Below are positions 1-34,994 of a stretch of DNA of 34,994 nucleotides, one piece after another. Both the position numbers and the translations under genes were made by a program. The notes below the pieces were generated by a model. The model was given only the letters and a program-made list of their open reading frames with translations. It made no database searches and was not told the origin of the DNA. Positions within the stretch are counted from its first letter, which is position 1; every line of letters begins with the position of its first letter. The stretch covers positions 1 through 34,994 of the forward strand of contig JAGPGT010000011.1 in assembly GCA_018055905.1 (NCBI GenBank). The letters run 5' to 3'. This stretch comes from Phycisphaerae bacterium (GTDB taxonomy: Bacteria > Planctomycetota > Phycisphaerae > Sedimentisphaerales > Anaerobacaceae).

Positions 1-2
1 GC

Positions 3-260
3 AGGGATGTGATCGGATCGATTCTGTGCTCGGCCTCGGTCTTCTACGCGGATGTCAGAGCCGCCCATGGCGTCGATTTCACGACGCATTTTCGCAGGGA
101 ATTGGAGGCCATGGAACCCTTCGCAGATCGCGGACTTGTTCAGATGCGGGATGACGGCCTGTTCGTGACGGATCTTGGCAGGGGATTCGTGCGGAATTTG
201 GCCAAGGTGTTCGACCTGTTTCTCTCGGGCAACAAGGTATATCGGATTTCTGGCCCATGA
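3..260 (+). CDS. hemN: Oxygen-independent coproporphyrinogen III oxidase, C-terminal fragment
   Basis: Partial gene entering from the left edge; about 85 residues remain. The radical-SAM enzyme HemN decarboxylates coproporphyrinogen III to protoporphyrinogen IX in heme synthesis. The remnant begins RDVIGSIL, matching the RRDVIxxLI stretch of HemN. It then has the family's C-terminal winged-helix-like pattern: FRRELEAMEPFADRGLV, a D-G-L-x-VT turn, then GRGFVRNLAKVFDLFL. The catalytic radical-SAM cysteines lie upstream of the window and cannot be checked. The frame is open to the edge, so the GTG at 9 is an internal codon and not a start. It ends 20 bases before the giant glycosyltransferase gene on the same strand, so the two might share a transcript although their functions are unrelated. 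A related HemN/HutW-type radical-SAM protein cannot be fully excluded. Confidence 0.85.
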   Translation, partial: RDVIGSILCSASVFYADVRAAHGVDFTTHFRRELEAMEPFADRGLVQMRDDGLFVTDLGRGFVRNLAKVFDLFLSGNKVYRISGP

Positions 261-280
261 CGGGCTGAAAGGTGAAACGC

Positions 281-3200
281 ATGAGTTTCTTGTCGGATGC
301 CGGTTACAGAGCCTTCTTGGAGGAGCACATCGGTGCACTTTCTGATGTTTTGGTACGGGAACATGTTACCAAAAGGTTCGAGGCATGGCGTCAGCAATAC
401 GGCAGCTACCGGCTGGCCGAGCGGGCGGTGGAACTGCTGAATTTGGAGCAGGACCGCCCGACTTGGCTATACCTTCGAGGGCCGTCGGATCTCGAGTGTC
501 TTCGAACCCTCGCGCAACGCCATCGGTTCGATGCCCGCCGGTTTCGGGGGTTTCTGGCGGAGGATTCGCTGTACGAGGGCCTCAAGCCCCAGTGGTTTTC
601 GCCATTTCCGGTTTGCCGAACAAGCGACTGGCGGGACTCTGAGGAGGCGGTTGTGATCACTCTCTCGGAGGATCGCCCGTTTCGCAACAACGGACGAGAC
701 TTGGGCAACGACTTCCTGACTCGTTTCATCGATGAATCCCGCCTCTCGATTCCGCAGGAGATCCACCGTAGATTGCAGGGGCGCCGGACGGTCTTATACG
801 TGGACTATCGAAAGGTCCAGACTCTAGCGGCTCTCGCGGAAGAGATTCGTAAAAACGCCGATTTCGCCACCGTGCTCTTGGTAAATTCGGTGCCAGGTTC
901 GGATTCGAAAGAGTTTGACGCGGTGATCGAGCAGCCCTTCTTCTATCTGTGGCCGTTGGTGTTCCGATCGCTGGCGCCGGACCTGTTTCATGTGAACGTC
1001 GGATGGGGGACGCAGGGACTTCCGTTCGCTCCTTTTGTCCCGAAAGATGCGATCATCGATTTCTACGATCTTTTGACCTTCGTTCGAGACGAGGCGCTGG
1101 ACGGTCATCACTCGGAACCTCTGGCTTTGACACGATCTTCGGAGAGAGTACTTTTCGAGCGGTTCCAGGGATTCGTCCACCGTTGCAGCGAAACAATCTC
1201 TGATTCGCTTGCAGCGATCTACCCTGGTAAACAGATCATCTCGGTGACGGAATACTTGCGAGAGCCGCTCTACGAGTCCCAGCCGGTCAGGGGGGATGGA
1301 ATCGTCCGACTCGTCTATGGCGGCCTACTGGTCCAGGAGGGCGCGGGCCCAGAAGACCCGCACTACAAGAACTTCTTCCAGATGGTGAAGTACTACTGCG
1401 GCGGAAACCTCCATCTGTATCTCTATCCGTCTCCCTATCTTTATGGATTCGGCGCACCGAAGGGGGTTGAGGAACTGATCCGACAGACGGGACGAAACAA
1501 CATTCACGCTTGCATGCCTTTGGCGGAGAATGAGTTTGTGCGGGAGATCACGCGGTATGACTTCGGCGTGTGTATGCCTACTCCGGAAGACGTCCGACCT
1601 ACGAGTTATGGTTATATCCTCCCCTCGAAGTTCATCACGTATCTGCGGGCCGGTTTGCCCATCGTGGTGCCGGAAGACCAGACATTTATTGCGGATCTGG
1701 TTCGGGATCATGGCCTTGGCGTGGTCTATGGATACGGCGACCACGACCGGATGCCTGACCTTCTGAATCGTCAGGACATGAAACAACTCAAGGAAAACGT
1801 GATGCGGTTCCGTTCCCGTTGGGCGATCGACCGAGGGGGCGAGAAGGTGGTGGCCCTGTACGATCGAATACTCCGAGCAAAGGCGGTTAAACGTCGCTTT
1901 ACACCAAGTTTTCCCGACAAACCGGAGGGTGTCAGTGCCGCGCCGGTTTCAGCCTCCGACTCCTCCGACGAGGCGATGTTGTCTTTGGATGGTCGGCGGT
2001 ATCTGTCCGAGCAGGAGTATTCGCGTTATGTGGAGGCCCGCATCAAACAGGCCGGGCCGTCCCTGGACAGTGAGTATGTGCGTAAGAAGCAGGCGGATTG
2101 GTCGGGTCGATATCATGTCGATCGGATGGCGCAGCGGGCTTGCGAGATGTTGGCCGAAATGGGGAATCCGCCATGCGTTTTGTACCTTGACGATATCCTG
2201 AGCCTGCATGCGACGGCCCAGATGCTCAAACAATCGAAATCGTTGACCCTGCGGGGTTTCATCGTAGAGGATGCTCTGTTGGGAAAACTGGATGCGCAAG
2301 TCTTCGGGGAATACCCGGTCTATTCGGCCGGACGCATCGAGGAGGTCGCAGTTCCGATTTTCAGCATCTCCGGCCGAACGCCAGCTGAGCGGAGGGGAAC
2401 TTGGCTGGCGAACGACTATCTTGAAAAATTCATCGACCTGAGTCGGTTCGATTCGGTTCGGGAGATGCGCCGGCGTTGGGACGGGAACGATGTCGTTCTG
2501 TATCCTCTGTACCGCGAGATTCACACCGTCGCGATTATGGCCTCGGCGGTTCGTCGTCGGGAGGAACGCCTGCGGAGCGTCGGCCTTTCGCCCCGGCCTT
2601 TGATTGACCAAGGATTCGACGAAACGATCGTTGAGCCATTTTTTTACCTTTGGCCGTTGATCTTCCAGATCGTGGAACCTTCGCTCGTGCATCTGAACGT
2701 GGGGTGGGGGATCCAGGCGATGCCCTTGTCGCCGTATATTCCCGACCGCCGACGGGCGGTCATCGATTTCTATGAGGTCCTTGGTTTTCTCCCCGATGCG
2801 TATTTCTCCAAGACGCATAGCACCGCCTCACAGGTCCGTGGCGCCGAAGAGCATTTCATCAAGAGCTACGATCACATCATTCACCTGTGTTCCGAGGAAA
2901 TCTCGACACGACTGGCGGAAAAGTACGATAGCCGAGCATCCATCGTCTCGGTGACCGAGTATCTTCAGGAACCGGTCTACAACAGGCCCTCGTCGAAAGA
3001 CGGCCTGATTCGTCTTGTATACGGCGGCTGTATGCTGGCCTCGACGAATCCCGACGACTTGTACTACCGCGCGTTCATGACCGTGGCGCCATACTTCGCA
3101 CGGGAGAATCTACACCTGTACATCTATAACAACCCCTATGTCGGCGTCCCCGGCGAGAACAACTCACTCCAGGAAGTGATTCGCACGCACGGCCTGGTGA

Positions 3201-6200
3201 ACATCCATTCCTGCGCGTCGCTGCCTTTGGAGGAGTTCGTCAGGAAGATCTCCGAGTACGACTATGGAACGACTCTGTTGCGTCCCAAGGATATGGACGG
3301 TTCGGACTACAACTATTTCATGGCCTACAAGTTCCTCAGCTATTTGCGAGCGGGCCTGCCGGTCGTAATTGACGCCGATAATCATTACATGGCGGGACTG
3401 GTCGAGCGATACAAGCTGGGGATCGTTCTGCAGGACCGCGACCTGGAGGACTTACCTCGTATTTTGAACGCCGCGGATCTTGCGTCGCTCAAGCAAAACG
3501 TCGTGGAGTTTCGAAACCGATTCAGTATCGACAAAGGCAGTGAGAAAGTTCTGAAGATCTACCGGGAGATTCTGGATCAGTCCGGTCTTGGCGCGATGCG
3601 CACTCTCGCGGCCAAGCGACGCATCGCACCCGCTCGGGTTCGTCGGTCTCGCCCCGCAGAAGGGACCGCGGTCGCGGCCCAGGGGACGGCGGATCGTTCG
3701 GATTCATTCCAGGAGATGATCGACGTCCTGGCCCGTAGGGAGAATCGGCTCTACTACCGCGACCAGTCGGCCAGAACGATGTCTTCCCTCGCCTCGCTCG
3801 CGCGACAGTTCGATCCCACCGTCATCGTCGAATTGGGCACGCTGGGTGGGCTTTCGCTTCGAACGTGGATCGCTTCGACGCAGCAAACCCGGATCTACGC
3901 AGTGGACCTGAGTTTCCAGACGCTTCGCGAGACGATGGAGTTTCTGCCGGCGGATCTCTCGCGAGTGACGCTCCTGGAGCAGGACATCCTTCAGACCGAC
4001 TTCTCCCGACTCTGGACGGCTCAGGACAAGGTGATCCTCTTCATCGACGCGCATGATCTTCCGAATGTGCCGATCATGAAGCACGTCCTCGAAACGGCTT
4101 TGCCCTCGCTGCCCGACGGCAGCCTAGTGGTCGTCGACGACCTTTGGTTTAGCGAAAAACGATTGACATCCGACAACGCCAGGGGCTTTCTGGAAGATTG
4201 TGTTTGCAGCGAGATCGACGAACTGCAGTGCTTCCGCGGCCATTACGCCCCCTATCATGAAGGCGGCTCCTTCATGGGTTTCGCAGAGGTGATCCCGTTG
4301 CTGGAGTTCGTCAACCGCCATGGCATCCCGCTTGTTCACGAGCCGGGCAGTAAACACGTGTTTTTCGTGTGGGAGAAAGGGTATCTTTCGTCCGAGCGGG
4401 TCTGGGCGACTCGTGGCCAAGAAGACTATGGCTCGGTGCTGTATCATCCCCTGGAGACCGTGCCGGTTCTGGTCCGAAATGCCCAGAAGATGCAAGAAAT
4501 CGCGTTCCGATACCGCCAGAAGGACATTCGTGGCGCCGCCGAGAGTCTTGCGAAGGCTCTCGAACAGGACCCTCACGATCCGGGACTCTCATATGGTTTG
4601 GCGGTGTGCCTGGCCCGGACAGGCCTGCTGACGCAGGCTCGGGATGTGCTGGAGAAGAATCTCCACGATTCCGCCAGTCCTCGTTATCGGCGTTTGTATG
4701 AGGATCTGGTCCGGCGGACGGGGGGGGCTGCGCCATGTCCTGCCGGACAGGAGCAGCCGTTGCGGTCAAACCCGGGTTTGACGATCTTTGCCCTGCCCAA
4801 AGCGTTTACTGGGCACACGGCGATCATTCAAAAGAACGCCCTCCGCAGTTGGGCGAGGTTGGATCCCAAGCCGGAGATCATCCTCTTCGGCGACGAACCC
4901 GGCACTGGCGAGATGGCGGTCGAGATCGGTGCCAGGCATGTCCCGGCAGTCGTCCGCAATGAGTTGGGTACGCCTCGGGTCGACTCGCTCTTCGAGACGG
5001 CGCAGAGTCTTGCCTCGCACGGTATCCTGGCCTACGTAAATGCGGACATCATTCTCATGCAGGACTTCGCTGCAGCGGTGCAGAAAGTGCAAAGCGAGCT
5101 TTTGCAATTTCTGCTCATCGGACAGCGATGGGATCTCGATGTCCTGGACGAGATCCATTTCTGTGAATCGGGCTGGCAGGAATCACTCCGGCGACAACGG
5201 GATGAACGAGGCACGCTCCATGCCGAGTCTGGCTTGGATTACTTTGTCTTTCGCAAAGGTCTCTGGTCCCAGATTCCTCCTTTCGCCATCGGGCGGACCG
5301 CCTGGGACAATTGGCTAGTGGCCGAGCCCCAAAGACGGGGCATCCCCATCGTCGACGGCACCGAGTTTATTACCGCAGTGCATCAGGATCACGATTACCA
5401 GCACGTTGTCGGTGGCCGATGCGGAGCTTGGAACGGACAGGAAGCCCTGAAGAACCGGTCTTTGGCCGGGCCCCTGGACGAATCTGCCTGTACCGCAGGG
5501 GCCTCCTGGATTCTGCGGTCCGATGCTCGCCTCGTTCGGACCTTGCCGCGTCAGCCCCAGGCGGGAACGCCGGTCTTCCGGACCCGCCGCATTAGCTGGC
5601 TGGTCAGGCAAGCCCAATGGCTGACGGATCGTGGGAAACCCGAGTTGGCTGCATGCAAATGGGAGGAGACGCTCAGTCTTCTTGACAAACTGATGTCTTT
5701 TCGGCGGCGGTCGGGGGCATCTGTCCCGTGGTTCGACGAAGGTCGAGTGATGCGATGCTATATGGCGGCGTGCGTTTCCTTGGCCAACTGCTGCGCCAAA
5801 CTGGGGCGCATCGAACAGGCTGCGGCGAGTTACTCAATGTTCCTGGATTCTCCGTGGATCAAGATCCCTCCCGCTCAGCGAGAGGAGTTGACAAGATTAC
5901 GCGACCAATTGATCAGTCCTAGATCGGCGAATCGAACCCCTGCCTCAGAGCTTCCCGACATTTCCGCCGGCAAGCCAGCCGCCGGCAAACGCATCGCGTT
6001 GATTGTCTCCATTCCGGATCGTCGAGAGGGCCTCCAGGGCGTCATTCGGGACATCGAGGACCAAGTCGACGAAATCCGAATTCTGCTCAACGAGTTCTCG
6101 ACCGTTCCACAGGATCTATACGCCTGTCGGAAGGTGAGCCGGATCGAGACCAGTCGTACGGGGGAACAGTTCGCCAGCGGGGTTTGGACTCTACTTCGAC

Positions 6201-9200
6201 CGGAGGACGACGCGTATGTGTTCGTTCTCGACGACGATATCCATTATCCGGCCGATTACGTTCAGAAGATGATTGCCAGCATCGAAGCCCACCAGCGACG
6301 GGGGGTCGTGGTCGTCCACGGGATGGATTTCTGCGAACCGTTCGCCGATTGCGTACGCGATCGGCTCGTATACCGATTCGAGTCTGCCCGTAGCTACGAC
6401 GGGGTGGTTGACGCCGGGGGAGTGGGTACGCTGGCTTTCCACACCGATACCATTCGACCGCAACTGAAGGATTTTCCAATTCCCAACTTCCGCGATCTCT
6501 GGTTCGCCGTGCTGGCGGCACGGGCGGGAGTGCCTATCATTTGCGTCGCGCGCGAGCCGTGTTGGCTACGATCTCGGCATGTTCCGGGCAAGCAACTGTG
6601 GTATCTGTTTAACGGACAGGGATGGAGAGAGCAAAAGAACCGGATTTTCCGAGAGAACCTTTTGCCGCGACTTGACCTGCGAGCTCCGAACCGGTGCAGG
6701 ACCCGGGATTTTACCATATTCTGCATCACCAATGGACGCAGTACATTCGAGTACTCCTCGCGGTCGGTCATGGAATCCGCGGATTTGAGAGACCGGATCG
6801 TGGTGTTGTCGAGTTTCAAGTTCTTGGACGCAATGACGCAGTGTGTCGAACAATGCGAGACCCCCTATTTCCTTAAGGTGGACGACGATTTCATCCTCCA
6901 TCCCAAAGCGCTGACGTACATGCAAAATCGGGTGCTGGCCTATCCTCGCCCGCAAGAGTTGGGAATCTATTATTTCCATCTCTGGGAGGATTGGACGTCT
7001 CGTGTCCGCGAGAGCATTAAAATTTACAGCGTTGAGGCCATTAGGAAGATCGGCGGATTCCGCCCCGACCATCTGGGCAAGGTGGACCGCACCACGCTGG
7101 CGCGACTGGAACAGGCTGGGTTCAAAATCGTAGCCGATCCTAGTGTTGTGGCGCTTCACGCCTGCGGGAGTTGGGAGGAACAGCTGGAGTACGAACGGCT
7201 CTGGAGTGATGACGCCGGCACGCCCTATCAGAAACCCACCCACGACGCGATGAAGGCATACTGCGGCACCAAGCCTCTGGAGCAACAGTATGAAATGAGA
7301 TTGGGTTTTCTGGAGTCTGTCAATCAGCGGTTGGAAACGCCGTTCCATGAGTTCCTGAGGGGCGCAGTTACTCCCTCGCTGCCTGTACCCCCCGCCGCGG
7401 CGGCAGGAAATTCGGGAGTCTTACGTGACAATGGACTGACGATCTTTGCTATGCCCAAGGCTTTCACCGGCCACGTGGGAACAATCCAGAAGAATGCCAT
7501 TCGCAGTTGGGCGTTGCTCGAGCCCAAACCGGAGATCATTCTGTTTGGGAATGAAACCGGCATTCGTGAGATGGCCGAAGAGGTGGGGGCCCGACACGTG
7601 CCTTCCGTCAGCCGCAATGAATTTGGCACTCCTTTGGTTGACAAGCTCTTCCATGCCGCTCAGGAGCACGCGAGCCACGATGTTCTGGCCTACGTGAACG
7701 CGGACATGATTCTCCTGCAGGACTTTATGCAGGGTGTGCAAACCGTTCGGCTTCGTCTTTCGGAGTTCCTTGTCATTGGGCAACGATGGGACATCTCGAT
7801 TCTCCAGGAGATCGATTATCGTGACCCGCAGTGGCGGTTGTTGCTGCAAAAACAATTGCAGCAGGACGCGATGTTACATGCGGAGTCCGGACTGGATTAC
7901 TTCGTTTTTCGCAAAGGCCTGTGGCCTCAGATCCCCCCGTTCGCCATCGGCAGGACCGCTTGGGACAACTGGCTGGTCATGAATCCTCGCAAACGAGGGA
8001 TCCCTGTGATCGACGCCACCGAAGGGATCACCGCAGTGCACCAAGATCATGCCTATGGGCACATGGCCGGGGGTCGTCATGAGGCGTGGAACGGCGTCGA
8101 GGCGAAGAGGAATCGCGTCCTGGCCGGACCCGCTGACCATCACGGATTGACGACCGGCTCTACATGGCTGCTGCGTGGCAACGGCGAACTGGTCGAGACC
8201 GGACCTCGGCAACCACGGTACATCGGTGCGGATTATCGAAATCAACGAAGCGCCTGGCTCATCCGGCAGGCGGAGGAACTTCTATCCGTGGGTGCCCGAG
8301 AACTGGCTGCGTGCAAGTGTGAAGAGGCGATATCGTGCATGGACGGTTGGCGGGAACTCCGACGAATAGGATGCATTCCCTCCCAAAACGAGGACGGCGT
8401 CGACATTGTCGGTCGGTATGTCGCCTGCCATACACTGCTGGCCCAGTGTTACATGCAGATGGGGCAACCTGAGCAGGTGGTCGCCACTTACACGCGACTT
8501 CTGGCCGATCCGCATGTGCGGCTCCCCGAAGCACAAAGGCAGTCCATCATACAGGCGCGCGATCTCGTGGCGACGAAACTGCAGGCTAGGACTCCGACGG
8601 CGGATTCGCTCCGCGTGCCTTCGATAGAAGAAGCAGCCACGGTTTCTGGGGCTCCTGTTTTCCGTGGGGTCTGCGGGGTTTCAAATTCAGGCTCCCGACC
8701 CCAAGTCACGGTGGTGACGGCCTGTCGCAACGCGCAACGGCATCTGAGGGAGTGCGTGCGCAGCATTCTGGGACAAACCTTGAGAAATTGGGAGCTGATT
8801 CTCATCGACGACGGCAGCACCGATGAAACACGGGGGATCATCGAGGAGTTCGCCCGTAGCGATCCTCGCATTCAGGCGCACCATTTCCCCGACAATCGCG
8901 GTCCTTACGTGCGGCGCAATTTCGCGATCCGCCGCGCCGCTGCGGATTTTGTCGTGATTCAGGACGCCGACGACATCATGTTTCCGACGAAGCTTCAACA
9001 ACTCTATGAGGCGATTACCCGGGATGCCAGTTTGGGGATGGTCGGTTCTGCGCATCGAACGTTTCTCGAAACGTTCCGCAGTCTCGAACTGACCGAGCGA
9101 TGCGAGTTGCCTGTCGATCATGAGACGATCGTCGCTTCCTGCGTGTCCTGGCGGGCGGCCATCAGCCACGGAACCGCCATAATTCGAAAATCGCTGTTCG

Positions 9201-9919
9201 ATACGATTGGCCTCTACGACGAAAATCCCTTTGCGGCCGACGCATTCTGGTCGGCCAAACTGGCGTTGTACTCCCAGGTCGGCGCTCCCGTGAAGCTGGC
9301 GAACCTTTCGGAACCTCTGACGTTGATCCGCGTTCATCCCGGCAGCCAGACGCAAACGCTGCCGGTGTTCGATCCCCGAGGCCGGCGGGTTCGGTATCGC
9401 CACTATTGCGAGTGCAAGCTCCGACGGATCCGCGAGAAGTGGAGGCAACAGCCGGATCTGGACGTCGCGGCGGAACTCCGCAACTGTTCGTGCTCCGATT
9501 TTCTCGTCCGGTTCAAGGCCAAGATCATTGAGTGGGAGAGCCAGGAGCTTCCGGTCCATTTTGTGAATGACTTGTTGGTCGGCGCGATGTCTTCGTTCCG
9601 CAAGAAAGCCTATGTTAGTTGTATGATCATCCTGAACGGATTGGAGGTCATGCGGCGGGACATTCCGCGTAAGGTCAAGGGGTTCGATTTGCTTCGAGCC
9701 TTGGCGCTGTGCGGTGCCGGATTGCGTCAGCGAGGTCTGGCGCAGCTGGAGCAGGAGATCGAACACCACGACAATCCCCTCGCCCGTCGATTCCTCCGGG
9801 ATCTGGACGAGCAAGGCGATTCGACGGACGTTCAGGGCTGGTTCCTTCAAAATATGTCCACCCTGGAACTTCGACTGCCGGGGGAAGAGCGGGAGCGGAT
9901 CCGCGTGGCCATGGCCTGA
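281..9919 (+). CDS. Giant multidomain glycosyltransferase/methyltransferase protein (about 3,212 aa)
   Basis: ATG at 281 is preferred over GTG at 272 because AAAGGTG (268-274) sits 6 bases before it. Modules seen, by residue: two diverged GT-B-like units (about 1-535 and 565-1105), each with an FxYLWPL-x-F core, an NVGWG motif and a Y/SK-x-YLRAGLPVV segment typical of GT4-like C-domains; a class I methyltransferase-like domain (about 1145-1385) with ELGTLGG at 1184-1190 and DD at 1286-1287; TPR-like helices (1406-1474); a GT-A-like module (1500-1770, NAD at 1587-1589) with a helical tail to 1884; GT-A-like segments with DDD at 1984-1986 and 2201-2203; a second copy of the NAD module plus tail (2386-2770, NAD at 2473-2475); a GT2 module (2807 on) with DDG at 2843-2845 and DADD at 2895-2898; and an unassigned helical C-terminus. 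No membrane segment or signal peptide was noticed, so it is probably cytosolic. Its place before fliD suggests modification of flagellar protein, which is inference. Acceptor and sugars are unknown. Confidence 0.85.
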   Translation: MSFLSDAGYRAFLEEHIGALSDVLVREHVTKRFEAWRQQYGSYRLAERAVELLNLEQDRPTWLYLRGPSDLECLRTLAQRHRFDARRFRGFLAEDSLYEGLKPQWFSPFPVCRTSDWRDSEEAVVITLSEDRPFRNNGRDLGNDFLTRFIDESRLSIPQEIHRRLQGRRTVLYVDYRKVQTLAALAEEIRKNADFATVLLVNSVPGSDSKEFDAVIEQPFFYLWPLVFRSLAPDLFHVNVGWGTQGLPFAPFVPKDAIIDFYDLLTFVRDEALDGHHSEPLALTRSSERVLFERFQGFVHRCSETISDSLAAIYPGKQIISVTEYLREPLYESQPVRGDGIVRLVYGGLLVQEGAGPEDPHYKNFFQMVKYYCGGNLHLYLYPSPYLYGFGAPKGVEELIRQTGRNNIHACMPLAENEFVREITRYDFGVCMPTPEDVRPTSYGYILPSKFITYLRAGLPIVVPEDQTFIADLVRDHGLGVVYGYGDHDRMPDLLNRQDMKQLKENVMRFRSRWAIDRGGEKVVALYDRILRAKAVKRRFTPSFPDKPEGVSAAPVSASDSSDEAMLSLDGRRYLSEQEYSRYVEARIKQAGPSLDSEYVRKKQADWSGRYHVDRMAQRACEMLAEMGNPPCVLYLDDILSLHATAQMLKQSKSLTLRGFIVEDALLGKLDAQVFGEYPVYSAGRIEEVAVPIFSISGRTPAERRGTWLANDYLEKFIDLSRFDSVREMRRRWDGNDVVLYPLYREIHTVAIMASAVRRREERLRSVGLSPRPLIDQGFDETIVEPFFYLWPLIFQIVEPSLVHLNVGWGIQAMPLSPYIPDRRRAVIDFYEVLGFLPDAYFSKTHSTASQVRGAEEHFIKSYDHIIHLCSEEISTRLAEKYDSRASIVSVTEYLQEPVYNRPSSKDGLIRLVYGGCMLASTNPDDLYYRAFMTVAPYFARENLHLYIYNNPYVGVPGENNSLQEVIRTHGLVNIHSCASLPLEEFVRKISEYDYGTTLLRPKDMDGSDYNYFMAYKFLSYLRAGLPVVIDADNHYMAGLVERYKLGIVLQDRDLEDLPRILNAADLASLKQNVVEFRNRFSIDKGSEKVLKIYREILDQSGLGAMRTLAAKRRIAPARVRRSRPAEGTAVAAQGTADRSDSFQEMIDVLARRENRLYYRDQSARTMSSLASLARQFDPTVIVELGTLGGLSLRTWIASTQQTRIYAVDLSFQTLRETMEFLPADLSRVTLLEQDILQTDFSRLWTAQDKVILFIDAHDLPNVPIMKHVLETALPSLPDGSLVVVDDLWFSEKRLTSDNARGFLEDCVCSEIDELQCFRGHYAPYHEGGSFMGFAEVIPLLEFVNRHGIPLVHEPGSKHVFFVWEKGYLSSERVWATRGQEDYGSVLYHPLETVPVLVRNAQKMQEIAFRYRQKDIRGAAESLAKALEQDPHDPGLSYGLAVCLARTGLLTQARDVLEKNLHDSASPRYRRLYEDLVRRTGGAAPCPAGQEQPLRSNPGLTIFALPKAFTGHTAIIQKNALRSWARLDPKPEIILFGDEPGTGEMAVEIGARHVPAVVRNELGTPRVDSLFETAQSLASHGILAYVNADIILMQDFAAAVQKVQSELLQFLLIGQRWDLDVLDEIHFCESGWQESLRRQRDERGTLHAESGLDYFVFRKGLWSQIPPFAIGRTAWDNWLVAEPQRRGIPIVDGTEFITAVHQDHDYQHVVGGRCGAWNGQEALKNRSLAGPLDESACTAGASWILRSDARLVRTLPRQPQAGTPVFRTRRISWLVRQAQWLTDRGKPELAACKWEETLSLLDKLMSFRRRSGASVPWFDEGRVMRCYMAACVSLANCCAKLGRIEQAAASYSMFLDSPWIKIPPAQREELTRLRDQLISPRSANRTPASELPDISAGKPAAGKRIALIVSIPDRREGLQGVIRDIEDQVDEIRILLNEFSTVPQDLYACRKVSRIETSRTGEQFASGVWTLLRPEDDAYVFVLDDDIHYPADYVQKMIASIEAHQRRGVVVVHGMDFCEPFADCVRDRLVYRFESARSYDGVVDAGGVGTLAFHTDTIRPQLKDFPIPNFRDLWFAVLAARAGVPIICVAREPCWLRSRHVPGKQLWYLFNGQGWREQKNRIFRENLLPRLDLRAPNRCRTRDFTIFCITNGRSTFEYSSRSVMESADLRDRIVVLSSFKFLDAMTQCVEQCETPYFLKVDDDFILHPKALTYMQNRVLAYPRPQELGIYYFHLWEDWTSRVRESIKIYSVEAIRKIGGFRPDHLGKVDRTTLARLEQAGFKIVADPSVVALHACGSWEEQLEYERLWSDDAGTPYQKPTHDAMKAYCGTKPLEQQYEMRLGFLESVNQRLETPFHEFLRGAVTPSLPVPPAAAAGNSGVLRDNGLTIFAMPKAFTGHVGTIQKNAIRSWALLEPKPEIILFGNETGIREMAEEVGARHVPSVSRNEFGTPLVDKLFHAAQEHASHDVLAYVNADMILLQDFMQGVQTVRLRLSEFLVIGQRWDISILQEIDYRDPQWRLLLQKQLQQDAMLHAESGLDYFVFRKGLWPQIPPFAIGRTAWDNWLVMNPRKRGIPVIDATEGITAVHQDHAYGHMAGGRHEAWNGVEAKRNRVLAGPADHHGLTTGSTWLLRGNGELVETGPRQPRYIGADYRNQRSAWLIRQAEELLSVGARELAACKCEEAISCMDGWRELRRIGCIPSQNEDGVDIVGRYVACHTLLAQCYMQMGQPEQVVATYTRLLADPHVRLPEAQRQSIIQARDLVATKLQARTPTADSLRVPSIEEAATVSGAPVFRGVCGVSNSGSRPQVTVVTACRNAQRHLRECVRSILGQTLRNWELILIDDGSTDETRGIIEEFARSDPRIQAHHFPDNRGPYVRRNFAIRRAAADFVVIQDADDIMFPTKLQQLYEAITRDASLGMVGSAHRTFLETFRSLELTERCELPVDHETIVASCVSWRAAISHGTAIIRKSLFDTIGLYDENPFAADAFWSAKLALYSQVGAPVKLANLSEPLTLIRVHPGSQTQTLPVFDPRGRRVRYRHYCECKLRRIREKWRQQPDLDVAAELRNCSCSDFLVRFKAKIIEWESQELPVHFVNDLLVGAMSSFRKKAYVSCMIILNGLEVMRRDIPRKVKGFDLLRALALCGAGLRQRGLAQLEQEIEHHDNPLARRFLRDLDEQGDSTDVQGWFLQNMSTLELRLPGEERERIRVAMA

Positions 9920-9982
9920 GCGGATTGCCTGAAATTTGAGGACCCGGCGTTTTCGGACGATAACAAGAGCGTGTGGGATTTG

Positions 9983-10004
9983 CCTCTCCGTCGGGACGGA
10001 GAGG
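9983..10004. repeat. Perfect inverted repeat (stem-loop) before fliD
   Basis: CCTCTCCGTC and GACGGAGAGG form a perfect 10-base inverted repeat separated by only GG. In RNA this would close as a stem of 8 or 9 pairs with a small loop. Flanking TTG (9980-9982) and CAA (10007-10009) could extend it past a two-base bulge. It lies between the giant glycosyltransferase gene and fliD. No T-run follows, so it is not a classical intrinsic terminator; a processing, attenuating or protective stem are alternatives. Confidence 0.6.
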
Positions 10005-10035
10005 GGCAAGTTGCAGTTAGAAAGGCAAATCGATC

Positions 10036-12057
10036 ATGGGCGAACTCAAGTTATCCGGACTAAGCACCGGGATCGACACCTCGACGCTGGTCAAACAACT
10101 TATGGCCATTGAACGAAAGAGGATCACCGCCTACACGAGTCGACAGGAGACCTACACCAAGAAGAAAGAGGCCCTCAGCGAACTTAGCACCAAACTCGAT
10201 GCGTTGAAGAAAGCGACGTCGGATTTGTCCGACGCCGGCAGCCTTCGGGCTTATACTACCTCTTCCAGCGATACCGACATCGTGACGGCCGAAGCCAACA
10301 ACACGGCCTTCGAAGGCAGTCACACCGTTATTGTCAAACAACTTGCGACGCTGGAGAGATGGGTCCACAACAGTGGTTTGGAGTATGCCGAGAGCGAGGT
10401 GGGCGCCGGCACCTTCATCTATTCCTACAACAATCAGGAGGTGATGGTCACCACGACAAGCGAGACTTCGTTGCAGGAACTGGCCGACCTCATCAATAAC
10501 GACCCCGAGAACGCAGGCGTGACAGCAAGTCTGCTCTTTTACAACGGCACGTATCATCTCGTGCTGAACGGCAACGATGCCGGTTCCGATTACGCGATCA
10601 AGATCAACGCCAGCAACACCGAGGTCTGGCAGACGCTCTCCTCCCTGACGGTCGGGACCGAGGATGCTGCTCTGTCCGATAAGATCGTGAGTCTGGATCA
10701 GTTCAGTGGGGTATTGGCCGGCGATGAATCCATCACCATCACCGGGACTACGCACGACGGCGTCGCGGTCAGCAACACGCTGATGGTCACCGAACGTACC
10801 ACGCTTAGCCATCTGATCGAAGAGATCGACGACGCGTTCGCCGGTACGGCGAAGGCGGTTCTGGTCAACGGACAGATCCGGCTGGTCGATGCAACGAATG
10901 GGGTCAGCCAGATGCAGTTGAGTTTGACGTATAACGCCGGTTCGGGGGGGACCTCTTTGACGTTGCCCACGGTGAGCCGGTACACGCAGGGGGGGAGTGT
11001 GTCGGCCAATCTCTCCGGGTTCGGCGTCGACGATTTTATTCAAACGCAGGTGGCTCAAGACTCAAAAATCAAGGTGGACGGTTATCCTTTGGGGGAGGAT
11101 GAGTGGATCACCCGTAGCTCCAACACCGTCAGTGACGTCATTCGAGGGGTGACGCTTCACCTGCACCACACCGGGACCGTCAACGTGGGTTTGACGCGTG
11201 ACACCGAAACGGTCAAGAAGTCGCTCAAGGCGTGGGTGGACGCCTACAACGAGGTGGCGTCCTTTGTGGACAAGAACACCAGCTACGACAAGGAGAAGAA
11301 AGAGGGCGGCCCCCTGATGAGCGACCAGACAATATCGAGCCTCCTGAATAATCTGCGCCTTACGCTCATCCAGCGGACTCGTGGCTTTGTGATTGATGTC
11401 GACAGTTTTTTGATGCCTGGACAAATCGGCGTGGAACTCGACGGCGACGGGCTCTTGAATTTGAAGACAAGCGCCTTGTCCGATGCGCTCACCAAGGACT
11501 ACCGCGGCGTGCTGGACCTGATCGGCGCCAACAAGACAGGCGGTTCCGACAGCAACGTGATCAAATTTTACAGCGCATCGAGCAAGAACACGACCGCCGG
11601 GGCGTACAAGGTCGAAGTCACTGTCTCTGGAGGCACGATCACCGGCGCGAGAATCCGATCCGAAAACGACACCGTGTGGCGAGACGCCAGTTTTTACGAC
11701 AATATTGTCATGGGCGACAACACGTTTGACGAATACAATCGTCCGCTCTATCCGGAAAATGGGTTGCAACTGAGCGTGGATCTCAGTCAGGACGGAACTT
11801 TCACCGCGACGGTCCGCGTCAAACAGGGATTCACCGGGGCGATGGAGAACGTTCTGGACAACGTGATGGACAAAACCCGCGGCATGCTGACCCTCAATCA
11901 GAATGAGATCCAAAGCCAGATCAAACGTTTGCAGGATCAGATCGACAAAGAGGAAAAACGCCTCACGCAGGTGGAGGAACGACTGAGCGCGAGGTATGCC
12001 CGACTGGAGAAGAGCTTGACCCTTTTGCAGAACCAGTTCGCCGCTCTGGTGAGGTAG
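10036..12057 (+). CDS. fliD: Flagellar hook-associated protein 2, filament cap FliD
   Basis: 673 residues. FliD forms the oligomeric cap at the filament tip, where it folds exported flagellin into place. The N-terminus (LSGLSTGIDTSTLVKQLMAIE, then a heptad-rich helix to about residue 65) is the standard FliD_N signature. The C-terminal 60 residues form another strong coiled coil rich in Q, K, E and R; these paired ends make the D0/D1 stalk. The middle (about 70-600) is beta-rich and T/S/N/G-rich, making it longer than the roughly 470 residues of enterobacterial FliD. AGAAAGG at 10019-10025 serves as a ribosome-binding site about 10 bases before ATG. It follows the giant glycosyltransferase gene by 116 bases and converges on flhB with 32 bases between. 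A GACGATAA at 9956-9963 resembles a sigma-28 -10 element but has no matching -35 at the right distance, so its promoter is unresolved. Confidence 0.95.
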   Translation: MGELKLSGLSTGIDTSTLVKQLMAIERKRITAYTSRQETYTKKKEALSELSTKLDALKKATSDLSDAGSLRAYTTSSSDTDIVTAEANNTAFEGSHTVIVKQLATLERWVHNSGLEYAESEVGAGTFIYSYNNQEVMVTTTSETSLQELADLINNDPENAGVTASLLFYNGTYHLVLNGNDAGSDYAIKINASNTEVWQTLSSLTVGTEDAALSDKIVSLDQFSGVLAGDESITITGTTHDGVAVSNTLMVTERTTLSHLIEEIDDAFAGTAKAVLVNGQIRLVDATNGVSQMQLSLTYNAGSGGTSLTLPTVSRYTQGGSVSANLSGFGVDDFIQTQVAQDSKIKVDGYPLGEDEWITRSSNTVSDVIRGVTLHLHHTGTVNVGLTRDTETVKKSLKAWVDAYNEVASFVDKNTSYDKEKKEGGPLMSDQTISSLLNNLRLTLIQRTRGFVIDVDSFLMPGQIGVELDGDGLLNLKTSALSDALTKDYRGVLDLIGANKTGGSDSNVIKFYSASSKNTTAGAYKVEVTVSGGTITGARIRSENDTVWRDASFYDNIVMGDNTFDEYNRPLYPENGLQLSVDLSQDGTFTATVRVKQGFTGAMENVLDNVMDKTRGMLTLNQNEIQSQIKRLQDQIDKEEKRLTQVEERLSARYARLEKSLTLLQNQFAALVR

Positions 12058-12089
12058 GGCGGATGGGGTGATTGGCAGATTCTACGGGC

Positions 12090-13172
12090 TTATCGCGAAC
12101 CCCTGCGTTTCTGTCGGAGGCGGTAGATCATCGCCAACACTTCCGCCACGGCCATATACAATCCTTCCGGAATCGGCCTTCCCGGCTTGACCGACGCGTA
12201 AATGGCCCGGGCGATCTCGGGACGTTGAACGATCGGGATCCCATACGAGCGGCCGATCTGGATGATCTTCTGGGCCATGTGGTCGGCGCCCTTGGCCAGA
12301 AGGATGGGGGCTTCCATCGTTTTGGGGTCGTACCGCAGCGCCACCGCCACGTGCGTCGGGTTCACGAGGATCACGCTGGCCTTGGGCACGTCTTGACGGA
12401 GTCTTCTCATCGAGATCTCGATCTGAAGCCGGCGGATACGCGCTTTCACCTCGGGCGAGCCTTCCGTGTCTTTTCGCTCCAGACGGACCTCCTCGCGGGT
12501 CATCTTCAGTTCCTGGATGTAGTTCCATTTCTGATAGTATGCATCCGCCAGCCCGAGGATGAGAATGGCGATGGCGATTCGCAGGAACAGGCCAAAGAGG
12601 ATTCCCGCGGTAGCAGTCAGAAGCTGGGTGGACCAAGCCCAGCGAAGGGCCGCGAGGGCCTCCAGCTTATCGCGCAGGTAGAACCACGCGATCAGGCTGA
12701 CGAACGCCAACTTCAAGATGGAGGCCAGAAGGTGGACGAGAGTGCGTTTGTTGAGCAGGTTGCCCAGCGCATTGGCGGGAGCGATCACGTCCCACCTCAG
12801 TCGTAGGGCTGAAGGGGTGAACGTCAGCCCGCCGACCGCCACGCTGGCCACCACGCCTCCGACGGTCAGGATCGCCAGGATGGGAAGCAGGAGTAGGAGA
12901 ATTTCGATGGTGTTGCCATGTACCAGATGCAGAAAAGTCTGGTTGTCGGAAAACGCCTCCGAGGTGTTACCGGCCGACAATCCTTCCTGGAGTTTCAGCT
13001 TGCACCAATGGAGCAGATCGGGCCCAAACGCAGCCAGAGCCGTCAGAAGAGCCAGAAGCGTCACGGCACCGGCCAGTTCCTGGCTTTGAGGGACTTGTCC
13101 TTCTTCCCTCGCCTTGTTGAGCCGTCGCGCGGTCGGTTGTTCTGTTCTTTCTGCTGCGGGTTTGTCGGCCAT
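12090..13172 (-). CDS. flhB: Flagellar export switch protein FlhB
   Basis: 360 residues, an inner-membrane component of the type III export gate. FlhB autocleaves and switches export from rod/hook to filament substrates. The N-terminus (MADKPAAERTEQPTARRLNKAREEGQVPQS) has the family's EQPTxRRLxKAREEGQ signature. About four hydrophobic segments follow, to roughly residue 215. The cleavage motif NPTH is intact at residues 271-274, followed by the conserved VALRYDP. The C-terminal cytosolic domain (to GLYMAVAEVLAMIYRL) is full length. FlhB rather than the virulence homologue YscU/SctU is indicated by its flagellar neighbours. It is the last gene of the minus-strand operon, 95 bases after fliR. 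flhA, often its partner downstream, is absent here; fliD lies on the opposite strand instead. Confidence 0.96.
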   Translation of the reverse strand: MADKPAAERTEQPTARRLNKAREEGQVPQSQELAGAVTLLALLTALAAFGPDLLHWCKLKLQEGLSAGNTSEAFSDNQTFLHLVHGNTIEILLLLLPILAILTVGGVVASVAVGGLTFTPSALRLRWDVIAPANALGNLLNKRTLVHLLASILKLAFVSLIAWFYLRDKLEALAALRWAWSTQLLTATAGILFGLFLRIAIAILILGLADAYYQKWNYIQELKMTREEVRLERKDTEGSPEVKARIRRLQIEISMRRLRQDVPKASVILVNPTHVAVALRYDPKTMEAPILLAKGADHMAQKIIQIGRSYGIPIVQRPEIARAIYASVKPGRPIPEGLYMAVAEVLAMIYRLRQKRRGSR

Positions 13173-13267
13173 CTTGGGATCTACGATCTACTGTCTGCAA
13201 TTCGGAATCGGTGATTTCTCCCCGGCCGCGGGTCTGGGCCGGAGATCCCCTCTCCCAATCACAAGTC

Positions 13268-14011
13268 TCAAATGGGCAATAGCTTGGCCATCCAGTCCGC
13301 GAATTCCGTCACGAACCCTCCGACAAACGGCAGGAACGCGATCATGAGAAACAGTCCCAGTGCCACGCGGGCCGGCAGGGTGACCGTCAGGATGTCCATC
13401 TCCGGTACCAGACGGGCGAGCATCGCCAGGGTGACCATCAGCACGAGGAACGCCCCCAACAGGGGAGCCGCCAGTCTCAGTCCGGCGATAAACATGGCCG
13501 AGCCGGCGCCGACCACGCCTTCGACCAGCAGATTGAGCGTCGGGATTGTTCCTGTCGGGAACGCATCGTAACTTTTGGAGATGATCAACAGGAGCAGATG
13601 GTGTCCGTTGGCGCCGAGGAACAGGAGGATGAAAACCATCTCCAGCAGACTCGAGAGCTCGCCGGTTTCCTCGCCCCGTAGCGGATCGATGATTTCCGAT
13701 AGGGTCATGCCCATCTGTTGTTCCGCGATGCGCCCGCTGAGTTGTACCACGGCGAACAACATCGCGGCGATGAGTCCGAGGGCCGTTCCGTAGACGGCTT
13801 CGCCGCCCAGCAGAACCATGGCGGCCGGAATCGAGAGCCCGGCGGGGTCGACCGCCATGGGTTTATAGAAATAGAAGAACAGGGATAGGAGAAAGGCGAT
13901 CAGTCCTTTGAGGGGGATGGGAATGGCGGGCCATCCGAAGACCGGAAGCGACACGAAGAAAGCCGAGATCCGAGTCAACACCAAGGCGAAACCGAGAACG
14001 ATCCCGAGCAT
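13268..14011 (-). CDS. fliR: Flagellar export gate protein FliR
   Basis: 247 residues from the ATG at 14011, which has a G-rich GGGGGTG a few bases upstream. A TTG at 14032 would add seven residues but is less likely. FliR is an integral membrane protein that builds the helical FliP5-FliQ4-FliR1 export gate. The sequence is almost wholly hydrophobic. It shows the family's early TRISAFFVSLPVFG segment, a central G-R-I-A-E-Q-Q-MG stretch (SGRIAEQQMGMTLSEIIDP), and the LFLGANGHHLLLLIISKSYDAFP block that is highly diagnostic for FliR. It ends LPFVGGFVTEFADWMAKLLP. It sits in the conventional fliP-fliQ-fliR-flhB order, with 79 bases to fliQ. Confidence 0.95.
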   Translation of the reverse strand: MLGIVLGFALVLTRISAFFVSLPVFGWPAIPIPLKGLIAFLLSLFFYFYKPMAVDPAGLSIPAAMVLLGGEAVYGTALGLIAAMLFAVVQLSGRIAEQQMGMTLSEIIDPLRGEETGELSSLLEMVFILLFLGANGHHLLLLIISKSYDAFPTGTIPTLNLLVEGVVGAGSAMFIAGLRLAAPLLGAFLVLMVTLAMLARLVPEMDILTVTLPARVALGLFLMIAFLPFVGGFVTEFADWMAKLLPI

Positions 14012-14090
14012 CAGAACACCCCCGAGGGGCAATCGTGAAACGTCGAGGATCGAAGTTCGATCGGCTCTATCCGTCGTGTGTCGAGCATGG

Positions 14091-14363
14091 TCAGCTCCCT
14101 TGAATGTTCTGAATCAGAGTGAACATTTCCACGGTGAACCGAAGGGTGACCTGAAGCATCCAACCGCTGAAGATCAGCGTCACGATCCCCAGGGCCAGCA
14201 GTTTGGGAATGATCGTGAGGGTCATGTCCCGCATGGACGTGACGGCCTGGAACAGTGTCACCGCGATGCCGACGATCATGCAGGTCAACAGGATCGGCGC
14301 CGATACCAACAGGGCGGTTTCCAGAGTATGCCTTGCGATGTAGAGGGCAAAACTGCTGTCCAT
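14091..14363 (-). CDS. fliQ: Flagellar export gate protein FliQ
   Basis: 90 residues from the ATG at 14363, the usual family length (about 89). Upstream extension to 14399 adds a 12-residue polar leader with no parallel in the family. GAGAG lies close before the chosen start. FliQ is a two-helix membrane hairpin that packs around FliP/FliR in the export gate. The sequence shows an ARHTLETALLVSAPILLTCMIVGIAVTLFQAVTSMRD-type first helix and conserved FQA-x-T-x-M turn. The second helix is PKLLALGIVTLIFSGWML, followed by a short polar C-terminus. Order and spacing within fliP-fliQ-fliR support the call. Confidence 0.94.
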   Translation of the reverse strand: MDSSFALYIARHTLETALLVSAPILLTCMIVGIAVTLFQAVTSMRDMTLTIIPKLLALGIVTLIFSGWMLQVTLRFTVEMFTLIQNIQGS

Positions 14364-14431
14364 AGACTCTCGAATTCTCTTACCGGGTTGCGTTGCCAAT
14401 CCATAGGACGGATGCGACTTACCTCGTCGTC

Positions 14432-15352
14432 TTACCGGAATCCCAGGCTCAGGCTCTTCGCGAGAAGACCCCAGCCGTCCACGAGAATGAACAGGATCAA
14501 CTTAAACGGCAGCGAAATCATCGCGGGCGGCAACATCATCATGCCCGCGCTGAGCAGGACGCTGGCGATCACCATGTCGATCATCAGAAACGGGATGAAC
14601 AGCAGACATCCGATCTCGAAGGCGGTACGGAACTCGCTGATGATGAACGCCGGGACGACGATATGCAACGGGATGTCGGTCGGAGTCGCCGGGGCGGGGG
14701 TTTTGGCCATCTCCACGAACAAAGCCAGGTCGCTCCTGCGGCTCTGACGGAGCATAAATTCTTTGAGGCAGTCGGCCGCCTTGATTGTGGCTCCGTCCAC
14801 GGGCATCTGGTCCGCGAGGTACGGTTGAACCGCCTCGGCGTTGATCTTTGCATAGGTCGGCGCCATCGTGTACAAAGTCAGGAACATCGCCAGGCCCATC
14901 ACGGCGATCGTCGGGGGGATACTTTGTGTGGTCAAGGCCCGCCGGACGAACGACAGGACAATTACGATCCGTGTGAACGACGTCATCATCACTAGCAGAC
15001 TGGGCAGGATGGCCAAGGCTGCAAAGATGATCACCAGTTTGACAGGCGTGGACCAGTCGGTAGCGCCGGCTTGAGGCGTCGTCGCCTTCTCCAGGACGCC
15101 CATCATGTCCCCGATGTTGGGCATGGTGTTCGCTGGAGAGGTCGGTGTTTTCGCAACGGTTTGAGGCGCGACCGGAGGGACGGTGGTGTCGATCTGTCCG
15201 GCGGCAGGGGTCTGCATGGCCATGGCTGCGAGGAGTACACTCAGGAGAAACCGCAAGAGGAGGCGAGGGCCCCAATCGAAGCCTGCGTTGCCTGTCTCGA
15301 CAGGGGACGTCGTCTCCTCCCATGAGGGTTTGATTCTCTCTGTCGCAGGCAT
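14432..15352 (-). CDS. fliP: Flagellar export gate protein FliP
   Basis: 306 residues. FliP forms the pentameric core of the flagellar type III export gate. After an unusually polar first 28 residues comes a signal-like hydrophobic stretch (RLLLRFLLSVLLAAMAM), which fits the cleavable signal peptide known for many FliPs. A polar, proline/threonine-rich linker runs to about residue 100. The conserved core then shows MMTSFTRIVIVLSFVRRAL, TQSIPP, CLKEFMLRQSRRSDLALFVEM, and the hallmark FIPFLMIDMVIASVLLS with MMMLPP and SLPFKLILFILVDGW near the end. The ATG follows the fliO stop without any gap, and the GGAGAGAG inside the end of fliO serves as its ribosome-binding site, so the two are probably translationally coupled. 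Confidence 0.96.
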   Translation of the reverse strand: MPATERIKPSWEETTSPVETGNAGFDWGPRLLLRFLLSVLLAAMAMQTPAAGQIDTTVPPVAPQTVAKTPTSPANTMPNIGDMMGVLEKATTPQAGATDWSTPVKLVIIFAALAILPSLLVMMTSFTRIVIVLSFVRRALTTQSIPPTIAVMGLAMFLTLYTMAPTYAKINAEAVQPYLADQMPVDGATIKAADCLKEFMLRQSRRSDLALFVEMAKTPAPATPTDIPLHIVVPAFIISEFRTAFEIGCLLFIPFLMIDMVIASVLLSAGMMMLPPAMISLPFKLILFILVDGWGLLAKSLSLGFR

Positions 15353-15844
15353 CTATCTCTCTCCCGCCTCGTCGGCAGACTGCGCGGCGATCTCAGGCGA
15401 CAGCCCCTCCAGCGAGGCCAGCATTCTGAGGGTGTCGCCGGTGCTGGCCAGGAGCAACCGTCGGGGACCCACTTCCACCAGGTGCAAGGCCTTACGGGGG
15501 CCCAGATAGGTGGTTTCGATTATGCGGATCTCCCGACCCGGCGGGTTGATCGCTCGCGGAAGTACTCTTTTGGACAGGTACAGAGCCAGCCCGCCCAGTC
15601 CGCCCACAACGCCTATGGCCAGGGCCATCCGCAGGAACAGATGTGTGTTGTCCAAGCCGGTCGAGGTCAATCCGGTGCCGTTTGGGTCGCTCAGAAAAGG
15701 GCGTGTTCCGGCGCCGAGCCTGGTTTCGGCGGGTGGCAAGACCCGGTTTGCCTGGCTGTTGTATCGAGAAGCCAGAGCCGCCCAGCCGCCGCAGATGAGC
15801 AGCAGGATACACAGGGCGATGATTTTTTTGGCATTTGTATTCAC
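15353..15844 (-). CDS. fliO: Flagellar biosynthesis protein FliO
   Basis: 163 residues from a GTG at 15844 with GAGGT about 10 bases upstream. The frame stays open to 15997, but that extension is polar, repeats nothing familiar and would bury the first hydrophobic segment. FliO is a small membrane protein that helps assemble the FliP ring. Seen here: an N-terminal signal-like helix (AKKIIALCILLLICGGWAAL), a polar linker, a second membrane helix (LFLRMALAIGVVGGLGGLALYL), then the FliO/MopB cytosolic domain. That domain has a typical I-R-I-I-E-T-x-YLGPRKALHLVEVGPRRLLLAS block followed by LRMLASL. Start assignment is the main uncertainty. It abuts fliP and follows motB2 after a 200-base gap holding a small GC-rich hairpin. 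Confidence 0.9.
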   Translation of the reverse strand: MNTNAKKIIALCILLLICGGWAALASRYNSQANRVLPPAETRLGAGTRPFLSDPNGTGLTSTGLDNTHLFLRMALAIGVVGGLGGLALYLSKRVLPRAINPPGREIRIIETTYLGPRKALHLVEVGPRRLLLASTGDTLRMLASLEGLSPEIAAQSADEAGER

Positions 15845-15980
15845 TTCTGCGTGGACCTCGATATCATCCCGTCGCACATGGGACCGTTTACAGGCAGGTC
15901 GCGAGAGTGCGCGGTCATTTCGTGGATGCTGCAAATGGCGTGCCGCAGGCGGTTCCGCAGCCTGTGACGTACAGAAAAGG

Positions 15981-15995
15981 GGGCCGGATCGGCCC
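15981..15995 (-). terminator. Possible weak intrinsic terminator between motB2 and fliO
   Basis: Read on the minus strand this is GGGCCG-ATC-CGGCCC, a perfect 6-pair GC stem with a three-base loop, followed at once by CCTTTTC. It lies in the only sizeable gap of the operon's second half, 49 bases after the motB2 stop. A short T-run after a GC stem fits a weak or partial terminator, which could lower expression of the export-gate genes relative to the stator genes. It does not look strong enough to end the transcript. Confidence 0.4.
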
Positions 15996-16027
15996 AACGA
16001 ACGCGTACAGGTTCGTCGTGTCGAGAA

Positions 16028-16033
16028 ATTATA
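16028..16033 (-). promoter_or_regulatory. Isolated TATAAT hexamer downstream of motB2
   Basis: A perfect TATAAT on the minus strand lies 10 bases after the motB2 stop and about 180 bases before fliO. No TTGACA-like hexamer was found at 16-18 bases upstream. It could be an extended or weak promoter feeding fliO-flhB, or chance. It sits just ahead of the hairpin at 15981-15995. Confidence 0.2.
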
Positions 16034-16043
16034 CAGGCGCAGG

Positions 16044-16778
16044 TCAGTCGTTCGTCTTGATTGCCGCGATCAGGATCTGCGGTTGTCCGGGCAAAGCGGA
16101 GTCTTGGCCTGCCCAACTGGCCCCCGGACCGGCGCCCCACCAGAACACACGCCAAGGAGCGGATCCGGCTCTTTGAGAGGAGGAGAGCAGATTCCGACGC
16201 AAGAAATCCGCCGCAGCATGGGCACGACGGGCTGCAAGCATCTGGGCCTGTGGTCCGGCGACCCCCTTTTCCGGCAGTCCGACGACATAGAGCATGTTGT
16301 TCGCTGGTTCCAGGTTCTGTCGAACATTCAGACAGAAGCGGGAGAGCCACTGCTCACTGCCTTCGTCTAGAACCGCCTGTCCCGGAAGGAACCTGACGCT
16401 GGCGACGGAGAACTCCACCCGATCGCCTTTCAGTTGCGAGGGCTGAGTCTGCATGGATCGCCGCAGAGTTTCGAAAAGCCTTCTTCGCTGTTCCTCGCGG
16501 GCGTCTTTGGTGATTCCTCGCGGGATTTCCGGTTGGTCGATCGTGTATTTGATCTTAGGGTGTTCGAAATTCGTCGGGGTCTGGATGCCGAACCCCGTCT
16601 TGACGGAATCCAGGAACATCATAGCGAGTCTTTTCCCGTCGTCGAAGAGGGTGTCGTCTCGGATGTGTCCCATACTCAACAGGAGCACGAAGAACGTCAA
16701 CAAGTTCGTCGTCATGTCGGAGAACGTAATGATCCACAGAGGAACCGCGGAGTTGGATTCTTCGGTTCGTTTGGCCAT
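16044..16778 (-). CDS. motB2: MotB-family stator protein, second paralogue
   Basis: 244 residues. MotB-type proteins pair with MotA to form the torque-generating ion channel and anchor it to peptidoglycan. After a short polar N-terminus comes one membrane helix, WIITFSDMTTNLLTFFVLLLSM. It holds the expected ion-binding aspartate at residue 21 in the family's W-x-x-x-F-S/A-D context. The periplasmic region has a recognisable but weak OmpA-like fold. The RRAHAAADFLRR stretch aligns with the LSxxRAxxV helix, but the usual Asn and Ser before the conserved Arg are replaced by Ala. The start overlaps the motB1 stop by one base (TAATG), so translation is likely coupled. The gene symbol is a label for the second copy. 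Confidence 0.85.
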   Translation of the reverse strand: MAKRTEESNSAVPLWIITFSDMTTNLLTFFVLLLSMGHIRDDTLFDDGKRLAMMFLDSVKTGFGIQTPTNFEHPKIKYTIDQPEIPRGITKDAREEQRRRLFETLRRSMQTQPSQLKGDRVEFSVASVRFLPGQAVLDEGSEQWLSRFCLNVRQNLEPANNMLYVVGLPEKGVAGPQAQMLAARRAHAAADFLRRNLLSSSQRAGSAPWRVFWWGAGPGASWAGQDSALPGQPQILIAAIKTND

Positions 16779-17488
16779 TATTGGATGCCCCCTTCCAACA
16801 AGACGATTTCCAGCATCCTTTCCTTGCGGTGATAAACCACGGCGGAAGAACCCGGTTCCTCAGGGGGGGCGATGCTTTCGGTCGCGATGCTGAATCGGTG
16901 ACGGTCCAGGTTCTCCATGGAAACGAAGTAATCAATCACGGCCATGGCTCGGGCCAGTGCGGCGTCCATACCGACGGGTTGGTCTGGGGGGCCGTTCTCG
17001 CTGATGACGATGGTGTTGGACGCGTCTTTCAGAAAGGCCGCCATGACGGCCAGGAAATACCGTCCATCGGACGACAAGGCTCTGCCCCGGCCGAGAAAGA
17101 TTTTCTTGGACGGGACCAGAAATACTTTGTGACGTCGATAGTCGGCGGTTTGAAAAGTTTCGTTGATCGCTCCATCTTGCGGCCGCGAGGTAGAGGGGGT
17201 GGGCGTCTCGCTGCCGAAGTCCGGATGTTCTGTGTTCACCACACGCGGCTTTGCAAGCATGGCGCTTTGGTCTTTGTTGCCTGAGGTCTCGATGGGAGGT
17301 CCGAACACCGAACGCATGGCACTTCCGAAATTCAGAGCATCCACCTGTGGTTGCTGGCTGAACTCGGAGAAGGTCACCAGCAGGACGAAGAACGTCAGCA
17401 GCAGGTTCATGCAGTCGCTGAACGTCACCATCCACTGGGGCGCGCCTGCGGCCGCCTCGGATGGGGTTTCTTTCTTCGGTCGTGCCAT
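16778..17488 (-). CDS. motB1: MotB-family stator protein, first paralogue
   Basis: 236 residues. The single N-terminal membrane helix (WMVTFSDCMNLLLTFFVLLVTF) carries the ion-binding aspartate at residue 25 in the same FSD context as its neighbour, so both copies could conduct ions. The linker (about 60-125) is polar and P/S/T-rich. The C-terminal half (KIFLGRGRALSSDGRYFLAVMAAFLKD, then IVISENGPPDQPV and LARAMAVIDYF) has the layout of an OmpA-like peptidoglycan-binding domain. The conserved TD and NxxLSxxRA features are degenerate. It lies 10 bases after motA and overlaps the second motB by one base. The pair might form a mixed MotB1/MotB2 dimer around MotA. The symbol only marks order in the operon. 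Confidence 0.86.
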   Translation of the reverse strand: MARPKKETPSEAAAGAPQWMVTFSDCMNLLLTFFVLLVTFSEFSQQPQVDALNFGSAMRSVFGPPIETSGNKDQSAMLAKPRVVNTEHPDFGSETPTPSTSRPQDGAINETFQTADYRRHKVFLVPSKKIFLGRGRALSSDGRYFLAVMAAFLKDASNTIVISENGPPDQPVGMDAALARAMAVIDYFVSMENLDRHRFSIATESIAPPEEPGSSAVVYHRKERMLEIVLLEGGIQ

Positions 17489-17498
17489 ACGCCGTCGT

Positions 17499-18263
17499 CT
17501 ATGCTTTCTTCTCCGTTCGTTTTCCTTGGGAGAGGAAGACCTGGAGTTTCTCCCGGACGACCGTCGGGTTGTCGCCCTTGGCGATCGCGCAGATGCCCTC
17601 GACGATCATTTCCTTGGAGGTGGTCTCGGCCTTGGAGTAGAGCGAGAGTTTGCCCGCCAACGGCAGGAAGATCAAGTTCGCCATGACGGCGCCGTAAAAC
17701 GTGGTCAACAGGGCCACCGCCATACCCGCACCGATCTGGTCGGGCGACGAGAGGTTGCGGAGCATTTGGACCAGTCCGATCAGGGTCCCGACCATCCCGA
17801 ACGCCGGCGCGGCGGCACCCATGTACTCCAGGATCTTCTTGCCCACCGCGTGGCGGTCCTGCATGTACTGGATTTCCAGGGAAAGGAAATCGCGAATGTC
17901 GTCGGGACTCTGCCCGTCGACGATCAATTGCAGGGCCTTGGCGAAGAATGTGTCCTTGAGTTTTCCGACTTCCTGTTCCAGGGCCAGGGCGCCGTCCCGC
18001 CGGTTGATTGTCGCGTATTCGACCATGCTCTTGATCAGCTCCGAAGGGGTCGGGATCTTTGTGACAAATGTTTTTTTGACGACGGACAGGATGCTCAGAC
18101 ACTGGGGCAGGGAGAACTGGATGAACGTCGAGGCGAGCATGCCGCCGACGGTGATGGCGACCGACGGAACATCCCAGAAAATCACCAGACTTCCGCCGAG
18201 CGCCATGGCCCAGATGATGACGCCGCATCCGGAGACGATGCCCAAGATGGTCGCGATATCCAT
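17499..18263 (-). CDS. motA: Flagellar motor stator protein MotA
   Basis: 254 residues. MotA forms the five-fold ring of the stator and pushes on FliG when ions pass through the channel. Four hydrophobic segments are visible: two near the N-terminus (about 5-50) and two between about 150 and 205. The third and fourth carry the MotA/TolQ/ExbB signature, APAFGMVGTLIGLVQML and GAGMAVALLTTFYGAVMAN. The cytosolic loop between the helix pairs includes the basic/acidic segment NRRDGALALEQEV, comparable to the FliG-contacting loop of MotA/PomA. A strong GGAAGGAAAG precedes ATG. It is 4 bases after motE and 10 before the first motB. The length fits PomA/MotA of the short (about 255 aa) class. Confidence 0.95.
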   Translation of the reverse strand: MDIATILGIVSGCGVIIWAMALGGSLVIFWDVPSVAITVGGMLASTFIQFSLPQCLSILSVVKKTFVTKIPTPSELIKSMVEYATINRRDGALALEQEVGKLKDTFFAKALQLIVDGQSPDDIRDFLSLEIQYMQDRHAVGKKILEYMGAAAPAFGMVGTLIGLVQMLRNLSSPDQIGAGMAVALLTTFYGAVMANLIFLPLAGKLSLYSKAETTSKEMIVEGICAIAKGDNPTVVREKLQVFLSQGKRTEKKA

Positions 18264-18267
18264 ACGA

Positions 18268-19002
18268 TTACTTTCCTTCCTGGACCTGTTTGAGTTTCTG
18301 GCTCAACAGGGCCGCCAACGCCGGTTCCTGGTTGGCCATCTCCGCGAGAACCTTGGCCTTGGTTCGATCTTGCATGAAGAATAGGATCTTGACGGCGTCG
18401 TCCAGGTTCGCGGCCGAAGCGGCGGTGCCGCCGGTTTTCGAGGTGCCAGTGGCCATATTGGTCAGGATCTGGCTGGCGCCTGCGGCGTCCATCTTGTCAT
18501 AGGCCGCTGCGATGGCCACCAGATTGGCCCTCTCCGCGGCCGCCACTTCCACTCGGGTTTTCAGGAGCAGTTCCCGCTCGCTCTTGATGTCCGCTACGCT
18601 GGCGGCCAGTTCCACACGCAGGTTGTTCAGCGTCTCGATGTCTTTCTTGAGCGTTTGTTGGGCGATCTGAAGCCGTTCTTTCTCTTTTTCGAGTTCCGCC
18701 GCTTTCTGGTTGTACTGCTGAATCTTCTCGCGGATCTCGATAACCAGTTCCTTGAGTTGTTCCTCGGTCATACTACGCGGGGCCGAGCCCTGTTCGACCG
18801 CCATGGCCAACGTCGGCGACAAGGTCGGCGGTGGGACTTGAGGCAGAACCCCCGGGGCGACATTTCCGCCCGGCATGGGAACGGATTGATTCGGTTCCGA
18901 GGCCGCAGCGGCAGTCGGGCGGGTGAACCATCCGGTGACGAAAGCCCCGGCAAAACTGGCCAATCCCACCATCGCGGCGATGATGATGACCTTCTTATTC
19001 AC
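18268..19002 (-). CDS. motE: MotE-like periplasmic/stator-associated protein
   Basis: 244 residues from a GTG preceded by GAGGAG at 8 bases. Layout: an N-terminal membrane anchor or signal (VIIIAAMVGLASFAGAFVTGWF), a proline-rich linker to about residue 70, a long coiled coil (about 75-165, rich in E, K, Q, L), and a C-terminal helical domain (about 165-240). The C-terminal domain has YDKMDAAGASQILTNM and VKILFFMQDRTKAKVLAEM, a pattern shared by MotE and the N-terminal domain of MgtE, and distantly FliG. MotE in Sinorhizobium acts as a periplasmic chaperone for the motility protein MotC. Its position between fliJ and motA supports a motor role here, but partner and function are inferred. A generic coiled-coil flagellar protein is the alternative. 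Confidence 0.7.
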   Translation of the reverse strand: MNKKVIIIAAMVGLASFAGAFVTGWFTRPTAAAASEPNQSVPMPGGNVAPGVLPQVPPPTLSPTLAMAVEQGSAPRSMTEEQLKELVIEIREKIQQYNQKAAELEKEKERLQIAQQTLKKDIETLNNLRVELAASVADIKSERELLLKTRVEVAAAERANLVAIAAAYDKMDAAGASQILTNMATGTSKTGGTAASAANLDDAVKILFFMQDRTKAKVLAEMANQEPALAALLSQKLKQVQEGK

Positions 19003-19066
19003 CTGTTCTGCTCCTCATAAAGCCATGTAGCGGCATCGATTTTCCGATTTCCCGGTTTTCGCACGC

Positions 19067-19516
19067 CTATTCGATGTTTTTCCGGCGGGCACAGGCGACG
19101 GTCGTCCGGTCGTCCAATTCCTTCTGTTCCAGCCGTTCTTGTTCTTGAATGTACTGTTCTTGGGCTTGGGCCCGGAGTTTCTCAAGGCCCTCCTTATACC
19201 GTCGGACGGCCAACAGCTCTGCGGCCTTTTCCCGGTGCCGGATTTCCAGGGTCGCGATCTCTTCCTGGAGCTTACGGATTCGTTCGTCGTCCACCGCCAC
19301 ACGCTGCAGGACGAAAGCCTGTGAGCTCAATCGTTCGGGCGACCGGTCGTTCCGGAGGTCCGCCAGCAGGTTTTCCAGGACCCGCTGACGCATGAGCATC
19401 TCGCCGCGTTTGGCGGTCAGGAGCTCGGTGAGCCGAAACAGCTCGGTTCGTCGGAGTTGCTCTTCTTTGGCCTTGACGTCCAGCACCCGCTGAAGACGCC
19501 ATACGAATCGTTTCAT
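19067..19516 (-). CDS. fliJ: Flagellar export protein FliJ
   Basis: 149 residues, almost entirely predicted coiled coil, as expected for FliJ. FliJ is the central stalk of the FliI ATPase ring that links it to FlhA and helps recycle chaperones. The N-terminus KRFVWRLQRVLDVKAKEEQLRR matches the family's F-x-x-L-x-x-VL-x-x-K-x-x-E pattern. The remainder has continuous heptads rich in L, E, R, Q and K to about residue 130, then a short basic tail. Sequence conservation in FliJ is low, so gene order is important: it starts 6 bases after fliI and precedes motE by 64 bases. Length is close to the usual 145-150. Confidence 0.88.
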   Translation of the reverse strand: MKRFVWRLQRVLDVKAKEEQLRRTELFRLTELLTAKRGEMLMRQRVLENLLADLRNDRSPERLSSQAFVLQRVAVDDERIRKLQEEIATLEIRHREKAAELLAVRRYKEGLEKLRAQAQEQYIQEQERLEQKELDDRTTVACARRKNIE

Positions 19517-19522
19517 TCCTCA

Positions 19523-20884
19523 TCATCCATTTTTACCGGTCAGAAGCTTGTCCCATGCGCGCGTGATGGCCAGGAGCTGTTTGACAGTCTCCTCGAACGG
19601 GGTCCTCTGACGCATCGGCTGCCTGAGAAATTCATTGATCCTGTCGATCAGGCTGACGGCTCCGTCGATCCGCCGGTTGCTGCCGGGCGAGAAGGCACCG
19701 ATGTTGATCAGATCTTCCGCATCCGCGTAGGTTGCGTAGATTTCCCGGAGTTTCTGCGCTGCGGCACGATGTTCCTCGCTGACCACGGCCGACATCAGCC
19801 GGCTGATGCTCCGCAGGATGTCCACCGCGGGATAATGCCCTCGGTCGGCCAACTTGCGGGACAGGACAATGTGCCCGTCCAGCAAACTGCGGGCACTGTC
19901 GGCCACCGGGTCCGTCAGATCGTCGTTTTCGACCAGGACGGTGAGAATGCCTGTGATGCTCCCCGTTTGGGAACAGCCTAATCGTTCGATCAGCCGGGGC
20001 ATCAGTGCAAAGACGCTGGGACAATAGCCCTTTGTCGCCGGCGGTTCTCCCGCCGCCAGGCCGATCTCCCGCTGGGCCTGCGCGAACCGCGTCAAGGAGT
20101 CCATCATGAACAGGACGTTCTGGGATCTTTCGCGGAAGTACTCGGCGATGGTCACCGCGACAAAGGCCGCTTTGACTCTTTGAATCGGAGGGGTGTCGCT
20201 GGTGGCGACAACCACCACGCTGCGGGCCAGGCCTTCCGGCCCCAGGTTTTCTTCGAGGAACTCCCGCACCTCGCGACCTCGCTCGCCGATCAGGGCCACG
20301 ACGTTGACCGCGGCGTCGCTGGAGACGGCGATATCGCCGAGCAGGACGCTTTTGCCCACACCGCTGCCGGCGAAGATGCCGATCCTCTGGCCCCGGGCGG
20401 TGGTGATGACGCCGTCGATAGAGCGAATCCCCAACGCCAGCGGCTGGGTGATTTTCTCCCGACTCAACGGCGGCGGGCTCTCCACATCCAGAGGGCATTT
20501 GTCGCCCTCGGGCAGGGGGCCTTTCCCGTCGATCGGCTCGCCCAGGCCGTTAAGCACGCGTCCAAGCACCTTTTCGCTGAGCAGGATATGTCGCGGCGTT
20601 GTTCTGGCGGTCACGGCGTCGCCGGGTGAGACACCCTCGATGTGTTCCAGAGGCAACAGAATCAGATGGTCCTGACGGAATCCGACCACTTGAGCGAGGA
20701 TACGCCGTCCGTCGCGGGTGTGAATACCGCACAGCGAGCCCAATCCCAACACCGGGCCGGCCGATTCCACGGTCGAACCGGTGACACGGACCACGTAGCC
20801 CTGGCAATCCATCAGATTGACGGTCTCGAGGGCCGAGTAGAACTTGGCGAAATCGATTGTTCGGCGGCTCAGGGTTTCCGGCAT
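19523..20884 (-). CDS. fliI: Flagellum-specific export ATPase FliI
   Basis: 453 residues. FliI is the hexameric ATPase that unfolds and feeds substrates to the flagellar type III gate. It resembles the F1 beta subunit. The P-loop is GIFAGSGVGKS with the catalytic lysine at residue 178, followed by the family's LIGERGREVREF. Walker B is VLFMMDSLTRFAQAQREIG with its aspartate at 262. GEPPATKGYCPSVF and the C-terminal LVENDDLTDPVADSARSLLDGHIVLSR block, which separate FliI/SctN from F1 and Rho, are intact. The N-terminal beta-barrel region runs to about residue 100 and includes GEPIDGKGPLP just beyond it. FliI rather than virulence SctN is chosen from the neighbours fliH and fliJ. It follows fliH by 3 bases. 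Confidence 0.97.
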   Translation of the reverse strand: MPETLSRRTIDFAKFYSALETVNLMDCQGYVVRVTGSTVESAGPVLGLGSLCGIHTRDGRRILAQVVGFRQDHLILLPLEHIEGVSPGDAVTARTTPRHILLSEKVLGRVLNGLGEPIDGKGPLPEGDKCPLDVESPPPLSREKITQPLALGIRSIDGVITTARGQRIGIFAGSGVGKSVLLGDIAVSSDAAVNVVALIGERGREVREFLEENLGPEGLARSVVVVATSDTPPIQRVKAAFVAVTIAEYFRERSQNVLFMMDSLTRFAQAQREIGLAAGEPPATKGYCPSVFALMPRLIERLGCSQTGSITGILTVLVENDDLTDPVADSARSLLDGHIVLSRKLADRGHYPAVDILRSISRLMSAVVSEEHRAAAQKLREIYATYADAEDLINIGAFSPGSNRRIDGAVSLIDRINEFLRQPMRQRTPFEETVKQLLAITRAWDKLLTGKNG

Positions 20885-20887
20885 GGG

Positions 20888-21499
20888 TTATTTCACTTTC
20901 AAGAGCGCATCGTGAATATGCTCGAGGTGCTCTTCGATGAACGATTTGACGATCCCCTTGGGGGTTTCCACAAGGCATTCGCCCCGGCCGATGCTCCAGT
21001 CGGCCGTGAAGGTCAATTCGGCAAAGGGAGTGTCGGGATTCTCCTGCTGATACCGTTGGCAGGCGCCGAGGTCTTCCGGGTTCAATCGAATCACGATCTC
21101 CTGACGGGTAGGCGCGCCTTTGAGCGCCTCTTCAACGATGGCCTGGATGTCGTAGTCGCCTTGCGTTACCTTGTGATGGAGGATTTTTCGGGCGATTTCG
21201 ATCGCGAGCTTGACGATGTCCGCATGGCTGGTGGCCAAGGTTTCCTGATAGAGTTTTTCGAGATTGGCTGCGATCGCGTTAACGGTCTGACAGGCCTGCG
21301 AGAACTGGTTCTTCTGCCGATCGAGTTCGGCGGCCATCCGGATTCTCTCCGCCTGAATGAGGCTCTCGATCCGCTCCGTTGCCGTTGGCGACTGCGGGTT
21401 TTGCGTCGAAACGGAGGCATCGTTCATCCTGGCGGCGGCCTCCGCAATTCGAACGGTCGCGATTCGTCGAGCGAGTTGAATGGTCGGCAGTCCCGGCAT
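20888..21499 (-). CDS. fliH: Flagellar assembly protein FliH
   Basis: 203 residues. FliH is the elongated dimeric partner of FliI that tethers the ATPase to the C-ring. The central part (about 40-100) is a long charged helix, and the C-terminal domain begins DIVKLAIEIARKILHHKV, which is typical of FliH and of the related V-ATPase E subunit. It is followed by VEEALKGAP, IVIRLNPEDL, and a closing GRGECLVETPKGIVKSFIEEHLEHI, where the G-G-x-x-VET-x-xG pattern marks the family. GAGGAAG within the end of fliG acts as ribosome-binding site about 9 bases before ATG. It lies between fliG (3 bases upstream) and fliI (3 bases downstream), the standard order. Confidence 0.93.
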   Translation of the reverse strand: MPGLPTIQLARRIATVRIAEAAARMNDASVSTQNPQSPTATERIESLIQAERIRMAAELDRQKNQFSQACQTVNAIAANLEKLYQETLATSHADIVKLAIEIARKILHHKVTQGDYDIQAIVEEALKGAPTRQEIVIRLNPEDLGACQRYQQENPDTPFAELTFTADWSIGRGECLVETPKGIVKSFIEEHLEHIHDALLKVK

Positions 21500-21502
21500 C
21501 GT

Positions 21503-22501
21503 TTATTCTTCCTCGAACGTCAATTCGCCCTTGCGGTTGAGTTCGCGCATGGCGGCGACGATCTTTTCGCGGGCTTCCCGCACGTCTTCCTTCTTCGGGG
21601 AAGACATCAACGACGCCTCTTCGGCCACCATGGTCGCGGCTCGCTCAGAAATGTTGGATTTGATCTTGGAACTGAATTCCTCGGGGGCTTCGTGGAGGGC
21701 CAGCGCCAGTTGCCGTTCGTCCAAGCCCCGCAAGGCCTGCTGGAGGGAACGGTCCCCTACCATGGGAAGGTCCTCCCAGGTGATCATCAGATTGGTAATC
21801 TTCTCTGCGGCCTCCTGATCCTTCTGTCCGATGGCTTCCAACACCCCGTCGCGGACCTCTTTTTCCAGGTTTCTGACAATGACCGCTACTTTACGAAGGG
21901 CCTGTTCCGGCCGGGCCTGAACGGCACCGGCGTTCTGTGTTTCCGCAGCTTCCAGACGGGTGCGGACCATCTGGGCGATTCGCATCCGAGCCTCCGGCGG
22001 GACGCTGCCGACGCTGGTCATCCGGCTGATCACGCTGACCCGCACATCTTCGCTGAGTTGTCCGAGCACTTCCGATCCCCGGCGGGGGGGCAACTCGGAC
22101 AAGACAACCGCGATCGCCTGTGGATGCTCGGTCTCCAACACCGCTTTGAGGCTCTGCAAATCCGCCGACCGGAGGGACATGAACGGGTCCCGTTTTTGCA
22201 GAAGATCCTGAATTTCCTGCTGAATTCGTCGGGCCTGTTCCTCGCCAACCGTGTTGCGAAGCATCTCTTTGAGGAAAGTCTTGAAGCTGAAGGTTGAATC
22301 CTTCTGGAGCGATTTGGCGAACTGCCGTGCGACGTCTGCGGTTTGCCGGTCGTTCCGCTGGCCCGCAGCATCCAGGTAGCTCAGTTCCACCGCCAATTCC
22401 TGCACGGTCTTGGGGTCAACGCCTTTGAGCAGTTCCGCCGCGGTGGCGGCGTCGAGTGTCGTCAGAAGCAACGCAGCTTTTTGTTTACCGGTCAGAGGCA
22501 C
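21503..22501 (-). CDS. fliG: Flagellar motor switch protein FliG
   Basis: 332 residues from a GTG. AAAAGGAG overlapping the end of fliF lies about 10 bases before it and supports this start. FliG is the rotor protein that contacts MotA and sits on FliF. The N-domain starts LTGKQKAALLLTTLDAATAAELLKG. The middle domain carries the hallmark EHPQAIAVVLSELPP (the EHPQ motif). The armadillo-like repeats and C-terminal torque helices are present, including NLMITWEDLPMVGDRSLQQALRGLD and AAxMVAEEASLMSSPKKEDVREAREKIV. Length is that of typical FliG (about 330). FliM and FliN, which complete the C-ring, are not in this window. Confidence 0.97.
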   Translation of the reverse strand: MPLTGKQKAALLLTTLDAATAAELLKGVDPKTVQELAVELSYLDAAGQRNDRQTADVARQFAKSLQKDSTFSFKTFLKEMLRNTVGEEQARRIQQEIQDLLQKRDPFMSLRSADLQSLKAVLETEHPQAIAVVLSELPPRRGSEVLGQLSEDVRVSVISRMTSVGSVPPEARMRIAQMVRTRLEAAETQNAGAVQARPEQALRKVAVIVRNLEKEVRDGVLEAIGQKDQEAAEKITNLMITWEDLPMVGDRSLQQALRGLDERQLALALHEAPEEFSSKIKSNISERAATMVAEEASLMSSPKKEDVREAREKIVAAMRELNRKGELTFEEE

Positions 22502-22508
22502 GGTCGAT

Positions 22509-23993
22509 CTACTCCTTTTCTTCGATCCAGCTCAGGAACATCTGCCTGACCTGATCGGGATTCTGTTTCAGGGCGCTGGCGATTTGACGTCGCACGAACA
22601 GCGGTTCGGCGATCGCTTCGCCCGCCGGAAGCAGGCCCTCGGCCCCTGCACCCCCCGACAGCTGACCTTGGTTCCCTGCAAATGCCGCCTGGTTTCGGGC
22701 TCGGCTGAAGATCCGCAGAACCACCACGGCGCAGACAGCCATGACGCCCAGGGAAAGTTGACGAGCTATCGCCAAATAGCGCGGCCAGGAGGATTCTACT
22801 TCCTCAATGACGGCTTCGGTCGATCGGTGGAACCGGGCATTGACGACTTTGAGGGAATCGGTCTCTTTCAACCCCAGTGCCGTACGGATGACCTGTTCGA
22901 CGTCCGTCAAGCTCATAAGCATCGCAGGCTGCCCGCCTGCGCCGGGCTGGTTGACGTCGGTCGTCAGATCGACGAAAGCCGCCACGGACAACGAGCGGAT
23001 TTCGCCCGGAAGCACAGTCTGCTGCTTGACGGTTTTGCCGACTTGGTACTCGGTGATGACGGTTTCATCCTTCTTGGTGGAGCCGCCAGGGGTCTTCTGT
23101 CCGGCGCCCACCTCGGAATTGCTCGTCACCTCCTCTTTTGTCGCGACCTTGGCCTTGGGGTCATAGGTCTCCGTGATTGTGCTGATGCTGTTCATGTCGA
23201 TCACGGCACTGACCTGAACGGTGGCCCGTCCGGGGCCGAGAACGCGGGTCAGCATGTCCTCGGCCTTGCGAACGAGGCCCTGTTCGACGCGTTCCTTGTA
23301 GTCCTGCGCGGTGCTGGCGCCGGAGGCCAGAGTGGAATCCCCCTTGCCCGAGAGGAGCCGGCCGTCGCTGTCGACAATTGTGACGTTTTCGGATTTGAGG
23401 CCTTTGACGCTACCGGAGACAAGGTGGGTAATTGCGGCGATGTTGGTTCCGCTGAGGCGATAACCGGGGCGAAGCCGCAGCACCACCGAGGCCGTCGTCT
23501 GTTCGGCGTCGGAGCTGAAGAGCCTCTGTTCCGGGGTAACGATGTGGATTCTTGCATGGGCCACACCGTCGATCATCTGGATACTCTTGGCCAGCTCGTC
23601 CTGGAGTGCGCGTTTGAGGTTGACGTTCTGGACGAAGGGGCTGATACCGATCTTCTCGTCGTCGAAGAGTTTGTATCCGTTTTGTTCGCCCGCCGGGAGC
23701 CCGTCCTTCGCCAAGTCCAGGCGGATCTGATAGACCAATTCGCGAGGGACGTAAATCGTGCTGCCCCCGTCCCGAAGTTCGTAGGCGATCTTTTTCTCGG
23801 AGATCTTCTCGATGATTTTGGCCGCTTCGGAAGGCGTCAGATCCTGATACAACATCCGCAGGTCGGGCTTTTGGGCCCAGTGAACCAGCAGTGTGCCGAT
23901 CAACAGGGCCGCCAGCACCACCGCGGCCAGCAGCACCCGTTGTACCAGGCTGATTTTCTGCCAAATCAGGATGAGCTTTTGCAGGTACCCCAT
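22509..23993 (-). CDS. fliF: Flagellar MS-ring protein FliF
   Basis: 494 residues, somewhat shorter than the usual 530-570. FliF forms the MS ring in the inner membrane that houses the export gate. A first membrane helix lies at about 18-40 (VQRVLLAAVVLAALLIGTLLV). The periplasmic ring-building motifs follow: LYQDLTPSEAAKIIEKI, VPRELVYQIRLDLAKDGLP, then VNLKRALQDELAKSIQMIDGVAHARIHIVTPEQ and the VLRLRPG...IAAITHLVSGSVKGL stretch. A second helix lies near 425-445. The last residues (FVRRQIASALKQNPDQVRQMFLSWIEE) correspond to the FliG-binding tail. No clear Shine-Dalgarno precedes the ATG. It is separated from fliE by about 100 bases that hold no gene. Confidence 0.96.
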   Translation of the reverse strand: MGYLQKLILIWQKISLVQRVLLAAVVLAALLIGTLLVHWAQKPDLRMLYQDLTPSEAAKIIEKISEKKIAYELRDGGSTIYVPRELVYQIRLDLAKDGLPAGEQNGYKLFDDEKIGISPFVQNVNLKRALQDELAKSIQMIDGVAHARIHIVTPEQRLFSSDAEQTTASVVLRLRPGYRLSGTNIAAITHLVSGSVKGLKSENVTIVDSDGRLLSGKGDSTLASGASTAQDYKERVEQGLVRKAEDMLTRVLGPGRATVQVSAVIDMNSISTITETYDPKAKVATKEEVTSNSEVGAGQKTPGGSTKKDETVITEYQVGKTVKQQTVLPGEIRSLSVAAFVDLTTDVNQPGAGGQPAMLMSLTDVEQVIRTALGLKETDSLKVVNARFHRSTEAVIEEVESSWPRYLAIARQLSLGVMAVCAVVVLRIFSRARNQAAFAGNQGQLSGGAGAEGLLPAGEAIAEPLFVRRQIASALKQNPDQVRQMFLSWIEEKE

Positions 23994-24092
23994 GTGAGTT
24001 CATTATTGACGCTGATTGTCGGTTGGTTTTTGGGGGAGCTCAGCAGATCGGCTTTTTCCCCTCGACCCTCAGGCATGAACAATCCAAAACCT

Positions 24093-24404
24093 CTATATCT
24101 GCATGTTCATCGTCTGTTTATATGCTTCAATCAGCTTGTTCCGGACGCCGACCAGGACTTTGAAACTGACGTCGGCCTTTGCCACCGCCGCGACCACCGA
24201 GTTGATGTCGTTGGTCTTTCCGGTCAAGAGATCCTGGATGGAGGCGTCCGACGCATTCTGCAACTCGTTGACTTTGGACACGTATTTCCCGGCGGTCTCA
24301 ACCGCTTGTACAAAAGTCGACTTGCCGGGGGTCGCCGGCGCCTGAGGCATTGGCGCCTGGATATTCGGCATGCCGGAACTGACGTTGGGATCAAAATTGA
24401 TCAT
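24093..24404 (-). CDS. fliE: Flagellar hook-basal body protein FliE
   Basis: 103 residues from the ATG at 24404, chosen over a TTG two codons upstream because GAGAGGG lies 7 bases before it. FliE is the first protein exported and joins the MS ring to the rod. The N-terminal 35 residues are P/M/Q-rich and variable. The conserved core begins FVQAVETAGKYVSKVNELQNASDASIQDLLTG. It ends with the family's INSVVAAVAKADVSFKVLVGVRNKLIEAYKQTMNMQI, where the A-D-V-S-F-K-x-x-VxVRNKL-x-EAY pattern is diagnostic. It lies in the standard flgB-flgC-fliE-fliF order, 52 bases after flgC. Confidence 0.96.
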   Translation of the reverse strand: MINFDPNVSSGMPNIQAPMPQAPATPGKSTFVQAVETAGKYVSKVNELQNASDASIQDLLTGKTNDINSVVAAVAKADVSFKVLVGVRNKLIEAYKQTMNMQI

Positions 24405-24456
24405 CTTCAAACCCTCTCAATGCGGGCCCTACGCGATCCATCGCGAAGGGGCGTTG

Positions 24457-24861
24457 TTATCGGAGCAGTTCGAGCGTTGTCTCCACCATTTTCTGGTAAC
24501 GTTTCAGGATGGCCGCGTTGGCCTGGTAGGCCCGGCTCGCGACGTTGAGATTCATCATTTCCACAGGCAGGTGTACGTTGGGCATAACAATGTAGCCTTG
24601 GGCGTCGGCCTGCGGGTGGCCCGGATCGTAAATCCGCTGCAGCGCGCTCATGTCCGGCACGACGTCTTCCACCGTGACGCCGCTGACACCTTCATTCTCG
24701 CTTCGGAGGATCGGCTGGAGCCGGCGGTAAGGCTGCCCCTGCCCGGCGTCGATTGTGCGGGCGTTGGCGATGTTCGAGGAGATGACCTCCATGGACTTGT
24801 CGTGGGCCCGCATGCCGGAGACCGAGATGTCGACCGGACCGAACAATCTTTCCACTGCCAT
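24457..24861 (-). CDS. flgC: Flagellar basal-body rod protein FlgC
   Basis: 134 residues, the normal FlgC length. FlgC is one of the proximal rod proteins. The N-terminal rod signature is clear: ISVSGMRAHDKSMEVISSNIANARTID, with the SSNIAN-A motif shared by axial proteins. The middle includes VEDVVPDMSALQRIYDPGHPQADAQGYIVMPNV, close to the FlgC consensus Y-x-P-x-HP-x-A-D-x-x-GYV-x-x-PNV. The C-terminal helix is VEMMNLNVASRAYQANAAILKRYQKMVETTLELL, typical of the D0 domain. AAAGGA lies 9 bases before ATG. It follows flgB by 66 bases. Confidence 0.97.
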   Translation of the reverse strand: MAVERLFGPVDISVSGMRAHDKSMEVISSNIANARTIDAGQGQPYRRLQPILRSENEGVSGVTVEDVVPDMSALQRIYDPGHPQADAQGYIVMPNVHLPVEMMNLNVASRAYQANAAILKRYQKMVETTLELLR

Positions 24862-24927
24862 CGCGTCGAATCCTTTCTATTCTCTTACGTGATCGTCTGG
24901 CGTTCTCTGACGAAGTCGAATGGCCGA

Positions 24928-25290
24928 CTACCCCTGAACGCCGATGGCGGTTTCCATCTGTGCGAATTTCCTTCGCAGAAGTCGGGTGTAGGCTGCGTGA
25001 CGCAGCGAGTTCTTGAGCATCTCGCCGATTTCGGCCTCCAGGTTGACGTCGTTGCCGTTGGATTTCAACGGCGTTGTCCTGGGTTGGTGAATCTCCGGCT
25101 CAATGTCCTGCCCCTTCGTAGAATCCGGAGACTTCATGGCTTTGTCCAGCAGGTCCTCGAATCGAATGTCGAGCCGTCGATACCCGGGCGTCTCAATGTT
25201 GGCTATGTTGCTGGCGATCACGTGCTGGCGGAGTCCTTCCGCCTTGATTCCCATCTCCAACAATCTTACGATGTCGATCGAGTTCGCCAT
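24928..25290 (-). CDS. flgB: Flagellar basal-body rod protein FlgB
   Basis: 120 residues. FlgB is the most proximal rod protein and the first gene of the operon. The N-terminus reads IVRLLEMGIKAEGLRQHVIASNIANIETPGYRRLDIRFEDLL, containing the axial-protein motif SNIAN-x-ETPGY. The middle has VNLEAEIGEMLKNSLRHAAYTRLLRRKF, matching FlgB's V-x-L-E-x-E-x-x-x-x-x-x-N-x-x-x-Y motif. Length is slightly short of the common 130. AGAAAGG stands 7 bases before ATG. A near-consensus sigma-54 promoter starts 84 bases upstream, with a leader hairpin between. Confidence 0.96.
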   Translation of the reverse strand: MANSIDIVRLLEMGIKAEGLRQHVIASNIANIETPGYRRLDIRFEDLLDKAMKSPDSTKGQDIEPEIHQPRTTPLKSNGNDVNLEAEIGEMLKNSLRHAAYTRLLRRKFAQMETAIGVQG

Positions 25291-25310
25291 GTTCAGGCCT
25301 TTCTCCTAAG

Positions 25311-25329
25311 GGCCCGACTTGTCGGGTCC
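25311..25329 (-). repeat. Leader hairpin between the sigma-54 promoter and flgB
   Basis: On the minus strand the sequence reads GGACCCGACAAGTCGGGCC. CCCGAC and GTCGGG form a perfect inverted repeat around AA, extended by outer GG/CC past a mismatch. It falls inside the 5' leader, some 20 bases before the flgB start and just ahead of its ribosome-binding site. It could stabilise the leader or serve as a protein-binding palindrome. No T-run follows, so it is not read as a terminator. Confidence 0.5.
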
Positions 25330-25373
25330 TACCGTCGAACATTCCTGCGTAGATTATGTGTCCCTTCAAGAGC

Positions 25374-25389
25374 AGCAACATGCGTGCCA
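25374..25389 (-). promoter_or_regulatory. Sigma-54 (RpoN) promoter for the flgB operon
   Basis: On the minus strand the sequence is TGGCAC-GCATG-TTGCT, with T immediately upstream. This fits the -24/-12 consensus YTGGCACG-N4-TTGCW at every key base. GG and GC are separated by exactly 10 bases, the strict spacing RpoN requires. The -12 element lies about 85 bases before flgB, giving a leader of roughly 70 bases. RpoN promoters need an AAA+ enhancer-binding activator, such as FleQ/FlrC-type regulators in other flagellar systems; none is encoded here. Confidence 0.85.
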
Positions 25390-25727
25390 AGATAGGGGGA
25401 TGTCGATGTCGGTCGGATCAATTCCGGAGATTGAGACCGAGATAGCAAGACTGAATCTGCGATGGAAGAACCGTTCCGTGACGAGGATCGAGCATGCGCC
25501 CTACCGGGGTGTCAGGTTTCTATACAAGCGGATGACTTATTTGACACCGATTGTCGTCGCCGAACAAGTCGGTCTTCGGAAGAATCCTCCCTTTGAAAGA
25601 ACAAACTTCCGGTATCGGTCTTCTTGCCAGTGGGATTCTCCGGAAGATGGGTTTTCTTCTTCTCTGATTGTAACTTCCCATGAAATAAAAACTTAGATCT
25701 TATCGCAGATGTGGGATCGTTGTCTTT
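25390..25727. promoter_or_regulatory. Spacer between divergent sigma-54 promoters with inverted repeats
   Basis: These 338 bases hold no gene I can support. Their composition is more A/T-rich than the flanks. Two inverted repeats stand out. ACCGA-TTGT at 25546-25554 pairs with ACAA-G-TCGGT at 25564-25573, a nine-pair palindrome with one bulged base. TCGGTC at 25409-25414 pairs with GACCGA at 25435-25440. Repeated TCCGGAAG/TCGGAAGA-like words occur around 25577-25660. This is where enhancer-binding activators of both RpoN promoters would be expected to bind, so these are candidate activator sites. The assignment is inference from position. Confidence 0.4.
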
Positions 25728-25743
25728 TGGCACACGGCTTGCT
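25728..25743 (+). promoter_or_regulatory. Sigma-54 (RpoN) promoter for fliK
   Basis: TGGCAC-ACGGC-TTGCT with T upstream matches the RpoN -24/-12 consensus apart from the base after CAC, with the obligatory 10 bases between GG and GC. The -12 element ends 32 bases before the fliK ATG, so the leader would be only about 20 bases, still covering AAAGGG at 25762-25767. It faces away from the flgB promoter, from which it is about 340 bases distant. Confidence 0.85.
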
Positions 25744-25775
25744 AAGTCTTTGCCGACTCTTAAAGGGTATCAACC

Positions 25776-27458
25776 ATGAACACTGCGATCCTGATCGCCG
25801 ACAACCAACGCATGGTGAACTCTGCGCCGCCGACTGGTTTTGGTGCCAAAGGGGCAGCTGAATCCCAAGGGGATGAATCCCTCCAGCGATTCGCGGAGGT
25901 GTTGCCTATTGCTCAGGCGGCGATGGAACAGACACCGCACGGTGACGTGTCCGCGAAAGCCCCTTCCAAAGACCATTTTGCCAAAAGGCATGACGATGCA
26001 AAGACCTCAATCGGTGCGGAGCGGCTTGGCCGTCGTGGCGAGAAATCGCCGACAGCGGATATGCAGACCGCTTGGTCGCTCACGGGAGTTGTCCATCCTT
26101 TTGTTTTGCGGCACGCGGTTTCGACTTCGACAGGTGGCCAGGTTGCGATCTCGCGGGACGAACAGCAGGGGGCCAAAACGACAAACGGCAATACAAGTCC
26201 CATAAAATCACAACGGCTTTCGGCGGGTCGGGACGGAGAGACTCTCGTAACGGCGTCTTCACGAACGCGAACAACCCTGCCGATTCATCAAGCCGCCGTG
26301 ACGCAGCCGCCGGAAATGATTGGATCGGCTGCTGCGCCGGTGACCCAGGGGGCGGTCTCACAGGGACGGTCGATTTCTTCGGTTGTCCTGACAGAAGCTC
26401 GACGAGGTTCCACCGCCGGGTTTCAAACGGCTCGCGAAACCGCTGGCGAGTCGGTCCCCCCAGCCGGCGCCGTCGGCAAACAGGCGGGCCGATCCGAAGT
26501 TCGACCGGAGGCATCCCCGCTCACCGCCTCTTCTGCTTCTAAAGCCGTCCCTTCGGCCTCGCCGGGGATCCCTGGACAGGACGCCTCCCTGACGATCGGA
26601 GCCAAGAACGGCAGCGACCTCCTCATCGCTTCCGAGAAGCCCTCGCAATCTTCGGTGAAATCGGTATTGAGGCAAGGGCAACAGGTCGTCGGTTCAAGTG
26701 GGGCCTCGTCCTCGGAGAGGAATGTCTCGACACAGGGATCTGGGTTGGAGGGGAACCCCAGCGGTGCGATCAAAACCTCTTCGACAGCCCGCAGCGATCA
26801 CCCCAAGAGCGAACCCCTTCGGTCGGAGGGCAAGGAAGGCGGCTGGACCGGCACGAAGGACGGCGGAACCGCAGGGATCGAATTTCGCATGATTTTGAGT
26901 GGGGAATCGGTGACGACCGCCCCGCGGGTTCCATCTTCGTCGCAGAATGCCGTGAACTTCGAGATGCCAACCATTCGGACCACGGTCCAGAGTGTGGGCG
27001 AGCAAATCCTCGATTCGATTCGTTCTTCCGGCGTGCCGGGTGAACGGGAAGTCCTCATTCGTCTGCAACCCCCCGAATTAGGAACAGTCGTTGTGCGTTT
27101 CCAGGAACAAGGCGAGAATCTCACGGGGACCTTGGAGGTCGGCACACGAGAAGCCCAACGGGAAATCGAACAGGCTCTTCCTCAGGTGATTCGTGGCCTT
27201 CAGGAGGCGGGGATTCAGATCCGTCGGGTCGAGATCGTCACCTCGGAACAACCCGACAGAAACCTCGGAGGAGAGCATCTATCGCAGGATACGTGGCAAC
27301 AACGCGAGGGGGCCGGCCAAGGGCACGAGAATTCTTCCACACCGCAGGCTCGATGGCCGCAGGGCCCGGGAGAGCCAAGTTCCGTCCGTCAGGGCGTGTC
27401 TCCAGAGCAAGCTCCCCAGATCTTCTCGTCGAGGGGGAGAATCGACGTCTTGTTATGA
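25776..27458 (+). CDS. fliK: Flagellar hook-length control protein FliK
   Basis: 560 residues. FliK is the exported molecular ruler that sets hook length and triggers the FlhB switch from hook to filament export. The N-terminal 380 residues are low-complexity and rich in S, T, A, G, P and Q, as usual in the ruler region. The C-terminal hook domain (about 405-500) is conserved: VGEQILDSIRSSG, then VLIRLQPPELGTVVVRFQ with the diagnostic L-x-P-x-x-LG-x-V-x-V pattern. It continues TGTLEVGTREAQREIEQALPQVIRGLQEAGIQI. A glutamine/glycine-rich tail follows. AAAGGG is 8 bases before ATG and an RpoN promoter lies just upstream. FlhB, its partner, is encoded at the end of the divergent operon. FliK converges with the glycosyltransferase gene with six bases between. 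Confidence 0.93.
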   Translation: MNTAILIADNQRMVNSAPPTGFGAKGAAESQGDESLQRFAEVLPIAQAAMEQTPHGDVSAKAPSKDHFAKRHDDAKTSIGAERLGRRGEKSPTADMQTAWSLTGVVHPFVLRHAVSTSTGGQVAISRDEQQGAKTTNGNTSPIKSQRLSAGRDGETLVTASSRTRTTLPIHQAAVTQPPEMIGSAAAPVTQGAVSQGRSISSVVLTEARRGSTAGFQTARETAGESVPPAGAVGKQAGRSEVRPEASPLTASSASKAVPSASPGIPGQDASLTIGAKNGSDLLIASEKPSQSSVKSVLRQGQQVVGSSGASSSERNVSTQGSGLEGNPSGAIKTSSTARSDHPKSEPLRSEGKEGGWTGTKDGGTAGIEFRMILSGESVTTAPRVPSSSQNAVNFEMPTIRTTVQSVGEQILDSIRSSGVPGEREVLIRLQPPELGTVVVRFQEQGENLTGTLEVGTREAQREIEQALPQVIRGLQEAGIQIRRVEIVTSEQPDRNLGGEHLSQDTWQQREGAGQGHENSSTPQARWPQGPGEPSSVRQGVSPEQAPQIFSSRGRIDVLL

Positions 27459-27464
27459 GGCCCT

Positions 27465-28538
27465 TCATTGCTCTGATGAGGCCTGCGGCATAGCCGGGCA
27501 GGCGAAATGGGGAATGCCACAGGCGGGTTCCACCTTCCTTGTATACCATTTGCGCCGCGCAATCTCGATCGAGCGAAGAAAACTGTGCTTGAACCTCGTG
27601 AGAGAGAATCGTTCGAGGACGATCTTCCGAGCTTCTTGCCCCATCCTGCGGGCCAAATTCTCGTCTCGGAGAAGGATATGGGCATAATGCCGTAGTTCTT
27701 TGGGGTCGTCGCTGAGGAATCCCGAGATGCCGTGCTTGATGGGCGAGGTGGGGTGGCGGTTGCCCAGAATGGGCAGTCCTGCGGCCATGGCTTCGGCCGT
27801 GGCCATGTTGTGTCCGGCCTCGAATCGCGGATCGGCCGTGTGAATGTAGAACCGGTGGGACTGAAGCATGGTTTTGAGATGGTCCCAGTCCCTCGCGGCT
27901 TCCACGCCGGGGATGTCCGGATTGTGGCCCACCAACGTGATCGGAATGCCTTCGAACGCCTGCTCGTGGAAATCCCACATGAGGATGTGCCGGCGGCTGC
28001 TGATGAAATTGCAGATTCGGATTCCTTTTGCTTGGTGCCCCTGCCAGGGAGGGTAGTCCTCGACATCGATGCCGAAATGCACGATGTCTTCGGTATAGCC
28101 CCACGACTCCCCTTTGAACATGGACGTTGCCACGACGTGCGCGCCGACCAGTTCGACGTAGGTGCGGAGCAAGGTCTTCATCTGCCGGGGATCGACGCCG
28201 GAGTTTTCCTCGCAGAGACGTCCCTCCAACGAGTGGTGGAGCACAAGCACTCTGGGCTCGGGTCGGGACCGCACATCGAGCAGGTCCGTGGTGTTGTGTG
28301 CGATGATACAGTAATAGAGGGTGGGGCAGACCAGTGCCTGGGGCAACGAGATCAAACGGGATCGGGGAGGCACGGGCCTCATCCGTTCGTCCCATCCCCG
28401 GTTGTATTTGCCCGGAAGGTCCACCACGATGTCAAGGTTGTAGCCGAGGGCTCCGAGCTGGTGGACCCACGGTTCATGGCAATTGAAGACCAACAACGTT
28501 TTGTCACAGGTGGGCTGGAGGAGGCCCTGGTTTTCCAT
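27465..28538 (-). CDS. GT-B glycosyltransferase (GT4-like)
   Basis: About 357 residues from the ATG at 28538. An ATG at 28673 would add 45 residues; neither has a convincing ribosome-binding site, and 28538 is preferred because it places the first beta strand (KTLLVFNCHEPWVHQLGALG) near the N-terminus as in most GT-B enzymes. The N-domain includes ALGYNLDIVVDLPG, YYCIIAHNTTDLLDV and VLVLHHSLEGRL. The C-domain has RICNFISSRR, ITLVGHNPDIPG and the donor-binding-like stretch FEAGHNMATAEAMAAGLPILGN, then FSLTRFKHSFLRSIE. It presumably transfers a nucleotide-activated sugar in the cytosol. It lies between fliK and the flagellin gene on the opposite strand, which suggests but does not prove a role in filament glycosylation. 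Confidence 0.8.
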   Translation of the reverse strand: MENQGLLQPTCDKTLLVFNCHEPWVHQLGALGYNLDIVVDLPGKYNRGWDERMRPVPPRSRLISLPQALVCPTLYYCIIAHNTTDLLDVRSRPEPRVLVLHHSLEGRLCEENSGVDPRQMKTLLRTYVELVGAHVVATSMFKGESWGYTEDIVHFGIDVEDYPPWQGHQAKGIRICNFISSRRHILMWDFHEQAFEGIPITLVGHNPDIPGVEAARDWDHLKTMLQSHRFYIHTADPRFEAGHNMATAEAMAAGLPILGNRHPTSPIKHGISGFLSDDPKELRHYAHILLRDENLARRMGQEARKIVLERFSLTRFKHSFLRSIEIARRKWYTRKVEPACGIPHFACPAMPQASSEQ

Positions 28539-28781
28539 AGATGAAAATGTTTCCCACTTGATGATACTTTGTTTTCCCCACAGCCGAAAACCATTCCCCG
28601 GCTTCAGGCAGTTGTCGCCTCGGCGATGCAAGTCGTGCTTCCCGGCCTTGGCTGCATCTGGATTATCGGCCATCGAATCGGAATTCCATGAGAAAACCGA
28701 GCCGGTGTGAGTTCCAGAATTCTGGGCAGCTCGGTACTCGTCCAAGGGAAAGCCGATCGGCGGGATTATGCGGACGCAGAA

Positions 28782-28870
28782 TTTTTTTTTCGGTTTCCCC
28801 TGGTGTTCTGAAGGGACGGGGTGCCTCTGTCACTATTGCGGCGGCTTTTTTTTATGGGCTCTCTTTTTTT
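28782..28870. repeat. Three T-tracts upstream of the flagellin promoter
   Basis: Runs of nine T (28782-28790), eight T (28846-28853) and seven T (28864-28870) lie just upstream of the sigma-28 promoter on its strand. The second and third start 18 bases apart and the first two 64 apart. Such tracts can bend DNA or act as upstream promoter elements. Homopolymers also mutate by slippage, but none of these is inside a gene. The rest of 28539-28781 holds no gene or clear signal that I can support. Confidence 0.5.
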
Positions 28871-28896
28871 CTCCAGGATCCGAATGCGCAAACCCC

Positions 28897-28923
28897 TCAA
28901 GTTTCCCATCTTTTCATCGATAA
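28897..28923 (+). promoter_or_regulatory. Sigma-28 (FliA) promoter for flagellin
   Basis: TCAAGTTT, 11 bases, ATCGATAA. The FliA consensus is TAAAGTTT-N11-GCCGATAA, so the -35 matches at 7 of 8 positions, the -10 at 6 of 8, and the spacing exactly. Transcription would begin near 28930, giving a leader of about 85 bases before the flagellin ATG. Class III flagellin genes are typically under FliA; fliA and flgM are not in this window. Confidence 0.82.
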
Positions 28924-28927
28924 TCAG

Positions 28928-28978
28928 CGTAAAGGCCAACAAACTTTGTACAGTCGTAAAGCAAGCGCTTTCGTAAAG
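28928..28978 (+). repeat. Triple CGTAAAG repeat in the flagellin leader
   Basis: CGTAAAG occurs at 28928-28934, 28955-28961 and 28972-28978, that is, from the predicted transcription start to about 40 bases before the start codon. The middle copy's AAAGC (28958-28962) can pair with GCTTT (28967-28971) around a four-base loop, forming a small hairpin. Ribosome-binding site TAAGGAG follows at 29001-29007. The repeats could be protein- or RNA-binding sites for leader control. No known regulator motif was recognised. Confidence 0.5.
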
Positions 28979-29015
28979 GGCCGTATTGGGGTCTTTCTTT
29001 TAAGGAGTCGCAAGC

Positions 29016-29825
29016 ATGTTAGCAATCAAGAACAACCTTATGGCGGCGAACGCTGCCCGGTACCTGGGGGCGAGCTATGATGCCTTGGCCTCGTCAGTCG
29101 AAAGACTGTCGTCCGGTCTTCGCATCAACAGCGCCAGCGACGACGCGGCCGGTATGGCGGTCCGCGAGTTGATGCGCGCTGACATCGCCGTGCTGGAGCA
29201 GGGTGCGAGAAACGCCCAGGACGGCGTGAGCATGCTGCAAACCATGGAAGGCGCCATGCAGGTTCAGGACAACCTGCTTGTTCGTATGCAGCAGTTGGCC
29301 GAGCAGGCCTCCACGGGCTCGTATACGTCTGCCCAGCGTGTGATCATGGACAACGAGTTCGACCAGTTGGCCAACGAAATTCAGCGTATCGCCACCGCGA
29401 CGGACTTCAACGGCATCAAGATGCTGGACAACTCGGCCACCGTCTCGGTGCATTTCGGCGGCGCCACCGACAAGATCGACATCCAGGGCAGCAAAATGAC
29501 CAAGGCCGGTCTGGGCATCAGCGCCCTGTCGATCACCACGGCCGCCAGCGCCCGGGCGGCGATCACCGCGTTGGATAGCGCCATCGTCGCCAAGGATACG
29601 GCCCGCGCGAAATTCGGATATTACATCAACCGTCTGGAAAGCACGGGACAGGTGCTCGGCATTCAGGCGGAGAATCTCAGCCAGGCAGAATCCCGTATTT
29701 CGGACGTCGACGTGGCGACCGAAATGGCGACCCTCACTCGCAACCAGGTGTTGGCGCAGGCGGGCACCGCGATGCTGGCTCAGGCCAACTCGATCCCGCA
29801 GATGGCTCTCTCGCTGCTGCGATAG
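29016..29825 (+). CDS. fliC: Flagellin, minimal form (269 aa)
   Basis: Flagellin polymerises into the filament. The N-terminal D0/D1 helices are complete: LAIKNNLMAANAARYLGASYDALASSVERLSSGLRINSASDDAAGMAVRE, followed by QDGVSMLQTMEGAMQ and NEFDQLANEIQRIATATDFNGIKML. The C-terminal D1/D0 region is also present: KFGYYINRLESTGQVLGIQAENLSQAESRISDVDVATEMATLTRNQVLAQAGTAMLAQANSIPQMALSLL. Only about 40 residues (roughly 140-185) lie between, so the surface-exposed D2/D3 domains are essentially missing. TAAGGAG is 8 bases before ATG. A sigma-28 promoter lies upstream and a 16-pair hairpin downstream. Potential O-glycosylation sites exist in D1 serines and threonines but cannot be assigned. Confidence 0.97.
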   Translation: MLAIKNNLMAANAARYLGASYDALASSVERLSSGLRINSASDDAAGMAVRELMRADIAVLEQGARNAQDGVSMLQTMEGAMQVQDNLLVRMQQLAEQASTGSYTSAQRVIMDNEFDQLANEIQRIATATDFNGIKMLDNSATVSVHFGGATDKIDIQGSKMTKAGLGISALSITTAASARAAITALDSAIVAKDTARAKFGYYINRLESTGQVLGIQAENLSQAESRISDVDVATEMATLTRNQVLAQAGTAMLAQANSIPQMALSLLR

Positions 29826-29856
29826 TCGATTCGGCCGATCCGAGGACGACAATCGC

Positions 29857-29893
29857 GGGAGATGACTGACGCTTGATGCGTCAGTCATCTCCC
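29857..29893 (+). terminator. Long perfect hairpin after flagellin
   Basis: A 16-base arm starting GGGAGATGAC pairs perfectly with the arm ending GTCATCTCCC, around a TTGAT loop (29873-29877). It begins 32 bases after the flagellin stop. The following bases, TGTTGATATC, are only modestly T-rich, so it may work as a terminator, as a 3' stabilising stem for an abundant mRNA, or both. It separates flagellin from fliS. Confidence 0.7.
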
Positions 29894-29962
29894 TGTTGAT
29901 ATCGGGGACTGTTCCTTCCTCGGCAAGGACAGAGCCTCGAGTCGTTTTTCACCACGGATGGC

Positions 29963-29997
29963 GGGGCCCGGGCGACAAACAACGCCTGTGGGGCCCC
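29963..29997. repeat. GC-rich imperfect stem upstream of fliS
   Basis: GGGGCCC at 29963-29969 can pair with GGGCCCC at 29991-29997, and GGCG further in with CGCC, leaving an A-rich loop and an internal bulge. It lies 33 bases before the fliS start, ahead of the ribosome-binding site. It could be a second terminator-like stem or a leader structure. No T-run follows. No fliS promoter was recognised in 29894-30029. Confidence 0.35.
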
Positions 29998-30029
29998 GGT
30001 ATGGGTGCGCAGGCTACAGGAGGTCTACA

Positions 30030-30389
30030 ATGAAGGCACTGGAGGCATATCAGCAGGCCACTATCACGACACAGAGCAGGGGCCGGCTGGTCGTGATGTT
30101 GTACGACGGCGCCATCAAGTTTCTCAAACTGGCCATCAAGGAACTGGAGGCCAAAAACTATGCGGCCAAAGGGCATTACATCAACCGCGCCCAAGACATT
30201 ATCAGCGAGTTGAACGCCGTGCTGGACATGGAGGCCGGCGGCGAACTCACCCGCAACCTGCGTAGTCTCTACCTGTTTATGAATCGTCACTTGGGGCGTG
30301 CCAACGCCAAACGCGATCCCAACATGATTCAGGACGTCATCCGCCTGCTGGAAGAATTGAACCAAGGATGGAAGACCATCGCAGGTTGA
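30030..30389 (+). CDS. fliS: Flagellin export chaperone FliS
   Basis: 119 residues from the ATG at 30030, which has a strong CAGGAGGT at 30017-30024. The frame stays open upstream but the extension lacks family character. FliS binds the C-terminal helices of newly made flagellin, prevents its polymerisation in the cytosol and delivers it to FlhA. The family signature is clear: MKALEAYQQATITTQSRGRLVVMLYDGAIKFLKLA, with the A-Y-x-x-x-x-x-x-x-S/T-x-G-x-L-V-x-MLYDGAIxFL pattern. It continues KGHYINRAQDIISELNAVLDMEAGGELTRNLRSLYLFMNRHLG. Normal length for FliS. It lies downstream of its client flagellin and converges on the Wzi-like gene. Confidence 0.96.
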   Translation: MKALEAYQQATITTQSRGRLVVMLYDGAIKFLKLAIKELEAKNYAAKGHYINRAQDIISELNAVLDMEAGGELTRNLRSLYLFMNRHLGRANAKRDPNMIQDVIRLLEELNQGWKTIAG

Positions 30390-30424
30390 TAGGCGATTAT
30401 CGACGATCCCCCATCGAAAAGCCG

Positions 30425-31909
30425 CTAGAACCTCCTCGTCAATCCTATCTCGACGATATGGTTGTCGTTCTTGCCCCTCTGATCAGGGTCTTCGTACCGA
30501 TAGGCGGTCTCGATTCGCCAATTTTCCGAGGCGAAGAAGGCCAAGCCGGCCTCGTAGATGTTCCTAGACGCCTCCGCATTTGTTTTCAGGCTTGATTTCT
30601 GGTGATCAAAGGACAGGTCAAGGAGCAGATTCTCCCAGACATAGTGGGAGAGTCTGACGAATAGATCCGAGGAATTGGTGCCCATGTGGTGGCCGATGAT
30701 CCTGCCCTCATACGTGTAGCCTGATGTGTAGAGGCTGTGCGTGTAGAACAGGTCATCGAAACCCGACACGTGGTTGTTGGCATACTCGACGCAAAGGTCG
30801 GTCCGACCTGTCTTGAGAAGGTCGTTGAACTGTGCGCCGAACACCTCTCCCCACTTGCTCGGCATCCAGCCCGCTTCATCCTCCCCGGCGAGGTCCGCGT
30901 AAAAACGAACTGACCGCAGGGGAGCATCCTGCCACAGGGGAACCAACACGGAGACGTCGAAACCCGCCAACTGGTTGTTCTCATCCTGCTCCGTGAGGGA
31001 CAAAAACATTTTGCCGTAGTCGAAGAGGTCCACTCGCGGTACTCCCCGGCCTGCGAACATCACGACCCTCGATGCCCCCAAGTCGACCGCCGGATGGGGC
31101 TTGACGCTGACACGAAAACCCGAGAGTTTGGCTTGCGGGAAGTCCCGGTCGTCCTCCAATTGTGCGAGGAACCACTGGCTTTTGACCGGCCCGAGAGACT
31201 TGAAGATCCAGGGGAGTTGGATAGGCTGGGGATTGGTCAGCTTGAGCATTGTGAAAGGCTGGGCGTTGTTGCTCATGAGCATGGAGCCGTGGTGGCCCGG
31301 CCCCCACCAGAGAGAATCCTTGCCCGCTTCGATTTCCAAGTCGCCGATCATGACTTTACCGTAGCCTTCGATCAGTTCGACATCGCCGTCGGTTTGCGAG
31401 GAATCGACGTACTCGGGGTGCAGGTAGAAGGCGACCCGGTTCATCATCGCGCCTCGCGTCGCGAATCCGGCGCGGGAGTTCGACCCTCGCTGGAATTCGT
31501 CGCCCCGGATGTTTTCGATGTCCGGCGCGCGGCGCGCATGCAGATAGGCGACGTACGGGTCCTCCAGCGGTTTGACGAAGGATTCCCCATGCCAGCCTTC
31601 GATCAGTCCGATGAGGATCAACTCGCCCTGGTACTCGTGCTGGAGCCGATTCACGAGGGACTGGAGCAAGGGGGGCACGTCGTTCCTTCGTTCAAGAGTC
31701 AGCATCGCCTGGCCGATGTGGCGCGCCATTTCGACCCGCGACAGCGGTTTGATCGTCAGCATGGCGCTGTCGATCAGGCCGTAATTGGCCAGCTTGTCCA
31801 CCGCGTCATAGCTCCAATGGTTCAAGGGAACATTCGTGGAAACCAGAGCCGACGACGGCAGGGCCGAGAATCCGATGAGAACGATGAGAGCCGATGCAAT
31901 CCGTTGCAT
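30425..31909 (-). CDS. Capsule assembly Wzi-family outer-membrane protein
   Basis: 494 residues from the ATG at 31909, chosen because it starts a clean signal peptide (MQRIASALIVLIGFSALPSSALV); the longer frame to 31957 adds a polar leader. Wzi proteins are outer-membrane beta-barrels that hold capsular polysaccharide on the cell surface. Mature residues 25-80 (NHWSYDAVDKLANYGLIDS and SRVEMARHIGQAM) resemble an SLH-like helical segment. The rest is beta-rich with alternating patterns. It has the family's GDLEIEAGKDSLWWGPGHHGSMLMSNNAQPF block, and ends IVEIGLTRRF with a C-terminal Phe as in many outer-membrane barrels. No good ribosome-binding site was seen. It is divergent from the polysaccharide exporter and probably serves the same surface polymer. 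Confidence 0.85.
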   Translation of the reverse strand: MQRIASALIVLIGFSALPSSALVSTNVPLNHWSYDAVDKLANYGLIDSAMLTIKPLSRVEMARHIGQAMLTLERRNDVPPLLQSLVNRLQHEYQGELILIGLIEGWHGESFVKPLEDPYVAYLHARRAPDIENIRGDEFQRGSNSRAGFATRGAMMNRVAFYLHPEYVDSSQTDGDVELIEGYGKVMIGDLEIEAGKDSLWWGPGHHGSMLMSNNAQPFTMLKLTNPQPIQLPWIFKSLGPVKSQWFLAQLEDDRDFPQAKLSGFRVSVKPHPAVDLGASRVVMFAGRGVPRVDLFDYGKMFLSLTEQDENNQLAGFDVSVLVPLWQDAPLRSVRFYADLAGEDEAGWMPSKWGEVFGAQFNDLLKTGRTDLCVEYANNHVSGFDDLFYTHSLYTSGYTYEGRIIGHHMGTNSSDLFVRLSHYVWENLLLDLSFDHQKSSLKTNAEASRNIYEAGLAFFASENWRIETAYRYEDPDQRGKNDNHIVEIGLTRRF

Positions 31910-32037
31910 AACACATTCTGAGATTAGACTCGTGACAGTCCAAACCGTGGGTTGCAAGACTAAACCATTTGTTCCTCAGGGTCAAGAGGTCGTCATCACT
32001 GCCGCCAGGCCGATTTTTATGAGGCTTCCAAATACTC
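31910..32037 (-). promoter_or_regulatory. Leader and weak candidate promoter of the Wzi-like gene
   Basis: About 130 bases upstream of the Wzi-like gene on the minus strand. The best candidate is TTGACC (31980-31985) with a 17-base spacer to TAGTCT (31957-31962). The -35 is good and the -10 is poor, so this is tentative. No gene was seen here. Confidence 0.3.
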
Positions 32038-32065
32038 TTGACATCGAGCCCCGAAGCCCTAAGAT
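32038..32065 (+). promoter_or_regulatory. Sigma-70-type promoter of the polysaccharide export operon
   Basis: TTGACA at 32038-32043, a 16-base spacer, then TAAGAT at 32060-32065. The -35 is perfect and the -10 matches TATAAT at four of six positions. It would give a leader of about 140 bases before the exporter gene, containing a small stem GGAAGC/GCTTCC at 32160-32178. No other gene is seen in 32066-32211. Confidence 0.6.
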
Positions 32066-32211
32066 ATTCGCGGTTGAATCGGGTGAACGAAGACGACCGC
32101 GATGGTCCAAACGGAGATCGCCGCAAAGGGTTTTTGTCTTGATAGGTCATTGGAGGTTTGGAAGCGGGTTGGGCTTCCTGCCCCGTTCTGGAAGGCACAA
32201 AGGAGTGTGGA

Positions 32212-34749
32212 ATGAGAGCCTGTCTGCCGTCGCTGAGGCCGGGTTTTCAGTGGGTCGTTGTGTTGCTGGCGTTCCTCTCCGCAGGACCGGGGTCCCCGTT
32301 TGCTGCGGCGCAGTCTCTTTTCGGTATCCCGGAATTGGGCGGGCCGTCGCAACGAGGCTCGAATGCCTTGTCGACCGAACGACAGACAGGAGCGGTCCGC
32401 GAGTGGCTGTCACGTCGGGGGGGGGCTGAAGATCCGTGTGTGCCGAGCATGTTCTCGCCGCCGGATGTCCGTGAGCGGCCGGCGCCGCCCTCGATGCCGT
32501 CGCGGATCGAGCGGTTGTTGTCGAGGGATGCTTCTTTGGATGTCAACGACGCGTCGCTCAGGCTCAAACAGTTCGGCTATGACATGTTCAGCGCCCCGGT
32601 GTCGACTTTTGCCCCGGTGACGAACGTGCCCGTAGGACCGGACTATGTGATCGGTCCCGGCGACAGTTTCACTCTGACCTTGTGGGGGCGTGTGGATGCG
32701 CAATACACGCTGCAGGTCGATCGGGGCGGCCAAATTGTGCTGCCGGAGGTGGGGGCCCTGCGGGTCTGGGGCATGAAGTTCGGCGAGTTGGAGAGCTATC
32801 TTCGGCACGAACTGTCCCGGAAATTCACGGATTTCAAGATGTCGATTGCGATGGACCGGCTGCGGACGATCCAGGTATTTGTCGTCGGCGAGGCGACCTC
32901 GCCGGGGACGTACACCGTCAGTTCGCTTTCGACCGCGATCAATGCGCTCTTTGCTGCGGGCGGGCCGTCGCGAAGCGGAACGCTCCGCAAGATCCGTCTG
33001 TCGCGAAGCGGCCAGGAACCGATCTCGCTGGATTTGTACAATCTGTTGATGGGGGGCGACAAGAGCCAGGATGTTCGTCTTCAGGACGGAGATACGATCT
33101 TCATACCGTTAATCGGACCGGTGGTCGGAGTCGCGGGCAATGTCAAGAGACCGGCGATCTACGAGATGGTTGGCCCTATGACTTTGCATCAGGTGCTGGA
33201 TCTGGCCGGCGGCGTTGCGTTCTCCGGCTGGCTTCAGCGGGTACAGGTGGAGCGAGTGCACAACCATGAGCGACAGATCGTCGTGGATTTCGATCTCTCA
33301 CAGGAGGAGGTGATGGGGCAGCCGTCCGATCCCGGCGCGATGGTGCTGCAGGACGGGGACATCGTGAAGGTCTTTGCGGTTCCGGCCCGCCAGGAGAGGA
33401 TCATTCGTCTGGAAGGCCACGTCGTCCGCGCGGGCAAACGTGAATGGAAACCCGCCATGCGGCTCAGCGATATTCTAACCTCGTACGACGTGCTGATGCC
33501 CCAGCCGAACACGGAATGCGCCCAGATCGAGCGATTGGTCCCGCCGGATCTGCATCCGGCTGTCATCCCCTTCAACTTGGGCAAGCTGCTGGCCGGTGAC
33601 AAATCTCAGGATCTGGAACTTCTTCAATACGACACGATTCGCGTGTTCCGTTGGGACGAACGGATCTCGCGGAGAGTGACGATCTCAGGCATGGTCTTCG
33701 ATCCAGATACCTATCGACTGGTTCCCAACATGAGAGTGAGCGATCTGGTCGATACGGCCGGCGGGTTACATAAGAACGCATACGTCCGCACCGCCGAAAT
33801 CACCCGCCGGCATATCAGCCAGGAGGGAATGGCCACCGAAAAGATCGACATCGACCTGGAGAAGGCGCTGGCCGGCGACTCCGAACACAACGTCCTGCTC
33901 CGCGATTACGACTACGTCGTGGTACGGCCGATCCCCGACCTCGTGTTCGACGCCAACGCCGTGATCGAAGGCGAGGTGCGATTCCCCGGCAGGTACCCGA
34001 TTCGAAAAGGCGAGACCCTCAGTTCGCTGATCGAACGGGCGGGGGGGTATACCGACCAGGCCTATCTCAAAGGTGCGGTTTTCACCCGCCAGAGCGCCAG
34101 GGCGATTCAGCGGCGCCGCTTGGACGATTTGATTCGTCAGATCGAGGAGTCCATGCTGTCGAGTTCTCAGGAGCAGATGAGTGCGTCCCTGGACGCCGAC
34201 AGCGCCAAGATCGAACAGGCGGTGTTGGAGACGAAAAAGGCCCTTCTGGCCAGGCTTCGCGCCGCCGAGATCACCGGACGTGTGGTTGTGCGATTGAGTG
34301 CTCTGGAGGAGTTCAAAGGGTCCTCATACGACATGGAGCTGGAGGATGGCGACAAGCTGACGGTGCCCCAGGTTCCCGGCGTGGTTCACATCGTGGGCGA
34401 AGTCTTTAATCCCACGTCGCTGCTCTACGAGGAGAACGGCACGGTCAGCTACTACCTCGGACGCGTCGGCGGTATGACCAAAGAGGCCGACAAGAAGCAG
34501 GTCAGCGTGATCAAGGCCGACGGCACGGTCGTCAGCATGGAGCAGGGGAATCGCGGCAAGCTCCTGTTCTGGGATTCGCAGAGCAACTCTTGGTTCTTCG
34601 GCGGTTTCCTGAGTCATCGGATGGAGCCGGGAGACACGATCGTGGTGCCCCGCAAGGTCGACAAGTATCTCAATCTCCGGTTGACCAAGGATATCACCCA
34701 GATTATCTTCCAAATCGCCGTCGCCGCCGGCGTGGTGTTCGCGATATAG
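32212..34749 (+). CDS. Wza-like polysaccharide export protein with six SLBB repeats
   Basis: 845 residues from ATG with AAAGGAG 6 bases upstream. The protein exports surface polysaccharide across the periplasm and outer membrane. It has a signal peptide (WVVVLLAFLSAGPGSPFAAAQS) without an evident lipobox cysteine, unlike E. coli Wza. The polysaccharide export domain is at about 139-215 (DYVIGPGDSFTLTLWGR, DRGGQIVLPEVGALRVWG). SLBB-type repeats follow at about 222, 306, 398, 489, 583 and 725, each opening V-x-G-x-V/A-x-x-P/AG-like (for example VVGEATSPGTY, VAGNVKRPAIY, IEGEVRFPGRY, VGEVFNPTSLLY). The last 20 residues (ITQIIFQIAVAAGVVFAI) are hydrophobic. At 845 residues it is more than twice the size of E. 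coli Wza, like long SLBB exporters. It precedes a Wzz-like gene by 72 bases. Confidence 0.9.
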   Translation: MRACLPSLRPGFQWVVVLLAFLSAGPGSPFAAAQSLFGIPELGGPSQRGSNALSTERQTGAVREWLSRRGGAEDPCVPSMFSPPDVRERPAPPSMPSRIERLLSRDASLDVNDASLRLKQFGYDMFSAPVSTFAPVTNVPVGPDYVIGPGDSFTLTLWGRVDAQYTLQVDRGGQIVLPEVGALRVWGMKFGELESYLRHELSRKFTDFKMSIAMDRLRTIQVFVVGEATSPGTYTVSSLSTAINALFAAGGPSRSGTLRKIRLSRSGQEPISLDLYNLLMGGDKSQDVRLQDGDTIFIPLIGPVVGVAGNVKRPAIYEMVGPMTLHQVLDLAGGVAFSGWLQRVQVERVHNHERQIVVDFDLSQEEVMGQPSDPGAMVLQDGDIVKVFAVPARQERIIRLEGHVVRAGKREWKPAMRLSDILTSYDVLMPQPNTECAQIERLVPPDLHPAVIPFNLGKLLAGDKSQDLELLQYDTIRVFRWDERISRRVTISGMVFDPDTYRLVPNMRVSDLVDTAGGLHKNAYVRTAEITRRHISQEGMATEKIDIDLEKALAGDSEHNVLLRDYDYVVVRPIPDLVFDANAVIEGEVRFPGRYPIRKGETLSSLIERAGGYTDQAYLKGAVFTRQSARAIQRRRLDDLIRQIEESMLSSSQEQMSASLDADSAKIEQAVLETKKALLARLRAAEITGRVVVRLSALEEFKGSSYDMELEDGDKLTVPQVPGVVHIVGEVFNPTSLLYEENGTVSYYLGRVGGMTKEADKKQVSVIKADGTVVSMEQGNRGKLLFWDSQSNSWFFGGFLSHRMEPGDTIVVPRKVDKYLNLRLTKDITQIIFQIAVAAGVVFAI

Positions 34750-34821
34750 AGACAGGAAGAGGTCGTCCGCAGATTGCATAGATCTGACAGATTGTGTAAA
34801 GGCTATCAGGATGAGTGTATT

Positions 34822-34994
34822 GTGACGGATTCTCAGGCAAAATCACAGTTGCCGCGTCCGGCTGCAGGTCCGGAAGATTTGGAGATTGATCTGTTCGATT
34901 ATCTGCTCGTGATCTGGCGGGCTCGTTGGTCGATTTCCCTCCTGTGCATCTTGGCCATGGCGGTGACCGTCGTGATCGTATTGACAAGACCCCG
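34822..34994 (+). CDS. Wzz/GumC-like chain-length determinant, N-terminal fragment
   Basis: The first 57 codons of a gene running off the right edge. The GTG at 34822 is preferred, with AGGA about 10 bases upstream; the in-frame TTG at 34792 is possible. After a polar leader the sequence reads LEIDLFDYLLVIWRARWSISLLCILAMAVTVVIVLTRP. This is the usual start of Wzz-family proteins: a short I-D-L-x-D-Y/L-x-x-x-x-WRxRW motif, then the first membrane helix. Wzz/GumC-type proteins set polysaccharide chain length and contact the Wza exporter, which fits the gene just upstream. Whether it carries a C-terminal tyrosine kinase domain cannot be seen. Confidence 0.8.
   Translation, partial: MTDSQAKSQLPRPAAGPEDLEIDLFDYLLVIWRARWSISLLCILAMAVTVVIVLTRP

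Follow-up and report, generated by a model that had tools for sequence, protein, structure and literature searches.

A 3,212-residue modular glycosyltransferase-methyltransferase encoded beside fliD in a Phycisphaerae bacterium, with a proposed role in flagellin glycosylation

We analysed a window of 34,994 nucleotides, which is one whole contig of a 3.9 Mb MAG (352 contigs) of a planctomycete of Phycisphaerae/Sedimentisphaerales type. Its largest gene, referred to here as the giant, occupies the left end (Table 1). An earlier note on this DNA had described a single uninterrupted frame of 9.6 kb, and that description was borne out. Codon-position GC is uniform across all 9.6 kb, no competing overlapping frame of comparable length with coding-type GC was found within 281-9919, and a AAAGGTGA-type site precedes the ATG; a GTG at 272 is an alternative start that would give 3,215 residues. 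An independent MAG carries a full-length orthologue (L122, 3,202 aa, 75% identity), and dN/dS by module is 0.06-0.21, pointing to purifying selection in every module. The orthologue and these ratios indicate that the giant is a maintained gene, neither a chance frame nor a decaying one. A search of its own genome with residues 1-1,073 returned no close match besides the giant itself. The protein has no transmembrane-like stretch (the highest 19-residue mean, 1.72, lies within module C), and Pfam matched no carrier domain of the PKS or NRPS type at E up to 1, so the term ‘assembly line’, as used in the earlier note, is an analogy only.

Table 1. Features of the window, with modules of the giant in order
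Feature	Position	Strand	Details
Upstream gene, 3' end only, cut by contig edge	3..260	+	HemN_C 5.6e-5
Giant modular glycosyltransferase-methyltransferase gene	281..9919	+	single uninterrupted frame, 3,212 aa from ATG 281
Module A1	281..1915	+	residues 1-545; GT-B fold, putatively Gtf3-like
Module A2	1994..3655	+	residues 572-1125; A1 paralogue, 38% identity, E 4e-123 (self-comparison)
SAM-methyltransferase (MT) module, Methyltransf_24-like	3722..4465	+	residues 1148-1395; motifs VELGTLGG, FIDAHD/VVDD
TPR stretch, MT-B1 interval	4490..4720	+	TPR_19, 54.8 bits
Module B1, GT-A enzyme family	4778..5560	+	residues 1500-1760; NAD motif at 1587
TPR-like helices behind B1	5573..5920	+	five helices, high pLDDT
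Module C, KfiA / heparosan-synthase GlcNAc-transferase-like (GT45)	5987..6664	+	DDD at 1984
Module D, putative GT-A	6683..7375	+	residues 2135-2365; DDD at 2201
Module B2	7436..8215	+	residues 2386-2645; B1 paralogue, 55% identity; NAD at 2473
TPR-like helices behind B2	8228..8578	+	TPR_1 match at 2716-2739
Module E, GT2	8693..9235	+	residues 2805-2985; DADD at 2895
C-terminal tail of module E	9236..9916	+	E and tail recur as one unit in other giants
fliD, filament cap	10036..12057	+	FliD_N 9e-24, FliD_C 9e-40; 116 bp downstream of giant
fliC, short flagellin, 269 aa	29016..29825	+	Flagellin_N 2.6e-35, Flagellin_C 1.7e-23
wzi	30425-31957		just past fliC-fliS
SLBB/wza gene	32158-34749		after wzi

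The count of about seven transferase segments plus a methyltransferase also held, as A1, A2, B1, B2, C, D and E plus MT. Module A1 gave a profile match to Gtf3 (4w6q, E 2e-4, over 84 positions), and its model (pLDDT 77.7) has a GT-B fold whose top matches are Gtf3/GtfC (E 3.5e-9); identity between module A and the Gtf3 folds is just 11-14%, with a TM of 0.34-0.39 of the query. The MT module matched Pfam Methyltransf_24 below the cut-off (E 2e-4) and the O-methyltransferase 3tfw (E 1e-3). Module B was modelled as a GT-A fold with pLDDT above 90. Because the alignment was shallow, C and D came out at low confidence in the AlphaFold model, and three-dimensional evidence therefore covers modules A and B only. 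Module C aligned with 8vh7 (E 1.7e-18) and 5z8b (E 2e-17), including DDDI..YP..Y; its sequence and DDD donor-binding motif make it a GT45 (KfiA) homologue, for which GlcNAc transfer is predicted. Module D resembles glycosyltransferases weakly (Galactosyl_T, E 0.19; hhalign to GT2, P 0.014 around the DDD) and matched none of the PDB profiles. Module E scored 128 bits against Glycos_transf_2, its nearest solved structure being the CgT of dGT1 (5hea, E 5e-17), and with its tail forms a 413-aa unit that is repeated within the giants of G045, G032 and G011. This unit was considered as a C-terminal anchor common to all giants and rejected, being terminal in genus codes g1, g38 and g25 and internal in others.

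Standalone homologues of module B, 273-344 aa long and from other phyla, are 35-51% identical to B1, and the invariants of the family, including NxD and HQ.H, are kept in B1, B2 and the standalone members. Since the matches in Moorena, Acidobacteria, Omnitrophica, Anaerolineales and an archaeon have one module and lie outside flagellar loci, we take B to be a widespread family and rejected it as a marker of the giant system. GT2-bearing ORFs of 1,500-1,960 aa also occur in Cyanobacteria (Moorena, Xenococcaceae; L131, L132, L133, L146), where those of Moorena lie close to a module-B gene; no fliD was found near these ORFs.

The metal/acid motifs are intact in B1, B2, C, D and E. With these motifs and purifying selection, the proposition that most modules are catalytically dead, raised earlier as a way to refute the fused enzyme, is not borne out. 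That some modules are inactive scaffolds and few transfer sugars, a situation compatible with the explanation we favour below, seems unlikely to us: A1 is the least conserved module (56% identity, dN/dS 0.21; MT is the most conserved, at 0.059) and D is weakly assigned, but the retained motifs extend to D itself and selection is purifying in all modules, A1 included.

The earlier note had placed the giant beside filament genes, which is right for fliD, the next gene; fliC lies ~19 kb from the giant, past a minus-strand basal-body and export operon. This operon reads flhB, fliR, fliQ, fliP, fliO, two motB-like genes, motA, fliJ, fliI, fliH, fliG, fliF, fliE, flgC and flgB, of which flhB, fliR, fliP, fliO, motB/A, fliJ and fliE were checked by Pfam or NCBIfam and the others named from size and order. 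The two MotB-like genes stand in tandem beside motA (16044-17488, minus strand), an arrangement kept in relatives L035 and L038. Past the operon come a fliK-like gene, a GT1-like gene, fliC, fliS, wzi and SLBB/wza; in relatives an EPS cluster continues from there. The GT1-like glycosyltransferase (426 aa, 27465-28745, minus strand), between the fliK-like gene and fliC, is a possible second flagellin-glycan enzyme. A flagellar-sigma-like site, TCAAGTTT-N11-ATCGATAA, lies at 28900-28935, ~100 bp before fliC, and another, GACGATAA, at 9950-9965 in the giant-fliD gap, ~80 bp before fliD. In this gap a sigma-70 scan found no promoter and a terminator scan gave results near chance. Same-genus relatives have similar -10 boxes ~80 bp before fliD, which may have a promoter of its own.

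On the other side of the giant, the truncated gene at the contig edge encodes a product 38% identical to a 565-aa ORF in the upstream cluster of L033, and is probably a radical-SAM protein. B12-binding radical-SAM genes, another radical SAM and an SDR lie upstream of the giant in same-genus relatives; in L033 (10966-19631) at least three of the B12-binding genes, the other radical SAM and the SDR stand in a row. Our literature searches found no paper on B12-radical-SAM proteins with flagella.

Next, we asked how far the pairing of giant and fliD extends. FliD is present in 84 of 119 relatives, and in 70 of these relatives there was enough sequence to read the DNA upstream of fliD. We counted an ORF as a giant if it reached 1,000 aa and was one of the three nearest co-directional genes upstream; by this measure, a GT gene of such size stands just upstream of fliD in 39 of the 70 (by family code, f1 28/42, f7 9/12, f3 1/1, f2 1/6, f4 0/2 and f5 0/7), the largest being 4,015 aa (G045). 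In a second collection of named genomes, partly the same MAGs as the first set, all nine loci with both genes (L122-L128, L130, L142) have the giant and then fliD, and the named matches to the giant are Planctomycetota (Phycisphaerae, Phycisphaerales, Sedimentisphaerales). In ten giant genomes, every GT2-bearing frame above 1,000 aa among the matches listed is at the fliD locus, and the largest elsewhere among them is 981 aa. Giants in the set occur only in fliD-bearing genomes; genomes lacking FliD have small single-module matches only. The giant thus follows fliD, remaining with it in G025 although fliC is 1.5 Mb away. The adjacency to filament genes that characterizes flagellin glycosylation islands is found both in the window, 116 bp from fliD, and in the 39 relatives. 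The earlier note had asked whether orthologues lie mainly at non-flagellar loci such as capsule clusters, which in these relatives they do not, and whether the giant always accompanies fliD and fliC: it goes with fliD, patchily, and not always with fliC. A 325-aa ORF stands between giant and fliD in three genera (L048, L055, L056).

Module content differs from giant to giant. In some relatives the chain contains radical-SAM/B12, pyruvyl-transferase or other methyltransferase modules, and in some it is divided among 2-4 genes; in G021, G113, G063 and G040 the modules are spread across 3-4 adjacent ORFs. The 3,706-aa giant of G011 combines B12-binding/radical-SAM with nine GT stretches (six GT2, two Glyco_trans_1_2 and one Glycos_transf_1), that of G050 has a pyruvyl-transferase, GT9, TPR and two GT2, and that of G018 has Methyltransf_23, GT9, TPR and two GT2. 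Of 22 giants, 21 contain GT2, 8 contain TPR_19, 5 radical SAM, 5 GT9 and several a methyltransferase. The order MT-TPR-B is constant wherever MT occurs, and in 392 genomes of the phylum no instance of this cassette came from outside the order.

In relatives, the region upstream of giants holds further genes of the GT, MT, radical-SAM and sugar-dehydratase kinds. The families seen most often in the 89 upstream ORFs are radical SAM (24), TPR (16), B12-binding (14), GT2 (12), Methyltransf_11 (10) and those of nucleotide-sugar epimerases and dehydratases, with Epimerase in 6, and the sugar-biosynthesis or sugar-modifying genes of the cluster, with the window itself cut at base 1, are represented in relatives by Epimerase, GDP_Man_Dehyd, methyltransferases and radical SAM. 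Given the radical-SAM fusion in G011 (L046), the separate upstream radical-SAM genes may belong to the pathway of the giant. Of 15 genomes examined, 14 lack Maf (PF01973), that of the window among them, in agreement with the earlier suggestion that the giant stands in for Maf.

Presence of the giant matches the length of the flagellin. In each of the 34 giant genomes whose flagellin could be read, a short one (about 260-300 aa) is present, accompanied in G113 by an additional flagellin of 395 aa. Without a giant, 20 of 27 genomes have only long flagellins (at least 414 aa) and 7 have short ones (Fisher p 1.4e-10, treating genomes as independent, which they are not); at the genus level the counts are 22:0 versus 5:18. 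In genus code g64, the flagellins are 273-274 aa in G096, with a giant, and 426 aa in G102, without; in g1, the length is 273 aa in four giant genomes, against 461 (G007) and 274 (G002) in two genomes without. A short flagellin without a giant beside fliD was found in G002, G009, G053, G090 and G091. On the FliD tree there are 4-5 independent changes, none of which opposes the match and which are so few that a sign test does not reach significance (median p 0.5). The tree groups by giant status, and because the same-genus G096 (L089) and G102 (L119) lie far apart on it, the flagellar locus, along with its trait, may pass from one lineage to another. Family code f5 (L057, L060, L061, L077), which has no giants, has FliD proteins of 1,050-1,190 aa and several flagellin copies of 480-560 aa. 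With the synteny in relatives and the flagellin-length match, the flagellar link, which the earlier note had by position only, now goes beyond position.

Our preferred explanation, which we consider fairly likely, is that the giant is a soluble multi-enzyme of the cytoplasm, which assembles a methylated oligosaccharide on the short flagellin before export. As a member of a flagellin glycosylation island, it would use its seven fused transferase modules to add sugars successively to a glycan on the flagellin monomer. The methyltransferase, in its fixed MT-TPR-B block, would cap or mark one sugar, and the TPR stretches would either keep the acceptor in place or set the modules apart. The short flagellin, consisting of the D0/D1 core only, would be exported after glycosylation, and the large methylated glycan would substitute for the missing D2/D3 outer domains, clothing a core-only filament. 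Synteny, intact motifs and the short flagellin speak for the part of the earlier claim that places a fused enzyme at flagellin or FliD; the glycan and sequential action, and with them the acceptor, the sugars, the order of steps and the function, are what we infer.

Because giants go with short flagellins, we regard flagellin as a better candidate acceptor than FliD. That the acceptor is FliD, or FliD and flagellin together, with the adjacency of the genes reflecting an enzyme-substrate pairing, would suit G025, where the giant stays with fliD far from fliC, and the clustering of the FliD tree by giant status, which splits g64. We nevertheless consider it improbable: the giant tracks flagellin length rather than the S/T content of FliD, which is 0.213 with a giant and 0.215 without and was dropped as a sign of a FliD acceptor, and the few copies of FliD would be a poor return for such an enzyme.

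We think it quite doubtful that the giant makes a repeat unit or side chain of the neighbouring exopolysaccharide or capsule (wzi, wza, Bac_transf and Wzx cluster). The start of this cluster, with wzi and wza, is within the window past fliC, Bac_transf and Wzx are on the same contig ~26-50 kb off in g1, g38 and g25, and KfiA, which module C resembles, is a capsule enzyme. However, the flagellar block separates the giant from wzi and wza, and in G025, G047 and G018 giant and fliD stay next to each other while Bac_transf is 0.4-1.1 Mb off (the nearest copies in the single-contig genomes G025 and G047) or on other contigs; the restriction of giants to fliD-bearing genomes also argues against it. 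Transfer en bloc, by a separate enzyme, of a lipid-linked or free oligosaccharide built by the giant would fit the capsule-type GT modules and the additional GT genes of the island but is very unlikely: the neighbours of the giant in the window and the 25 commonest upstream families include neither a flippase nor an oligosaccharyltransferase, and the flagellin O-glycosylation described in earlier studies is cytoplasmic and pre-export (PMC4065374, PMC7591256).

Stepwise glycosylation of flagellin by the giant would share elements with several known systems. Two of its module types have their nearest matches among enzymes of protein O-glycans: on the streptococcal SRR adhesin Fap1, Gtf3 and the bifunctional dGT1 extend an O-glycan stepwise on an exported protein (PMC5063993, PMC5207161), and module A has its best fold matches, at low identity, in this Gtf3; module E resembles the CgT of dGT1, itself a fused two-GT enzyme. 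The Fap1 pathway has two GT domains per chain, the rest in separate genes, and an adhesin as acceptor, whereas we propose flagellin for the giant. In Aeromonas, flagellin glycosylation precedes export (PMC4065374). Caulobacter FlmG (596 aa) fuses a TPR domain to a GT-B and acts on flagellins, which the TPR binds (PMC7591256); it has one GT, and for the giant TPR-flagellin binding is an assumption. The Clostridioides difficile type B GT2 (CDR20291_0242), at a flagellar locus, is fused to a methyltransferase; the addition of two rhamnoses and their methylation have been proposed for it (PMC5207246). It has one GT2 domain and a PF08241-type MT, against the seven transferase modules of the giant and its Methyltransf_24-like MT. 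In Enterobacteriaceae and Pseudomonas, flagellin islands hold GT, methyltransferase and sugar genes at the filament locus, patchy and strain-variable, with GT41-MT fusions (PMC4875605, PMC8306008). The giant locus is similarly composed, patchy and variable, but enterobacterial islands have 1-3 separate GTs each, whereas giants have up to nine GT stretches per chain, before fliD. Module C aligns with KfiA and the Pasteurella heparosan synthase PmHS2 over 218 aa, including the DDD motif. PmHS2, which synthesizes a long capsule polymer, also contains a GlcA-transferase half, to which nothing in the giant matched; the match is limited to residues 305-528 of the PmHS2 chain, so the giant does not have the dual-GT architecture of that enzyme. 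The Maf-type nonulosonic-acid system differs in the gene that most of these genomes lack.

Neither fused GT-MT enzymes nor variable flagellin islands are new. In the literature searched we found no published account of a seven-transferase and MT chain that is order-wide, shuffled and tied to fliD and short flagellin, and no paper on flagellin glycosylation in Phycisphaerae. Known flagellin glycans are made by separate enzyme sets, with at most two catalytic domains per chain among the examples compared. With module lists that differ between relatives, domain order would reveal the structure of the glycan, and these differences offer a natural test of protein order against sugar-chain order. 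The tie to short flagellin suggests that sugar has been traded for the outer domains of the protein. Altogether, we put forward, tentatively and at somewhat less than even confidence, an order-wide planctomycete system in which a shuffling mega-enzyme of 1,000-4,000 aa, or a few adjacent chains, would build a large, lineage-specific methylated flagellin glycan that replaces D2/D3, such that the diversity of the filament surface may be encoded by the module content of one gene and not by the flagellin sequence.
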